Origin: Stieleria magnilauensis
GTDB lineage: Bacteria; Planctomycetota; Planctomycetia; Pirellulales; Pirellulaceae
Direction: 5' to 3'
Assembly (NCBI GenBank): GCA_007753675.1
Contig: CP036432.1
Location: 9,953,381 to 10,017,380, forward strand
DNA length: 64,000 bases
Positions 1-64,000 of the stretch are shown here, in pieces. Position numbers and translations under genes: made by a program. Under the pieces are notes generated by a model. That model was not told where the DNA came from. It searched no databases and saw only the letters and a list, made by a program, of their open reading frames with translations. Position 1 is the stretch's first letter, and each line of letters begins with the position of its first letter.

Positions 1-3000
1 ATTTGCCCCCAAGTCGAACCGCTCAGTTGACGCAGATAGATTTCGCTTTGATCGCCGGTCGTTTGGGTCCAGGCGATGGCGACGGTCTCACCGTCCACGG
101 CGATCGCAAGACCCTCAATGTCGCTGTCGGATTCGGACACACCGGCCGTTGCCACGTTACTGCCCAAGGTGACCCAATCACCCGCGGCGAAACGACGGGC
201 ATATGCATTTTTGGCGCCCGAGGATTGATCCAGCCATGCGATCACGGGACCCGATGGCGTGATCGCGATCGACGATTCGTCGGCGCGGTCGGACGGGTTT
301 CCGCCTGTGATTCCACCCGGCAAAAGCGAATCACCGATGGGCACCCAAGCACCGCTGCCGGCGCCCGCCGTTGGATCCCATTTGGCGGCGCGGAGGTCGC
401 TGCCGGCGGCATCGATTTCGGTCCAAACCACGATCGGGTTGTTGTCCGCATCGATCGCGATCGAGGGACGACGCGATGAAGTCGGCGTGGCGACCACTCC
501 GCCCGCTGCGACGCTGCCGGCCAGTTGACGCCAGCCGACACCCGATTCGTGGACCGCAACGTAAACTTCAAAGTTGCCATGCCGCGCATCGGCCCAGGTC
601 ACATAGCGTTTGCCCGACGCATCGATCGCGACGGCGGGCTCGATAGAAACCGGACCACCACCGCTGATTCCCCAGCCCGATGCCGATCCGGCAAACTCGG
701 TCCAACGCCCCGTATAGGTCGGCCCGGTGGGAAGGGTTGCGACGGCCAGAATCATCGGATCGGCCGTCGTCAGAACCGGATCGGCCGTCGGCGTTGGCGT
801 CACGAAATCACTCGGCGTCGCAGCTTCACCGGAACCGTAGTCGTAGGTCTGAACCGTTTCCGTCACGACATCGATGAAGTCGTCACCGGCTTCACCAAAC
901 ATCAGATCGGTTCCACCGCCGCCGAACAGTTGGTCCTGTCCCGAACCTGTTTCGTCGGCACCGGTTCCGAAGTCACCAAAGATGCGATCGGCCGCGCCGT
1001 CATCGGCCGTTCCGTCACCCACCCCTGTCGTGTTGTGGCCATACAGAATGTCGTGATCATCGTCACCGAGCAGGACATCGATGCCGCCATCGCCGGCGAT
1101 TTTGTCGTCGCCCTTGCCGCCGCGGATGACATCGTCGCCGGGTCCCCCGGAAATGACATCGTTTCCGCCCAAGCCGATGATCCATTCGTTGCCTGGACCG
1201 CCGAAGATCAGATCCGCTCCGTCATCGGAGCCTCGAATGACGTCGTCGCCTTCCTGTCCCAAGAGTTGATCCAGGGTGCCGCCACCGCCGAGAAGTTCAT
1301 CGTCGCCGAGTCCTCCACGAACCAGATCGACGCCGATTCCGCCGTCCAGGAAATCATCTCCGGCGTCTCCGTCGAGCGTGTCATTGCCGCCCTGTCCAAA
1401 CAGACGGTCTTGGCCTGTTCCGCCGGCGAGTGTGTCGTCACCGAAATGCGAACCATACAGTTCGTCGTCGTCAGATCCGCCCAGCAAGCGATCGCCCAAA
1501 CCGTGACCGGCAAACATCCAATCGTTGCCCGATCCGCCGTCGGCGTCGTCGCTACCGAGCCCGGTATCGATGCGGTCGTTTCCATCGCCTCCCAGTACGT
1601 GATCGGCACCGGCGAGAGCCCAGATTTGGTCGTCGCCGGGTCCTCCAATGATCAAATCGCCGAAGTAGATTGCGTCGGTGAAATCAGGATCTGTATCGCC
1701 ACCCTCGTCGGCACCGGTGATTCGATCATCGCCTTCGTCGCCATTGAGAACGTTGCCGATTCCAGTCCCCGCGAATAAGACGTCGTTGCCGATTCCTCCC
1801 GAGAGGCTGTCGGTCCCTTCGCCGCCGTCGAGGTAATCTGTTCCGTCACCGCCGCTGATTGAGTCTTGACCGGTCTGACCGAAAAGGATGTCGTCACCGG
1901 CATCCCCTTGAAGCTGATCGTTGCCGGGGCCGCCGTAGGCTTGATCATTTCCTTCGCCCCCTAGGATCGAGTCGGCGCCCGCGCCGCCAAAGAGGTCATC
2001 ATTCGAATCGCCGCCCGAGACGGTATCGTCACCGTCTTGTCCATGAACCTCATCGCGACCGTCATCTCCGAACAGTTGGTCCGCGGCGGCATCGTCGTTG
2101 CTGCCTTGGATGCCGTGACCAAAGATTCGGTCCTGGCCGTCGTTGCCGTGGATGATGTCGGCGCCAAAGTTCCCCAGTAGAACGTCGTTGCCGGAGGAAC
2201 CGTTGATCGAATCATTGCCGCCATCGGTGGTCGGTATCGTGAGTTTCAGCTCGGCTTCTCGAACAACGCCGTCGGTTTGGTCTTCCGAAAGAGCATAAAT
2301 TCGGTAGGTACTGCTGCCGTCGGGGATCACGTCCCAGGCTTCACTGAGCACCAAGGAGATTGATGTATTGCTGACGATTCGACGGCGTTGCAATGCGCCC
2401 GTTCCGATCGTGATCCGCACAAACAATCCGGCCAAACTTTCATCGCCGATCGGAAACGCGGCCGACGTATCGGTCAGTGTTGTGCCGGTCGCCGAAGTCG
2501 GACTGGAGAAAAATTGCACGTCACGACGTGACGTCCGCGTGTCGAGATCCGGGTGCGTTCCCAGTCGTGTGACGATCGCCCCATCGGAATCGAAGTAATC
2601 GACTCGCCCCAAATCGCCGAAGATCAGGTCGTCACCAAGACCACCCGTCAGAGTATCCGCCCCCTCCTCACCGAAGATCAAAAGCGAGCGATCCGTGGTT
2701 GTAGCGTCAACCGTATCATCGCCTCGCCCGGTACTCAGCGAGATTGATCCATCGGCCTGATCGAGAATCTCGTAAACGCTGGTCGCATCCGGGATGGTTT
2801 CCCAGGCCAAGGCGATCGTAATCGTGTCATGGGTGTTGGAGAGGATTTGTCGTGTCTGTCCGATTCCCGTACCGGCAGTGATGCGCACACGATGTCCTTG
2901 TATTCCCAGTCCGGTCACGGGATAGTTCGCCGAAGCGTCGACCAGCGTTGCGGTCGCTCCGGATGTGGCGGTTCCGGAGGCGACGATTTGATCGACGGCG

Positions 3001-6000
3001 TTCAGTTTCAGCACAACGTTGTCGTCGCCTGGACCGGTGTTGACCGTCGTCCACGTTTGGAATCCGTCTTCGCGAATTTGCGCACCGACGATTTGCAAAT
3101 CGTCGTGACCCGCACCCAATTTGACGTCGACGACTTCCAAATCATTGTATCGGATCCCGCCGGGTTGGCTCCTGCCACCGATCGTAACGTCCGGTCCCAT
3201 TCCGAGACCCGCGACGCGCGAGGCGCTTAATGTGCCGGTGCTGTCCGCCAGCGAGTCGTCGTGCCATAACGTCATCACGTCGATTTGCTCTTCTTCCTTG
3301 GCGAAGAAGTTCAAACTCATCGTCGTGACGGCGTATTTTTTGACGTCGCCCAGTTGCGTTGCAGTCAGCCCCCAACTCTCGTTCAGCGTCAATTTCGCTT
3401 GGCCGCCACCGAGATCAGCCGCCGCGAGGATCAAACGAAACAGTCCGACACCAGGTCCTTCGGTGATTTCGATGGTCTTGTTCAGCAGGTCAGCGAGCGT
3501 CGTCACACCACTGACCGCGAGCAGATCCGACGTGTTTGCCGTCAGCGATTTGTCTTCCATCAAGATCACGTTGCCGGTGGCCGGTCGAACATTCAGTTCG
3601 CCCGGTAGAAGCACGGCGCCGCCGAGCAACGCCGAACCGTTGCCGCCGGCACCTTCGACCACGAGTGGACCTTGAATGCCAGCGAGCGAATGTATGGAAG
3701 GTGCGAAAACTTTGGTGTCCCCTCCGTCCACGATCAAATCATCGACCGCCCGGACAAGAATTTCTTTGGGCTGGTTCCAATCCGACGGAGTAAATGTCAA
3801 CTCGAGCGTTCCGTCGGCTTGACTCACGGCGCCCGCGGCAGAACTTGTGACACCGACTTGGACGAGATCGTTGCGGATCACGCTCCGTGTCGATTTCGTC
3901 ATCTGTGGCACCACGACCACTTTCACATTCGCGCTCGGTTGCCGAGTCAGTACGACCGTGTAAGTGTCCGCGATCGGCGGCTGCGCAGAGGCCGACGAAC
4001 TCTCAATCACGTCGGTCGAGCCGAAGGTCTCGCGGATCAGCACCTGAGACACATCGTTGTCGGCGATACTCACCGGCAGGGGCGATACGCTGGACTGATG
4101 GAAGCCCGGCTTGCGATACGAGTAGGTGACTTGGATTTGGCCTTTTACACGATCGGGTTTGCCGGAATCGTCTTGGAAAACGATCTTGTTGGAAACCACG
4201 CGATAGCGATTGCTCGGTCGCGTTTGCCCGTCAACGGTCACCGTGATCGTTGCCCCAGAGTCAGGCTTTCGCTCAAGCGGAACAAACGAAACACGCTTGG
4301 ACGCAACGATGGTTTCGCTGGCCGGAATCACTTGATCCACGTCGGTCGCACTCGTGATCGCGAACTCGATCGATCCGAAATGGAAACCTTCACGAATCGA
4401 ATCATCCGCGGCGTTGACGGTGACCGTTTGAGCGGTGTTCCAATTGGTGCTGTCGAAGACAAGTTGCGATGGTGAGAGTGTGACTTCGCTGCCGCCGGCC
4501 AGGTCGACCGTGACGGTACCGGTGGGTTGGCGAGACAGTTTTAATTCAAGTCGATCACCCGTTCCGCCTTCGATCACCTCGGTTGCCCCATCGGCGTCAC
4601 CTGGGGCCGGAGTCGACGCATCGGCCTGGACGACAATCAATTCCGCCGCATCGTTGTCATAGACGGTGACGGATACTGAAGGCGCTTTGAGTTCATGGTA
4701 GTGCTGGACGACGTACCGACTGGCGGTCGTGGGCGTGACGGTCCACTCGCCGCTGCGTAGCGTCAGCGTGTTAGCGGTGTTGGACAGAATCAGTCGCTGC
4801 TCGCCGAGTCCTGGCCCCTCGATCATCGTGACGTAACGTCCCCGCAGACCTTCGGCGGCGGTCGGAAAGCTGGCGCTCGTGTCGACGATTGTGTTGTCGG
4901 TCACCTGCGTGGGAGAACCCGAGAAAGCATCGTCGGGGACTCGCGGGTCACCGACGACCGTGACGGTGTGCGTGATCACGCCCGTGTGCGTGCCTTCGAT
5001 CGCGTCGTCGTCATAGTCGTGTAATTCGCTCGCATCGTTGTTCGGGGCGTCGACATGAATCGTCTGAGGGAGCATCCAGTTGGCCGGAGTGAACTTGAGC
5101 ACGACCGAGTGGGTTTCAAAATTGTTCGAAGAACCGGTGGCGTTGGAATAGATACGGAATTTTTTTGCTTTCAGTTCCTTGTCGCGGCCGATCGGCACCG
5201 GCGCGTTGACAGTGACCAACACGTCCGCCAACGGTGCATGGGCGAGAGTGATGTCATAGCTGTCGCTGAACCCGTCTTCGCCGACGATCGTCTCTCCTTC
5301 GCTTTGCGTGATGATGATCGACGGTTCGTCATTGTCGGCGACGTTGGCCGAGATGCCGATTACTTTTGCACCGTGGTAATTGCTGTCAACGCTTTCGACC
5401 GAGTGTGCGATGATCCCGCTGTGCCCGAGCAAGTCGTTGCTGACGACCGGCGGCGTCGCACCGGACATGTTGAACGTGTCGCTTCCCAGTCCGCCGGCGA
5501 TCTCGGTGACGAATTCGGCACCGGTGCTTTGCACGTAGAACCGATCGTCGCCTTCGGCACCGTCAACTTTTAATGATTCAATGTTGACGAACCGCGGTTG
5601 AACGCCAGCTCCAAAGATGCCGTCTTTGGTGACCACGAAATCGTCGCCGAATTCAGTCCCGATCACGATGACGGTGTCAAAGCCGTCGCCACCATCGATA
5701 TTGACCGGTGCGTTGACGACGTACTCGATCAAGTCCGCTCCGGCGCCGCCGGAGATATCGGTGCGATCTCGAACGGGTTCCTGCGAACCGGCCAGCGCAA
5801 AGGCGCGGATCGCAAAACTGTCGTCGCCCTCGTCTCCGTTCAGACTGAGCACCGCCATGTTATGGAACACAACGAACGTGTCATTGCCGACACCGCCTTG
5901 AATGGTCATCGGATAACGGGTGCCGTTGCTGAGGAACCCGCGTGTGGTCTCGATCGTCGCAAAGGCGTCCTCGTCGCGGATGCCATTGAGCGGATTGGTG

Positions 6001-9000
6001 TCATCCGCCGTGCTCGGTGTCGAAGGACCGAGACGACGCGATCGGTACAGTTGACCGACTTGAAAGAAGTCATCGCCCAAGCTGCCGTCGATCGTCAATT
6101 CGGCACCGACGTCATCAACGGCAAACCGATCGTCGCCCAACGAACCGCTGACCAAGATCCGTTCAACGCTCTTATAATTGACGCGTTCAACATCCTTCTT
6201 TGCATTGATCATGGCGACGAAGGCGATTCCGTCTTGCACCAGATGATTCGCCCGGAGCAGGAACTGATCGTCCAAATCGGTGCCGATCACTTCCAGCAAA
6301 TCCGTATCGGTTTGGACACCGCTGTCGGAAACATTGACCAGCGAACTGGTCGTGCCGCCCAGGAAGGTGATTTCATACGTGTCGTTTCCTTCTTCGCCGT
6401 CCAGCAAGTCGGTGCCGATCGCTCCGAGCAGCAGGTCGTGGTCGTCGCCGCCGAGCAGCGTGTCGACTCCTGCACCGCCGTCGAGCGTGTCGTTTCCGGC
6501 GCCCCCTTCCAGCCGATCGGCATCGCCGCCGCCGAGCAGTTCGTCGTCACCGCCGTCACCAAACAGCGTGTCGGCACCCGCGCCGCCGTCCAACTTGTCT
6601 CCGTCGTCGCCGCCTTCGAGTCGGTCGACGCCGGCATTGCCCAGCAACGTGTCGTTGCCGGCGTCTCCCTTGAGCAGATCAGACTCATCGCCTCCGTTTA
6701 AAATGTCATTTCCCGGACCACCTTCGAGGGTGTTTTTCCCCCGCTCTCCATAGAGCGTGTCATGGTCTCCGCCGCCGAAGAGCAGGTCGGCGCCCAGACC
6801 GGCGTAGATCGTGTCGTTGCCGGCATCGCCACGTAAGGTGTCAGCGAATCCGGCGAATCCGCGTTTGGTATCCAGGACGGATTTGATCGATCCATTTGTG
6901 TTGAGTTGAACTCGCCCTCCGTCACCAATGATCGTATCCCGATCGCTGCCGCCGTTGACCGTGTCGGATCCCCCGGCACCCAAGATTAAATCGTTGCCTG
7001 TGCCACCATCAATGCTGTCGTTGCCGTCTCCGAATTTGACCTTCGAACGGTAATACGAATTGCCGATTTCACCGGAATCGCCGAAGACGACGTCGCCTCC
7101 ACCGCCCGCGTTGATCGTGTCGTTTCCGAGGCCACCATAGATCACGTCATCGCCACCGCCGCCGGTGATGACATCATCGCCAGGTCCCCCGAGAATGATC
7201 GCGTTGCCCGAGTTGGGACCCAAGATGATGGTGTCGTTCCCCGGACCTCCGTCGATCTCGTACGTGATCGATGCATTGGTAATGCCGCTCAAGTCGATCG
7301 TGTCATCGCCCTGGCCGCCTTGAATGATCAGCTTGACCGGGTTGTCATAATCGGTATTGAATCGATAGATGCCTTGGGAAGGATCAAAGATCTCGACACG
7401 AATCTCCGACGCATCACCGGGATTCTGAGTCACGCGAAAGTTTTCGCCGTCATCCTTGACATTGCCGTTTAATCGCTTGTCCGACAGAGGCCCCATGTTG
7501 AGTTGCAGAACGTTATCGGACACTTCCGTCGCAAGTTTTGGCACCCGCGTGAAGTCAACGTCGAAATCGAGGATCTTGCCTTCCGGACCAAACGCCCATG
7601 TTTTATCAATTGAGAACAGGAACAGATCGATTTTGAGAAAGGCCTCCATCCGCGCGACCATATCACCGGAGAGGTCAAAAATCGCCAGTGGGGACAGCAG
7701 CGGGTCTCCATGTTTGAATTCGCCGGCGATATTGTCGGCGAGTTCGCCAAGCCTGACCTTGCCGTCGCGATTCGGATCGTACAGATCGAACAGCACTTGG
7801 GCGAACACGCCGCCGCCAACGCCCGCTTCGGCAATTCCAAGATTGAGTTCCGCCGCCGCGCGGAGCCCGGCATCAAACACCAACTCGGGAACATCTTTGC
7901 CGCTGCCGTCGGCGTTTTCTGTGTCACTGATGTAAAGCCCGTCGAAAATCAACAGCGGGTTTTGGAAATCGGCCTCGGCGAATCGGCGGATTCCATACGT
8001 GTCGTATCCGAACGCGATTCCCTTGCCGGTTTTTGGATTGCCGAGGCTGGCATCCACGTTACCGGTAATCGAAACCCCTAACGGTCCGAGAATCGGGAAG
8101 AAGGCTTTGTAGTCAAAATCGACGAAGAGTCGTTGCAGCGTCAGTGTGACAAGCGTCACATCGCGTCCCAACAGCAGACCTAACAAGCTGGTCGGATTGT
8201 CTAACACTGGGATGTCGACGGTCGGACTTGCATTGACGTTCTTCAGAAACGTCGACGATGTCTTTTCGCCCTTGCCATTGAGGACGTTCAGGTCGAACCC
8301 AGTGACACCGGGAATGGTGAAGTTTTGAACCTTGCTAAGATCCGTGAGGGAACTACTTAAATCGGGCGTGATGCTGCTCGCGGGATCGTAGAGAACAAAG
8401 GGACTGGTGGAGATCGGCAACTGCGCGTTCTCGGTATCCGTCAATTCGCCAAAGGCGTTGACGAACGTGATGATCTCCGCGACCGTTTCGATGTAGGCCG
8501 GATCAAAATTGCCGTAGTAGGCCGCGATATCCAACAAGGTGATCTCGGGTCCGAGATCGGAAATCACCGGAATCGGTGTGGTTAGCGTGTCGATCACCGG
8601 CTGAATCGGTTTGGTGAACTTGGCAATTTCGGTGAAGACCGGGCCGAGCAAGTTGGTCGCAAAGGATCCGATATCGATGCTGAGGTTATCGAATTGAACC
8701 TTTTGCAAACCATCGAGAATCAAGTTGCCATTGAGGATCGATGCCAGCGGCTTGATGTCCAGTTGCGTCGTTCCCGGATTCGCATCGATTCGCCAGTCGA
8801 GCCAGAAGTCTGCCTTGATGTTGGGAAATGCGTTCGAGTTTTGCGAGTTGATTCCCAGCGTGAGGGCGAGATCAGCGACAGCCTTCGCCGCGATTCCGAA
8901 TTCCAGATCGAGCGAACCGAACTCCGAGAGTTCCACCTTGTGATCGCCGGTCGCCGTGACGTCGATTTGAAACGTTGCCTCAAGTTCCGTTTGTCCCTTG

Positions 9001-12000
9001 TCGGTCGCGGTGGCTTCCAGGAATCCAAGTTCGAGCGAAATCTCACTACCGGCCTCCGGCTCGGCTTTAATCGTGAAGTCGATTTCGGCATCGGATTGGT
9101 CTTGGTTGAGCAGCAGATAAAATCCGTCTTGGGCGCTCAATCCGAACCCGACATCCATCGTCCATCCGATCTGCGTTGCCAACGCGCCCGACGAGGAAAG
9201 GCCGAGTCCGGGAATGCCAAAATCAAAGCCGATGTCAGTGTCGGCATTCGTCAAATCCTGTCCCAGCTGAAACACCCATTCGAAGTAAACGGCATCGGGC
9301 TCGACACCGACATCATTCACGTTGGTCTTCAGTCGGATGAAATTATCGTTGGGATCATTTGGATCGTCGGGAAATAGTGGGTCGGTGGGTAATTCGCGAA
9401 GAATATCCAGTCCGCCAGTGCCGAGCAGTCCGACCAGCTGCTGTACGACGAAATTCTCGTCCGGATCGGCCGATGTTTCGACCGCTTTTCGCAAACCGGC
9501 AACAAACGTTTCCCGAAAGTCTTCGACGAATTGTGCGCCGTCTTCGAGCGAATCACCGATCAGCGGAATCGTGAAGCTGCCGATCTGGCCGTCCATCAAC
9601 GTCTGGACCAGTTCCAAGAAGGCATCGACACCATCAATCGCCAGCAACAGGTTGTCCAGTGGACTGAAATTGTCCAAATCGATATTGAACAAGTTGGCAA
9701 TCGGAATCGGATTGTTGTTCGGATCCACGGCCGTCAACGTGTCCGTGACGTCAATCCCGTTGGACAGACTCGCAGCCAAGGTGGCGTCGTACTGGATCGT
9801 GCCCTTGAACTTCGATTCGGGAACGTAGACGGGAAGGTCGACGTCCAGTGTTCCGCCGATCGAGGCCGTGAAGTACGTACCCAAGTTATTCGTCGTTGTT
9901 GAGAAGACTTCGCTGAGCAACTTGGGTGTCGCAACCGCAGGATCGTTGTCGAAATCGAGTCCGGCGTGAAAGAGCTTGCCATTGGGAACGGGTCCGCCAG
10001 GAGTCGGCCCCACAGTCGCCTGGCCCTTACGAACCGCCACCGAAATCGGTTTGATGCCGGCTTTGAAATTAAGATCGGTCGCGGCGGCGGCGAGCGTTCC
10101 GGTCAAGCCCGCCGAATCGAACACGTAAACATTGGTCGGTGACGTCAGGTCGATTCCGAAATCGAGTGTGAAATCCAAATCTCCGGTCGCCCGCAATCCC
10201 GCCGACCCGGTCAAGATGCCGGCACCGCCGAGATCAAAATTGATTCCCAGGTTTTTGTCAAAATCAGCACCAAGGTCGACCGTGATTCGAAGTAAATCCA
10301 GATCATCGGTGGTATCACTCGGCGTCCCTTTGTTGTCCGTGTACAGCGCCAGCGTGAGCGGATCGGCCGCCGACGCCACGCCGAGCGCTTCCTCAATCTT
10401 GTCTTCCAGGAACTGCAGCGTGGCAGCCGGATTGGCGCGGGCCTGGTCAACGACCGCTTTGAACTTCTTGGTCAGTGAAATCAGATCGTGAAGGCTGACG
10501 TCAAGGACGGGCAGATCCTCGTCCAGGAATCCGAATTTTTCGAACGCGCCCAGGAAATCGACGAGTTGGCTGAGAGCGTCGAGGATGGAATCGAACGTCA
10601 AATCCGGCGTGTCAAATTTGATCAATTCGCCCAGGTCCGTCATGTTGACGATGATCGCACCGCTGGCGGACAAGTCGGCGAAGATGTTGGGGACTTGAAT
10701 ATTGAGCTTGGGATTGTTGATTTGAACGAAGGGCAGGTCGGGTGTGACTTTGAGTGCCAGGTCAAGCTGCGCCGTCCCCGTCGCCGTCGGATTCGGGCCG
10801 CTGATACTGGGCAGTGCGATCACACTCGTCACGTCCGTTTGGATCCCCGTGATCAATTCGCTCAGCGTGACACGCCCGCCGAGTTGGCCTGTCGTGGGAT
10901 TCTTGAAGCCCGCCGACAGGCTGCCGCTCAAACTTCCGCCGCCGTCGAGCGCAATCCCAACAAATCCGCCGAACCGTGCGGACGCTTGAATGCCATCGTC
11001 CAGCTTCGAGTCACCATCGACATCATTCGGGTCGGGTGTCGACAAGGCGACGTTGCCGCTGAGCACCGCATTTTGAAGGAACAGCCGGTCGAGCAGTTTG
11101 ACGCCGCCGGCCTGCTGTCCCTCGATCACGTTGCTCGATCCGGTGCTTTGCCCGGACGCACTGACGTCCGCAGCCGCGGTGGCCATGATGCCCAACCGCG
11201 CCGCCGCCGCAGAGTTGTTGATAGGCTGGACGCGGAACGTCGAATTTCCGCTGGTGTTGTCGGTCAGCTGCAATGCCGTCTTGGCGGCATTCAATCCCGC
11301 TGTGACTTTTCCAGCCCCGGCGGTATTGATCGCATTGATCACATTGTCCAGCGTCGTTGCCCCATCCAGACTCACTGCGAAACTGCTACCGTCTCGGGTA
11401 AAGACACTCAGGTCGTTGGTATTCCCCAACAACGCGGTGGCTAATCCGAGTTCGTCGATGGCAGGATCACCGGCAGTGGACGTGATTCTCAAAGGGGTAG
11501 CGCCATTGAGCGCGGTGATGATCAGTTTGCGGCCAAACGATTCCGCCTTCACCAACGTGTCAATCGATTGTTTCTTGAACGCTTGATTGAGATCGAACAC
11601 AAGGTCGAGAAGATTGCCATTGCCCTGGGTGTCCGCGGCTTTGACAACGATGTTGTGCGTGTTGCCGGCGACCTCCACCGCGAAATTTGCATCCGCGGAA
11701 AGCGGCGGCAACGTCGGCCGCAACGATTTCGTCGCCCGCAAACTCACTTCATCGCCAATCTTGGTCGCCGCGCCATTGGTTGCGAAACCAAGTTCTTTTT
11801 CAAGTGCCGGCGATGCTTGGACGACATCGATTGAAAACGTCGTGACCGGCGAGTTCGTTTTGGCGCGAAACAGCAGCAAGTTGCCAAGATTGCCAGCTTC
11901 GATCTTTCCGCCCAGGCCAGCAGTCGCCAGTGCATCGTTCAGCTTTTGAACCACACCGGTCGATCCACCGATGACATCACGCGCGGTGATGTTGGCGGCG

Positions 12001-15000
12001 GGCACCGTTACCAGCACCGGTGTTTGAGATTGTCCCTGTTCGGTGGTCGTGACGTTGAACTTGGCTTCGGCAAACTGGAATCGTTCGATGACTTCAAACG
12101 GCGATGTGATCGCCAGGTCCGTTTTGATCACACCGGTTCCGTAAACGCTTTCGATGGTGTCATTGACACTCAGAAGTTGATTCGGATCGGCATCGCCGAG
12201 ATAGAGCCCCAGCGTGAACTTGAACCCCGCATTCCCGCTCAGACGCACGTTGCTCTTGCTGTCCAAATTCAGCAGCGGCTGCAGATTCAAATCAAAGTCC
12301 AACGGCACATCCAAGATGCCCATCGCGATGTTCGAGAAATCAATTTCGTAAAGCAGCGAGTCGTTCGGCGCGTCGTAACGCGCATTGATTACCGCTGGGG
12401 TCAAGCCGAGCAGCCCGGCCAGCTTGCGCGCGAGGTCTTTGTGGGTTTTGAACGTCGCTTTGTTGCCGGCGTCGAGCAATCGCTCGCGATCATCGCCGAC
12501 GCCCGTATTGTTGTCGGTGTCGGTTTTTTTGATCGTGACATCGAAGGGCGTCGTTCCCGCCGCGGTGGTGATGCTGAATTCGACCACCGCATCACCGGCG
12601 AGTTTGACTGCGTTGGGATCGCTGGAAAACGCGGTGCTTGTGACTTTTAGAAAACCGTTGTCGGAGACCGCGGTTTGCGGGTCGGTGAAATTCAGCTTCG
12701 TGTAGCCACCGGCATCACTCGCGTCCTTTTTGATGCTAAATGCCGTGATCTGGGGGTCGTCGGCGATCAGTGTGATCTTGGAACCATCACCCTCGGCACG
12801 AATTCGCGATCCCAGTCCGGCGTTTGACAGGGCCTTGTTCAAATCGAAGACCAGTTTGTTGTTGCCATCGACCTTGTCATCGTCGCCTTCGTCGAACAGC
12901 AATGCATCGGAGAACATTTCGGCGAACTTGAGGATGTCGCCGACGTTCGAATCGGTAAACGGAATGTCAAAGTTGGCAAACGCCGAACTCTTTCGTAAAC
13001 CGTCAAGGAAGTTTGCGAGCTGGCCGAGCTGACTGACCAAACTCGCCGCGTCCGTCCGAGTGAAATTGAGCAGTTCACTCATGTCCGGCGTATTGGGGAG
13101 TTGGACTTGGACCGTACTCGGATCGGTGAAGTCTGGCATGCTGACGGTAAGCGTTGAGTCAGCGGAGGCAGTTGTGATCCCCAAGATTGGGATCGTCAGT
13201 GGAAAGCTGAACTGCGCAGAACCGGAGAAGTTTGGATCGACCAATGACTTGGGGTCATTGGTGACCGCCGCGATTAACTCACGAACATCGATCCGCCCGT
13301 CGTCCGCATTCGTCTTGGGGTCGACCAGGGAAACATCCAGTTGCATATTGGCCGATCCGCTACCATCGACAACGTCAACGGAGATAAAGCCAAATCGCGC
13401 CGAAGCGTTGATCGCACTTGCAACGAGCGAGAGATTGCCGCTGACCTTTGCGTCGCGAATGAAAATGTAGTCACTTGGATCGTCTCCGGCGATAACGCCG
13501 TCCAAGTCGATGCCGAACCTCATCCCGAGATTCACGTTGGCGTCAACGTTTGCTTGTGTGGAGAAGCTAAGGTCGGCGAGTCCCTTGGCGAGATCGAAGC
13601 CAAAGTCAATGTCCTTGCTTTCATCGAATAATTCGATCGGCACATCGATTCGATAGGTCAGCTCTTTTGTGGCACTGTCATACTTCAGGTCGATCGTATC
13701 CGGTTCGAGACCGAGCGCGGTGGCGACTGTGGTGGCCAACTGCTGGACGGTAGGGAAATTGGCTTTTCCGGTAACCGGTTCGGACAGCGGCTGAACAATG
13801 CTTTGATCAAAGGCGTTGACAACATCCGTCAATGTATTCAGCGAGTCACCGAGGAACGGTACATCGACTTGAAACGCCGTGAGATGGTCCTTGACCATTT
13901 TGAGCTGATCGAGCACCTCGTCGGTGTTGACTTTCAGAAAATCCAAGAGTTGTTGACCGGGTCCCCCAGTCGCCGCCACGGAAAAGGACGTGATGTCATT
14001 CACGTCCGCCCAGGTGACGTTGACGTTGGCCGAACCGAGTTCAAAGGGCGCATCGAGACCGGGCAGGATCGCGCCGACACTGAAAGTCCCCGCCAGCACC
14101 ACGTCGTTGACCGCTGGATTTCCGGTAAAGGCCAGATCGACGATGCCGATCGTGTCTGCAGTCAGTTCGCTCGTTCGAATCTTGTTGTCGATCGTGCTGC
14201 CGGAGGGTTCCTTCAGATTGACCGAAAACGCGACGGTCGGATCGATATTCAAACTCGCGTTGTCGAGCTTGACCTCTAAGAACCCAAACCGTCCCGCACC
14301 GCGGACTTCGCCGGTTGTTTGAATCTTGCTTACGACAAGTTCCGGATGCGTGTTTCCGACGTCAAAGAAGACGCCTTGGGAATCGATCCCGAATACGAAG
14401 TGGAGATTCAACTCTGCGCTGATTTGTTGGCTGCCGTCCAGTCGGATCTTTCCACCGGCAAAGTCAAGGTTGACATCAATCGGAACGAAGCCGTCGAGAG
14501 TGTTGATGATCCGGACGTCAAACGTGGTCACTCCGGCACTTTGGGTGTAACTCACATTTCCTGGCGAACTGTCCAACGCGTCGAGTTTGTTCTTGAAGTC
14601 GTCCAGCGTGGTGATGCTATCGCCAAGATCGCCCAAGTTGAAGCCATTGGTGCCCTCCTCGATCAACCGCAGCAGGAACGAGGTGTCCCCCAAGAGGGAC
14701 TCGACCGTGCCAAACGGTGCCGCTTCCAGCGTGCCGGCGCGTCCAACCGAAGCGTCCTTCTTTCCGCTGATCGCGTCGGCCAAGAAAGTCGGGGAGGCGC
14801 CACCTAATAGTGCGGAATTCGTCGTCCCACCGGTTACCGCCGGGTCTTTGCTTCCCGATGCCATGACGGTTCGAACGGTTGCCCCAAAGAATTTCAAGCC
14901 ATCTGCGGATGATTTGAGGATTTCAGACGCCGTCGTGGGAGTGCCGATCAGGTTCGACAGCGTCGCATTTGAATAGGAAATGGATTGCCGTCCCGCAACG

Positions 15001-18000
15001 CCCACCGTCGTGTCGATGAGCTTCACCACGGATCCGGTTGACGGTTCCGGCGTTCCTTTTCCCTTAATGACCAGTTCGTTCGTGCCCGTCCCCCCATTGA
15101 CGACAATTCCGTCTGGAACGGTGATCAAACCGTTAGAACTATCGACGATGATTTTGTCATTCCCGCCCAGTCCCTGAATCTGAATTCGTTGATATTGAGC
15201 GATCTGTACGCGGTGCACTGGCGTCGTACCGGATTCGTCAAAGAAGACATCCAGCAACGTCGGGTTCGCCGCACTGCGGACGATTCGAAACGTATCTTGG
15301 GCTGCCGAACCATTGAGCGCCAAAACGTGAGGTTGGGCGATGTTTGCACTCACGTTCTCGATCGTTCGTATACCGGCACCCATGGTCGCCACATAGAATA
15401 TGCCGGTTCCATTGGCAGACTCTCCGTCGGGGTCCACGTTGGCAAAACGAACGTCGTTGACGAGAACATTGGGGAACTGACTGCCGAACTCGGTCCAGAC
15501 GAATTTGCCCGCTGTGCTGGACGGCAACCGCCGGAAAATTCCGCCGAGCCCTCCTACGACGACAATCGAATCGCCCGCCGTTGTCGGCGTGGCGTCGTAC
15601 ATCGTGATCGACTGCAACTTGCTAGTCAGTGCCCCAGGGGCACCGACCAAATTGTCGGTGATCTTTTGGAATTGATTGGCGGCGACGGAAAGCGCGGTGA
15701 CGTTATTGGACATCCAGACTTCGTTGTCACGCAGCACGTATACGCGACGCCAATCTTGCGGATCGACAACGATGTCCCGAATCGTTCCACCAGCAAGTAG
15801 ATGCCCGGTCTTGCCGTCGGTGATCTTCGTGAATTTTTTTTCGGTAATCTTGGCGAGGCCGTCCAGGGACGGACTGCGGTAATACAGCTGGCCACCCGTC
15901 GTGCCGACATAAGCGACGTTTGCCTTCCCAATCGCCCCCTCGTAGCCTCCATAAACGAGTGCCGAAACCTTGTCGTTCTCACCACCGAACGGCGTTGCAA
16001 GTTTTTTGGTGATGTCAATGATCACGTCGCCCGCCATTCCGTTTACCGAGGACGTATCGGCGTCTTCATACAGCCCGTTGCGACCGAGCAGCATTCGTTG
16101 TGGATCGACCGCATTGAGCACAAAGGGGAACTCCACGAATCCAGTTTCGTTTCTGTCAGCGGGATTAAGCCCGGTTAGATCAATGTCTCCCGCTCGCCTT
16201 TTCAGTAAGACTCGATTGGAGCGAACCCACAGTGCAGTGGTCTGCGTGTTACCGACGAAACGGGTGCCAATCAATTTGAATTGGTCGTTGTCAATCCGAC
16301 TGACAATGAAGTGGTTGCCGTTTAACGCGTTGAGTCCACCCTGCAAGCCATGAATCGTGATTTGATCGCCGGTTCTTAGCCCGTGATTGTTCGATCGAAT
16401 CGTAACCGGATCTCCAACTGCGCCGGAGATTTGACTCGCGAAATTTTGCTTATGCCAAACTCCACCACCCGTGTACGCCCCATTCCCCTCAACATCCCCG
16501 GTAAGTGTCTTGATTTTGAAGGTGTCGGCCGTCACGTTGTCGACTTGAAAACTCCCGTTGGAGGCGTTGTTTCCGTGGACACCGGTAATGATCACAGCAT
16601 CGTCATTTGCAAGACCGTGTGCCGTTGATGTCACTACGACGGGGGTGGCGTTTGTTGCATCTGTAATGGATCCACGAGTGGTGTTGATCGGGTTGCCATT
16701 CCCGTCGACGTGATTGCGATAAAACCATTTGAGATTGTTGGCGAGCGAATAACGCAGGGCGCCAGGTTGCCCGGTTGACGTCTTGGAATCGGCTGACGTT
16801 GAATCGACTTGCTGGGTCTGGCCGTCGCCTCCCAGTGATAGAGTCGCATTGGCACCCGGCACCGCTTGCCAATTCAGATTGCCACTAACTGTCTGCACCG
16901 CAGAACCATTGTCCTGAAATCCAGACAGAAAGACTTTGTTTACAGAATCATACGCGACGGAATACGATTCGAACGCTCCAAGATTTCCGGTAAGCGATTG
17001 CCAGGCATTGTTTACCGCATCCGCGGGATTCGCAAGGAAATAGATCCCTCCGTCATCGGCTTCCAGCAGAGTCGTGCTGTTCAAGAAAACAAGGTCACGA
17101 GAATCGGGATGAGGCGATGTGTTGCCTTTCGTTAAACCAGCGGAATTTTTCGAACCGACGATCTGTACCCACGAACCTGCTCCTGTCGGGCTGTAGCGAA
17201 AAACGTTGTCGCGGCCCTGACCACTGACGTAAACAATGTTGTCGTTCGCCCGGTCAGCAACCATATTGAATCGATCGTGAAAAGTCGCTCCTGCGTTCAA
17301 TCCAATTTGAGCGAGCGCGGTCCACTGGGATCCATTATCGGCTGATCGAAAGAATCTGGTATGCGTCCAGGTTCCGCCTCTGACATAGGCTTTGTTACCG
17401 ATAACGGCTGTGCCGGTGAGAGTTTCAAGCTGGAATGTGTTTGTGGTGACACCAGCGACTTGAAACGTACCATTCGCGTTGGTATTGCCTTCAACACCGC
17501 TGATGATGATCACATCGCCATTGGACAAACCATGTCCCGCCGACGTGATGACGAGGGGCGATGCCATTGTCGCTCCGGTGATTTCTCCGTTGCTGCTGAT
17601 TCCCGCAAAAAGCACGTTGCCGATCGGAGGTGCAGAAATTTCAATCTGACTCGAAAGGGGAATCCCAGCCAGTCCGTTGTTGATCGCCACCCACTGCGAA
17701 CCGCCCGAACCCTGCACGCTGCGATAGACACCTTTGCCGGGAACTGCTGCGTAAAACCGAGCGCTATCCGTGGGGTCAACGATCAACTGCGTCACCGCAC
17801 CGAATGGCAAACCTCCGTTGACCAGCACGAACGTCTGGCCGCCATCAATGCTGCGGAAGAGCCCGCCACCACGGGCCCTTGGATTGCGAGGGTCATTCCC
17901 GCCGTCAGAGTCCCAGCCTTTGCCAGAAATCGTCGCAGCCAGAATGACTTGTGTACTGCCCGAGCCGATGGCGGTTGGCACAAGTTCCTTGATCCGTTGA

Positions 18001-19790
18001 CCGGCCAAGCCTACCGTTCCCAGCAATTCCCAGTTCTTTCCGGCGTCGTTTGACTTTAGAATGCCAATCGGATCGCCGCCCGTGAATCCGTTGCTGAATT
18101 GTCCCGTGCCGGCGTACACCGTGTTTGCGTTGAGTGGGTCGATCGCGACCGAGCCGATGGATAGGGAAGCGAATTGTTGGGTGAGCGGCTCCCATTGGGT
18201 GGTCGTCGGCGTGGAATAACTGGCGTTCGTCGTTCGCCAAACTCCGCCATTGACCGTTCCGACGAAAACAATGCTCGGGTCTGTAGGATGCACGGCAATG
18301 GATTGGACCGCGCCCGCAACCGGATTGTTCGGTGCGACATTCGACGCCGTGCTATTGGTCACGGCATGCGGTCCCTGTTCGATCCACCGATCGGGGCCCA
18401 ATGTGAACAACACCTCGCCAGTGAAGGTCGTGTGAACCGCACCCGTGCCTACCAAGACTGCACGCTCGGGCGCATCATTGAAATAGACCAAAGCCTCGCC
18501 ATTGACGAGCGTGCTGGCGTCCGCAAGCGAAACGCTAGTGATCTTCAGCGATGCGTTCGAAAGATCGAACTGCGCACCGCGAATCTCCGGGACAACGACC
18601 ACATCGTTTCCGGCACCACCGGAAAGATGCAGCTCGAAAGCGCCCAGACTATTTTGGTGTGGCGATGGATCAAATGATCTGATTGTGATCTTGTCATTGC
18701 CGACACCAGCATTGATCGTCACTTTCGTCGTGCTAACAAGTGGTGGAAGATTGAACGAGTGACGTTCGAACATTCCGTTTTCACTTTCGATCGTAAACTC
18801 GCCAGAGGACGAACCTTTCTTGAGTAGAATCTGATCGTCACCAATCGTCGTGGATGTCCAAATGATGTCCGTTGCCGTCCCCGATTGTGTGATCGGTTCC
18901 ATCCCCACGTACGCGATTGCCCTGCCGTCCGGGTTGATCGTGCCCGAATCGGGGCCGCTGGCCGTGTAGGCCACGCTGTTATAATCCCCGTCGATGACGA
19001 CCGAGTCGAAGCCACCGTCGCCGCCGCGAACCGATCCGCTAACGAACGCGTCTTGGGCGAAAACAAAGGTGTCTTCATTGTTCGCAGCGCCGAGCAAGGT
19101 TTCCACACCGAAAAATTCAAACTGCCCACCAACGTTCCCGGTATTCCCACCGGTGACGCTCCACGTCGTGTCTGCGACCGGTCCCCGCAGCAGGTCAGAA
19201 CCGACGATGCCTTGAAAGACGATGCGGTTGGGCAAATGCGTTTCAAGGTACGACGCATCGATTTCCAACTGCAAAACATCATCGAAGGGCGATCCGGTAA
19301 TCAGCAGTGGATCACCGATGCTCGCGACCGTTCGCCAGGCGAGGAGTTGCTGCGTCGCCGATTCAATCAGCTCGATGACATCCGCGCCGTTCGCATCGGC
19401 GATTCGCAAGGTCCAGTCCACCGGCATCGATGATGTCGCGGCGGAGTAAAACAAGTCCGCAGGCGGAGGTGGTTGTGTTGGTAACCGCTCGGCGATCGAA
19501 ACACTAAATCGAAGTTCTCGATTCCCCAAATCGTCGACGTACAACTCGCCCGATGCCGGCCGCGATGGCAACTGCATTTGATCAGGCCCCGACGGGCCGG
19601 CGAAACCACTGAGTGCTTCACGACGGCCGACATCGGCCGAGCAACTCAGTCCCGGGTGGCTTCCTGACGCCTCGTCATCGTTCAGGGGGAGGTCAAGCGG
19701 CACCGCCGATAGCACGAGCCGGTTTTCAAGCATTTCCAGAAGGATTTGGCGACGTCGCTGCGGATCCGCCGTTCGTCTTTTCCGATTCAT
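1..19790 (-). CDS. Giant multimodular extracellular protein with RTX repeats (3' end outside window)
   Basis: The frame is open from an ATG at 19790 to the left edge, giving at least 6,596 residues with no stop. I checked the frame at several points (near 1150, 4990, 12590, 17750) and it stays the same. The start is the only ATG after an in-frame stop about 80 nt upstream; no Shine-Dalgarno is visible. Residues 18-29 (LEMLENRLVLSA) match the LExRxLLSA motif typical of giant planctomycete envelope proteins. Order of parts: sialidase/BNR-like propeller (about 470-1490, with KSNDAGKNWE, RSIDGGQTF and RSADNGSQWT) carrying three FCCH-like inserts; long beta-rich repeats (about 1600-4060); an EF-hand-like loop DPNRDGKVRLGE near 4000; RTX array (about 4160-4470); Calx-beta/Ig-like repeats (about 4820-5375); more RTX (about 5700-5737 and 5856-6300); and a second propeller-like repeat at the visible end. 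The likely role is calcium-stabilised surface adhesion or matrix; this is inferred from the modules only. Confidence 0.9.
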   Translation of the reverse strand, partial: MNRKRRTADPQRRRQILLEMLENRLVLSAVPLDLPLNDDEASGSHPGLSCSADVGRREALSGFAGPSGPDQMQLPSRPASGELYVDDLGNRELRFSVSIAERLPTQPPPPADLFYSAATSSMPVDWTLRIADANGADVIELIESATQQLLAWRTVASIGDPLLITGSPFDDVLQLEIDASYLETHLPNRIVFQGIVGSDLLRGPVADTTWSVTGGNTGNVGGQFEFFGVETLLGAANNEDTFVFAQDAFVSGSVRGGDGGFDSVVIDGDYNSVAYTASGPDSGTINPDGRAIAYVGMEPITQSGTATDIIWTSTTIGDDQILLKKGSSSGEFTIESENGMFERHSFNLPPLVSTTKVTINAGVGNDKITIRSFDPSPHQNSLGAFELHLSGGAGNDVVVVPEIRGAQFDLSNASLKITSVSLADASTLVNGEALVYFNDAPERAVLVGTGAVHTTFTGEVLFTLGPDRWIEQGPHAVTNSTASNVAPNNPVAGAVQSIAVHPTDPSIVFVGTVNGGVWRTTNASYSTPTTTQWEPLTQQFASLSIGSVAIDPLNANTVYAGTGQFSNGFTGGDPIGILKSNDAGKNWELLGTVGLAGQRIKELVPTAIGSGSTQVILAATISGKGWDSDGGNDPRNPRARGGGLFRSIDGGQTFVLVNGGLPFGAVTQLIVDPTDSARFYAAVPGKGVYRSVQGSGGSQWVAINNGLAGIPLSSQIEISAPPIGNVLFAGISSNGEITGATMASPLVITSAGHGLSNGDVIIISGVEGNTNANGTFQVAGVTTNTFQLETLTGTAVIGNKAYVRGGTWTHTRFFRSADNGSQWTALAQIGLNAGATFHDRFNMVADRANDNIVYVSGQGRDNVFRYSPTGAGSWVQIVGSKNSAGLTKGNTSPHPDSRDLVFLNSTTLLEADDGGIYFLANPADAVNNAWQSLTGNLGAFESYSVAYDSVNKVFLSGFQDNGSAVQTVSGNLNWQAVPGANATLSLGGDGQTQQVDSTSADSKTSTGQPGALRYSLANNLKWFYRNHVDGNGNPINTTRGSITDATNATPVVVTSTAHGLANDDAVIITGVHGNNASNGSFQVDNVTADTFKIKTLTGDVEGNGAYTGGGVWHKQNFASQISGAVGDPVTIRSNNHGLRTGDQITIHGLQGGLNALNGNHFIVSRIDNDQFKLIGTRFVGNTQTTALWVRSNRVLLKRRAGDIDLTGLNPADRNETGFVEFPFVLNAVDPQRMLLGRNGLYEDADTSSVNGMAGDVIIDITKKLATPFGGENDKVSALVYGGYEGAIGKANVAYVGTTGGQLYYRSPSLDGLAKITEKKFTKITDGKTGHLLAGGTIRDIVVDPQDWRRVYVLRDNEVWMSNNVTALSVAANQFQKITDNLVGAPGALTSKLQSITMYDATPTTAGDSIVVVGGLGGIFRRLPSSTAGKFVWTEFGSQFPNVLVNDVRFANVDPDGESANGTGIFYVATMGAGIRTIENVSANIAQPHVLALNGSAAQDTFRIVRSAANPTLLDVFFDESGTTPVHRVQIAQYQRIQIQGLGGNDKIIVDSSNGLITVPDGIVVNGGTGTNELVIKGKGTPEPSTGSVVKLIDTTVGVAGRQSISYSNATLSNLIGTPTTASEILKSSADGLKFFGATVRTVMASGSKDPAVTGGTTNSALLGGASPTFLADAISGKKDASVGRAGTLEAAPFGTVESLLGDTSFLLRLIEEGTNGFNLGDLGDSITTLDDFKNKLDALDSSPGNVSYTQSAGVTTFDVRIINTLDGFVPIDVNLDFAGGKIRLDGSQQISAELNLHFVFGIDSQGVFFDVGNTHPELVVSKIQTTGEVRGAGRFGFLEVKLDNASLNIDPTVAFSVNLKEPSGSTIDNKIRTSELTADTIGIVDLAFTGNPAVNDVVLAGTFSVGAILPGLDAPFELGSANVNVTWADVNDITSFSVAATGGPGQQLLDFLKVNTDEVLDQLKMVKDHLTAFQVDVPFLGDSLNTLTDVVNAFDQSIVQPLSEPVTGKANFPTVQQLATTVATALGLEPDTIDLKYDSATKELTYRIDVPIELFDESKDIDFGFDLAKGLADLSFSTQANVDANVNLGMRFGIDLDGVIAGDDPSDYIFIRDAKVSGNLSLVASAINASARFGFISVDVVDGSGSANMQLDVSLVDPKTNADDGRIDVRELIAAVTNDPKSLVDPNFSGSAQFSFPLTIPILGITTASADSTLTVSMPDFTDPSTVQVQLPNTPDMSELLNFTRTDAASLVSQLGQLANFLDGLRKSSAFANFDIPFTDSNVGDILKFAEMFSDALLFDEGDDDKVDGNNKLVFDLNKALSNAGLGSRIRAEGDGSKITLIADDPQITAFSIKKDASDAGGYTKLNFTDPQTAVSDNGFLKVTSTAFSSDPNAVKLAGDAVVEFSITTAAGTTPFDVTIKKTDTDNNTGVGDDRERLLDAGNKATFKTHKDLARKLAGLLGLTPAVINARYDAPNDSLLYEIDFSNIAMGILDVPLDFDLNLQPLLNLDSKSNVRLSGNAGFKFTLGLYLGDADPNQLLSVNDTIESVYGTGVIKTDLAITSPFEVIERFQFAEAKFNVTTTEQGQSQTPVLVTVPAANITARDVIGGSTGVVQKLNDALATAGLGGKIEAGNLGNLLLFRAKTNSPVTTFSIDVVQASPALEKELGFATNGAATKIGDEVSLRATKSLRPTLPPLSADANFAVEVAGNTHNIVVKAADTQGNGNLLDLVFDLNQAFKKQSIDTLVKAESFGRKLIITALNGATPLRITSTAGDPAIDELGLATALLGNTNDLSVFTRDGSSFAVSLDGATTLDNVINAINTAGAGKVTAGLNAAKTALQLTDNTSGNSTFRVQPINNSAAAARLGIMATAAADVSASGQSTGSSNVIEGQQAGGVKLLDRLFLQNAVLSGNVALSTPDPNDVDGDSKLDDGIQASARFGGFVGIALDGGGSLSGSLSAGFKNPTTGQLGGRVTLSELITGIQTDVTSVIALPSISGPNPTATGTAQLDLALKVTPDLPFVQINNPKLNIQVPNIFADLSASGAIIVNMTDLGELIKFDTPDLTFDSILDALSQLVDFLGAFEKFGFLDEDLPVLDVSLHDLISLTKKFKAVVDQARANPAATLQFLEDKIEEALGVASAADPLTLALYTDNKGTPSDTTDDLDLLRITVDLGADFDKNLGINFDLGGAGILTGSAGLRATGDLDFTLDFGIDLTSPTNVYVFDSAGLTGTLAAAATDLNFKAGIKPISVAVRKGQATVGPTPGGPVPNGKLFHAGLDFDNDPAVATPKLLSEVFSTTTNNLGTYFTASIGGTLDVDLPVYVPESKFKGTIQYDATLAASLSNGIDVTDTLTAVDPNNNPIPIANLFNIDLDNFSPLDNLLLAIDGVDAFLELVQTLMDGQIGSFTIPLIGDSLEDGAQFVEDFRETFVAGLRKAVETSADPDENFVVQQLVGLLGTGGLDILRELPTDPLFPDDPNDPNDNFIRLKTNVNDVGVEPDAVYFEWVFQLGQDLTNADTDIGFDFGIPGLGLSSSGALATQIGWTMDVGFGLSAQDGFYLLLNQDQSDAEIDFTIKAEPEAGSEISLELGFLEATATDKGQTELEATFQIDVTATGDHKVELSEFGSLDLEFGIAAKAVADLALTLGINSQNSNAFPNIKADFWLDWRIDANPGTTQLDIKPLASILNGNLILDGLQKVQFDNLSIDIGSFATNLLGPVFTEIAKFTKPIQPVIDTLTTPIPVISDLGPEITLLDIAAYYGNFDPAYIETVAEIITFVNAFGELTDTENAQLPISTSPFVLYDPASSITPDLSSSLTDLSKVQNFTIPGVTGFDLNVLNGKGEKTSSTFLKNVNASPTVDIPVLDNPTSLLGLLLGRDVTLVTLTLQRLFVDFDYKAFFPILGPLGVSITGNVDASLGNPKTGKGIAFGYDTYGIRRFAEADFQNPLLIFDGLYISDTENADGSGKDVPELVFDAGLRAAAELNLGIAEAGVGGGVFAQVLFDLYDPNRDGKVRLGELADNIAGEFKHGDPLLSPLAIFDLSGDMVARMEAFLKIDLFLFSIDKTWAFGPEGKILDFDVDFTRVPKLATEVSDNVLQLNMGPLSDKRLNGNVKDDGENFRVTQNPGDASEIRVEIFDPSQGIYRFNTDYDNPVKLIIQGGQGDDTIDLSGITNASITYEIDGGPGNDTIILGPNSGNAIILGGPGDDVITGGGGDDVIYGGLGNDTINAGGGGDVVFGDSGEIGNSYYRSKVKFGDGNDSIDGGTGNDLILGAGGSDTVNGGSDRDTIIGDGGRVQLNTNGSIKSVLDTKRGFAGFADTLRGDAGNDTIYAGLGADLLFGGGDHDTLYGERGKNTLEGGPGNDILNGGDESDLLKGDAGNDTLLGNAGVDRLEGGDDGDKLDGGAGADTLFGDGGDDELLGGGDADRLEGGAGNDTLDGGAGVDTLLGGDDHDLLLGAIGTDLLDGEEGNDTYEITFLGGTTSSLVNVSDSGVQTDTDLLEVIGTDLDDQFLLRANHLVQDGIAFVAMINAKKDVERVNYKSVERILVSGSLGDDRFAVDDVGAELTIDGSLGDDFFQVGQLYRSRRLGPSTPSTADDTNPLNGIRDEDAFATIETTRGFLSNGTRYPMTIQGGVGNDTFVVFHNMAVLSLNGDEGDDSFAIRAFALAGSQEPVRDRTDISGGAGADLIEYVVNAPVNIDGGDGFDTVIVIGTEFGDDFVVTKDGIFGAGVQPRFVNIESLKVDGAEGDDRFYVQSTGAEFVTEIAGGLGSDTFNMSGATPPVVSNDLLGHSGIIAHSVESVDSNYHGAKVIGISANVADNDEPSIIITQSEGETIVGEDGFSDSYDITLAHAPLADVLVTVNAPVPIGRDKELKAKKFRIYSNATGSSNNFETHSVVLKFTPANWMLPQTIHVDAPNNDASELHDYDDDAIEGTHTGVITHTVTVVGDPRVPDDAFSGSPTQVTDNTIVDTSASFPTAAEGLRGRYVTMIEGPGLGEQRLILSNTANTLTLRSGEWTVTPTTASRYVVQHYHELKAPSVSVTVYDNDAAELIVVQADASTPAPGDADGATEVIEGGTGDRLELKLSRQPTGTVTVDLAGGSEVTLSPSQLVFDSTNWNTAQTVTVNAADDSIREGFHFGSIEFAITSATDVDQVIPASETIVASKRVSFVPLERKPDSGATITVTVDGQTRPSNRYRVVSNKIVFQDDSGKPDRVKGQIQVTYSYRKPGFHQSSVSPLPVSIADNDVSQVLIRETFGSTDVIESSSASAQPPIADTYTVVLTRQPSANVKVVVVPQMTKSTRSVIRNDLVQVGVTSSAAGAVSQADGTLELTFTPSDWNQPKEILVRAVDDLIVDGGDTKVFAPSIHSLAGIQGPLVVEGAGGNGSALLGGAVLLPGELNVRPATGNVILMEDKSLTANTSDLLAVSGVTTLADLLNKTIEITEGPGVGLFRLILAAADLGGGQAKLTLNESWGLTATQLGDVKKYAVTTMSLNFFAKEEEQIDVMTLWHDDSLADSTGTLSASRVAGLGMGPDVTIGGRSQPGGIRYNDLEVVDVKLGAGHDDLQIVGAQIREDGFQTWTTVNTGPGDDNVVLKLNAVDQIVASGTATSGATATLVDASANYPVTGLGIQGHRVRITAGTGIGQTRQILSNTHDTITIALAWETIPDATSVYEILDQADGSISLSTGRGDDTVDATTTDRSLLIFGEEGADTLTGGLGDDLIFGDLGRVDYFDSDGAIVTRLGTHPDLDTRTSRRDVQFFSSPTSATGTTLTDTSAAFPIGDESLAGLFVRITIGTGALQRRRIVSNTSISLVLSEAWDVIPDGSSTYRIYALSEDQTDGVVREAELKLTIPTTDGGNDSINGSSGNDVLLGNFGADIIHGNDGQDRIFGHGIQGSNDDAAADQLFGDDGRDEVHGQDGDDTVSGGDSNDDLFGGAGADSILGGEGNDQAYGGPGNDQLQGDAGDDILFGQTGQDSISGGDGTDYLDGGEGTDSLSGGIGNDVLFAGTGIGNVLNGDEGDDRITGADEGGDTDPDFTDAIYFGDLIIGGPGDDQIWALAGADHVLGGDGNDRIDTGLGSDDADGGSGNDWMFAGHGLGDRLLGGSDDDELYGSHFGDDTLAGGTGQDRLFGQGGNDTLDGDAGDDFLDGGIGVDLVRGGLGDDELLGGGGTLDQLLGQEGDDVIRGSDDGADLIFGGPGNEWIIGLGGNDVISGGPGDDVIRGGKGDDKIAGDGGIDVLLGDDDHDILYGHNTTGVGDGTADDGAADRIFGDFGTGADETGSGQDQLFGGGGTDLMFGEAGDDFIDVVTETVQTYDYGSGEAATPSDFVTPTPTADPVLTTADPMILAVATLPTGPTYTGRWTEFAGSASGWGISGGGPVSIEPAVAIDASGKRYVTWADARHGNFEVYVAVHESGVGWRQLAGSVAAGGVVATPTSSRRPSIAIDADNNPIVVWTEIDAAGSDLRAAKWDPTAGAGSGAWVPIGDSLLPGGITGGNPSDRADESSIAITPSGPVIAWLDQSSGAKNAYARRFAAGDWVTLGSNVATAGVSESDSDIEGLAIAVDGETVAIAWTQTTGDQSEIYLRQLSGSTWGQ
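890..2700 (-). repeat. RTX calcium-binding nonapeptide arrays B and C
   Basis: Array B is short (about 2690-2580, reading GEEGADTLTGGLGDDLIFGD). It is followed by one of the three 65-residue modules and then the long array C (about 2225-890, residues about 5856-6300). The nonapeptides keep the GGxGND consensus almost without a break, e.g. GGPGDDVIRGGKGDDKIAGD. RTX arrays usually lie toward the C-terminus of secreted proteins, which fits a gene end not far beyond the left edge. Confidence 0.9.
2280..4950 (-). repeat. Three copies of a ~65-75-residue module between Calx-beta and RTX parts
   Basis: Copies are coded at about 4940-4700, 2985-2755 and 2490-2285. The shared pattern is T-x-L/I-x-D-T/A-SA-x-FP/YP, then a GxxV-x-I/M-x-x-G-x-G-x-x-Q-x-R-x-I/L-SNT core, and then a W-x-x-x-P-D/T-x-x-S-x-Y end. 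Examples are VDTSASFPTAAEGLRGRYVT and TDTSAAFPIGDESLAGLFVR. I cannot assign it to a named family with certainty. Confidence 0.6.
3670..5330 (-). repeat. Calx-beta / Ig-like tandem domains in the giant protein
   Basis: At least three domains of 90-120 residues (N-terminal edges near 5330, 4660 and 4060) carry the Calx-beta-like features: ExG acidic lead-in, a LxLSRQPTGTVTVDL or VVLTRQPSANVKVVV strand, then FTPxNW-x2-P/A-Q-x-I/V-x-V-x-A-x-DD. Such domains are common in bacterial adhesins and bind Ca2+ in the eukaryotic Na/Ca exchanger. Confidence 0.65.
6380..7310 (-). repeat. RTX (hemolysin-type) calcium-binding nonapeptide array A
   Basis: On the minus strand this stretch codes for dense GGxGxDxLx-type nonapeptides (residues about 4160-4470), such as GGPGNDTIILG, GGAGNDTLDGG and GGDDHDLLLG. 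These repeats fold into parallel beta-rolls that bind Ca2+ outside the cell. The G- and D-rich coding explains the periodic gtcgtc/gccgcc texture seen on the plus strand. Confidence 0.9.
11200..12870 (-). repeat. Four flagellin-hook-IN-like motifs in the giant protein
   Basis: Four segments of about 45 residues share the pattern hydrophobic-x-DLN-x-A-x6-I/V-x-A-x5-G-x-x-L-x-I/L-x-A/D, followed by a short strand of the TFSI/TFRV kind. They are coded near 12855-12740, 11965-11830, 11610-11470 and 11365-11225. Examples are LNKALSNAGLGSRIRAEGDG and LNDALATAGLGGKIEAGNLG. The pattern recalls the hook-IN motif of flagellar hook-associated proteins, but no other flagellin feature is present. The motif probably serves as a generic beta-alpha structural unit here. 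Confidence 0.45.
16266..17580 (-). repeat. Three FCCH-like ~55-residue inserts inside the giant protein's propeller
   Basis: Three copies of one module are coded at about 17580-17410, 16662-16498 and 16418-16266 (residues about 738-794, 1044-1098 and 1125-1175). The shared pattern is a polar strand, then HGL-x2-G/D-D-x-V/I-x-I-x-G-V/L-x-G, then NG-x-F-x-V and a closing TF-x-L/I-x-x-LTG. Copies read, for example, TSAGHGLSNGDVIIISGVEG and TSTAHGLANDDAVIITGVHG. This resembles the FCCH domain of ubiquitin-activating E1, which also turns up in phage and bacterial structural proteins. The resemblance is by eye. Confidence 0.6.
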
Positions 19791-20187
19791 CTGAAGCAAT
19801 CCCGCCTGCTGCCGCCAACGGTTCGCGAACCCGAAAGGGTGCGAATCCGCCCGTTTGGAATGCCACGTGCGTCATTGCGCGCGCGAATCGGACACCCGCA
19901 TTGATGATGTATCGATTCGGAACCCGATCTTGGGTTGCAGGTGATGTCTGCAGAGAAGCTGCAATAAAGAAACCGTTCAGCGCAGAAACGGCTGCGTTTT
20001 TGAGAATACCTTGACCGCAATCAACGCCTGTTGAACACCAGCGTCCGGGCGCCACCATTAAGGTTGATTTAGCAGTCCAGGCTAAACCCCGAAGCCAAAG
20101 TGAAGATTCGCTGTTGCCGTTGGAAGTCTGCCAAGAGTGGCAATGATGAGAAGGGAGCCGCCGTCAGGCGAAGGTCGCGACGTCAAA
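19791..20187. other. Intergenic region upstream of the giant gene
   Basis: No convincing gene is seen; the short frames on either strand have no recognisable features. It must hold the promoter of the minus-strand giant gene (start at 19790). I see no strong Shine-Dalgarno or clear promoter boxes. Confidence 0.5.
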
Positions 20188-20225
20188 CAAGCCGTGACGG
20201 GAACGCGAATCCCAGCCACGGCTTG
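20188..20225 (-). terminator. Probable terminator after the DUF1559 gene
   Basis: A perfect 9-bp stem (caagccgtg at 20188-20196 and cacggcttg at 20217-20225) encloses a 20-nt loop, about 45 nt beyond the stop of the DUF1559 gene. On the minus strand the stem is followed by TTTG rather than a long T run, so termination is likely but not certain. Confidence 0.5.
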
Positions 20226-20269
20226 AACGATGTGGACGTCAACTTGGTCGAAGTCTGAAGAGCGATGAG

Positions 20270-21523
20270 CTACTGGTTGAGCTGCTCCTGGATCGTCTCG
20301 TTGTTGGCCCGGGTGCCGAGTGCCCCCCAGAGACCGTAGGGACTTTGCACTCCCGGTGCCCGCGGGCCGGTTCCGTTCCAGATCACCATCGGGCTCTCCT
20401 TGCCACCGGCTTCGATCGAATCGGTGATGAAGATGACCGCACCGTCACCCATCAAGACATGCGCACCGCCTTGGTGCCGGCTGCTGGTTCCGTAGATGCC
20501 GGGCCGCCAGGTTCCGCTGCCGCTGCTGCAAATCGGGCTGTTGGGCGGATGGATCGTGACCACGCCGGTGTGAACGCAATAGCCACTGGACCACTTGAAC
20601 CCACGCTGTCCTTGGGTGCCGCCGGTTAGGTTAGCGCCCGGATCCCAGAACTTCGGTCGGTCCGGATCGACGAACGCCTGACACAGTGACGGGTCGGTCA
20701 TCAGGCCGCCGAGATTGTTGTTACCGCCGGATGGCTTCGCAGCCTGTGAGATGACGGCTCGGTCCCCGAGGTTGGTGGCCATTTCGCCGGCCATGATGGT
20801 GTTGGAAAGCCCATCAAGCGTGTCGCGGAACCGCATGTTCACGCGTGGGAAAAACATGCCACGACACGTCGCCTTGGCACGCGGCGCCGCGTTGCGGTTC
20901 GGCTGACCGTTCTGGTTGATGCCCCCCGTATTTTGAAACTGCAGTGCATCGCCGACACAGACGCCATAGTTCGTACGGCCTTGGGCAGGCAAGCCGTTGC
21001 CGGGATCACTGGGGCAGCGCAACATCGGAACCGTCGTCAGCCAGGGATCGTACTGATAGCGACCGTGCTGGGCCAAGCTGATGTCCGCGTTGGGCCCCAT
21101 CGCGCTGAACTCGTATTGCCCTGCGGCCGATGCGGGTTCCTTGACGCGGAACGGGTTGCTGATCTGATCCCAGAGACCTTGTTGTTCGACGAAGGGTGCC
21201 AACTGAACCAGGGAACTGAGGTTGTTCAAATTGTTTCCGCCGTAGCTGCCTCCGATCAATCGGGGTTCGCGTGACTGCGGATTGTTGCTCCCGAACACCC
21301 GCGAGGTGCCGCCACGAATCGTGGGCAGCCGTTTGTAGGCGGAATGATAATTGTGAATCCCCAAGCCGATTTGCTTGAAGTTGTTACTGCAGCTCATTCG
21401 ACGTGCTGCTTCGCGAGCCGCTTGGACGGCGGGCAAAAGCAGCCCGACCAAGATGCCGATGATCGCGATCACGACCAGCAACTCCACCAACGTGAAGCCA
21501 CCGCGTCTGGAACGGATGTTCAT
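20270..21523 (-). CDS. DUF1559 protein with type II/IV pseudopilin N-terminus
   Basis: The 417-residue protein begins [18 protein letters not shown], a prepilin leader with the cleavage/methylation site at G9-F10, followed by one hydrophobic helix (about 10-34). The body carries the DUF1559 (SBP_bac_10-like) pattern, including [19 protein letters not shown] after the helix and [17 protein letters not shown] near the end, the HxGGxHxLMxDG motif. I prefer the start at 21523 over an upstream start 15 codons earlier: the leader then has normal length, and TGAGG lies 8 nt ahead (21532-21536). DUF1559 proteins are massively multiplied in planctomycetes and probably form pseudopilus-like or envelope structures; substrates are unknown. 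A small lipoprotein gene lies 138 bp upstream on the same strand, a frequent companion in these genomes. Confidence 0.92.
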
Positions 21524-21531
21524 AGAAAATG

Positions 21532-21536
21532 CCTCA
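21532..21536 (-). promoter_or_regulatory. Shine-Dalgarno of DUF1559 gene
   Basis: TGAGG on the minus strand, 8 nt before the ATG at 21523. It supports the internal start that places the prepilin leader at the N-terminus. Confidence 0.55.
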
Positions 21537-21661
21537 GAATACGAATCAAAAAAAACAAAACGAATCAAAAGCCCCGTCGGCGCAGGCAGCGGCGGCGGAG
21601 GGAAAGGAGCTCAATCAAGATCAATGAATCGATGCAGTGAACGGTCGCCCGTACCGGTGTT

Positions 21662-21871
21662 TCAGCTCGCAGCTGCGTTTTCGTCTTCTTCGGACTCCAC
21701 GTCTTCCGGATTTTCTTCACGCTCTTCGGGATGCTCTTGAAGGTAAGCTTCAACAGCCCCCAGCTCCGGCCCCTCGGATTCCGTCATGTCCTTGCCACAA
21801 CCAGACAGCGGCACTGCGAATGAAATGGACACCAGTAGCAGCAGAATTCGAGAAAACGAAGAAAAGCGCAT
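21662..21871 (-). CDS. Small lipoprotein, acidic tail
   Basis: A 69-residue protein: MRFSSFSRILLLLVS, a hydrophobic stretch, then a lipobox LSGC at about residues 21-24, so a lipid-anchored mature peptide of about 46 residues. The mature part is strongly acidic (EEREENPEDVESEEDEN). The frame is open further upstream, but only this ATG gives a signal peptide at the N-terminus. No Shine-Dalgarno is clear. It precedes the DUF1559 gene by 138 bp on the same strand, a pairing commonly seen in planctomycetes, so the two may act together in the envelope. The function is unknown. Confidence 0.7.
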   Translation of the reverse strand: MRFSSFSRILLLLVSISFAVPLSGCGKDMTESEGPELGAVEAYLQEHPEEREENPEDVESEEDENAAAS

Positions 21872-22197
21872 GTCGCCGGCAACCCTGTGGATGATGCGAT
21901 GAAAAAGATCCTGCTCGGCGACTGAACCACTTGACCTGTGCCGCGGCTCAACCTCCAGTTCGGATTGGTTGGCACCGATTATAGAGCACTGGCACCCCCT
22001 CCCGCCCAGCGAATTATTCAACCACAGGACTGCAAACCGAAGACCTGAGTGGCGAACACTCGCCACCCCCGTCGCGAAAGAAGGCCCAAAAGCTGTGCTA
22101 GAGTAAAGCGCATCGCGTGACGGTAGACGACTTTTCCTGAATTTGAAGCGATGCCCAAGCGAAACCTTGGTAGCCTGTGATTTTGGAGAAATGTTGA
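21872..22197. other. Divergent intergenic region
   Basis: About 326 bp separate the lipoprotein gene (minus) and the glycine-zipper protein gene (plus). Both promoters should lie here. I found no RNA gene, repeat or clear hairpin. Confidence 0.5.
22185..22190 (+). promoter_or_regulatory. Shine-Dalgarno of the glycine-zipper protein gene
   Basis: GGAGAA, 7 nt ahead of the ATG at 22198. It selects this ATG over the out-of-frame ATG at 22191. Confidence 0.6.
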
Positions 22198-23256
22198 ATG
22201 CGTCAGCGACGGCAAGCGATTCGAGTCGATCTGGACGACCCCATGATCAATGCCCGCGAGGGTGTGTTGTTCTTTTGGCAGGCTATTGATCAGCTGTCAC
22301 CGCTTTCGCTGTCCACCGGTGCCTGGACCGACAACAAATGGACGAAACGTTCCGCTATGGCCAATGCGATGGGCGGCGCGAGCGACCCCGGGCAAACGCG
22401 TGAACAGCGCGGCGAGGCCCTCAAGACGTATGCGACGTGGCTTGCCCAAAAGCTCTGCAATGCGGTGGGCTGGAACGAGAACGCCGGTTGGCTCCACTGG
22501 ATTATCGACAACATCATCAAGGAGCTTGGACCGTTTGTCGGAAGCATCATTGGAGGCATCAAAGGGCTGTACAAAATCGGCAGCGCGATTGCCCAGAAGG
22601 TCAAGATATGGTGGGCCGCTCGAAAGGTCACCTTGGCGGCGGGTCATCCGCAAGCGATTGCGTCGGGCATCAAGAAGCTGATCAACAGCGCTCTGCTTGA
22701 AGGTTTGTACGACGTCGCCAAATCGGCGCTCACCGCGGGCGTGTTGGTCGCGTCGGCGGGTGCGTCATCGATCGTCAGCGCCGTTGCCAGCGTTATCGAA
22801 CTGATCGTGAAGATGGTTCATGCGGCGATGGAAGCCTCTCGCATCAACAAGCTGATCGAAGATTGTGCGGCACTCTGGCAGTTGCCACGCGGCGCTCGGG
22901 CGTGGGCGCTTTCGGGTGCTGCCACGGACTTCAACACCATGTTCCGCACCGCGACCGAGAAGACACCGGTGATTGCACCGATCACGCTCTGCTCGTGCTT
23001 GAGCGGCGACAAAATGCGGCTGCTGAAAATGTACGGCGATGACGGGACGCCGATCACGCAAAGCAGTTTTGATGCCGGCTGCGTCTATCTGGACTCCTTG
23101 AAGAACGTCGGACGCGAGTATTGCAAACGCTGGGGCGACACGCTTCAATCGGATGATCCCCTGGTCAAGCTAGGCCTGAAACTGGTCCGCGATGGATACG
23201 CAGGCGAGAATCTGAAACGCCCCTGGTACAAGCGGCTGCCAGGCTTCCGCAATTAG
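22198..23256 (+). CDS. Unrecognised 352-aa protein with glycine-zipper and long hydrophobic helix
   Basis: I do not recognise the family. There is no signal peptide. Residues 111-123 form a perfect glycine zipper (G at 111, 115, 119 and 123, GxxxGxxxGxxxG) inside a hydrophobic segment of about 102-136. A second Ala/Val/Ser-rich segment (about 176-209, SALTAGVLVASAGASSIVSA) could span a membrane. A basic, Trp-containing linker (KIWWAARK) lies between them. The C-terminal third is soluble-looking with four or five cysteines and ends with a basic YKRLPGFRN. The start is supported by GGAGAA. Neighbours are divergent or convergent, so it is transcribed alone. Two hairpin-like membrane segments without a signal peptide are seen in pore-forming effectors and in glycine-zipper membrane proteins. 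A role as toxin or membrane-active factor is only a guess. Confidence 0.75.
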   Translation: MRQRRQAIRVDLDDPMINAREGVLFFWQAIDQLSPLSLSTGAWTDNKWTKRSAMANAMGGASDPGQTREQRGEALKTYATWLAQKLCNAVGWNENAGWLHWIIDNIIKELGPFVGSIIGGIKGLYKIGSAIAQKVKIWWAARKVTLAAGHPQAIASGIKKLINSALLEGLYDVAKSALTAGVLVASAGASSIVSAVASVIELIVKMVHAAMEASRINKLIEDCAALWQLPRGARAWALSGAATDFNTMFRTATEKTPVIAPITLCSCLSGDKMRLLKMYGDDGTPITQSSFDAGCVYLDSLKNVGREYCKRWGDTLQSDDPLVKLGLKLVRDGYAGENLKRPWYKRLPGFRN

Positions 23257-23381
23257 GCCCCGAACGATTCCTGCCAGTGCGATCGTGAAGCGAAGGCGGC
23301 TGGGGATTTCAAGCGAGTCGCTACGAATCGCTGGCGCGTCGTTGATCGTGGCGACGGTTGCCTCGTTGAGGCCTACATCAT

Positions 23382-26084
23382 TCACGTCAGGATCAGAGGC
23401 GACAGACGCTTTCGGGCGATCACCACATCGTCGGATTGGCTGCGGTCCATCACGAAACCACGGTTGGTAAACATGGTGATCATCCGCGAGTTTCTGGGCG
23501 CCATTTCGGCGACGACGGATCGAATTCCCCAATCGGCGCAGATCCCCAGGCAGTAGTCCATCAACACCGAGCCGAGCCCGATGCCTTGCCAGGGATCGCC
23601 GACCAGAATCGCAAACTCCGCTTCGTGGTGATCGGCATCGGCGACCAGGTGGCAGACCCCGAGTAGCTTCCGCTCACCGTCTTCCTCGGCTTCGGCGACG
23701 ATCGCGATTTCTCGGTCGTAGTCGATATAACAAAACCGCGTGGCCATCTCGTGGGTCGACGCTTTGAACATGTAACGGTAACGCATGTGAAGCGATTGGG
23801 GTGAGCAACTGGCCAACAGGCGGTGCCACATCGGTTCGTCTTCGGGCTTGATCGGACGCAGCAGGATCGAGGTCGAATCCTTCAACAACATCCGCTTGGT
23901 GTATTCGTCCGGGTAGGGCCGAATCGCGAGATGTGAATAGGGCCGAACGGGATGCAGCACGGTGTGATGATCCACCACGATCCGGGCGTCCAGGGCGATG
24001 ACGTCGTGGCTGGTCACCAACAGCGGGTTGACATCCAGCTCCGTGATTTCGGGATAGTCCGCGACGAGATAGGAGAGCCGCATCAAGACCTCGACCAGTC
24101 GGTTCAGATTGATGCCGGGACGCCCGGGTTCACCCTCCAGCAAAGGCCATGACTTCAGCGATTGGACCATCCGTCTGGCAAGACGCTCGTTCAGCGGCGG
24201 CAACTCGAGTGCCAGGTCTCGCAACACTTCGGTGGTCGTCCCACCGGCACCGACCATCAACACGGATCCGAAGACCGGGTCGCGTTTGGCGCCAACGATC
24301 AGCTCGCGACTATTCGGTTCGACCAACATGCGTTGGACCGTGACCCCGTCGATTCTGGCGTCGGGGCAGAGTTCCTTGGCCCGCTTCAGAATCTGATCAT
24401 ACGCCCGAGCGACGTCGGCGCGGTTGGCCAGATTCAGCTCGACGCCGCCGACGTGTGTCTTGTGCGTGATGTCGGGCGAGAACACTTTGAGAGCGACGGG
24501 GTACCCGACCCGCGCGGCGCACTCGGTCGCATACGCCAACGAACAGGCGACATGGGTGGGGATGACCGGAATGTCGTGCGCCTGCAGAAACGCCTTGGAC
24601 GTGGTCTCGGTCAGCACGTCGTGACCCTCGCTCAAATACGTCTTGACGAGGGAACGCTGTTTCGCACGATGAAGCGGAAACTCGATCGGAACTTCACGCG
24701 GTGTTTCGTACAACGTTTCGCGGTTCCGCCCATAGGACACGAGGTTCATGAACGCTCGAACGCCTTTTTCCGGTGATGAATACGTCGGGATGCCCGCCGC
24801 ATTGAGCCGTTCGGTGCCTTCGCGAACCTTGCCGCCTCCCATCCACGCTGCCAGGATCGGTTTCGACGCATGTTTGGCGGCCTGCACCACCGCCGCGGCG
24901 GTGCCGGTCGGGTCGGTCGTCGCGTAGGGCGACAGCACCACCAACACGCCATCGACGCCCCGGTCGGCCAGCACGAGTTCCACCGAGGACTGAAACCGTT
25001 CTGGCGTGGCGTCCCTGAGCACATCGACCGGATTGCCATGCGACCAGGCCGGCGGCAGTCGTTGGCTCAACTTTTCGATCGTGTCATCGGACAACTTCGC
25101 CAGCGAACCCTGCTGATCGAGTAGCTCATCGGTCGCCATCACGCCTGGCCCGCCGGCATTGGTGATGATCGCCAACCGAGGTCCGGAAGGCGTCTTCTGT
25201 TGCGACAGAAGTTTCGCGCAGTCGAACAACTGCTCCACGCTGTAGACCCGAAACACGCCGGCCCGTTTCATCGCAGCTTCATAGACACTGTCGACGCCGG
25301 CCATCGTTCCCGTGTGCGTGGCCGCAGCCTCGGCGGACCCCGAGAACCGGCCCGCCTTGTAAGCGATGATCGGCTTGGTTCGGGTGAATGCCCGGGCTGC
25401 CGACATGAACTTGCGGGGCTCGGTGATCGACCCGACGTACAAGATGATCGACCGCGTCCATCGGTCGATCGCGAAATAGTCAATCAGATCAGCGATGCCG
25501 ACGTCCAACATGTTGCCGACGGAGACGAAATGCGAAAAACCGACGTTCTCTTGGATCGACCAATCGAGCACGGCGGTGCAGAGCGCCGCGGACTGGGAAA
25601 TGAACGCGATGTTCCCCTTGGGTGGTAAATCACTGACGAAACTGGCGTTAAGTGAAAGGTGCGGCGCCATGATGCCCAGACTGTTCGGCCCCACGATCCG
25701 CAAGCCCTCGTACGCCGCAGCGGATTGTAGCACCGCCTGTTTGAGGACTTTTCCGCCGGGTGCCGCCTCGCGAAATCCAGAGGTCAGTATGACCAATCCC
25801 CGAATGCCCGCCTCGCCACACGCGCCGACGTATCGCGGCACCGTCTCGGCCGGACTGCAGATCACCGCCAAGTCCACGGCCTCGGGCAAGTCGGCGATCG
25901 CGCCATAACACGGCATGCCACCGACATGGGTGTACCTGGGGTTGACCCGGTACACCGGCCCGGTGAAACCGCCCGAAACCAGATTGTCGAGCACGATCCT
26001 GCCCGCGCTGGATCGACGTTCGCTCCCACCAATCACGGCCACGCTACGGGGCGCGAAGATCATATCTAGATTGCGGATCGGCAT
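23382..26084 (-). CDS. PatZ-like protein: ADP-forming acyl-CoA synthetase domains fused to GNAT acetyltransferase
   Basis: About 900 residues, close to PatZ/YfiQ (about 886). Parts in order: CoA-binding Rossmann domain (about 1-130, APRSVAVIGGSERRS); succinyl-CoA-ligase-like flavodoxin domains (about 140-450) with a THTGTMAG segment holding the expected catalytic His; ATP-grasp domain (about 480-700, YPVALKVFSPDITHKTHVGG); C-terminal GNAT domain (about 730-890) with the acetyl-CoA loop VGDPWQGIGLGSVLM. Such proteins acetylate lysines of acetyl-CoA synthetase and other enzymes; in many of them the synthetase half is a regulatory remnant. Here the His and ATP-grasp motifs look intact, so activity is possible. 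The start MPIRNLDMIFAPRS aligns one-to-one with PatZ; an ATG at 26138 and a TTG at 26141 would add 18-19 residues of unlikely sequence. The gene is monocistronic and converges on the 22198 gene. Confidence 0.9.
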   Translation of the reverse strand: MPIRNLDMIFAPRSVAVIGGSERRSSAGRIVLDNLVSGGFTGPVYRVNPRYTHVGGMPCYGAIADLPEAVDLAVICSPAETVPRYVGACGEAGIRGLVILTSGFREAAPGGKVLKQAVLQSAAAYEGLRIVGPNSLGIMAPHLSLNASFVSDLPPKGNIAFISQSAALCTAVLDWSIQENVGFSHFVSVGNMLDVGIADLIDYFAIDRWTRSIILYVGSITEPRKFMSAARAFTRTKPIIAYKAGRFSGSAEAAATHTGTMAGVDSVYEAAMKRAGVFRVYSVEQLFDCAKLLSQQKTPSGPRLAIITNAGGPGVMATDELLDQQGSLAKLSDDTIEKLSQRLPPAWSHGNPVDVLRDATPERFQSSVELVLADRGVDGVLVVLSPYATTDPTGTAAAVVQAAKHASKPILAAWMGGGKVREGTERLNAAGIPTYSSPEKGVRAFMNLVSYGRNRETLYETPREVPIEFPLHRAKQRSLVKTYLSEGHDVLTETTSKAFLQAHDIPVIPTHVACSLAYATECAARVGYPVALKVFSPDITHKTHVGGVELNLANRADVARAYDQILKRAKELCPDARIDGVTVQRMLVEPNSRELIVGAKRDPVFGSVLMVGAGGTTTEVLRDLALELPPLNERLARRMVQSLKSWPLLEGEPGRPGINLNRLVEVLMRLSYLVADYPEITELDVNPLLVTSHDVIALDARIVVDHHTVLHPVRPYSHLAIRPYPDEYTKRMLLKDSTSILLRPIKPEDEPMWHRLLASCSPQSLHMRYRYMFKASTHEMATRFCYIDYDREIAIVAEAEEDGERKLLGVCHLVADADHHEAEFAILVGDPWQGIGLGSVLMDYCLGICADWGIRSVVAEMAPRNSRMITMFTNRGFVMDRSQSDDVVIARKRLSPLILT

Positions 26085-26174
26085 GGCGAACTGCTCGCAG
26101 GTCTTGAGCGTGGCATCGGCCTGCATCTTGCGAACCATCAAATCGTCGGCTGCATCACGACCTCGATTGTCTCA

Positions 26175-26190
26175 CATTGCACATGCAATG
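26175..26190. promoter_or_regulatory. Possible operator dyad upstream of the PatZ-like gene
   Basis: CATTGCA and TGCAATG form a perfect 7-bp inverted repeat separated by 2 nt, about 90 bp upstream of the chosen start at 26084. The size and symmetry fit a dimeric regulator site. The regulator is unknown. Confidence 0.3.
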
Positions 26191-26330
26191 CAAATCGCAA
26201 GACGTCGACCGGGAAAACACTGGGGGGGCGATCCCCGTCCGATCCCGTCAATGTTTTCGATGCGGCTAGCAATGCAACCGTTCAGCCTGTTCGTTCTCCT
26301 GCGTTTGATGTTCTTCAAAGACTTCCCGCT

Positions 26331-26408
26331 GCGTCAGCGGAGGCGAGGGATCGGATGTCGTGGACTTGAAGGCGCCGCCCCTAACCAACTACTCGCCTCC
26401 GCTGACGC
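26331..26408. repeat. Perfect 17-bp inverted repeat with 44-bp spacer
   Basis: gcgtcagcggaggcgag (26331-26347) is matched by its exact reverse complement at 26392-26408. The arm contains an AGCGG core, as does the palindrome at 52229-52310. It could be a small palindromic intergenic repeat family member or a structured RNA element. It does not look like a simple terminator, because the loop is long and no T run follows. Confidence 0.7.
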
Positions 26409-26648
26409 GGCGTGATGTCAACATTCCGGCCGTTGCCGTGCAAGGTCACCCGAAGCGAACGACTGAGACGATCTTTCGGCTACAATCCTTGGCGTTGTGG
26501 GTCGCGACAGCCATGGCAATCGCTCCCGCTTGTTGACTCGCCCCGGCGATTGCAGTGTCGCCACGGTCCGGTTCTGCGCCGGTGATCGGGGCGACCGGGT
26601 GCGTGTGGGGGGATTCATCACGGCTTCCCTGCCCTTTCGATTCGACTT

Positions 26649-26654
26649 GGAGAG
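26649..26654 (+). promoter_or_regulatory. Shine-Dalgarno supporting a TTG start
   Basis: GGAGAG, 9 nt ahead of the TTG at 26664. It decides the start of the first sulfatase, which has no ATG at the N-terminus of its signal peptide. Confidence 0.6.
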
Positions 26655-26663
26655 TTCAACGTT

Positions 26664-28241
26664 TTGAACAAGACATCGCTTCTCGTTTGGTCTGCCGGAT
26701 GGCTCATCGCGTTGGCGTCGGTCCACGCCGCTCGGGCCGCCGACGTCCTTCCCAACGTCGTCGTGATCTATGCAGACGATCTCGGCTTCGGTGATCTGTC
26801 GTGCTACAACGACGAGGCGCCTTACAAGACGCCTCGCTTGGATCAGATGGCGGCCGAAGGCATTCGTTTCACCGATGCGCACAGTCCCTCCACGATTTGT
26901 TCGCCATCGCGATACGGACTGTTTTCCGGACAGCAGATTTATCGTTCGACCGGCCGGGGCGGTGGAGCGTTCGAAGGACCAAGCGGCCCCAGCTATCTCA
27001 AGCCCGGCACGCAGACGATTGCCGACATGCTGAAACAGAAGGGCTATCGCACCGGTGTCTTTGGCAAGTGGCACGTGGGACTCAGCTGGTTCGACAAAGA
27101 CGGACAGCGTCTCGCTGGCGGCTTCGAGAATTCGCTGCTGATCGATTACGAGAAGAGTACGCCGCTGATCGATGGCCCCAACGCCAGAGGCTTTGACGAA
27201 TCGTTCATCACACCCAATTGCCCCAATACCGACCCGCTGTACATCTACATCGAAAACGGCATGGTCCCGACGCCGGCCAGTGAGCGACACAAACGCGACA
27301 CGCTGCCCAACCCCGGTGGCAAATGGCGGTGGGACAACGACGAAGGCTGGAAGTCACCGGGCTATGACTTTATCAATGCCGACCTGCTGTTCTACGAAAA
27401 GACGAAAGCGTTCATCACCGATCACGTCCGACAAACGCCCGACAAACCTTTCTTCGCCGTGCTGTCGACTCAGATCGCTCACGCACCGGTGTTGCCGGCC
27501 GACGAATTCAACGGAGTCACCGACGCCGGGGCGCGAGCCGATTTCGTCTGGCAGCTGGACGCGATCGTGGGACGCGTGATTGATTTGTTGAAGGAGCTGG
27601 AGATCGATGACAACACCTTGGTGATGTTCAATTCTGACAACGGGGCCGAGACGCTGCACGTTCACTGGATGCGGCAAGATCACCAGCACGATCCGTCAGG
27701 CGGCTGGCGAGGCATGAAGCGCGACGGCTGGGAGGGCGGTCACCGCGTCCCCTTCATCGCGCGATGGCCGGGACACATCCCGCCCGGCCAGGTGACCGCT
27801 CAAATGACCAACACCACCGACATCTTCGCCACCGTTGCTTCGGTTGTCGGCGTTGCACTGCCCGACGACGTGGCAACGGACAGCTTTGACATGCTGCCGG
27901 TGATGCTGGGACAACAGCCAGAAACCGATTCGATTCGCCCCCATCTGTTGACGCAGAGTTTTCGTGGCGAGTTTCAGATTCGCCAGGGACACTGGAAGTA
28001 TCTCGATCACAAAGGTTCCGGCGGCAATGGGTACGAACAAGGCAACATGGCACTGTATGCGCTGCCCGAACTCGCACCGGATGCACCCGGACAGCTGTAC
28101 AACTTGAAAACCGATCCCGGCGAGACGACCAATCTGTACTTCAAGGAAGAAGCCAAACGCAAAGAACTGCAAGCCCTGCTGACAAGATTGAAGGCATCCG
28201 GCCGCAGTGCTCCCACAGGCCGCACGCCGTTCCGCAAGTAA
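26664..28241 (+). CDS. Secreted sulfatase (formylglycine-type, S1 family)
   Basis: 525 residues starting at TTG, with a good Shine-Dalgarno 9 nt upstream. Residues 1-26 are a signal peptide (MNKTSLLVWSAGWLIALASV... ARA). The sulfatase core follows: metal-binding VVVIYADDLGFGD (about 32-44), the modification site C79-S-P-S-R83, whose Cys is turned into formylglycine by the sulfatase-maturing enzyme, GKWHVGLSW, NSDNGAE (metal Asp/Asn) and GGHRVPFIARWPG. The length is normal for the family. It should remove sulfate esters from a glycan in the periplasm or outside the cell; the exact substrate cannot be read. It starts a plus-strand cluster: a sialate O-acetylesterase follows after 28 bp and a second sulfatase after that. 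The maturing enzyme is not in this window. Confidence 0.93.
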   Translation: MNKTSLLVWSAGWLIALASVHAARAADVLPNVVVIYADDLGFGDLSCYNDEAPYKTPRLDQMAAEGIRFTDAHSPSTICSPSRYGLFSGQQIYRSTGRGGGAFEGPSGPSYLKPGTQTIADMLKQKGYRTGVFGKWHVGLSWFDKDGQRLAGGFENSLLIDYEKSTPLIDGPNARGFDESFITPNCPNTDPLYIYIENGMVPTPASERHKRDTLPNPGGKWRWDNDEGWKSPGYDFINADLLFYEKTKAFITDHVRQTPDKPFFAVLSTQIAHAPVLPADEFNGVTDAGARADFVWQLDAIVGRVIDLLKELEIDDNTLVMFNSDNGAETLHVHWMRQDHQHDPSGGWRGMKRDGWEGGHRVPFIARWPGHIPPGQVTAQMTNTTDIFATVASVVGVALPDDVATDSFDMLPVMLGQQPETDSIRPHLLTQSFRGEFQIRQGHWKYLDHKGSGGNGYEQGNMALYALPELAPDAPGQLYNLKTDPGETTNLYFKEEAKRKELQALLTRLKASGRSAPTGRTPFRK

Positions 28242-28269
28242 ATCCATCAAATAAAACGGGTCGACGATC

Positions 28270-29781
28270 ATGTCACGACTTTCGTTCCTGCTCGCATTCG
28301 TGATGGCGATCACTTGCACCGCCACGTCGGCGCAACAAGCCACATCGCTTCAAAACACCGCCGCTGCCAAATCCACAGACAACGCTCTGACCGTGGCGGG
28401 CCTGTTCAAGGACCACATGGTTCTTCAGCGTGAATGCGACGCCGCGATCTGGGGAACGGTAGAAGCTGGGCGCACCGTTGTGGTCGCCCCTTCCTGGACG
28501 CACGACACGTTTACGGCCACCGCGAACGAGCACGGCCATTGGCGCACGTCGATCAAGACGCCGGCAGCGGGAGGCCCCTTCCGGATCGACGTAAACAGCG
28601 GTTCGGAAACGAAGCAACTGTCCGACGTGCTGATCGGCGAAGTCTGGATCTGCTCCGGCCAATCGAACATGCAGTGGAAGCTGCGAGGCTTTGGAGTGGA
28701 CCACTTCAAAGAGGATGTCCAGAAGGCAACGATTTCGACGATTCGGTTCTGCGATGTGCCACAGGTTTTGGCTTTGAATGGCCAGGACGATGTGAATGCT
28801 CGATGGACAGTCTGCAGCCCCGAGACGGCGTTGAACTTCAGCGCGGTGGCGTACTTCTTTGGTTCTCGATTGCACCAAGAACTCGATGTGCCGATCGGAT
28901 TGATCTCCACCAACTGGGGCGGATCTTCGGCAGAGGCATGGACCAGCCCCGAAGTTCTCCAACGCGACTTCCCCGAATTCAATGAGCAGTCTGCGACCTA
29001 CGGCGCGATCGCGGAGCAATCCGGGACCTTGTTCAGCCGCGGTCAGAAACCGCCGAAAGGCTTGAACCAGCGCAGCCCCAGCGTGTTGTTCAACGCCATG
29101 ATCCGGCCGCTGGTTCCGTTCGCTTTCCGTGGCGTCATCTGGTACCAGGGGGAGTCCAACGTGACGCATCCGGAACAGTATCGCCGGTTGTTCCCCGCGA
29201 TGATCCGAGATTGGCGGACTCGCTGGGGGCGTGGCAATTTCCCGTTCTACTTTGTCCAGATTGCTCCCTTCGCCTACAAACAAGAACCTGTCAGCGCGGC
29301 GTTTTTGCGTGAAGCCCAGATGATGTCGCTGTCCGAACCGAACACCGCAATGGTGGTGACGATGGACGTTGGAAATCCAACCAACATTCACCCCAAACCG
29401 AAGAAACCCGTCGGCCAGCGTCTCGCGTTGCTTGCCCTCAAGCACGACTACGGACGAACCGATCTTGTCGCGTCCGGACCGATCTATTCCGGGTACTCCG
29501 TCGAGCAAGACGCCATCCGGATTCACTTTGGAGAATTGGAAAGTGGTCTGGCCAGTCGCGACGGAAAACCGCTGACCCACTTCACCATCGCCGGCGCTGA
29601 CAGAACGTTCGTCGATGCCAGCGCGGTCATCGACGGCGACACGATCGTTGTTCGTAGCGATCAGATCACCAAGCCTGTCGCCGTACGATTTGGCTGGGGT
29701 AGTGGCGACATGACCAATCTATCCAATCAGGCCGGACTGCCCGCATCATCGTTCCGGACCGATGACTGGCCGATTCGTTGA
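28270..29781 (+). CDS. Sialate O-acetylesterase (SASA/SGNH family)
   Basis: 503 residues with a signal peptide (MSRLSFLLAFVMAITCTATSA). The SASA fold is clear: N-terminal Ig-like part with FKDHMVLQRE (about 46-55), the nucleophile block GEVWICSGQSNMQW with Ser132, ISTNWGGSSAEAW, and VIWYQGESNV, the conserved WYQGE motif. Such enzymes take O-acetyl groups off sialic acids, but in planctomycetes and Bacteroidota they more often deacetylate plant or algal polysaccharides such as xylan or pectin. Its place between two sulfatases, 28 bp after the first, points to a polysaccharide carrying both acetyl and sulfate esters. Confidence 0.92.
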   Translation: MSRLSFLLAFVMAITCTATSAQQATSLQNTAAAKSTDNALTVAGLFKDHMVLQRECDAAIWGTVEAGRTVVVAPSWTHDTFTATANEHGHWRTSIKTPAAGGPFRIDVNSGSETKQLSDVLIGEVWICSGQSNMQWKLRGFGVDHFKEDVQKATISTIRFCDVPQVLALNGQDDVNARWTVCSPETALNFSAVAYFFGSRLHQELDVPIGLISTNWGGSSAEAWTSPEVLQRDFPEFNEQSATYGAIAEQSGTLFSRGQKPPKGLNQRSPSVLFNAMIRPLVPFAFRGVIWYQGESNVTHPEQYRRLFPAMIRDWRTRWGRGNFPFYFVQIAPFAYKQEPVSAAFLREAQMMSLSEPNTAMVVTMDVGNPTNIHPKPKKPVGQRLALLALKHDYGRTDLVASGPIYSGYSVEQDAIRIHFGELESGLASRDGKPLTHFTIAGADRTFVDASAVIDGDTIVVRSDQITKPVAVRFGWGSGDMTNLSNQAGLPASSFRTDDWPIR

Positions 29782-29786
29782 CGAGT

Positions 29787-29818
29787 GCCGTCGATGATTG
29801 GGGCCGTCGATGATTGGG
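29787..29818 (+). repeat. 16-bp tandem duplication
   Basis: gccgtcgatgattggg occurs twice back to back between the esterase stop and the second sulfatase. It is probably a simple duplication. Confidence 0.8.
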
Positions 29819-29876
29819 CGACAGGGGCCGTCGCCACACACTGAATCACTCACCCCTACCCGAAAATCTATCTCAA

Positions 29877-31355
29877 ATGAAACGAAACGCTGTACTGACG
29901 CTTGTTGCCGCGACGATCGTTTTCGTCGGCCTGGCCGGGGAAGATTCGCGATCCACGGCCCATGCCGCCGAGCCCCAACGGCCCAACATCATCTACATCA
30001 TGCTCGACGAGTGGGGCTACTTCGAATCGGGGCACATGGGAAACACCGATCTGTTGACCCCGAACATCGACCGTTTCGCACAAGAGGGCATGCGGTTGAC
30101 CAATGCCTACGCAGGTGCTCCCGTCTGCGGCCCGACCCGCTGTTCGCTGCTGACCGGTCTCCATGCCGGACACATGTCGATGCGAAAGAACGACGGGTTT
30201 TCACCGATTCGCGCAGAAGAACCCACTCTGGGCAGCATGCTCAAGCAACAGGGGTACGCCACGGGTGGATTCGGCAAGTGGGGCATCGGCGGACGCGGCA
30301 CTTCCGGTGTCCCCGAACAGCACGGCTTCGATTTGTTCTTCGGCTACTACGACCAAGTCCACGCCCACACGTTTTATCCGCGCTACCTGATTCGAAACAG
30401 CGTCGAGGTGCCACTGCCAGGCAATCCCGGACTGAGCTTCTACGAAGGCGAGACCCATGCCCATCTCGCAATCTTCGATGAGTCGTTGAAGTTCATCCGC
30501 AAGAACAAAGACCAAAGCTTCTTCTGCTATCTTCCCTGGACGCCGCCCCATGGTCTGTGGGGCATTGATGAAGACGATCCCTCCTGGCAACTCTTCAAAG
30601 ACAAACCGTGGACTGCGGGCCAGCAGACAGAAAATGATGCCAAGGTCTATGCCGCGTTCTTGCATCTGATCGACCGCCAGCTCGGGCAGATCATCAGCCT
30701 GTTGAAAGAGTTAAAGATTGACGACAACACCGTGATCTTTCTCTGCGGCGACAACGGTGGACAGGACTATTTTGCGACCCCGGAACGGCCACACGGATTC
30801 TTCGGTCCTAATCTGAACCCCGAGACCGGCGAACGTTTTCGCGCCGGGAAAGGATCGCTGTATGAAGGCGGCCTCAAGGTGCCCTATCTGGTGCGTTGGC
30901 CGGGCAAAATCGAGCCGGCTTCGGTCTCGGATCACTTGCTCTACTATCCGGACATCATGCCGACACTCGCGGCCATCGCCGGCGCGGCGTGCCCGGCCAC
31001 CGATGGCCTGTCGTTCGCCCCCACCCTGTTCGGGCAACCCGATCAGCCCACGCACCCCTTTCTGTACTGGGAATACCAAGGCCAGACGGCGGTACGGATG
31101 AATCAGTGGAAAGCCTATCGAGGCAGAAGCGGAAGCTGGGAACTGTACGACCTCTCCCAAGACGTCGAAGAAAAACAGAACGTCGCAAACGAACATCCGG
31201 ACGTCCTGAAGCAGCTCATCGCACAGGCCGACGAGGCACACGACCCGGTTCGACCCGGCGAAATTTACGACCGTCAGTTGACCGACAAGGACCATCGCCA
31301 AGCTCCACACAAAGGAAACCTGGAATTCTTGAAGCGTAGCAGTGGGGCCAACTGA
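29877..31355 (+). CDS. Secreted sulfatase (second copy, altered metal motif)
   Basis: 492 residues from the ATG at 29877 (MKRNAVLTLVAATIVFVGLA, cleavage near AHA-A). The start 21 codons earlier is rejected because it would bury the signal peptide. The formylglycine site is C84-G-P-T-R88, followed by CSLLTG. The first metal motif reads LDEWGYFESGHMG where most S1 sulfatases have DDLGYGD, so the second Asp is replaced by Glu; the family variant is known to me from planctomycete sulfatases but not its substrate. Later motifs are normal: GKWGIGGRG, LCGDNGGQD, GGLKVPYLVRWPG. It is the third gene of the cluster, 95 bp after the esterase, and probably works on the same glycan. It converges on a minus-strand secreted protein. 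Confidence 0.92.
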   Translation: MKRNAVLTLVAATIVFVGLAGEDSRSTAHAAEPQRPNIIYIMLDEWGYFESGHMGNTDLLTPNIDRFAQEGMRLTNAYAGAPVCGPTRCSLLTGLHAGHMSMRKNDGFSPIRAEEPTLGSMLKQQGYATGGFGKWGIGGRGTSGVPEQHGFDLFFGYYDQVHAHTFYPRYLIRNSVEVPLPGNPGLSFYEGETHAHLAIFDESLKFIRKNKDQSFFCYLPWTPPHGLWGIDEDDPSWQLFKDKPWTAGQQTENDAKVYAAFLHLIDRQLGQIISLLKELKIDDNTVIFLCGDNGGQDYFATPERPHGFFGPNLNPETGERFRAGKGSLYEGGLKVPYLVRWPGKIEPASVSDHLLYYPDIMPTLAAIAGAACPATDGLSFAPTLFGQPDQPTHPFLYWEYQGQTAVRMNQWKAYRGRSGSWELYDLSQDVEEKQNVANEHPDVLKQLIAQADEAHDPVRPGEIYDRQLTDKDHRQAPHKGNLEFLKRSSGAN

Positions 31356-31377
31356 CGCGGCGAAACGTCCCGCGATC

Positions 31378-31408
31378 GATAGGGCCATTAGGACTTGTGG
31401 GGCCTATC
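31378..31408. terminator. Possible terminator between convergent genes
   Basis: An imperfect stem (gataggGcc at 31378-31386 against ggGcctatc at 31400-31408) lies just after the sulfatase stop and is followed by a short T-rich stretch (CCGTTTTAG). It lies between convergent genes, where a bidirectional terminator is expected. Confidence 0.35.
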
Positions 31409-31552
31409 CGTTTTAGATGTCCTATGGGCCCGATTGCCACCATCGCTGCCCCGGCAACCTGGATGAGCCGAACAAGAAAGCGAGATATCCAACTTCGCCC
31501 ATGCTGAAGCCTCACCCCTCCACGTCGGCGCTAGCGATGCGAGGGTCCAGGC

Positions 31553-32374
31553 TTATTGCGATTCGGTCTCCTGGTGTTTGAAGCGATACAAGGAGTACGG
31601 CTCTCGTCCTCTCATAGCGACAGGATAGGGCATCTTCTCGACATGCCATATTTCCCGGCCCCTCAATTTGGCCGTAAATTCAAGGGCAGCCATCCGCATC
31701 ATCGCAAGATGCCACTGAAGAGTGCCCGAATCGTTCTTTCTTGATTCGATTAAAACGATCACTTCCGGATCGGTCCCTTGCACGAATGAAAATAGTGCGC
31801 CATCAAGGACGTTCGATTTGTCGTTGCCATACCGAAAGAGCGGCTGAGAAAGTAATCGCAAGTTATACTTCTCTCCTTCCTTATTAATACTCGTGACTTC
31901 CAACTGCCGCGTGATCGATCGCATTTGTCGAAGCCGCACGAAGGGGGATTCATCGACGATGGGTGCTTGAGTGATTGGCTTCAATTGGACGCCTGGCTTC
32001 GTGGTTTTCCATACCAATTTACCGTCGTGTGACCCCTCGACAGGCCTGGCTGATAGCGAATGAAATTCGTGGGTCGCGTGCTTGTGAGGCTCGTACCATT
32101 GCAAAATAGACCCAATGACTTCTGGCCGACCGTCTTCGGTCCAAACGAAGACATTGCCATAAATGACGCCAATCACCGGGTTGGACCAATGCAGAAGCGA
32201 ATTGGGATGGAACGTCAGGCTTTCCGACGGATCGTCTGCGAGCCGAAACTCGTAATGCGATGCCGCCTCCGTTGTGGTTTTAAGCGCCTCGGCAATACGA
32301 GGATCCGGTTCTTCAGTCGCGCTCGTACCAGCCAAGGAAACTGAGAACAGAGCGAACGCAAAAATTCTTCGCAT
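31553..32374 (-). CDS. Secreted protein of unknown function (planctomycete-type)
   Basis: 273 residues from the ATG at 32374; GGAGGT lies 4 nt upstream (32379-32384). An upstream start 8 codons earlier would include the Shine-Dalgarno, so it is rejected. A signal peptide (MRRIFAFALFSVSLAGTSA) is followed by a mature beta-rich body with conserved-looking blocks: LTFHPNSLLHWSNPV, GNVFVWTEDGRPEVIGS, YEPHKHATHEFHSLS, LLSQPLFRY, and RYKH-like RFKHQETE at the end. I have the impression that this body recurs in planctomycete genomes, but I cannot name a family or function. It lies 278 bp downstream of the giant gene and may be read with it. Confidence 0.8.
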   Translation of the reverse strand: MRRIFAFALFSVSLAGTSATEEPDPRIAEALKTTTEAASHYEFRLADDPSESLTFHPNSLLHWSNPVIGVIYGNVFVWTEDGRPEVIGSILQWYEPHKHATHEFHSLSARPVEGSHDGKLVWKTTKPGVQLKPITQAPIVDESPFVRLRQMRSITRQLEVTSINKEGEKYNLRLLSQPLFRYGNDKSNVLDGALFSFVQGTDPEVIVLIESRKNDSGTLQWHLAMMRMAALEFTAKLRGREIWHVEKMPYPVAMRGREPYSLYRFKHQETESQ

Positions 32375-32378
32375 CAGG

Positions 32379-32384
32379 ACCTCC
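32379..32384 (-). promoter_or_regulatory. Shine-Dalgarno of the secreted unknown gene
   Basis: GGAGGT on the minus strand, 4 nt ahead of the ATG at 32374. It rules out the longer start. Confidence 0.55.
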
Positions 32385-32651
32385 GGTCGATCTGGCACAC
32401 GAGTACATAAAGTTTTGAGATTGATGCCAAAATCCTACCAGACCGAACCAATACAGACAACATGTCTACTTCCGCTTTAGGTGAATGAAAACGGCACTTG
32501 TTCACCCAAGGCACCAATCCACCGTACGGTGCACCCACAAATTCAGTGGCCCCGACCGCAGCTCTGCCTGGGTCTACATTGCCCATCGTCGTGCTCCATT
32601 TCACTTGGACGGCACCACGCGGAAGTCTTGATTAGCGGTAAGGCGCGCCGC
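32385..32651. other. Intergenic region between giant gene end and secreted protein gene
   Basis: 267 bp with no gene I can support. One minus-strand frame of about 76 codons has no recognisable feature and ends at the next gene's start; it is treated as chance. No strong terminator is visible. Confidence 0.45.
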
Positions 32652-35600
32652 TCAATCGAACCGCAGCGTTCGCAGGAACCGCTGGCCGAAGCGTCCGTAG
32701 TCTTGGCCGTCGACGTCGCCGTCTCCGTCGCTGTCCAGGGCATCGTTGAACCCGGTTTGACCTTCGTTTTTCAAGAACGTCAATCCGAATCGTCCGTAGT
32801 CCTGGCCGTCGACGTCGCGGTCACCGTCGCTATCACCGAACAAGCGAAAGAACCCGTCGGCGGCTTCTTCGCCGAGTTGATACAGGCCTCCGTCGACGCC
32901 ATCGCCGTCGGCATCAAAGTTCAGACCGCCGACCGTCGACCGAACCTTGTCGCCGTCGATCGTCAATTGATAATTCCCGTCGATCAGGGATCCGCCGGCC
33001 TCGGTGTAGATGCCGGCAAACGTCAACGTCGCGGTCGTCTTTCCACCGCTGTGGTCGAGCGTGATGGTGAAATCCACGTCGCCACCGAGATCCCGATGAC
33101 GGACCGCAAACGCCCCCGGATCGACGTCGACCTGCGTGTCAAACGCGATCGAAAGCGACGAAAGCAGCGAACGCTGTTGCGAACCGCCGGCCAGATCGAT
33201 CGGTGCCATTTCAAGCCGATCGACGACGTCCAGACGAACCGCTTTCTCCAGTGTCAATCCCGTCGTGTCGGTCACGCTTAACCGGATCCGATACTCCGCT
33301 TGTGCCTCATAATCGACGACCTGACCTTGCTTGAGAAACAGTTGATTTCCGACCACGTTGAATTTGGAATTGTCTGCGTCATCGATTCCTGAGACCAAGG
33401 CATAGGAATGTCCGGTCGGCGTGTCGCTGTCGACCGTCGACAGCTGTGCGATGAGCGTGTCAGACGCGGTGGTATCCAGATTTTCAACGATGCCGGCAGC
33501 CGAAAGCGTGAGGTCGCCCGGCGCGATCGGATCGTAAACGCTGCCGAAGTTAATTCCGTCAAGGGTCTGTCCGGAGGCGACGGTGACCGACTGGAAGACG
33601 GTTGCGTCGGTGAGTTGATCGATGCTGACCGAGTAGAGATTCCCGCCCGCCGTCGTGGGCGAGGTCAGGTTGTTCGCGGCGGAATTGAAGGTCACGGTGG
33701 AACCGTCGTTGGAGATTCGGACCCAATCGGTGCGACCGTTGCCGGCTCCCCCGGAGATCGATCGACTGAGCAACGTCACCCTGTCGTTGGCAACGTCGTA
33801 CAAAAACGCATCGCTGCCTCCATCGGTATCATCGTCGGTCAGGTTGCTGGCCCAAGAGTTGAACACCACCCACCGCCCGTCGCCGCTGATTGTCGGCAGG
33901 ACGGCAGATTGATTGGGTCCGAATCCGTCTCGGTCGCGTCCGATCATCCGTAGTTCGCCTGTCGTTCGGTCTTTCAGATAGACTTGCGTGCCGACGGCGC
34001 CGGGGACATTGTCCAGCGTTGTTGCATTGGAGTGGAAGACAACGTACCGACCGTCATCGGAAATGCTGACGTTGTGAACATTGGCGTCACTTTGAACGCC
34101 GCTGGCCGTGACGCTGACGCGTTCGGTGATGCCCGTGTCTCGGTCCAGCACAAACGCGTCGGAAACGCCGTTGGTATCCCCGGCGACCAGATTGTCGGCC
34201 CAACTCCAATAGGCGACAAAACGGCCGTCGGCGCTGAGGTGGCTGTTGTGCGTGTTCCCGCCGCTGGCCTGACTGCCGTCGGGGGCCAGATTGATCCGCT
34301 CGGTCGTTCCCTGCTGAAGATCGCGGAGGAACAGATCAAACACGCCATTGGTATCGCCGGGTACGAGATCAGTTGCATTGGACCAAAACGTGACATAGCG
34401 CCCATCGTCACTGAATCCCGGGCTGTAGCTATAACTGTTTGCCGTCGAACTTCCGGTCGAAAGGCTCGGATCGACGGCGCTGATCAAGGTTGTCGTGCCG
34501 AGCTGTCGGTCACGGACAAAGATGTCCAGCGTGTCGTTGTTGTCGTTGGCCACGAAGTTTGTCGAATAGGACCAGAACACGACGTATCGTCCGTCGGCAC
34601 TCACGACCGGATGCAAGCTCCGTCCGTTGCTGGCCGCTTCGTCACTGGAGACCGTGATCAGTTCTAACTGACCGGCTGCCGTGTCCAGAACGTAGATGTC
34701 CGCTCCGGTATAGGTGTCTTCGGCCAGCAGCGTGTTGTACGTCGAAAATGCGATGAACGCTCCGCCGTCGCTGATCGACGAATCATAAAAGGGATTCGTT
34801 CCGGTGTTCTCGCCCGCGACATACCCGTTGGCAACCACATGTTGAACATCAAACGTTTCTGCGAACGGATATGTCGGTCGCCAGCCGATCGGCAAGACTT
34901 GGACCACATCGTGGATTCCCGGAGTCACATCATCGAACCGATAGCGACCGGTTTCGTCGATTCCATTGGTCGCCGGATCGTCAGAGGCTGTCACGACGAA
35001 TGGCTCGCCTGAGTCAAGCTGGCCGTTGCGGTTGTCATCTAAAAACACGGTCCGACCGGCTAGCCGGCTCTCACCGCTGTCCATCGCGCCGTCGGCATTC
35101 GAATCATCCCACAACACGCCTCCGATGGACGCCGGCCCGTCGACTTGTTGAAAGAAATTTAGCTCGGAATGATCGACACCGGGTGCCGCGCGGACGACGT
35201 GCTCGCTCGACGCGACCGATGCGGCGCCGATTCCATACGGAGCTTGGACTGTCGCCACGTTGCGGATGAATCCCTCCAGTAACGATTCCACACGAATCTG
35301 CCCTCCATAGGCTCGGTAGATTTCGCCCTCCGCTCCGGAGAGCCCCGTGGTCCCGAGGTTGGTCGCAATTCGCGGTTCATAGAGACCTGTCGCGGGATCA
35401 AGAATGATTGTGCCGCCGCCGGAATGCAAACGCGTCATCAAACGTGTGACGTCGGACGTCTCGCCTAAATTGTCTTGGAAATTGACTCCCAATGGAACGG
35501 ACGGATTGACGGCGTTCACGTCGATCGTCTCGACCACCTGCATCGTGTCGACGTCGATTTTGTACAGCAAATTGCTCGATGCATCGATCGCGTACACTCG

Positions 35601-38600
35601 GTCGTCGATCGCCGCCAGCCCGCCGTACTCACCCGTGGGAAGCGGGATCGAGTTGAGTGTCTGTCCGTCATCGGGATCAAGTTTCCAGAGCGTCGAATTT
35701 GCCGAATAGAACAGCCCCGAATCGTCGAGCGCCAAACCGGCTAGCGTCGTGCTCGTGCCGGGAGCTGGGAATTCACGAAGCAGTTGGCCGGTGATCGGAT
35801 CGTATTTTCGAATCGTCGAAACACCTTGATCGACATCCAGCGAATAGAGCGAGACGGCGTCCCTATCGGTCAGTACTTCTAAACTGACCGGTTGATCCAC
35901 TCGCACGGTGTAGTCACCTGGCGTGAGCCCTTGGAACGAATAGGATCCATCAGCTGCGGAGAGCGTTTCGGGTTCGCCGCTGTCGAATCGACCGTTACGA
36001 TTGGAATCGATATAAACACGGACTCCGATCGCAGCTGTTTCGCCACCATCGGCCGCGCGATTCTTGTTGAAATCATCCAGCACCGTTCCAGAGATCGTCG
36101 ACGTCGTGGAACGGTGCCCCAAATCAATTCCCGCCGCGCCGGCGGCGGAGGTGACGGTCGCGACGATCCCCGAGTCGACGAATGCTCCACCGCCCAACCC
36201 CGATGTCGCGGGATTACCGAGGGTGCGGAGCAGATTGTACTGGCTATCATAGACATCCAAGTTGCCTTGGCTGCCCGAAGACCGCACGAACAACTCGCCC
36301 CCCACGGCCGCCGCACTCCAATCGCCGTCATCGGTCCGCGGCAAATCGATCACGGACGTCATCCGCGCCGTCAAGGGATCGATCACAAAGACACGAGAAT
36401 CGACGTTGGAAAAGGCCAAAATCGACTGACCGTCCGGCGATTCGCTCAGCGAGAGCGACAATTGTGGCAATCCGTTGAGTTCATTGGCCGGGTCGATGTA
36501 GCGAGAGATCGGCATCGCCCCGTAGTATTCGTTCGTGTCCGCGTCGAAACGCAGCAACTGCATCGGCATCCCACCGCCGTTGGTCAACAGATAGATCGTG
36601 CCATCGATGACAACGGGACCTTGCGAGAACACCGACGTGGACCCATTGCCCGGCAGCGGCGTTTGATCGAGCAGACGGCCATCGAGAGCAACTTCGAACA
36701 GCAGGTCCAGGTTGTTATCCACGACGATCAACCGCTTCCCATCGAACGCGGCGGTGTACGGCAAGTCAACGGGGATCGTCGTGTCGATCGAACTCAATCG
36801 GTCTCCCGTCAGGGGATTGAGTTCACGGATTTGCAGAAAGTAGCCCGTCGGACTTCCTGCATTGCTGACTCGTGCGACGCCGAACAGACGATCGGTGACA
36901 CTGCTGATCGTGGTCGGCCGAAAATGATCGGGTGACTCGGCACGAACCAGGTGCCGTCCCAGGGGGACGCCGGCAAACAGGTACGTCCCGTCGGCGGCGC
37001 TGACGGTTTGGGGCTCCCCAGGATCGGCAAACCCGTTGGCGTTTTCATCGAGAAAGACGGTGATGCCGGCCAACGGTGCTTCACCCGCGTCTCGTATCCC
37101 ATTGCCATTGTCGTCAACGAACTGAACGCCGCTGATCGTGCCGGCCGCGGGTTGGTTTCCGAAATCGACGTCGGTGACGGAATCGTTTTGCGCCACCCAG
37201 ACGGTGTGCTCGGCGGGCAGGTCGACGTCGGCGCCATAATCACTGACCGTGCCTGAGATCGCCGAATAAAGATTGCGATAGGTGACAGCCCCCGGAACGT
37301 TGTAGGGCTCGGTGGACGTCGTCGCGATCGTGCGCAGCGAGGTGCCATAGGTTGCGTAGGTGAACGATTCGCCTCCGGCAGCAGCCAGGTAGGCGGTCCA
37401 AGGAAAACCATGCGTCGGCGTGTGCGGGATGATCAGCCCCGTACGGAAGTCGACGTTGTACGTTCCCGAACGCATCTCGAGGAGAAAACTCTCACGATCG
37501 ACCGCGGCTCCCTGCGTCGAAATCACGTACCCCAGTCCGGTGATGTTGTTGATCGCATGAATGTCCAGTTGTGTGATCACCCGGCGCCGCTGAAGGTCAA
37601 ATTGCTCGATGCCAACGCCGCCCTGCTGGGTCATGTAGGCGACGCCGTCACGGATTTCGATCGCGTCTTTCAACCCCGGCGTGGTCGGAATTGTCTCCAA
37701 AACTTCACCGCTGTCCGGATCGATTCGGAACAATTGATTTGACTTGGCCAAATACAGATCGCCTTCATAGATCGTCATTCCGGCGTGGGTTTCGACGGAT
37801 CCGGGTGAAGGGAATTGGTTCAACACCGCTCCCGATTCGGTGTCGATTTCATAGATCGTTGAAACACCGGCGTCGGTCGCCTGAGTGAACAGCCTGGTGA
37901 TCGATTCCGCGACGGCAAATCCGTCGTGGTCGGCCGGTGACACCTGCCGAACGGTGTAGCGATCGGGGACCAAGCCCACGATCGTGTAGTCGCCGTTTTG
38001 ATCACTGACCGCCGAGGGTTCGCCGGAATCGAATTGCCGGTTGCCGTCCAGGTCGACATACACCGTCACATCAGCCAGCGCGGGTTCACCCGCATCAATG
38101 GACCCGCTGACGTCCAAATCCTTGGCAACATTGCCGCTGATCGATGCCAGTTCGGCGTGGTGAAAATGATTGACATCGGCGACTGATTCACGCTCGGCAA
38201 GCGTGACAACAACCCCATTGTCGCGATACAGCCCAGCCGCGAGCCCCTGCTGTGCCGGGAATCCGTTCAACGATCGATTGACGCCGCCGGAGTTACTGTA
38301 AACGATGATCTGACCGTCCGTGTTGGTAAACGGCACCGGGTAGGCCACGAACACTTCGTCGCCGATCCGCGCCATCCCGCGTTCCGTATCCTGGGTATTG
38401 AAATCGTTGACCAATTCGGCGGTCTGCGAGAACGGATCGATCTGCAGCCAATGGTTCAGGAACGGCGCCGAGGCGCTCACGCCGACGATGAGGTTCCGAC
38501 CGTCGGCTGAAGTCGTGCTGGCACGCTGCAGGGAAAGCGTGACACCCGGCGTCGCCGGTGGATTGGTCAACGTGATCAGGCCAATCCGTTCCCAGTCGCC

Positions 38601-41600
38601 GGTCGAAGCGTAATTGGCGCCCAAACCATCGGGATACAGATCCGACCGCCACAATTCCATGTTGTCGGTCGTCGAGCCGGCAACGACAAACAAGAATCCG
38701 CCGATCATCACGGGAGACGACACATCGAAGATCGCGTAGGGTGCCCCGGTCAACGCCCTAGGCAACGAGAACTCCTGGACCTGCGTTCCATCGAACGCCA
38801 GCTGAACCAGCCGATGAGAATCATTGTTGACCAAGACCAGATTCTGCCCATCAAACGTCAACGACGTCTCCGTCGTGACCGGTTGATTGACGGTGAATTC
38901 GCCCAACACGTTGCCGCTGGCCGGATCGAATTCACTCAGCACCAGTTGTGTGGGGCTTGGCAATTGGGAATGTAAATTCGATATGCCGAACAATCGATCT
39001 CGCGATGGATACGAATCGCTGGGGCGATAATGCTCCGGCGAAAGCGCGCGAACGGTGAACGTTCCCGGTTGCGTCCCAGCGAGCACGTACTCGCCGCCCG
39101 ATCCTGAAGTCGTCTGCGGCTCTCCGGGATCGGGAAAACCGTTGTTGTTGAAATCGGCAAACACCGTGACGCCGCTCAACGGGGGTTCGCCCGCGTCGCG
39201 CACTCCATTGTCATTGAAGTCATCGAACTGCGTGCCGGTGATCTGGTAACCGAGATAGCGTGCGCCGAAATCCAGATCCGTGATCAGCTGATTCAATGCC
39301 ACCGCGACTTCATGTGCCGGGCTCGTCGCTTCGTGCAAAGGCGGCAAATCCGCGCGCACGACGTGGTTTCCTGGAACGACATGCAGAAATTCGTAACGTC
39401 CGTCCGCGGCGGTGAACCGAGACGGTTCATCCACATCACGGCTGCCGTTGTCGTTGAGGTCCAGATAGACCGTCGCTCCAGACACCCCGGCTTCTCCGGC
39501 GTCCCGGATACCGTCGCGATCGACGTCGTCAAAGACGATGCCGGAAAGCGTGGTGTCATTGGTTGCCAGTGCGAAGCTGACGTCCGCGGCATCGGTGCTG
39601 GCGGTGAAGGAGACGGACACGGGGTTCGGGCTGGTGCTCAGGTATCCCACGGGCTCCGACGCGTAGACCACATGCGTTCCCAGGTTGAGCGTTGTGAACT
39701 CAAACATTCCGGCTTCATCGATCGACGTCGTTGCGGGATCGTCGGCCAAGGTTTGCATCGTCGGTTCGCCCGTATCCCACTGACCGTTTTGGTTCTCATC
39801 CAGGAACACCGTCCAGTCGGCCAACCCCGATTCACCGGCCGAACGAATGCCGTCTCCATCAGTGTCGCCGAAAACCGCCCCGCTGATTCGAGTCAGGTTC
39901 TCCGTGGTTCCGAAATTGGCGATCTCCACCGATGCCCCACCGGCGATCGTGCGGTCGAGGAATGTGGGCGAGGTCGAAAAGAACTCCGGACGGCCGACCA
40001 GCTGCACCCGGTGCGATTGAAACTCGAGCGGCGAAAACGAATACCGTCCGGTCTCGTCTTCGGCGGTTAGTGGATCATCGGCCGACGTCACGGTCGTGCG
40101 TTCGCCCGCATCGAGTTGGTCGTTGCCGTTGTCATCGATGTACAGCGTCCATCCGGCCAAACCAGGCTCGCCCGCGTCCAACACCCCGTCTCGGTTCAAA
40201 TCGTCGTAAACCAGCCCGTTGATGGCCGCCAAGTTTGGAATGACTCCCAAATCGGCAACCGCCTCGGTCGTCGATAATTCCAGCGTGACCGCGGTGAAAT
40301 TATTGATGTCGTCGATCCAACGCAAGTCGGGTCGGACACGCAAGATATATTGCCCCAGTTCCAGGCTGCCGAAGCGATAGAACCCCGCCTCGTCGACGCC
40401 CAGGGTCTGCGGGTCATCGTTGGCGGCGGTGCCGACCGGTTCGTTGGCATCACGTTGCCCGTCGTTATCTAAATCCAAATAGACTCCCGCGGCGGGCACA
40501 CCCGTTTCACCCGGATCGCGGACGCCGTCCCCATCGGTATCGAAAAAGATGTGTCCCGACAGACTGCGTCGGGGGAATCGCTCGACCAAGACGACGTCGC
40601 CATCGACAAAACTGCCGTTCCCAGCGCCGGTGCCTCCGAGCAGATGACCGGCCGAGTCGACAATCGTGTCGTCGTCGATCAATTCCAACTCAATCGTGCC
40701 GTCTCCGACGCCCGAGTCCAACACCACCTCGTAGATCGCGTTCCCGGATTGCGGGGTCACCGAAAGAATCGAAGTGCCGCTAACTCCCGACAAAGCCACC
40801 GCGAAATCAGCCGCGTCGACGCCGCTAACTGGCTCGCTGAACGTCACCTGAAAAACAAGATCCGCGAGATCAAGCAGAGGGGCGTTGACCGCAACGATGG
40901 AGAGCACGGTCGGTGGCTGGAAATCCACAAACAGCGGCAACGAACGTGCCACGTTTGTTCCAGTGCCGACGCCTCCGAGTGGGGCGTTCAATAAATCTCG
41001 AATCGAATCATCATCGTTCAGCTGCAACGCGATGTCACCTTGGCCGCTGGCCGCCGCAAAGTCGACCGTCACATCGTAACTCGACGGCCCACCACTGACG
41101 GAACTGATCGTCATCCCCGCAACCTCTACCGATCCGACAACAAAATCGGAGGTGTCGACGCCGACGACGTCTTGGTCAAAGACGATTTGGTAAGTCATTT
41201 TGTCGTTGGCATCCGGCTCGGTTTGCGACGTGGTGATCGAAAGCACTTCGGGAACTTGATTGGAAAGGGCAAAGTCGGCCTGTGCAGGGCCGTCTTTGAC
41301 CATCAAGTCAACTGCAACACCGCTGCCGAGGCTCGGCACGGATTGCACCCACCCTGCGCCGCCCAGCCAACGAACCAGATAAGAACTCTGGACGAGATCC
41401 TCGAAACGATACCGTCCCGTTTCGTCAATCGTCGTCGTTGCCGGATCATCGGCCGTCGTCACCGCCGTCGGTTCCCCAGAATCCAAGTCGCCATCGCCGT
41501 TCAGATCGATGTACAGAGTCTGACCGCTCAGACCGGCGTCCGTCGACTCGATTGTTCCCGATCGATCGTGATCGAAGTAGACTGCACCGGTGATTGCCCC

Positions 41601-44600
41601 GGTTTCAATGCTATACGTCGGTCCCGACAAGACGGCATTGCCCGCGCCACCGACCGGATTGCCCAACGCATCCAGAACAGAATCATCGTCGACGAAATCG
41701 ATTCCGATCGTCCCGACGTCTCCGTTGTGTGAAATCGAGACGACGTAAGACGCATCCGTGCCTGTCAGATTCGAAATCTGGCCGCCAGTAACGCCGACTG
41801 CGTTGATTAAAAAATCAGTCGTCTGGAGTCCAACGACGGGTTCATCAAAGGTGACGGCGAACCGCAACGAAGTGTCACCCGTGGGGTCGGGATCCAGCTT
41901 CGTGATCGAGACCAGGGTCGGGGCCTGGTTGTCTACAATGACGGGCATCGATTCTGCGCCGCCGTTGCTGCCCGTCCTTCCCAGTGGCAAGCCTTCCGCA
42001 TCAATGATCGAATCATCATCGATCAGTCGCAGGACAAGCGTGCCTTGTCCGGTCCCGAGTGAGAGTGAGACCGTGTACGTGTCGTCGGCGCCGGTGATTG
42101 AAGCGAGGGTCGCGGACGCAGTGCCGGTGACATCAATCGCAAAGTCCGTCGCGTCGAGCCCAGTAACGGGTTCGGTCAATGTCACGGTGAAGTCGATGGC
42201 GGCAAGTCGAGTCGACGTGACCGCCGGATCGATCGAAACGATACTCGGTGGCTGATTTGAAAACGCGAGATCTATATTTTCCAAAGTTGAAAGGACACTG
42301 GTCGTGACACGGTGTACGCCGACCGGTGGCAACGGGAGGGACGTGTCGACCGAAAAAAGATCCTCAAGTCCATTCGTGTCACCCGTGACCAGGTTGCTCG
42401 CCACCGACGCAAAGACGACTCGCGAACCGTCGGCAGAGACCGATGGCGCGTACGAATCACCCTGGCCGGGGATCGCCGAGGAATCCGCCGACACCAGTTC
42501 GACATACTGGCCGCTGCGGTGGAAATTAAACACGTCTTCAAAACTGCCGTCGACCCAAGGGACAAGCCCCGTCGCGTTGGACACGAACGCGACCAGTTCA
42601 CCGTTCTCGTCGATCGACGTGATGCCCGTCGCGCCTCCCGCCGCGGTACCGTCGGGGCGACGCGAGATGACAGTGTTTTCGCGGCTGATAAAGTCATAGA
42701 TGAACGCATCGCCCTGGCCGTTGGAATCACCAGCGACCAAATTACTTGCGTCGGAAACATAGGCCACGATCATTGCATCATTGCTGATCGACGGCCGGTA
42801 GGATGTCCCGTTGCCGCCGGAATCGTCGGGCGCCTTGGAGACGTACGTGGTGCTGCCGAAATTCTTGGGCGCCCGCACGACCACTTGTTCGCCGATGACG
42901 GAGGGCAGTCCCGTCAAATTGGGCGCCGACGTCAGAAACGCCACGCGTCCACCGTTGGTGGACACCGAAGGTGAGTGCGAGGGGCCATCGGATTGACGTC
43001 TGTTTGATGTTAAAGACGCCAGGGTCAACTGGTTTTCAACACGATCAAACAAAAAGATATCTTCGAATCCGTTGACATCACCCGAATGCAGATTCTGCGC
43101 GTGGGAGCTGAACGCGACGTAGCGTCCCAAGGAATCGATATCCGAAACCATGCCGACCGGGCCATCCCCCTGATCGCCGTTCCATGCCACCGAGATCCGC
43201 TCGGTTTTTCCCTGAACCAAGTCCCTCAAGAAAATGTCGGCGAATCCGTTCGTATCATTCTCAACCAGATTGGTTGCGGTCGAATAGAAGACGACAAATT
43301 GACCATCGTCGGACACGACCGCGTGCGAGGAATCACCGTCGGCCGCCAAGCCGTTGTGTGCGACCGAGACGAGTTGGATTTGTCCGGATTGCAGATTCCG
43401 GACAAACACATCACGCCCGGGCCCGTCACCGGCGACAAGATTGTCGGCAAGCGAATCGAAGGCGACTCGCGTGCCCGTCCGATCGGTTGATGGATTGCTG
43501 GCCGCCACGTCGATTTGGCGTCCGGTTGAATCCAGACTGGCGCGAACAATCGGTCGACCGCCAAGCGCGGGTGCGGTCAAGACATCATCCACGGGGACGA
43601 CTAACGTGACGTCATACAAGCCGGAGAAAAGTGGCCCCAGCGTGTAAGTGCCGTCGACCTCGGTCAGCGTCGACGACTCGCCCGTATCCAACACGCCATT
43701 ATGGTTTGCGTCGACGAACACGGTTTGACCGACCGCGACCGATTCAGCGCCATCGAGAATGCCATTCCCGTTGGCATCGTCGAACACCTTTCCCGTGATG
43801 TATCCGGTCGGATCTCGCTCGATGATGTAACGGGTCTGCAGGACAGACGCATCACCAAAGCCACCGGCAGAGAGCGGATTGCCGGCCAGGTCCTGGATAT
43901 CGACACCGGGAGCTAATTGAAGTTCAATCGTTCCGCTCCCCAGACCGGTGGCCACATTGATGGTGTATTGGTTGCCCGATCGGGTAATGTCCTGAATCGT
44001 CGCGTCCGGCAGGCCGGTCGCGATCAGTTGAAAATCGGCGGCATCGACCGTATCGAAGACATTTTCATCAAACGCGATTCGATAGCGAACCAGAGAACCA
44101 GTCGTGTTTTCGTCGTTCAGGCGAGCGACCGAGTCGATTTGCGGCGGCTTTTGATCCAGAACCAGCGGAATGCTCCTGACCGAATCGGTTCCCAACGTTG
44201 TGGGGCCGCTCAGTGAATTGCCGTTGTTGTCGATGATCGTTTCGTCGTCGACCACACGCAATGTCAGCGTCCGGTCGGCGTCGGGAAAATCGGGCGTGCC
44301 GGTGACGATCGTCACGAAGTATTCCGCTCCTGATCCGCTGACCGATTGCACCGACGATCCGGTGATTTGATCTGCTTCGAGAATAAAATCTGTGACGTCG
44401 ACTCCCGTGACGGGTTCCGAGAATGTGACCGTCATCTGCGCGGTCGCGTTCCCCTCACGCGGCCGAGTCGTCGGCGCGATGATGACGACATTCGGTTCCA
44501 GATCAACCAAACCGAAATCTGCACCGTCATAATCACCGCCGGCCGCACCAAGCACGATGTGTGGCTCGGCAACACGCAGACCCTCGGTTTTGCGGTAATA

Positions 44601-47600
44601 GCTGATAAAGCGATCTGAAGTGGCATACAAGAACGGATTCGCATCGGTCAGCGCCATGTCCTCGCCCCAGGGCGCGCCGCTGTTTTGTCCGAATGTTTCC
44701 AACAACGTCAATCGTCCCGTCGCCTGGTCCACATCCAGGATCGCCAACCGCATGTTGTAGGTGCCAACCACATACAGCAGGTTCCCGTCCGATGAAAGCG
44801 CGATGGCCTCGGGACCTTTGATCGCGGTCGCCAACCCCGGGGCCCCACCGACCACTTGAATCCGCTGCAACAGGCCGTCCGACGCTCCCCGCGAGTAGAC
44901 GGTCAACGCGTCGTCATCCTGAGCGCCGGCGTACAGAAATTGTCCGTCGCTCGAAATCGCCAGGGAGTGAACGCCATCCAGCGAGTCGTCTCCCGTCAAG
45001 CTTTCACTCAAAACTTGAAGACGTGTCAATTCGCCCGTCACGGCGGAGATCGAGAACACTTCGATTAAATCGGGCTGGATGGAACCGAACGAGGGTACCG
45101 CATCCACCGCGGTGTATAAAAATCCGCTGCTCGGATCGATGGCCAGGTCCCTGCGGTCGCGAACAAACCCCTCGAAAAACTGGTTCGCATAAGTCAACTC
45201 GCCGGTGACCGCATCTCGCGTGAAGGTCTTGATCGCGGAGGATCCGGTGTAGACAAATCGACCATCGGGGCTGACTTCGACCAAGTAGCCGCCACCGGTG
45301 ATCGTTTGACGATGCGAGATCACGCCGGTCTCTGCGTCGCGATCAAACACGCCCAAGTTGTCACCGTCATAGCCGGTCACATAAAGATGTTTTTGATCAG
45401 GAGACAACGTGATCTCGCGAAATCCCTTGTTTGTGTCGTTTCCGTGATCGATCGTCATGATGCGTTCGATCCCGGTCCCATCGTCAGCGATACGATAGAC
45501 AAGGATGTCATCGGTGCCCTCGTCGGCGACGTACAGAAACTTCCCGTCGTCGCTGGCAACGATGCTCTTGTCGTCGTTACTGAGCGGCTGGCCCAAAGAC
45601 GATTGGCCGGCAGGAAAGACGCGACCGCTCGACGGATGGCTCTGCTGGACGTTGGGATCGGCCGAGACAAGACGCACCGTGCGAAAACCGGCCGCCAGAC
45701 CATCGAACGTGTACTGTCCGGTCTCATCAATCGTCGTCGTGGCGGGGTCATCGCTCGCAGAGACTTGACTGGGTTCGGTCCCCGCGTCGAACTGCCCGTT
45801 GTCGTCCAAGTCGACGTACACGGTGACGTTTGCAATCCCGGGTTCACCCACGTCACGAATCGAGTCGCGATTGACATCATCCCAAATCACACCCGATATC
45901 GAGACGTCGCGATCGACCACGATCAACGCACTGTCGAAATCACCGTTTCCGATCCCCGGTCCACCGACGGGTTTCCCGACAGCATCAACGACCGCGTCGT
46001 CGTCGTTAAAACGAAGCCCGACTTCGGAGTTGAGTGAACTTCCGACATAGACTTCAATGTAGTAGCGTCCCGGAATGGTCGAAGACGCTTGAAAACTCGT
46101 GATGCTCGCATCCGCGCTGGTCCCGACGATTGAAAATTGCGACTCGAGCACGCCCGTGACCGGTTCGTTGAAATCGATCGTAAAATCGATTCGGTTTTCC
46201 GCAGTCGGACTCGACTGTCCGGCCGTGATCGACACCACCGAGGGGTCCAGCAGATCAACCTCAAGCGGAGCCATCGAAAACTGGCCATTGCCTGCCCCGG
46301 GCCCTCCCAGAGGAACACTTTGAACGTCGACGATCGAGTCGTTATCCAGGATCGTTAGTTCCAACGTGCCCTGGTCTTCACCCACCGTGATCGTGACCAC
46401 GTAATCAGCGCCGCTTCCCGACAGATCGACAACGTTGGCCGACACAACATTGCCCCCGAGCGAGATGTCGGACAGATCGAACCCGGTGACGGGCTCGCTG
46501 AACGTCACATCGATCGTGATCGGGGATTGATTTGCCGGAGTCGTGCCCGAGTATTGAACCGAATCGACAGCCGGGATCAGATTGACCGCCGCGAACGGAG
46601 CGAGCACGGACGTTTCGCCGAGCACGACTTCGACGGCCACGTTCGTTGCGACCCAGGGTCCGGCATCACGGTCAAACGCAACCACCGCATCATCATAGGC
46701 ACCGACGACATACAGATACTCATCGTCATTGGAAAACTCGGCATCCCAAGCGCCGTTGAGTCCGTCGACGCCGCCGAACCCGTCACGCACCACTTGTCGA
46801 GTCGTCAATTTTCCCGTTGCGGAGTCTCGATTGTAGATCACAATCGCGTCATAAATTTCATACATCGCGACGACATGGTGGCCGTCCCTACTGACCAAGA
46901 CCGAGATCGGACGCGTCGTTGCAGTGCTGCTCGGGTCGGGTACAAATTCATTAAACGAAAGCTCACCGGTCACGAGATCGCGATCGAGCACCGCAAGCCC
47001 TTCGTTGAAGTATCCAGCGACGTACAGATTTTTCCCGTCAGGGCTCATCGAGATCCCAGATGCCCCCGACAATCCGTTGACGCCGGAATCGGTCTGGCGG
47101 ACCGTTTGCTTCAGCGTCAGCAATCCGGTTGTTGAATCACGGTCATAAACGGTGACGCCCGATTGCACCTGGCCCGAAACATAAACGTGTCGTTGGTCGG
47201 GGCTGATTTCGACCGCGAAAGCGCCCGCGGTGTTGGCCGTCAATTTCTGAGCAAACGTCAGCAAGCCGGTCGAGGCATCGCGGGTGAACACGGCGACCGA
47301 CGAATCATCGATCGCCGCGACATAGACGTGCCGGCCGTCTTTGCTGATCTGCACGCTCACTGCGTTGTTCAACCCATCAGCACCGCTGAATCCATCACGA
47401 AGCCTGCCGAGATAAGCGATCGTCCCGTCGCTGGGATCGCGATCGAACATCACCAACGAGTCGCCGATTGACGATGCCACGTACAGGCTTTCACCGTCTT
47501 CGCTGATCGCGATCGACTGTGCACCCAACAGTCCCGTGACGCCACCGATGTTTTCGACGACCTGCTGAACGACAGTCAATTGTCCGGTCGCGGCGTTCCG

Positions 47601-50600
47601 CGCGAAGACCGTGACTGAATCGTCGTTATAGGAGGCGACGTACAGATAGTTGCCGTCTGGACTGGTCGTCACGCCGGCGGCTTCATCTAAGTAGTTGGCT
47701 CCCGATGTCCCATCCTTGATCGACTGGACGAGGGTGACGACGCCCGATCCTGCCGAACGCGTTGCCGGATTGGTCAACGCGAATCCGGCCGGTGGAATCA
47801 CCATAACCGAGTGGCTACCGGGACCGACGCCGCTGATTCGATACGCCCCCGATTCATCCACCGTCGTGGTCACTGGATCATCAACCGCGGTCATCGCAAC
47901 GGGTTCGCCGGAATCGAACTGGCCATTGGTATTGATGTCGACGAAAACGGTCGCTCCGGCGAGCCCTGGCTCACCCAGGTCCCCGAAACCGTCTTCGTCG
48001 GTGTCGACGACCAAGCGGCCACTGATCGATCCTGAATTCACAATCGAAATCGGATCGGAGAGCAATCCTCCGTTGTCGAACCCCGTTCCTCCGAGCGGAT
48101 AGGCTGCGGCATTGAGGATGGAATCATCATCGATCAGACGCAAACGCAGCGTTCCGTCGCCGCTGCCCGTGTGGACCAAGACGTCGTACAGCATCGGACC
48201 TCCGGTCACACTCAGCACCGACGCCCCGCTGATGCCCGTCGACTCGATCACGAAATCGCTCGGCTGCACGCCGGTCACTGGTTCGTCAAACGTCGCAGTG
48301 AAGGATACCGTCGGATCCGAGACGGGGCCGACCACTGCGGAACGGAGGCTGGTCGCCGAGGGATACAGGATTCGAATCCCAAAGTCGGCAGCCATCGTGT
48401 CGCGCCGTGCCGTCGTGATGACATGCGGTTCCGAAGTGACATCGCCGCCCAGACGGGTGAACCGTGTAAGACTATGGTCGCTTGCCGCTGCGGCGAATAA
48501 CTCACGACCGTCGGGCGATAGTTTGACAAATTCCACACCATTGAGGGCATCGTGTGGAGCAACATCATTCACGACTTGAAGGGAAGTCAGCTCACCGGTC
48601 TGTGTATCACGGGAAAGCGTCACGACCGCGTCCAGCGTTTTGTCCGCGACGTAGACAAACCGACCGTCCGCACTGATCTCCAAATCGTGTGGCGCGTTCA
48701 GGCCGAAAGCTCCACCAGCCTGTTGCACCCACTGCCCGGCGATCAGCCGGAAGACCCTGATTTTATCTGATCCGCTGGAAGTCGTTGCGGAGTACGCGAA
48801 TTGCCCATCGGGAGAAAAGGCTATATCGGAGGATGAAGAGAGTCCGCTGAAAAACTGCGACTCGACCAGACGGCCACTTCCGGGCGTGATGTTGTAGACC
48901 GTCAACCTTGACGAAAAAAACGCACTGACAAACAACTGAGAACCATCCGGCGACACCTGAACTTTGTTGGGATTGTCCAGGCCGTCGACGCCATCGATTT
49001 CGTGACGCAACTCTTGAATCGGTTGCAACAGTCTCGTTGCGACATCAATCCGATAGGCTGACAGGGTGTCGCTGTAGATTCCTGCGGTATAGAGGAACTC
49101 GCCGTCGGGGCTGACCGCCGCGGAACTGATTCGTTCAAACGAATTGCCTTCACCGACCGTCCCCTGAACCGTGTCCACGACACTCAGTTCGCCGGTCGCC
49201 CTGTCACGACCGACGACAAAGATCGTATTGTCCGCGATCAAGTACCCCGAACCCTCGTCAGGCCCGAAAATCAAGTGCCTGGGTGCGCCCAGCTCGGAAA
49301 AGCCGGGACTGGTGTCGGACCAAGATCTGTCGAACACAAACGGATCACTGACCGACGCGCGATTGAAAAGGGAGACCTTGTTGCCGTTGGGCGATAACGC
49401 GTACAGTTGCTTTCCGTCCCGGGTCAGCGTGATTCCGTACGTCAAAAACAGCGTGTCCGAGCTGTTCACGCCACCGAAGACCGAATCCGTAAAGCTCAAT
49501 AAGCCGTCATCCTGCGCATGGGAGACCGGAGCGGTCTGACGATACTGAGTCGCATCAACCCTTAACTCATACGTCGTCACAGCCGCCAAGCCGGTCAGCG
49601 TATACATTCCCGTTTCATCGATCTCGGTCGTCGCAGGATCATCGTCTTGCGTGACCACGGAGGGTTCGCCGGCGTCTCGTGATCCGTTTGCATTGCGATC
49701 GGCGTAGACCGTGATTCCAAATTGCCCGGATTCATTGAGATCCGAAAGCCCGTCCGCATTTGCGTCGACCCAAACGCGCCCACTGATGGTTGCGTCATCG
49801 ATCATGACGACGGGGGATTGAACGGATCCGTCACCGGCCCCGCTACCCGCCGTGCCGACATCGCCGAGCGGATTGGCCGCCACATCCACAATTGTGTCAT
49901 CGTCGACCAACGCGAGCGCAATGCTACCGGCCGTACCGGTGACGCTGACGTCGACGCGATAAACACTGGCGTCGTTGGTTGCGACGACGGCGTCCACGTT
50001 GCCAACGGCCCCCGCGCCGTCGACAGATTGAAAATCAGTCACATCCACGCCGCTGACCGGCTCGTCAAACGTCACGAAGAAAGAAAGCTGACGAGCCAAT
50101 GGAGCAACGCCCGGCGCAGCGGCAATGGCGGCGACCTGGGGAGGGAGCGAATCCACGTGCAAGGCTGCGGTGCGACGGACCACCGCGCCGGTTCCGATAC
50201 CGCCCAAGGGAATCGCATTTGCATCAACGATGGTATCGTCGTCGATCAATTGCAATTGCAGATTCCCCGCATAGCCTGGTGTCGTCACGGTGATCGTGTA
50301 ATCGGTCGGCCCGCCGCTGACCGATGTGATCGCGGAGTCGGCCAGGCCGCTGTTAAACAGTTGAAAATCGCCTACGTCCACGCCGGAAACGGCTTCGTCA
50401 AAGACAAGCGTGAAATCGACTTGATCTGCGGGCTCGGGACTGACCGACGTGGTTGAAAACCCAGTGACTTGTGGTGACGCGTCGCTGACCGCAAAATGAA
50501 TGTTTGTGACCGATTGACCATCCACCGTGGTGACCAGCGATGCGATTGCAGATCGCCCGGTGGGATTGGTCCAGAAGGTCTGAAGACGATTGCTCGCCTG

Positions 50601-52007
50601 GGAGGCCAAGTAGAGATGCTGGCCGTCGGGGCTGATCGCAACGCCCTCGGCGTCTTCCATGCCCCGGACGTCGCTTGAATCGAGCGTTTGGTTCAATGTC
50701 ACCGCACCGCTGGTCGGATCACGATCAAAGGCCAACAGCGAATCGGTATAACTGGAGGTCGCATAGATCGCGGATTGATCGGGACGCATCACCAACTTGT
50801 CCAGACGTTTGGAGCCCAAGTCGAGCGACCCTTGAACTTGGACATCACCTGTCACTTCATCACGCGTCAGCGTCCAAAGTCGGCCGTTAAAATCGGCGAC
50901 ATACAAGAAACGACCATCGTCGGAAAAGATGACGTCTCGGTTGGACCCCAGCTGAAGACTCGTCCCGCTGAGCGCTACGACGCCTGTCGCGGGATCACGA
51001 TCGAGTAACGTCAGTGGTCCGCCGCTTGCCTGAGTCGCGACGGCGACAAGCGTTCCGTCCGGCGAAACTCGCGGCTGTTGGGGGAAGTTCATCCCGACCA
51101 CACCGTCAACGCCTTCGGTAAACGTTTGGGCTAACGAAAGCGTTCCGGCTGATGCATCAACGTTGTAGACCAACATTGATTGGGTCGTTGAAGAGGTCGC
51201 GAACAATTGTGAGCCGTCGGGCGCGAGTGCGAGGGCGTAGACGCGATCGAGGTTGGCATCGTCATTGATCGTGATCGACTGCACCATGGACAACGCGCCC
51301 GAAGAATCCATCTGCAAAACGTTGATGGCATCTGAATACCCGGCAGGGACATAGAGGAAGCGCCCTTCGGGTGAAAACACGCTGCGACGAATCCCATAAA
51401 GCGTGGTGCCATAGAAATCGGCTTGATAGGTCAGCTGGCCATCTTGAGCACGCCGTGCGTACGTGGTGACACGTTGCCCTTGGTCCCAGCCCACGACCAC
51501 GAATCGGCCGTCCGGTGAAACTTGAACATCTGTTGGTCCGGAGACGAAGTTTTGCAACGGCCGCGGGGCGTCTTCAAACAGGGTCAACGTTAACGCGGTT
51601 GCCGGCGAAAGCGGCGCCGTCTGCCGCGTGTTGGCCGAAAGCTCGATCGTCACGTGATGGGTCTGTTCGCTCAGGTTGTCGAGCACATAGCGGCCAAGCT
51701 CGTCAACGCCCGGTGTCCCCGGGTCGTCCGCGGTGGTTTGCGTGAACGGTTCACCCGCGTCCCGCGCTCCGTTGGTATTCAGGTCGGCATAGACCGTGAC
51801 TCCGGCGATTCCCGCTTCGGCATTGTTTTCAAGACCGTCTTGATTTGAATCCGCAAACACCAAGCCTTCGATCGACGCGGTCAGTAAATGACGTGCCTCC
51901 AACGACTCATAGAGCATCCGGCGTCGGGACTGTCGCGGCTGTCGTTGCGGTCCCCGATCAGAACGATTCGGCTCGGAGACAGGGCGGTTGCGTCGCGCAG
52001 ACTTCAT
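32652..52007 (-). CDS. Giant SdrD_B/Ig-like/propeller protein with C-terminal dockerin-like pair
   Basis: 6,451 residues, complete. The ATG at 52007 has GAGGT 7 nt upstream; a start 48 codons earlier would be less well placed. The N-terminus has an R-rich stretch and SLEARHLLTAS (about 36-46), the LExRxLLSA motif of giant planctomycete proteins. Then: 15 SdrD_B-like prealbumin modules (DxNxDGxxDxGEP cores, often followed by DDPATTTIDETGxY); 11 Ig-like modules with FDEPVSGVDxxDF, LIDDDTIVD and PLGGxGxG; four YVTN/lactonase-like propellers (first at about 150-495, with SPDGRFVVV, SPDGQHLYL); PD40/TolB-like propellers (about 2840-3225 and 5720-6130, SADGRYVVFWSYS); a cadherin-like domain; a final beta domain; and two DSDGDGDVDGQDYGRFG dockerin-like loops. 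It likely forms a long Ca2+-stiffened surface stalk. It flanks the sulfatase cluster but has no clear shared transcript. Confidence 0.94.
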   Translation of the reverse strand: MKSARRNRPVSEPNRSDRGPQRQPRQSRRRMLYESLEARHLLTASIEGLVFADSNQDGLENNAEAGIAGVTVYADLNTNGARDAGEPFTQTTADDPGTPGVDELGRYVLDNLSEQTHHVTIELSANTRQTAPLSPATALTLTLFEDAPRPLQNFVSGPTDVQVSPDGRFVVVGWDQGQRVTTYARRAQDGQLTYQADFYGTTLYGIRRSVFSPEGRFLYVPAGYSDAINVLQMDSSGALSMVQSITINDDANLDRVYALALAPDGSQLFATSSTTQSMLVYNVDASAGTLSLAQTFTEGVDGVVGMNFPQQPRVSPDGTLVAVATQASGGPLTLLDRDPATGVVALSGTSLQLGSNRDVIFSDDGRFLYVADFNGRLWTLTRDEVTGDVQVQGSLDLGSKRLDKLVMRPDQSAIYATSSYTDSLLAFDRDPTSGAVTLNQTLDSSDVRGMEDAEGVAISPDGQHLYLASQASNRLQTFWTNPTGRSAIASLVTTVDGQSVTNIHFAVSDASPQVTGFSTTSVSPEPADQVDFTLVFDEAVSGVDVGDFQLFNSGLADSAITSVSGGPTDYTITVTTPGYAGNLQLQLIDDDTIVDANAIPLGGIGTGAVVRRTAALHVDSLPPQVAAIAAAPGVAPLARQLSFFVTFDEPVSGVDVTDFQSVDGAGAVGNVDAVVATNDASVYRVDVSVTGTAGSIALALVDDDTIVDVAANPLGDVGTAGSGAGDGSVQSPVVMIDDATISGRVWVDANADGLSDLNESGQFGITVYADRNANGSRDAGEPSVVTQDDDPATTEIDETGMYTLTGLAAVTTYELRVDATQYRQTAPVSHAQDDGLLSFTDSVFGGVNSSDTLFLTYGITLTRDGKQLYALSPNGNKVSLFNRASVSDPFVFDRSWSDTSPGFSELGAPRHLIFGPDEGSGYLIADNTIFVVGRDRATGELSVVDTVQGTVGEGNSFERISSAAVSPDGEFLYTAGIYSDTLSAYRIDVATRLLQPIQELRHEIDGVDGLDNPNKVQVSPDGSQLFVSAFFSSRLTVYNITPGSGRLVESQFFSGLSSSSDIAFSPDGQFAYSATTSSGSDKIRVFRLIAGQWVQQAGGAFGLNAPHDLEISADGRFVYVADKTLDAVVTLSRDTQTGELTSLQVVNDVAPHDALNGVEFVKLSPDGRELFAAAASDHSLTRFTRLGGDVTSEPHVITTARRDTMAADFGIRILYPSATSLRSAVVGPVSDPTVSFTATFDEPVTGVQPSDFVIESTGISGASVLSVTGGPMLYDVLVHTGSGDGTLRLRLIDDDSILNAAAYPLGGTGFDNGGLLSDPISIVNSGSISGRLVVDTDEDGFGDLGEPGLAGATVFVDINTNGQFDSGEPVAMTAVDDPVTTTVDESGAYRISGVGPGSHSVMVIPPAGFALTNPATRSAGSGVVTLVQSIKDGTSGANYLDEAAGVTTSPDGNYLYVASYNDDSVTVFARNAATGQLTVVQQVVENIGGVTGLLGAQSIAISEDGESLYVASSIGDSLVMFDRDPSDGTIAYLGRLRDGFSGADGLNNAVSVQISKDGRHVYVAAIDDSSVAVFTRDASTGLLTFAQKLTANTAGAFAVEISPDQRHVYVSGQVQSGVTVYDRDSTTGLLTLKQTVRQTDSGVNGLSGASGISMSPDGKNLYVAGYFNEGLAVLDRDLVTGELSFNEFVPDPSSTATTRPISVLVSRDGHHVVAMYEIYDAIVIYNRDSATGKLTTRQVVRDGFGGVDGLNGAWDAEFSNDDEYLYVVGAYDDAVVAFDRDAGPWVATNVAVEVVLGETSVLAPFAAVNLIPAVDSVQYSGTTPANQSPITIDVTFSEPVTGFDLSDISLGGNVVSANVVDLSGSGADYVVTITVGEDQGTLELTILDNDSIVDVQSVPLGGPGAGNGQFSMAPLEVDLLDPSVVSITAGQSSPTAENRIDFTIDFNEPVTGVLESQFSIVGTSADASITSFQASSTIPGRYYIEVYVGSSLNSEVGLRFNDDDAVVDAVGKPVGGPGIGNGDFDSALIVVDRDVSISGVIWDDVNRDSIRDVGEPGIANVTVYVDLDDNGQFDAGTEPSQVSASDDPATTTIDETGQYTFDGLAAGFRTVRLVSADPNVQQSHPSSGRVFPAGQSSLGQPLSNDDKSIVASDDGKFLYVADEGTDDILVYRIADDGTGIERIMTIDHGNDTNKGFREITLSPDQKHLYVTGYDGDNLGVFDRDAETGVISHRQTITGGGYLVEVSPDGRFVYTGSSAIKTFTRDAVTGELTYANQFFEGFVRDRRDLAIDPSSGFLYTAVDAVPSFGSIQPDLIEVFSISAVTGELTRLQVLSESLTGDDSLDGVHSLAISSDGQFLYAGAQDDDALTVYSRGASDGLLQRIQVVGGAPGLATAIKGPEAIALSSDGNLLYVVGTYNMRLAILDVDQATGRLTLLETFGQNSGAPWGEDMALTDANPFLYATSDRFISYYRKTEGLRVAEPHIVLGAAGGDYDGADFGLVDLEPNVVIIAPTTRPREGNATAQMTVTFSEPVTGVDVTDFILEADQITGSSVQSVSGSGAEYFVTIVTGTPDFPDADRTLTLRVVDDETIIDNNGNSLSGPTTLGTDSVRSIPLVLDQKPPQIDSVARLNDENTTGSLVRYRIAFDENVFDTVDAADFQLIATGLPDATIQDITRSGNQYTINVATGLGSGTIELQLAPGVDIQDLAGNPLSAGGFGDASVLQTRYIIERDPTGYITGKVFDDANGNGILDGAESVAVGQTVFVDANHNGVLDTGESSTLTEVDGTYTLGPLFSGLYDVTLVVPVDDVLTAPALGGRPIVRASLDSTGRQIDVAASNPSTDRTGTRVAFDSLADNLVAGDGPGRDVFVRNLQSGQIQLVSVAHNGLAADGDSSHAVVSDDGQFVVFYSTATNLVENDTNGFADIFLRDLVQGKTERISVAWNGDQGDGPVGMVSDIDSLGRYVAFSSHAQNLHSGDVNGFEDIFLFDRVENQLTLASLTSNRRQSDGPSHSPSVSTNGGRVAFLTSAPNLTGLPSVIGEQVVVRAPKNFGSTTYVSKAPDDSGGNGTSYRPSISNDAMIVAYVSDASNLVAGDSNGQGDAFIYDFISRENTVISRRPDGTAAGGATGITSIDENGELVAFVSNATGLVPWVDGSFEDVFNFHRSGQYVELVSADSSAIPGQGDSYAPSVSADGSRVVFASVASNLVTGDTNGLEDLFSVDTSLPLPPVGVHRVTTSVLSTLENIDLAFSNQPPSIVSIDPAVTSTRLAAIDFTVTLTEPVTGLDATDFAIDVTGTASATLASITGADDTYTVSLSLGTGQGTLVLRLIDDDSIIDAEGLPLGRTGSNGGAESMPVIVDNQAPTLVSITKLDPDPTGDTSLRFAVTFDEPVVGLQTTDFLINAVGVTGGQISNLTGTDASYVVSISHNGDVGTIGIDFVDDDSVLDALGNPVGGAGNAVLSGPTYSIETGAITGAVYFDHDRSGTIESTDAGLSGQTLYIDLNGDGDLDSGEPTAVTTADDPATTTIDETGRYRFEDLVQSSYLVRWLGGAGWVQSVPSLGSGVAVDLMVKDGPAQADFALSNQVPEVLSITTSQTEPDANDKMTYQIVFDQDVVGVDTSDFVVGSVEVAGMTISSVSGGPSSYDVTVDFAAASGQGDIALQLNDDDSIRDLLNAPLGGVGTGTNVARSLPLFVDFQPPTVLSIVAVNAPLLDLADLVFQVTFSEPVSGVDAADFAVALSGVSGTSILSVTPQSGNAIYEVVLDSGVGDGTIELELIDDDTIVDSAGHLLGGTGAGNGSFVDGDVVLVERFPRRSLSGHIFFDTDGDGVRDPGETGVPAAGVYLDLDNDGQRDANEPVGTAANDDPQTLGVDEAGFYRFGSLELGQYILRVRPDLRWIDDINNFTAVTLELSTTEAVADLGVIPNLAAINGLVYDDLNRDGVLDAGEPGLAGWTLYIDDNGNDQLDAGERTTVTSADDPLTAEDETGRYSFSPLEFQSHRVQLVGRPEFFSTSPTFLDRTIAGGASVEIANFGTTENLTRISGAVFGDTDGDGIRSAGESGLADWTVFLDENQNGQWDTGEPTMQTLADDPATTSIDEAGMFEFTTLNLGTHVVYASEPVGYLSTSPNPVSVSFTASTDAADVSFALATNDTTLSGIVFDDVDRDGIRDAGEAGVSGATVYLDLNDNGSRDVDEPSRFTAADGRYEFLHVVPGNHVVRADLPPLHEATSPAHEVAVALNQLITDLDFGARYLGYQITGTQFDDFNDNGVRDAGEPPLSGVTVFADFNNNGFPDPGEPQTTSGSGGEYVLAGTQPGTFTVRALSPEHYRPSDSYPSRDRLFGISNLHSQLPSPTQLVLSEFDPASGNVLGEFTVNQPVTTETSLTFDGQNLVLVNNDSHRLVQLAFDGTQVQEFSLPRALTGAPYAIFDVSSPVMIGGFLFVVAGSTTDNMELWRSDLYPDGLGANYASTGDWERIGLITLTNPPATPGVTLSLQRASTTSADGRNLIVGVSASAPFLNHWLQIDPFSQTAELVNDFNTQDTERGMARIGDEVFVAYPVPFTNTDGQIIVYSNSGGVNRSLNGFPAQQGLAAGLYRDNGVVVTLAERESVADVNHFHHAELASISGNVAKDLDVSGSIDAGEPALADVTVYVDLDGNRQFDSGEPSAVSDQNGDYTIVGLVPDRYTVRQVSPADHDGFAVAESITRLFTQATDAGVSTIYEIDTESGAVLNQFPSPGSVETHAGMTIYEGDLYLAKSNQLFRIDPDSGEVLETIPTTPGLKDAIEIRDGVAYMTQQGGVGIEQFDLQRRRVITQLDIHAINNITGLGYVISTQGAAVDRESFLLEMRSGTYNVDFRTGLIIPHTPTHGFPWTAYLAAAGGESFTYATYGTSLRTIATTSTEPYNVPGAVTYRNLYSAISGTVSDYGADVDLPAEHTVWVAQNDSVTDVDFGNQPAAGTISGVQFVDDNGNGIRDAGEAPLAGITVFLDENANGFADPGEPQTVSAADGTYLFAGVPLGRHLVRAESPDHFRPTTISSVTDRLFGVARVSNAGSPTGYFLQIRELNPLTGDRLSSIDTTIPVDLPYTAAFDGKRLIVVDNNLDLLFEVALDGRLLDQTPLPGNGSTSVFSQGPVVIDGTIYLLTNGGGMPMQLLRFDADTNEYYGAMPISRYIDPANELNGLPQLSLSLSESPDGQSILAFSNVDSRVFVIDPLTARMTSVIDLPRTDDGDWSAAAVGGELFVRSSGSQGNLDVYDSQYNLLRTLGNPATSGLGGGAFVDSGIVATVTSAAGAAGIDLGHRSTTSTISGTVLDDFNKNRAADGGETAAIGVRVYIDSNRNGRFDSGEPETLSAADGSYSFQGLTPGDYTVRVDQPVSLEVLTDRDAVSLYSLDVDQGVSTIRKYDPITGQLLREFPAPGTSTTLAGLALDDSGLFYSANSTLWKLDPDDGQTLNSIPLPTGEYGGLAAIDDRVYAIDASSNLLYKIDVDTMQVVETIDVNAVNPSVPLGVNFQDNLGETSDVTRLMTRLHSGGGTIILDPATGLYEPRIATNLGTTGLSGAEGEIYRAYGGQIRVESLLEGFIRNVATVQAPYGIGAASVASSEHVVRAAPGVDHSELNFFQQVDGPASIGGVLWDDSNADGAMDSGESRLAGRTVFLDDNRNGQLDSGEPFVVTASDDPATNGIDETGRYRFDDVTPGIHDVVQVLPIGWRPTYPFAETFDVQHVVANGYVAGENTGTNPFYDSSISDGGAFIAFSTYNTLLAEDTYTGADIYVLDTAAGQLELITVSSDEAASNGRSLHPVVSADGRYVVFWSYSTNFVANDNNDTLDIFVRDRQLGTTTLISAVDPSLSTGSSTANSYSYSPGFSDDGRYVTFWSNATDLVPGDTNGVFDLFLRDLQQGTTERINLAPDGSQASGGNTHNSHLSADGRFVAYWSWADNLVAGDTNGVSDAFVLDRDTGITERVSVTASGVQSDANVHNVSISDDGRYVVFHSNATTLDNVPGAVGTQVYLKDRTTGELRMIGRDRDGFGPNQSAVLPTISGDGRWVVFNSWASNLTDDDTDGGSDAFLYDVANDRVTLLSRSISGGAGNGRTDWVRISNDGSTVTFNSAANNLTSPTTAGGNLYSVSIDQLTDATVFQSVTVASGQTLDGINFGSVYDPIAPGDLTLSAAGIVENLDTTASDTLIAQLSTVDSDTPTGHSYALVSGIDDADNSKFNVVGNQLFLKQGQVVDYEAQAEYRIRLSVTDTTGLTLEKAVRLDVVDRLEMAPIDLAGGSQQRSLLSSLSIAFDTQVDVDPGAFAVRHRDLGGDVDFTITLDHSGGKTTATLTFAGIYTEAGGSLIDGNYQLTIDGDKVRSTVGGLNFDADGDGVDGGLYQLGEEAADGFFRLFGDSDGDRDVDGQDYGRFGLTFLKNEGQTGFNDALDSDGDGDVDGQDYGRFGQRFLRTLRFD
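32655..32880 (-). other. C-terminal dockerin-like Ca2+-binding pair of the giant protein
   Basis: Two matching loops, GDSDGDRDVDGQDYGRFGLT and DSDGDGDVDGQDYGRFGQRF, sit at the end of the protein. Two DxDGDxDVDGxDxxxFG loops about 30 residues apart are the signature of type I dockerin domains. In planctomycetes these often close giant proteins and may attach or sort them at the surface. Confidence 0.75.
34920..51870 (-). repeat. Fifteen SdrD_B-like (prealbumin-fold) modules
   Basis: Copies begin near 51870, 49805, 48040, 45905, 43805, 41605, 40565, 40225, 39895, 39550, 39245, 38120, 37145, 36090 and 35130, each about 65-80 residues. The core reads SGxVWxDxNxDGxxDxGEP-xLAGxTVYxDxNxNGxxDxGEP, ending in ETGxYxFxxL. 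The Asp-rich DxNxDG loops bind Ca2+ in the staphylococcal Sdr proteins. Copies 7-11 stand in direct tandem, the rest are separated by Ig-like modules and propellers. Confidence 0.85.
40590..50470 (-). repeat. Eleven Ig-like modules with LIDDDTIVD motif
   Basis: Modules start near 50470, 50160, 48370, 46570, 46260, 44500, 44160, 42260, 41950, 41260 and 40920. Each has F-x-V-TFDEPVSGVD-x2-DF, then G-x-A-x-I-x-SV-x-G, YxVTV, and L-x-LIDDDTIVDA-x2-PLGG-x-G. They mostly come in pairs just ahead of an SdrD_B module. This is a common bacterial Ig-like or Bap-like adhesin repeat. Confidence 0.8.
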
Positions 52008-52014
52008 GTTGCGA

Positions 52015-52019
52015 ACCTC
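52015..52019 (-). promoter_or_regulatory. Shine-Dalgarno of the second giant gene
   Basis: GAGGT on the minus strand, 7 nt ahead of the ATG at 52007. It decides this start against the longer frame. Confidence 0.6.
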
Positions 52020-52228
52020 GAGCCAAGCGACTGGGGAAAGCAGCCCGGCGATCCGGTGATGAGGAGGGGAATGAGTGTGGGCAGGGGGAGAGAGGATCAC
52101 TAGCTTAGCGGTTAACAACGCGCGCCGCAAAATCCGGCGGCTGGCCGCCAAACCCCACCCTGACCATTGAAGCTCAGCCGTCGATCGCTCCCCACATCAG
52201 CGATGTTGACACCACCCGGCGCGTTGAT

Positions 52229-52310
52229 GGTTAGCGGCAGGGGCGAGCCCTCCGGTCTTTCACTGTGTGTTCACGCTGAAACCGGACGGCTCGCGCCGTT
52301 CCGCTAATCC
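52229..52310. repeat. Imperfect palindromic intergenic repeat (about 28-30 bp arms)
   Basis: The arm at 52229-52256 (starting ggttagcggcaggggcgag) pairs with 52281-52310 (ending cgttccgctaatcc), leaving a 24-nt loop. Arms share TTAGCGG, GCGAGCC and TCCGGT blocks. It lies 60-140 bp after the phosphatase stop, so it can act as a terminator. The sequence resembles palindromic intergenic repeats that I associate with Rhodopirellula-type genomes. Confidence 0.65.
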
Positions 52311-52371
52311 CTTCCATGCCAACGTTGGTGGCATTGGACGCGCGGCTCTAGGACGCGAGTCTGTTACGGAT

Positions 52372-53703
52372 TCAACTGCCGACCAACGACCGGATATAGT
52401 TCGCAAATCCGCGCATGTCCGAGGGCAGCGGATGATCGTGGGACGGTCCGATGACGATCGGGCCGTCGATCGGATCGGGATGCAAGCCGTGGCTGCCGCG
52501 GACGAGGTTGGCATCGAGCGGAATGACATCCATCTTGTAGCGCATGCCGAGCTTCTTTTGCAACAACCGCGCCGCCATCCGCACCTTGCCGGTCATGAAC
52601 AACTCGCAAGGGTCATAGCCCGGTTTGCGATGGATATCCACCGTGCGGGCAAAGTCTGGCGCGAGCGCGTCGTCGTTCCAGTAGTAATACGTGAACCAGG
52701 CATCAGCCTGTGCCAATGCGATCAGCTCACCGCTGCGTGGATGATCGAGTTCCAGATCACCGGGATCAAAGACGCCGCCGATCCCCGGGACCGCTTCAAG
52801 CTCCTTTCGCACCGAGGGGACCAGACCGGGATCGTTGACGTAGACGTGCGCCAATTGATGATCGGCGACCGCAAACGCCTTCGATTCCCCCGGCATCAAG
52901 ACTTCGCCGAACGGTCCGTTCCGCACCGACAGCCAGCCGGCCTGACGGAGCACACGGTTGATGTGAATCGGCCGATCAACCGGAACCAAGCCGTATTCTG
53001 AAACGATCACCACCTGTGCCCCGATCTCGTCGGCGGCGGCCAGGATGGTTTGCACACACTGGTCGACCTCGGCCACCCGCGCCGGGTCGTGATCGGGGAA
53101 TCGTTGAAAGTCGTAATCCAGATGCGGCAGGTAGGCGAGTGTGACCTGGGGCTGCTTTTCACGCAGCACCGTCGCGGTGGCCTCCGCGATCCAGCGACTG
53201 CACGGCAACCCGGCACCGGGACCCCAGAACGTGAAAAACGGAAAGGCGCCATGGCGTTCGGTGAGATTGCACTCGGTGTGGTCGAGCACGTCAAAGACTT
53301 TGCTGCCGTCACAGCCGTAGTGCGGCTTGGGCGTGCAACTGTAACGCGCGGTCGACGATTGATTGAACCACCAAAACATTTTGGCGGTTTCGAATTCGTC
53401 ATAGAAGGCCGGCCCCTGGACCAACGAGCGGGCTTGCTGCCAGAACCGAATCTCCTGGGTCTCGCGGTAGTACCAGCCGTTGCCGACGACGCCGTGATCG
53501 CGCGGGGCCAGCCCGGTCAGCATCGTTGCCTGGGACGTGCAGGTGACCGCCGGCAGTGGGCTGGTCCACGGCATGAATTGTTTACCGCCCGCGGCCAGCT
53601 CGTCCGTGGACGGATTCCCCGCCAGCGACCGAATCGCCGGTGCGTCAGCGAGCAATCGAGCCGTCAGCCCGACGACATTGATAATGCAAACCCGATGCGT
53701 CAT
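52372..53703 (-). CDS. Alkaline-phosphatase-superfamily protein (nucleotide pyrophosphatase/phosphodiesterase type)
   Basis: 443 residues, no signal peptide, so likely cytoplasmic. The fold is that of type I phosphodiesterase/nucleotide pyrophosphatase: nucleophile block T54-CTSQATMLTG, then LPHLDYDFQRFPDHD, and SEYGLVPVDRPIHINRVLR. Two canonical metal ligands differ: the N-terminal VxIDG is INVVG (Asp to Asn) and SDHG is SEYG. I believe these changes are characteristic of a subgroup, of which one member occurs in ebo-type gene clusters of other bacteria, but no other ebo gene is here. Its ATG overlaps the stop of the small transporter subunit gene (ATGA), so translation is coupled. Substrate unknown. 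Confidence 0.85.
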   Translation of the reverse strand: MTHRVCIINVVGLTARLLADAPAIRSLAGNPSTDELAAGGKQFMPWTSPLPAVTCTSQATMLTGLAPRDHGVVGNGWYYRETQEIRFWQQARSLVQGPAFYDEFETAKMFWWFNQSSTARYSCTPKPHYGCDGSKVFDVLDHTECNLTERHGAFPFFTFWGPGAGLPCSRWIAEATATVLREKQPQVTLAYLPHLDYDFQRFPDHDPARVAEVDQCVQTILAAADEIGAQVVIVSEYGLVPVDRPIHINRVLRQAGWLSVRNGPFGEVLMPGESKAFAVADHQLAHVYVNDPGLVPSVRKELEAVPGIGGVFDPGDLELDHPRSGELIALAQADAWFTYYYWNDDALAPDFARTVDIHRKPGYDPCELFMTGKVRMAARLLQKKLGMRYKMDVIPLDANLVRGSHGLHPDPIDGPIVIGPSHDHPLPSDMRGFANYIRSLVGS

Positions 53704-53819
53704 TCGGGATCGTCATCCGGTACCGGCGGCAGGGTCATCACCCGGTACAGACAATACGTCAACAACGTGACCACCGACCCGACCGAGCAGGCCATCACGA
53801 TCCAACCGTAGATGTTCAT
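53700..53819 (-). CDS. MetS-like small subunit of an NSS transporter (39 aa)
   Basis: A 39-residue single-span protein: MNIYGWIVMACSVGSVVTLL, one membrane helix (about 5-26), then a short acidic tail PPVPDDDPE. It sits directly after the sodium symporter gene and before the phosphatase-family gene on the same strand, and its stop overlaps the next ATG (ATGA). This size and place match MetS, the small subunit of the methionine/alanine importer MetPS of Corynebacterium. The similarity is in size, topology and context rather than clear sequence identity. No Shine-Dalgarno is seen; the upstream stretch is a heptamer repeat. Confidence 0.75.
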   Translation of the reverse strand: MNIYGWIVMACSVGSVVTLLTYCLYRVMTLPPVPDDDPE

Positions 53820-53821
53820 TT

Positions 53822-53870
53822 AAGTTTCAGGTTACAAGTTTCAGGTTTCAGGTTTCAAGTCTCAGGTTGC
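53822..53870 (-). repeat. Seven heptamers of the AACCTGA/AACTTGA type
   Basis: On the minus strand the 49 nt between the symporter stop and the small subunit start read as seven 7-mers: AACCTGA, GACTTGA, AACCTGA, AACCTGA, AACTTGT, AACCTGA, AACTTAA. Period 7 runs through the whole stretch (boundaries may shift by 1-2 nt). It replaces any Shine-Dalgarno of the small gene. Confidence 0.75.
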
Positions 53871-53874
53871 AACT

Positions 53875-55503
53875 TCACTCCATCTGGTCGAACCGGCCCT
53901 GCTGACGCCAACGGATTCCCGCCACGTGAACCATCACGGTCAGGAACGCGATGGTGCCTCCGATGAACAACAACGACATCAAAATCACTTCGTCGCCGGC
54001 GATCTTGGACAGATAACCCTGCGTCACCGCGCCGGTTTCCGGATCGGTTTTATCCAACACGTTTTCCCAGGCGAACGCGATGAAGATCACGCCCAGGTAA
54101 ACGGGCACGACGTACTTCAACATGTACTGCACCACGGTCGGAATTCTCATGTGTGACCCCTGACTGGATTCTTTTGCACCCTGTTCGATCCCAAACACCC
54201 AGCCGTAGATCACCGCTTGGACCATCGCGAGCACGAAGATCAAGAACGTGCCGACCCAGAAATCGAACGTGTCGAGTGCTTTCAGTCCCGCGGAAAAGTA
54301 CATCACAAATCCGCTGCCCGACAGCGAGATGATGCCCAACAGCGACACCGACGCACCACGCTGCATCCCGAAACCTTCTTCGAAGAACGCGATCACCGGC
54401 TGCAGCATCGACAAACTGCTGGTGATCGCGGCCAGGAACAACATGAAGAACCACAAGAACCCGAAGAACTGTCCGGCCGGCATCTGCGCGAACACATTGG
54501 GCAGCGCGGTGAACCCCAGGCCGAACGTCCCCTGATCCCCCGCCGCCGCGCCGAGAAAGATGAACGCGGCCGGCAGCGTGATCAGGCCGCCCAAGCAGAC
54601 TTCGAAAAACTCGTTCATGCCGCAAGCGGTCAATCCGCTGAGCACCACGTCGTCTTTTTTCTTCAGGTAGCTGGCGTAGTTGACGATCACCCCGAATCCG
54701 ACCGACAGCGAGAAAAAGATCTGGCCGGAGGCGGCGAGCCACGTCTTGGAATCCAACAAGGCCGAGAAATCAGGGTTCCACATGAATCCCAATCCTGCAT
54801 TCACTTTGTCGGCCGGCAAGGTCAGCACCCTGACCAGCACGCACAGGGCACACACGACCATCAACGGAATCGCATAGCGACAGAACGTCTCGATCCCCTT
54901 GGCGACGCCTCGGTAAATAAAAATGAAGTTGATCACAAAGGTGATCATCACGAAGTACAGCAGCGACGACTCGCCCCGGAACGCGGCGCCGTTTTGCCCC
55001 TCGCCGCTGCCGACAAAGCTGCCGAAAAACGAACCGTACGCCTCGGCGTCTTCGCCGAGCATCAGGGATCCGTTCAAGTACGAGAACGCATACGCCAGAC
55101 ACCAAGCCTCGATCACGACGTAATACATGTAGATCACCAGCGGAATCAGCAGTGCCGGAACCGCCAGGTAGCGTGCCTTGGCGTTGCGGCATACGACGCT
55201 AAAGATCCCTGGTGACGAATTGAAACCATGATGCCCGCCATATCGCCCCATCGTCCATTCGGCCCAACACAGCGGGATGCCCAGGACCAACAACGAGATA
55301 AAGTAGGGCAGCAAGAACGCGCCGCCACCGTTTTGAGCGGCTTGGCCGGGGAACCTCAAGAAGTTGCCCAGCCCCACCGCCGAACCGGCGACGGCCAAGA
55401 TCACGCCGATCCGAGTCCCCCACTGTTCATTGCTGCCGTGTTGCGAAGCCGTCTGGTTTTCGGATGAATTTTCCACGTCTTTCCAGTCTTTGGATCGGGA
55501 CAT
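53875..55503 (-). CDS. Sodium-dependent symporter of the NSS (SNF) family
   Basis: 542 residues. After a hydrophilic N-terminus of about 30 residues come the NSS signature helices: TM1 with [17 protein letters not shown] then [20 protein letters not shown] (usually W where F stands). About 12 membrane helices follow. The unwound TM1/TM6 type Na+ and substrate site is expected here. Substrates are usually amino acids or related small amines. The small MetS-like gene follows 55 bp after the stop, as in MetPS importers, so an amino-acid importer is likely. Nothing suggests truncation. Confidence 0.92.
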
Positions 55504-55592
55504 GCGGACAGGCGAGACGTCAGTTTAGCCAGCAAAGCGTATTTTTGGGCAGGCGGATGTGTGAAAAGCTGTCTCGACGTGGCAATGGACAA
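55504..55592. other. Intergenic, nothing recognised
   Basis: Short stretch upstream of the symporter gene start. I see no gene or clear promoter boxes. Confidence 0.4.
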
Positions 55593-55901
55593 TCAACCTC
55601 CCTTGCCGGCGATCCCAAGCCACCCAGCTCGGCGGTAGTCTCGCCCTCCCGTCAAACGCACCGGCACCTGCGTCACCACCTGCGTCACCACCTGCGTCAC
55701 CACCTGCGTCACCACCTGCGGTTCTGCCTTGAAATCCGATCTGGACGAAGCACTCCAGCATCTAACCGGCTCACCAGCGAGTGTCTCCGCAGACGATTCC
55801 GGCGCAGCCGGCGGCGAATCAATCGAAAATCTGCTGACTCTAACGCTAGAGTCAGGAAATCCGAAAAAGATCTGTTCGCCCGACCGCTCGGCCGTCGTCA
55901 A
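55593..55901 (-). CDS. Doubtful small ORF with QVVT tandem repeat
   Basis: 102 residues from a TTG at 55901 whose TGA-overlap (TTGA) couples it to the frame upstream. No family is recognised. Residues about 61-77 are four copies of VVTQ from a 12-bp tandem repeat. Both DNA strands are open across much of the region and the start codon is weak, so this may not be a gene. In favour: the tandem unit is a multiple of three. Confidence 0.3.
   Translation of the reverse strand: MTTAERSGEQIFFGFPDSSVRVSRFSIDSPPAAPESSAETLAGEPVRCWSASSRSDFKAEPQVVTQVVTQVVTQVVTQVPVRLTGGRDYRRAGWLGIAGKGG
55666..55719. repeat. 12-bp tandem repeat (cacctgcgtcac unit)
   Basis: About four and a half copies of a 12-bp unit, in frame with the minus-strand reading VTQV. 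Confidence 0.85.
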
Positions 55902-56089
55902 CCTCTGAGGACGACCAGTCGGTCAATCACGTGGACGCTCCGGACATCGGTGGCAAGGAGACTGCGGCTGAGAGATTCCGGCAGAGCGCTTTGCCAATGC
56001 CGAGCAGAATCCTCGCGCCACAGGACACACCCCAGTGTGGTGATCGCCAGTGTGGTGATCGCCAGTGTGGTGATCGCCAGTGGGATCAT
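55898..56089 (-). CDS. Doubtful small single-span ORF with LAITT repeat
   Basis: 63 residues from the ATG at 56089 (a GTG 29 codons earlier is possible). A hydrophobic N-terminus MIPLAITTLAITTLAITTL made of a 5-residue repeat is followed by GCVLW and a soluble tail. No family is recognised. GGA lies 9-10 nt ahead of the ATG. It overlaps the next small ORF (TTGA). The repeat unit is 15 bp. It may code for a short membrane peptide or nothing. Confidence 0.3.
   Translation of the reverse strand: MIPLAITTLAITTLAITTLGCVLWREDSARHWQSALPESLSRSLLATDVRSVHVIDRLVVLRG
56032..56081. repeat. 15-bp tandem repeat (ccagtgtggtgatcg unit)
   Basis: Three copies and a partial fourth. The minus strand reads AITTL per unit. 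Confidence 0.85.
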
Positions 56090-56192
56090 CGCTTTTTCCA
56101 GGGTGGGGCCGTCGATGGATTGGGGCGGCAACCTGCACGAAGGCCTGGCGAAACCAGAGAGGGTCGAGGCCTTCACAGCGAGTGAAAGAGAG

Positions 56193-56265
56193 TGGTCAGG
56201 GCCGGGCTCGAACCGGCGACACCGGCCTTTTCAGGGCCGTGCTCTACCAACTGAGCTACCTGACC
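56193..56265 (-). tRNA. tRNA-Phe (GAA)
   Basis: 73 nt cloverleaf on the minus strand: acceptor GGTCAGG/CCTGACC, D-arm GCTCAGTTGGTAGAGC, anticodon stem CGGCC/GGCCG with loop CTGAAAA (anticodon GAA), T-arm GCCGG-TTCGAGC-CCGGC, discriminator A. The 3' CCA is not encoded. Confidence 0.95.
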
Positions 56266-56625
56266 AGCTGGAAGATTCATTCGATCTGCGGGGATCCTAG
56301 GGTATGATGCGTGGGTTCGTCAATTGGTTCACTGCGAGACAAATTTCAATTGAGACAACACCGATTGCGGCGGCGACTTTTTGCAGATGCGTCCGACAGC
56401 TTATGATAGCTCGAAAAATCTCTCCAAACGGCGATTTCCTTACCGACGTGACGACCTCGTCAACTTTTCAGACCAATTCCCTGCCTGCACTCGCGGCCAA
56501 TGGGTTTTCCGATCACACTAACGCCCCCGGCAGCCCATCGTCTGGCAGGCCGTCGTCCCGTTCGGGTCGAGACACGCATCACGAATTCCGGCCGCACGAG
56601 CAGGGACGGAGGTAGCTAAAAAAAG
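56266..56625. other. Intergenic region between tRNA-Phe and the ExbB/ExbD operon
   Basis: 360 bp with promoters expected for both the minus-strand tRNA and the plus-strand operon. GGAGGT at 56608-56613 is a Shine-Dalgarno 12 nt before the first operon ATG. No other feature is seen. Confidence 0.5.
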
Positions 56626-57552
56626 ATGTCAACCATCGTCGAGCAGGAAGAAAAATCGGACCAAATGGAAGCGGCCCGGCTGGAGCGGGAGCTCGAGCGC
56701 GAAAAACTCAAGCTCAGCCGCTTCGACTCGGTGACCTCGCTGTTCCTGGCCTTGATCCTGTTTCTCGGCGCGTTCGTGTTCATGATGTTCGTCGTCTGGC
56801 TGCTCAGCGGGGAACCCAAACCGATCGCGTTGGCACCGATCATCGAAAACCCGCCCGGCCGCGGTGAAAACCCGGAGGGTTTCGAGCGTGATTTCGAACC
56901 ACCGGGGGCCGAAGAGGTGGAGGATTTGATGGAACCGACGCTGGCCGACACGATCGAGGCGGTCACCGACGCGGTCAGCAGCGTGGCCGCTTCGCTGACG
57001 ACCGCCGACACCAACGCCACCGCCTCGACGCAGGGCACCGGCCAGGGGGACAGCCGACCGCCGGGACCGATGGGTGAGGGGGACGACATCATCGGCCGCT
57101 GGGAGCGCTGGGAGCTGACGTTCAACGCCAAAGGCAAGAATGACTACGCCAAACAATTGGATTTTTACAAAATCGAACTGGCCGCCTTCGGGGGCGGTGG
57201 CCCCAACGTCATTGAGATGGCCAACAACTTATCCACCTCGCCGACCAAGCGAGTCAACACGCAGCCCAAAACCGAAGAACGGCTGTACTTTTCATGGAAA
57301 CTCTCCAACCCGCTGCTGCAGTTTGACCGCCAGCTGCTCACCGCCGCCGGCATCCAGGTCAACGGCCGAAATGTGATCCGCTTTGTCCCCAAGGATCTGG
57401 AAAACCAGTTGGCCAACATGGAAAAGCAGTACGCCGAAGAAAAAGGAAAAAAATTCCCCCACTCGATCGCCAAAACCGTCTTCGAAAGCACCGTCGACGG
57501 TGGCGGCTACTCCTTCAGCATCGTCAGTCAACGTTACCGAAAGGGTTACTGA
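56626..57552 (+). CDS. TonB-like single-span envelope protein of unknown family
   Basis: 308 residues. A short charged coiled-coil-like N-terminus (about 6-32, AARLERELEREKLKLSRF) is followed by one membrane helix (about 36-60, SLFLALILFLGAFVFMMFVV). The long outer part holds an acidic, Pro/Gly-rich linker (about 65-150), then a compact end with DDIIGRWERWELTFNAKGKN and YKIELAAFGGGGPNVIEMAN. This layout fits a TonB or TolA-like partner of ExbB/ExbD, and it heads their operon. No TonB C-terminal domain signature is visible, so the analogy is by position and topology. GGAGGT lies 12 nt ahead of the ATG. The next gene follows after 164 bp. Confidence 0.8.
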   Translation: MSTIVEQEEKSDQMEAARLERELEREKLKLSRFDSVTSLFLALILFLGAFVFMMFVVWLLSGEPKPIALAPIIENPPGRGENPEGFERDFEPPGAEEVEDLMEPTLADTIEAVTDAVSSVAASLTTADTNATASTQGTGQGDSRPPGPMGEGDDIIGRWERWELTFNAKGKNDYAKQLDFYKIELAAFGGGGPNVIEMANNLSTSPTKRVNTQPKTEERLYFSWKLSNPLLQFDRQLLTAAGIQVNGRNVIRFVPKDLENQLANMEKQYAEEKGKKFPHSIAKTVFESTVDGGGYSFSIVSQRYRKGY

Positions 57553-57716
57553 GCTGATCGACGGGGGGAAACCGATCGTCCGGGAGATTCCCTGGCAGAA
57601 TCGACCGTACGAACGACCGTGTAGAACCAAGGTTCGGCTGAAATGGTCCAGCCCGACCGATCGCCCTGCCACCCAAACGAAACCTCTCAACTCATCAATC
57701 AACGGGAAAGACACGA

Positions 57717-58373
57717 ATGTCAATGATCCTTGCGTATTCGCTTTTCAACATGATCGCCGATGCGACCTACCTCGCACTCGCGGCGGTGGCACTTTGGGGG
57801 TTGTACTGCATCGTCGTCGTCTGGAATCGCGTCGGACAAAAACGGTTCAAGTCCGAAGACGAACAAGACCAGTTCCTCGACGACGTGGAACAGATGATTC
57901 AAGCCGGCGATTTCGAAGGCACCATCGATTACTGCGAAGGCGACGCGCGGGCGTTGCCCCAGATCATCGAATTGGCCGTCAGCCATCGCAACCTGGGGTA
58001 CAACCGAGCCCGCAAGTTCATGATGGACCGGTTCCAGCGTGACGTCATGAGCGATCTGGATTATCGACTCAGCTGGGTCGGCACCGTGATCAAAGCCGCT
58101 CCGATGATCGGGTTGTTCGGAACCGTCTTCGGCATGATGGGCGCGTTCCAAACCCTGGCCACCGCCGAGTCGGTCGAGCCGAGCAAGCTGGCCGGCGATA
58201 TCCGTGTCGCACTGGTGACGACCGCCAGCGGATTGGCGATCGCCATCCCGCTGATGATCCTGGTCGCCAACGTCAACATTCGAATCGCCAAGATGGAAGA
58301 CCTGGTCGGATCCGGGCTCAGCCGTTTCATGGACGCCTTCAAAGCCGGACTCGCTCGCAGCGGGGGACGCTAA
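57717..58373 (+). CDS. MotA/TolQ/ExbB proton-channel family protein
   Basis: 218 residues with three membrane segments (about 12-34, 120-142, 164-186), the usual TolQ/ExbB topology. Conserved stretches are the first cytoplasmic domain (EQDQFLDDVEQMIQAGDFEG), the long helix with WVGTVIKAAPMIGLFGTVFGM and the third segment TTASGLAIAIPLMIL, typical of the family. With ExbD partners it should form a proton-motive-force-driven inner-membrane motor. The ATG is at 57717. Three ExbD-like genes follow closely, but only one ExbB-like gene is present, so one channel may be shared by several ExbD types. Confidence 0.92.
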   Translation: MSMILAYSLFNMIADATYLALAAVALWGLYCIVVVWNRVGQKRFKSEDEQDQFLDDVEQMIQAGDFEGTIDYCEGDARALPQIIELAVSHRNLGYNRARKFMMDRFQRDVMSDLDYRLSWVGTVIKAAPMIGLFGTVFGMMGAFQTLATAESVEPSKLAGDIRVALVTTASGLAIAIPLMILVANVNIRIAKMEDLVGSGLSRFMDAFKAGLARSGGR

Positions 58374-58379
58374 CGCATC

Positions 58380-58868
58380 ATGAGTAGCGTGATCGAGGAA
58401 CCTGACATCGAGGAAGATGATGATTTCCAAATGCCTCGCAAAAAGCGAGACGAAGACGAAATGGACATCACCCCGATGATCGACATCACCTTCTTGTTGC
58501 TGATCTTTTTTGTCGTCTGTTCCAAAATGGATCCGACCCAGATGGGGAAGATCCCCGAAGCACAAAACGGTATCGCCATCAGCGCCAAAGAGTCGGCGGT
58601 CGTGTTCATCGAACCGGCCGGCAAAGACAAGGTCATCCTGAAACGAATCGACGGAACCGAATTCAGCAGCGACGAAGAAACCCAAACGACCGAATTGATC
58701 GAATACATCACCGAAGAACTCAAGACCACCCGCGGGGAAGAAAAAAACCACGTGATGATCATGGGCGACGGCGAAGTCACGGTCGGCGAGGTGACGCGTG
58801 TGCAGAAAATCATCGGCGACGCGTTTGAAGACATTTCGTCCACCTACATCGCGGTCAAAGAACTATGA
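58380..58868 (+). CDS. ExbD-like biopolymer transport protein 1
   Basis: 162 residues. An acidic N-terminus is followed by the membrane helix MDITPMIDITFLLLIFFVVC (about 28-47), with Asp35 at the place of the proton-carrying Asp of ExbD/TolR. A periplasmic domain of the ExbD fold follows. It starts 6 nt after the ExbB-like stop, and its own stop overlaps the next ATG (ATGA), so translation is coupled. Confidence 0.92.
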   Translation: MSSVIEEPDIEEDDDFQMPRKKRDEDEMDITPMIDITFLLLIFFVVCSKMDPTQMGKIPEAQNGIAISAKESAVVFIEPAGKDKVILKRIDGTEFSSDEETQTTELIEYITEELKTTRGEEKNHVMIMGDGEVTVGEVTRVQKIIGDAFEDISSTYIAVKEL

Positions 58869-59290
58869 CGCGCCGCAACGAATCCGAACTCGACCTGACG
58901 CCGATGATCGACGTCACGTTTTTGATCCTGATTTTTTTCATGGTCACCGCATCGTTTTCGATGCAGCGTGCGATCGAGACGCCGAACCCGGAAAACGACC
59001 AGGCCAGCCGGGAGGCCGTCGTCCGCGACCACAATCCGTTGCGTTTGCACGTCGACCGACATGGCAGTTTCTTGTTGATGGCAACCGACTGGCAAAAGGA
59101 ACTGGTCGGCAAACAGGAATTGGTGAGCGAACTGGCGGCCGCAAAACGCGCCACGCCGATGACATCCGACCTGCGGATCGAAGTCGAATCGGCGGCCCGG
59201 TTACAGGCCCTGGTGGATGCGATGGATGCCGCAACGATCGCCGGATTCCAACAGTTTCAGCTGACCGAAATCGCGTCCGAATTGATTTAG
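58865..59290 (+). CDS. ExbD-like biopolymer transport protein 2
   Basis: 141 residues, the shortest of the three. It starts inside the end of gene 1 (ATGA overlap). N-terminal SELDLTPMIDVTFLILIFFM has Asp16 at the proton site, and a periplasmic part follows (about 38-141). Its sequence differs from protein 1 beyond the helix, so it is a diverged paralogue. Confidence 0.92.
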   Translation: MTRRNESELDLTPMIDVTFLILIFFMVTASFSMQRAIETPNPENDQASREAVVRDHNPLRLHVDRHGSFLLMATDWQKELVGKQELVSELAAAKRATPMTSDLRIEVESAARLQALVDAMDAATIAGFQQFQLTEIASELI

Positions 59291-59319
59291 ACACACAGCT
59301 CCTCTTCTCGTCCCAACGC

Positions 59320-60111
59320 ATGTCGATTCCAGTTACCTGTCCCCAGTGCGGTGCCACGAACAAAGTCAACGATTCGTTGGCCGGTCGTCGTGTGCGCTGC
59401 CCGCAGTGCGACACGGCGGTTCACGTCCCCGAAGCCGACCTGGGCACCGCTCCGCCGCCCCTGCCTGGCCCATCCGATGCGTCTGGCCCATCCGATGCGG
59501 CAGAGGCCGACCCCGTGGTGGTCGCCGCGACGCCCGTCGAAGCGGTTGCGCCCCCCGCGGCAGCCCCATCGCCGCCGACTGACAGGCCGCCGAGGGACAG
59601 GCCGGCAACACCGGTCGGGCCCGCGCCCGCCGCCCCCTTGGCGGGACTGGACGACGATGACGATGACGAACCGATCTTCCAAAAAACCAAACGGGAAGAA
59701 GAAGAGCTGGACATGACCCCGATGGTCGACGTCACGTTCCTGCTGCTGATCTTCTTCATGGTGACCGCGGCGTTCAGTCTGCAAAAATCGATCGAAATGC
59801 CGCGGCAACAAACCGACGCCCCGAGCACCACGGTCGTCGAAGAGGAAGAGGAAGACTTGGAAATGGTCGAAGTCCAAGTCGACGAATTCGGATCCTTCCT
59901 GGTCCTGGCAACGGACTGGCAAGAGGAAACGCCCGGCAAACAAAACCTGATCACGACGCTCAAGCGCGCCAACGAAAGCGGCAATCCGGCAAGGTTGGTC
60001 ATCAAAGTTCACGAACTGTGCAAGCTGCAGTACCTGGTCGACGCGATGGACGCCGGAACGATCGCCGGATTCACCGAAACCCAGGTCACCCAAGTCGAGG
60101 AATTCGACTAG
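59320..60111 (+). CDS. ExbD-like protein 3 with N-terminal zinc ribbon
   Basis: 263 residues. The start at ATG 59320 puts a zinc ribbon at the N-terminus: C7-PQ-C10 and C27-PQ-C30 with the GATNKVNDSLAGRRVR spacer, as in the MJ0042-type finger common in planctomycetes and other bacteria. A Pro/Ala-rich linker (about 40-118) and the ExbD helix LDMTPMVDVTFLLLIFFM (about 130-147, Asp137) follow, then a periplasmic domain (ELTQVTQVEEFD end). The ribbon must face the cytoplasm. A longer frame starting earlier would overlap the two upstream genes and is rejected. A fusion of zinc ribbon and ExbD suggests binding of a cytoplasmic partner or sensing. It sits 29 nt after gene 2 and 97 nt before the PQQ gene. 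Confidence 0.9.
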   Translation: MSIPVTCPQCGATNKVNDSLAGRRVRCPQCDTAVHVPEADLGTAPPPLPGPSDASGPSDAAEADPVVVAATPVEAVAPPAAAPSPPTDRPPRDRPATPVGPAPAAPLAGLDDDDDDEPIFQKTKREEEELDMTPMVDVTFLLLIFFMVTAAFSLQKSIEMPRQQTDAPSTTVVEEEEEDLEMVEVQVDEFGSFLVLATDWQEETPGKQNLITTLKRANESGNPARLVIKVHELCKLQYLVDAMDAGTIAGFTETQVTQVEEFD

Positions 60112-60208
60112 TGCCGCTTTCGATTTGTTTCGGTCACCATGGACACAACACGTGGCGGTACGGCGGATCGCTCGTCAACCACTTCTCGTAACCACTCTTT
60201 TTATCACG

Positions 60209-63200
60209 ATGCTTGCTAACGAACTGATCGATCAACTGGAACGACGTGGTCTGCTGGACCAGGAGATCATCGAAGCGCTGCGCGAACAACTGGACCAGGG
60301 CGGCGCACGGGTGACCCCCGAAGCGGTCGCAAAATTGCTGGTCGACAACGGGCAACTGACCCGTTTCCAAGCGACCAAGTTGATCGGCGAAATCCGCAGC
60401 GGCGAGTACGCCGACGACGCGACGATCGCCGCGGCGGAAGTCGTGGAAGACGACTTGGTCGCGATCGACGACGACGACGATGCGGACGAAGTCCAAGCCG
60501 TCGAGGCGATCCCGGTCGAAACGACCGCCGAGCCGTTCGCCGAATTCGAACCCGTCGAAGCCGAAGCGGTCCCCGTCCAAGCCGTTCCCGTCGCCGACAA
60601 CGACTTGCTCTCCGAAGCCCCCCAGCGCGAACGCCCCCGCGCCCGACGCACCAAACCCGCCCCCCAAGAAAACCAGTGGGACTCCTTCAAGATCTACGGG
60701 TTCTTGGGGATCATCGGATTCCTGCTCCTGTCCGGCGGCGGCCTCTATTGGATCCTCTCCCGCGGCAACGCAGACGAACGCATCCAGATCGCCAACGAGC
60801 TTTACGACAATCAAAACTACACGCCGGCTCAAGAGAAATACCTGGAGTTTCTCGATTCGTTCGGCAACGCCAATGAACACAGTTCCCTGGCGCGGACCCG
60901 CGTGATCATGACCGAACTGTATCGCGCCGAAGGCATGACCGATCCGACCTACGCGACGGAATTGGCGCGAGAAAAGCTGCCCGAGATCGAAGACGAAGAG
61001 GGGCTCAACGAAGAGCGTGGCAACTTGGCCGCGCTGTTGGTCAAGATCGCCGAAAACATCGTCAACGAAGCCAACGAAAAATCGGAAACCACCGCCAAAC
61101 GAGAGCTCTTGAACAAGCTGGAAGAGCAGATCGAGTTGACCAACAACCCGCAATACATGACCGGCGCGATGCGGACGACGCTCTCCGGACGACTCAAAGA
61201 AATCGACGAAGCACGGGGCCGCGTCGAACGCGAAATCAACCGCAACGAACAACTCGATGCCGCGGTCGATCAAATGACCGCCTTGCTCGCCGAAAAGAAA
61301 ACCAAGGAAGCGTACGATGTTCGCTACGAACTGCTCCGCTCCTTTCCCGAACTCGGCGACAACGAACGGCTGGCCACGCTGATCGCCAAGGCCAGCGAGA
61401 TTCAACAGCAACTGGTCGAAACCACTGCGGCGTTGCCCCAGCGGATCGAAGCCGAAACGCAAACCGACTTGAACCCGATCGTGTTGAACGCACGCTCGGG
61501 TGATCGCGTCCCCGACTTGCGTGACGAAGTGATCTTCATTCGAACCAAAGGCAGTGTGTTGGCCTTCAACGGCGAAGACGGCACGCTGCTGTGGCGGCGC
61601 TACGTCGGGAACTCCCTGGCCCACAGCCCGATCCGCCTGGACGGCGGCACCGCGGTGTTGCTGACCGGATCGAGCGACCTGTCGGTGGAACGCTGCGACG
61701 GACGCAGCGGTGAGGTCGATTGGCGTGTCAAGATCGGCGAAGCGTTCAACCAACCGGTTGTCAGCGACAACGACATTTTTATCTCGACCAAGTCCGGACG
61801 ATTGATCGAGCTGGACGCGACGACCGGTGACGCCAAATGGGCACAGCAGATCCCCCAATCGCTGGAGGTCGGACCGGGTGTCGACGACCGCGCCGCAATC
61901 GCCTACATCCCCGGCGACCACAGCAACCTGTACGTGCTGGACAGCAACAACGGCGACAGCATCCAAAGCTATTACGTCGGGCACAAAGCGGGCACCATCG
62001 CGGTGCCGCCCACGCCGCTGCTGGAACACCTGTTTGTGATCGAAAACAAAGGCCCCGAGTATTGCCTGGTTCACATCCTGGGCGTGGACGAAAACGGCGC
62101 GAACGTGACCAAGGTCCAGGACCCGGTGCGGATGAGCGGGAACGTGGTCGTGCCGCCGATCGTGGCCCAGCAACGCCGCCTGGTCGTGCTGACCGACCTG
62201 GGCGAAATCTCCGTGTTCGACATCGAAGTCACCAGTGAAACGGACAAGGTCTCCGTCGTCGCCAAACAACTTGCGTCTTACGGAACGCCGACGCTGACAC
62301 AGATGGCCGTCGGCCGCAGTCAAATGTGGACCACCGGATCGCGGATCGGACGCTACGAGCTGCAAGTCAACCGCGCCCGAGTCGTCCCGGACTGGTTCAA
62401 ACACGAAGGCGACATGTTTGTCGGACAACCGCTGGCGATCGGCGATGCACTGGTGCACGCACGACAGCTGCGGGGCACCTCGGGCATCCGGGTCTCGGCG
62501 GTCGATCCCAAAACGGGCGAGGAACTGTGGCGCAATGACATCGGTGCCCCCGTCGCCATGCTTCGCCGTGCCGACGCGGGCGTGCACGCCTTGACCACCC
62601 AAGCGGCCCTGTTTGAATTGGACCGATCGGCGATCGCAACCGGTGCCACGCGGGCACCGATCGAGAACCGCGGCGGCGTTGGTGTGATCATGCGTTTCGA
62701 AGATCCGCTGAAGATCGACGACAACCGCGCGGTACTGTTGAACAAAGCGGGCGGCGAAGGCGGCCAGCAAGTCGCCGTCTACGATCCGACACGCACGACC
62801 GAAAAACTGCGGCTGGTCAGCTTGAACGTGCTTTCTGGAAAACCCTCCGGACGCGGACTGGTCGCCGGCGGAGGCTTGTTCCTGACACTCGACAACGGTC
62901 GTGCGGTCGTGATGGATTACCAGACGGGATCGCAACTGGGCAACCCCTTCCAGCCGATCGCCAACCCCGTCGAAAAGATCTCGTGGTCCAACGCCGTGCG
63001 GCTTCCCGATGATCCGGGACAAGTCGTCGTCGCCGATAGCCGAGCCGGTCTGTACCGGTTGCGGGTCGGCCCCCGAACGACACCGTTGGCCGAAACCAAA
63101 CTGCCCGCGGCAACGCTGGGAACCATCGCCGGCGTCGACACCACGCTGTTGGCGGCGATCAGTGGACCGGCGGCGGATTTGATCATCGGTCGAGATCTGG

Positions 63201-63583
63201 TGACGCTGAAAGAGAAATTCCAAACCCAAATGGACGGCCGAGTGATCTGGGGACCGGCGACGGCGGGCGACCAGGCGGTCGTGTTGACCGATGACCAAGT
63301 CCTGCGAGGGATCACAACCGACGGCCAAACCACGTTTGCGGTCCCCGTCCCACGCGGCTTGCCCGTCGGAGACGCCGTGATCCACGAGGGCAACATCATC
63401 CTCGTTTCTGACTCCGGCTGGATCGTCGTGATCGATCCGGCCTCCAATGATCCGGTCGGCTTGACCGAGATCGGCGAACCGTTCTCGGCAACTCCCCTGG
63501 TGCTGCAAGATCGATTGCTGGTGCCCGGCGAAGAGGGTGTCGTCTACGTCGTCAAGATTCCCAGTGGGGTGAGTGGCCAATGA
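60209..63583 (+). CDS. Membrane-spanning PQQ-like beta-propeller protein
   Basis: 1,124 residues. Cytoplasmic N-terminus (about 1-65) carries LLVDNGQLTRFQATKLIGE; a similar short module is, as far as I know, found ahead of kinase domains in planctomycete Ser/Thr kinases. An acidic linker, one membrane helix (about 160-184, FKIYGFLGIIGFLLLSGGG), a helical TPR or coiled-coil-like part (about 190-430) and then PQQ-like blades (about 440-1120, LAFNGEDGTLLWRRYVG, ELDATTGDAKWAQQIPQSLE, VDPKTGEELWRNDIGAP) follow. No enzyme active site is visible, so it is probably a scaffold like BamB. The ATG at 60209 removes 28 residues of a longer frame that has no signal of its own. Its stop overlaps the next gene's ATG. 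Confidence 0.9.
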   Translation: MLANELIDQLERRGLLDQEIIEALREQLDQGGARVTPEAVAKLLVDNGQLTRFQATKLIGEIRSGEYADDATIAAAEVVEDDLVAIDDDDDADEVQAVEAIPVETTAEPFAEFEPVEAEAVPVQAVPVADNDLLSEAPQRERPRARRTKPAPQENQWDSFKIYGFLGIIGFLLLSGGGLYWILSRGNADERIQIANELYDNQNYTPAQEKYLEFLDSFGNANEHSSLARTRVIMTELYRAEGMTDPTYATELAREKLPEIEDEEGLNEERGNLAALLVKIAENIVNEANEKSETTAKRELLNKLEEQIELTNNPQYMTGAMRTTLSGRLKEIDEARGRVEREINRNEQLDAAVDQMTALLAEKKTKEAYDVRYELLRSFPELGDNERLATLIAKASEIQQQLVETTAALPQRIEAETQTDLNPIVLNARSGDRVPDLRDEVIFIRTKGSVLAFNGEDGTLLWRRYVGNSLAHSPIRLDGGTAVLLTGSSDLSVERCDGRSGEVDWRVKIGEAFNQPVVSDNDIFISTKSGRLIELDATTGDAKWAQQIPQSLEVGPGVDDRAAIAYIPGDHSNLYVLDSNNGDSIQSYYVGHKAGTIAVPPTPLLEHLFVIENKGPEYCLVHILGVDENGANVTKVQDPVRMSGNVVVPPIVAQQRRLVVLTDLGEISVFDIEVTSETDKVSVVAKQLASYGTPTLTQMAVGRSQMWTTGSRIGRYELQVNRARVVPDWFKHEGDMFVGQPLAIGDALVHARQLRGTSGIRVSAVDPKTGEELWRNDIGAPVAMLRRADAGVHALTTQAALFELDRSAIATGATRAPIENRGGVGVIMRFEDPLKIDDNRAVLLNKAGGEGGQQVAVYDPTRTTEKLRLVSLNVLSGKPSGRGLVAGGGLFLTLDNGRAVVMDYQTGSQLGNPFQPIANPVEKISWSNAVRLPDDPGQVVVADSRAGLYRLRVGPRTTPLAETKLPAATLGTIAGVDTTLLAAISGPAADLIIGRDLVTLKEKFQTQMDGRVIWGPATAGDQAVVLTDDQVLRGITTDGQTTFAVPVPRGLPVGDAVIHEGNIILVSDSGWIVVIDPASNDPVGLTEIGEPFSATPLVLQDRLLVPGEEGVVYVVKIPSGVSGQ

Positions 63584-64000
63584 AATTCCAAGCAACCTCT
63601 CGCGCTCTCCTGCGAACCCTGGGCATCCTCGCACTGGGGCTGGTCGTGATCGGACTAAACCGACCGGCTCAGGCACAAATGCTGACCTATGCCGAATCTG
63701 GCAAACCGGAAGATTCCGGGCTGGGTTTGTTGCAAGAAGAACCGCACGACATCATTTACTTCACCGAGAAATCCGGTGGCGGATGGGTGAAATCTCACCT
63801 GTTGCCGGTCCGGGACATGCCGACGACGCCGCGCGGAACGTTGCAATTTTCGATTCTTGGCATCGAAGTCGAGCAATTTGTCGCCAAGTGGTCGGACATC
63901 GAACGCATCGATTTCTGGGAAAAACGACTCGAGCGTGAAACCGCATCGCGAATCGCCAACGAAGATTTCGTCGGCGCGTACCCGTTCCTGTCGATCTTGA
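63580..64000 (+). CDS. Secreted protein, start only (cut by window edge)
   Basis: 140 residues visible. The ATG at 63580 overlaps the TGA of the PQQ gene (ATGA). A signal peptide with a long hydrophobic core (LGILALGLVVIGL) ends with cleavage after QAQ or ...PAQA. The mature part has no family I recognise. Translational coupling to the PQQ gene suggests a shared job in the ExbB/ExbD envelope system. Confidence 0.8.
   Translation, partial: MKFQATSRALLRTLGILALGLVVIGLNRPAQAQMLTYAESGKPEDSGLGLLQEEPHDIIYFTEKSGGGWVKSHLLPVRDMPTTPRGTLQFSILGIEVEQFVAKWSDIERIDFWEKRLERETASRIANEDFVGAYPFLSIL

Follow-up and report, generated by a model that had tools for sequence, protein, structure and literature searches.

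Gene content and layout of the locus

The window analyzed is a 64,000-nt stretch of the Stieleria magnilauensis genome (contig CP036432.1, assembly GCA_007753675.1). The gene block that begins at position 56626, referred to as locus L009, contains the following genes.

56626..57552, + strand: transducer, single-span, TonB-like layout, 308 aa, with a transmembrane (TM) helix, a linker, and a folded C-terminal domain
57717..58373, + strand: ExbB/TolQ-type channel subunit, 218 aa (MotA_ExbB, 83.5 bits)
58380..58868, + strand: ExbD1, 162 aa, proton-site Asp35 (ExbD, 61.9 bits)
58865..59290, + strand: ExbD2, 141 aa, proton-site Asp16, without zinc ribbon (ExbD, 81.4 bits)
59320..60111, + strand: ExbD3, 263 aa, proton-site Asp137, with an N-terminal MJ0042-type zinc ribbon (ExbD, 71.1 bits)
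60209..63583, + strand: propeller protein, 1124 aa (PQQ_2, 80.3 bits)
63580..64000 and on to ~65934, + strand: SBP_bac_5-like protein, 784 aa in all (55.3 bits)

An earlier sequence-only reading had placed all of these genes correctly and had given the three proton-site Asp positions exactly. The SBP-like gene (L009:8961-11315) extends beyond the window end, and the gene of a second secreted protein follows it outside the window. Within the window, the pairs ExbD1/ExbD2 and propeller/SBP each overlap by the four bases ATGA, in agreement with the overlaps proposed earlier; outside it, the SBP-like and second secreted protein genes overlap by TTGA, which likely represents a TTG start on the preceding stop. 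Scans of the sequence retrieved 2 promoters and 16 terminators, compared with 2.2 and 18.8, respectively, expected from shuffles. Upstream of the operon, a tRNA-Phe gene is located on the opposite strand (56192-56265).

The channel subunit and the ExbD proteins

The proposal of one MotA/TolQ/ExbB-like and three ExbD-like genes was borne out by Pfam, since all four proteins scored above the respective cut-offs of 22.9 bits (MotA_ExbB, PF01618) and 25.4 bits (ExbD, PF02472). For the ExbD genes, this profile comparison had been set beforehand as a refuting test, and all three pass. The zinc ribbon of ExbD3 (24.2 bits, cut-off 20.9) was absent from the earlier reading.

Among the matches listed, Thr136 and Thr169 of ExbB are invariant in all 82 operon ExbBs (four repeat contigs included); in the alignment they correspond to conserved Thr residues of TolQ, in the GTV stretch of TM2 and in TM3. 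A Lys occurs at position 126 in 81 of these 82 sequences, and the corresponding position is Ser, Ala, Thr, or Asn in 38 of the 47 more distant ExbBs listed. The position of the TM3 Glu of E. coli TolQ, which is hydrophobic in 80/82 operon ExbBs among the matches listed, was considered and set aside; since Glu occurs in just 7 of the 47 more distant ExbBs, no meaning was drawn from it.

The single-span transducer

The first gene of the block had been described as encoding a single-span, TonB-like protein. The layout of TM helix, linker, and C-terminal domain stood, and in an AF2 model, residues ~158 to 305 mostly have a pLDDT above 90, with values below 60 for the linker. The likeness did not extend to Pfam, PDB sequences, or the SHLS motif: (i) comparison of the protein with Pfam and NCBIfam, to an E value of 0.1, gave no match, and thus none to a vWA sequence profile in Pfam; (ii) all 34 members of the family searched at E 0.01 lacked any Pfam match, TonB_C included; (iii) the family profile retrieved no PDB chain at E 0.1; and (iv) the pattern S-x3-H-x6-L-x3-S, whose spacing follows the TonB sequence given in PMC12215075, was found in the TM region of none of the 86 transducer copies, only two of which have any His there. 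The one TonB_C match of the genome is located at 1.34 Mb (C1:1339495), where a gene with a Plug domain lies about 1.4 kb away. On these grounds the transducer is TonB-like in form alone and is not a TonB.

The propeller and the secreted proteins

The propeller protein, labeled TPR/PQQ-propeller in the conserved set described below, consists of an N-terminal region, one hydrophobic span at about residues 160 to 185 (located by eye), a helical region, and a PQQ/BamB-type beta-propeller. Its PQQ_2 match, above the Pfam cut-off of 27.6 bits, and the single span fit the membrane-spanning propeller proposed earlier. Designed propellers were its best PDB matches, followed by BamB. With the BamB equivalog model it scored 69.9 bits, below the cut-off of 285.2 bits.

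The coupled secreted protein of the earlier reading is the SBP-like protein, the start of which, at 63580, overlaps the propeller end. SBP_bac_5 (cut-off 32.4 bits) covers residues 472 to 670, and a signal peptide was recognized by eye. The profile of the family matched 91 distinct PDB-chain sequences at E 0.01, and its best family-5 solute-binding chain scored 79.7 bits. Judged by these matches, the protein belongs to the family-5 solute-binding proteins, with putative ligand binding.

Distribution and conservation of gene order

The SBP-like protein, the first probe for spread, matched 144 of 149 family genomes (the window's own included) and, in a sample of 147 genomes across the phylum, 11. 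A 22-row profile matched 109/391 phylum genomes. Among the genomes listed, it matched 60 of 61 from the class, a count for which the list is ordered by kinship, misses are given up to the first 19, and the rest were taken as lying outside the class. All 57 class genomes listed outside family f72 were matched. Of the four f72 genomes, G455 gave no match and the other three gave weak ones (E 7e-39 to 3e-14); the flanks of the SBP-like match in the three f72 loci (L187, L188, and L196) contained no other operon gene. Matches outside the class were mostly low scoring, and the flanks of the best one (G034, E 8.5e-54; locus L186) were likewise free of further operon genes. This marker gene is thus kept in nearly all sampled family genomes and in all sampled class genomes outside f72.

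Gene order was read in 41 loci, in the best 80 loci of a genome-wide ExbB scan, and in 22 more; the best 80 comprised 33 of the operon type (L102 to L134) and 47 with more distant ExbBs. In families f1, f2, f3, f68, and f70, the genes recur in the order transducer, ExbB, ExbD1, ExbD3, propeller, SBP-like protein, and second secreted protein. A neighborhood comparison had likewise been set as a refuting test, and the order proved to be kept across these five families. ExbB was present in 37/41 and 12/22 loci and, among the matches listed, in 33/33 operon-type loci; the transducer accompanied it in 34/37, 9/12, and 31/33 of these, respectively. The operon is kept in most of the class families that were read.

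The conserved set consists of a motor module (ExbB, ExbD1, and ExbD3) and a payload module, the latter formed by the transducer, the membrane-anchored propeller, the SBP_bac_5-like protein, and the second secreted protein. The link between the modules is not strict, since in seven loci (L069, L070, L090, L190, L191, L193, and L201) the payload has no adjacent motor. Genomes G229 and G193 have their motor away from the payload, and there, too, it consists of ExbB with two ExbDs (L206 and L207).

Number and types of ExbD proteins

After the removal of repeats, 92 loci remained, 14 of which lack ExbB, so that 78 were counted. Loci on the same contig were counted once (L105=L060, L118=L089, L120=L088, and L123=L097); L061/L103 and L083/L084 have identical ExbB cores in different genomes. 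Among the matches listed, 72 of the 78 ExbB loci contain two ExbDs, including L114 and L130, in which the second is cut by the contig end; five contain three (L009, L058, L059, L060, and L062), and one, L132, at a contig end, contains a single ExbD. The earlier idea of a three-ExbD motor therefore holds insofar as one ExbB is accompanied by more than one ExbD type, but three ExbDs as the general state are ruled out by the 72 loci with two.

ExbD1 and ExbD3 form two deep clades (64 rows, SH-aLRT 98, and 66 rows, SH-aLRT 99) in a tree of 148 rows, from which L105, L118, L120, L123, L084, rows with unreadable motifs, and cores of fewer than 100 residues were left out. Types were assigned from these clades, as motif labels mistyped ExbD2 of L009 and L058 and also L112 and L125. 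The proton-site Asp was read by pattern in 152 of 160 ExbDs among the matches listed. Of the other eight, four have the Asp (ExbD2 of L009 and L058, and L206 and L207, the latter two by eye), two are cut by contig ends (L114 and L130), and two were unread (L086 and L204). A zinc-ribbon pattern precedes the TM region in 51 of the 69 second ExbDs of two-ExbD loci but in none of the 75 first ExbDs, among the matches listed and with the reservation that it may be missed where a frame starts wrongly.

Origin of the third ExbD

ExbD2 is a lineage-specific tandem duplicate of the ExbD3 type. Within the ExbD3 clade it clusters with the additional ExbDs of L058 and L059 (95), which that of L062 joins less firmly (81). 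For L060, the additional ExbD falls with the ExbD3s of this locus and of L062 (84, not starred), which makes a second duplication likely; the third ExbD thus probably has two origins within a single family. Among the matches listed, the nearest relative with a name is S. tagensis (L102; 85% ExbB identity), which has two ExbDs and lacks ExbD2. It groups with the window genome and G272 in both ExbD1 (99) and ExbD3 (97), and since G264 (L059), outside this group, has a third ExbD, the simplest explanation is that S. tagensis has lost ExbD2. In a comparison of the window genome with G272, dN/dS was 0.30 for ExbD2 and 0.07 to 0.16 for the other seven genes, as calculated from stop-to-stop frames that include some bases upstream of starts as well as overlapping genes. 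These ratios indicate purifying selection on all operon genes, with a weaker constraint on, and faster evolution of, ExbD2.

Comparison with known systems

The pairing of one channel protein with two ExbDs is not new and has been published before; the statement of the sequence-only reading that typical sets have one ExbD was thus too strict (PMC12204202, PMC3169522, and PMC11658791, in the excerpts consulted). (i) AglRQS of Myxococcus xanthus, reported to be a proton-conducting gliding motor and working with Glt proteins, is similar in that one MotA/TolQ/ExbB and two ExbD/TolR proteins are encoded in one cluster; it differs in having two ExbDs instead of three, and the excerpt mentions no gene comparable to the transducer, propeller, or SBP-like genes found here (PMC3169522). 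(ii) The TonB1-ExbB-ExbD1-ExbD2 set of M. xanthus also combines one ExbB with two ExbDs and, according to the consulted text, is linked to TonB1 and to Oar, a TonB-dependent transporter (PMC11658791); in the present operon, neither TonB_C nor Plug was matched by Pfam. (iii) At PVC vWA loci, as excerpted, the transducer carries a C-terminal vWA domain and frequently the SHLS motif, and its gene is preceded by a TPR gene (PMC12204202), whereas the operon analyzed here has no vWA match and no SHLS, and its partners are the propeller and the SBP-like protein. (iv) The E. coli systems ExbB-ExbD-TonB and TolQ-TolR-TolA share the channel and ExbD/TolR families and are 5:2 motors, but in the same excerpted source each has one ExbD or TolR and a transducer bound through SHLS (PMC12215075); the present proteins score below the equivalog cut-offs. 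In the open-licence literature searched, as far as its accessible parts extend, the combination of motor, propeller, SBP-like protein, and this transducer was not found.

In genome G257, which may be that of R. baltica SH1, the ExbB of the operon maps to 5.81 Mb and a further ExbB to 6.50 Mb; by linear gene numbering, RB12053 would presumably lie near the latter. Because of these positions, the exbB and exbD genes RB12053 and RB12055, reported in the consulted part of PMC2754498 to be induced by salinity, are probably another copy and not this operon.

A proposed trans-envelope motor

Our preferred reading, held with modest confidence, is a proton-driven trans-envelope motor in which a mixed pair of ExbD1 and ExbD3 within one ExbB pentamer drives the payload via the transducer. 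The available text on the ExbB-ExbD and TolQ-TolR structures gives a 5:2 stoichiometry and unequal places of the two Asp residues (PMC12215075). By analogy, the pentamer would hold one ExbD1 and one ExbD3, and proton flow past both Asp residues would move this asymmetric pair. The motion would be passed to the transducer as the output arm, which may act on the propeller, the SBP-like protein, and the secreted protein in the periplasm or at the outer membrane. The purpose could be envelope upkeep or the handling of large substrates. Indirect evidence for this reading comes from the joint occurrence of the deeply separate ExbD1 and ExbD3 types with one ExbB in 72 of 78 loci among the matches listed, a composition that is retained where the motor stands apart; the Pfam scores, the recurring gene order, the conserved Asp residues, and the purifying selection on all genes also speak for it. 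Against it stand the seven loci in which the payload lacks a neighboring motor, the f72 flanks without further operon genes, and the promoter and terminator scans, which did not exceed the shuffles. The transducer also lacks the His of SHLS on which TonB and TolA rely, so that its coupling is putative. In the lineage of the window genome, ExbD2 might replace ExbD3 in some motors.

As an alternative, one ExbB may serve ExbD1 and ExbD3 homodimers in separate motors, with the choice between them made through expression or through the zinc ribbon that ExbD3 carries in the cytoplasm. The strong divergence of the two types, the restriction of the zinc-ribbon pattern to the ExbD3 type among the matches listed, and the gain or loss of third copies are consistent with such a choice. 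However, both types accompany one ExbB in 72/78 loci among the matches listed, including L206 and L207, where the motor stands apart, and the occasional loss of one type, which homodimers would lead one to expect, was seen in none of the uncut loci listed. We regard alternative homodimers as less likely than the mixed pair.

A diverged Tol-Pal system, with ExbB as TolQ, the ExbDs as TolR, the transducer as TolA, and the secreted proteins in place of TolB and Pal, is less probable still. TolQ is the best PDB relative of ExbB (62.8 bits), all three ExbDs score higher with tolR than with the ExbD equivalog models of NCBIfam, and TolB is among the Foldseek matches of the second secreted protein. 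These scores nevertheless remain below the equivalog cut-offs (for ExbB, 71.2 of 221 bits for tolQ and 47 of 206.2 bits for exbB; for ExbD1, ExbD2, and ExbD3, 40, 50.9, and 46.3 of 127.3 bits for tolR), the TolB matches have an rmsd of ~20 A and a TM score below 0.15, and no Pal- or TolA-like gene was recognized within the operon. A defense system was rejected, as the sole PADLOC match at E 0.01, of a pAgo model to ExbD1 (E 0.0055, 13.6 bits), was taken as chance.

The mixed ExbD1-ExbD3 motor may be taken further. We tentatively suggest, as a possibility for which the case is weaker, that the ExbD1-ExbD3 pair is obligate in several families; that the transducer, which would be of neither the TonB, TolA, nor vWA kind, is coupled otherwise; that the motor powers an undescribed core envelope machine composed of the propeller and two periplasmic-binding-protein-like subunits; and that, in Stieleria-like lineages, a third ExbD swaps into the motor. 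The locus would offer an old, naturally occurring example of a 5:2 motor whose two ExbD positions may be filled by distinct proteins. If they are, mutating one Asp at a time would make it possible to probe how the environments of the two proton sites differ.

Additional observations

Tandem duplicates of the transducer gene, which encodes the single-span protein of TonB-like layout, were found in six loci (L059, L060, L062, L076, L093, and L133), and in three of these (L059, L060, and L062) the ExbD3-type gene is also doubled. The genome of the window and the related genome G272 have a single transducer, yet an extra ExbD is present. At the motor loci of G229 and G193, which are separate from the payload genes, the start of the transmembrane segment of the first ExbD (L206:7508-8005 and L207:7594-8052) is changed from ITPMID to ITAMID.

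The window's own genome contains another set with one ExbB and two ExbDs, encoded by overlapping genes at L013:5205-7134 (+), about 1.268 Mb on contig C1. On the same contig, at about 7.837 Mb, a tandem ExbD pair (L012:6603-7470, minus strand) adjoins a transketolase-like gene, and no ExbB match was found in the L012 stretch around this pair. Three ExbD-like frames accompany one ExbB in a bacterial locus that appears unrelated (L150:9426-11331), which came from the genome-wide ExbB scan.

Within the window, positions 32652-52151 (-) form a single open frame of 6499 codons, the product of which is giant, repetitive, and secreted-looking.
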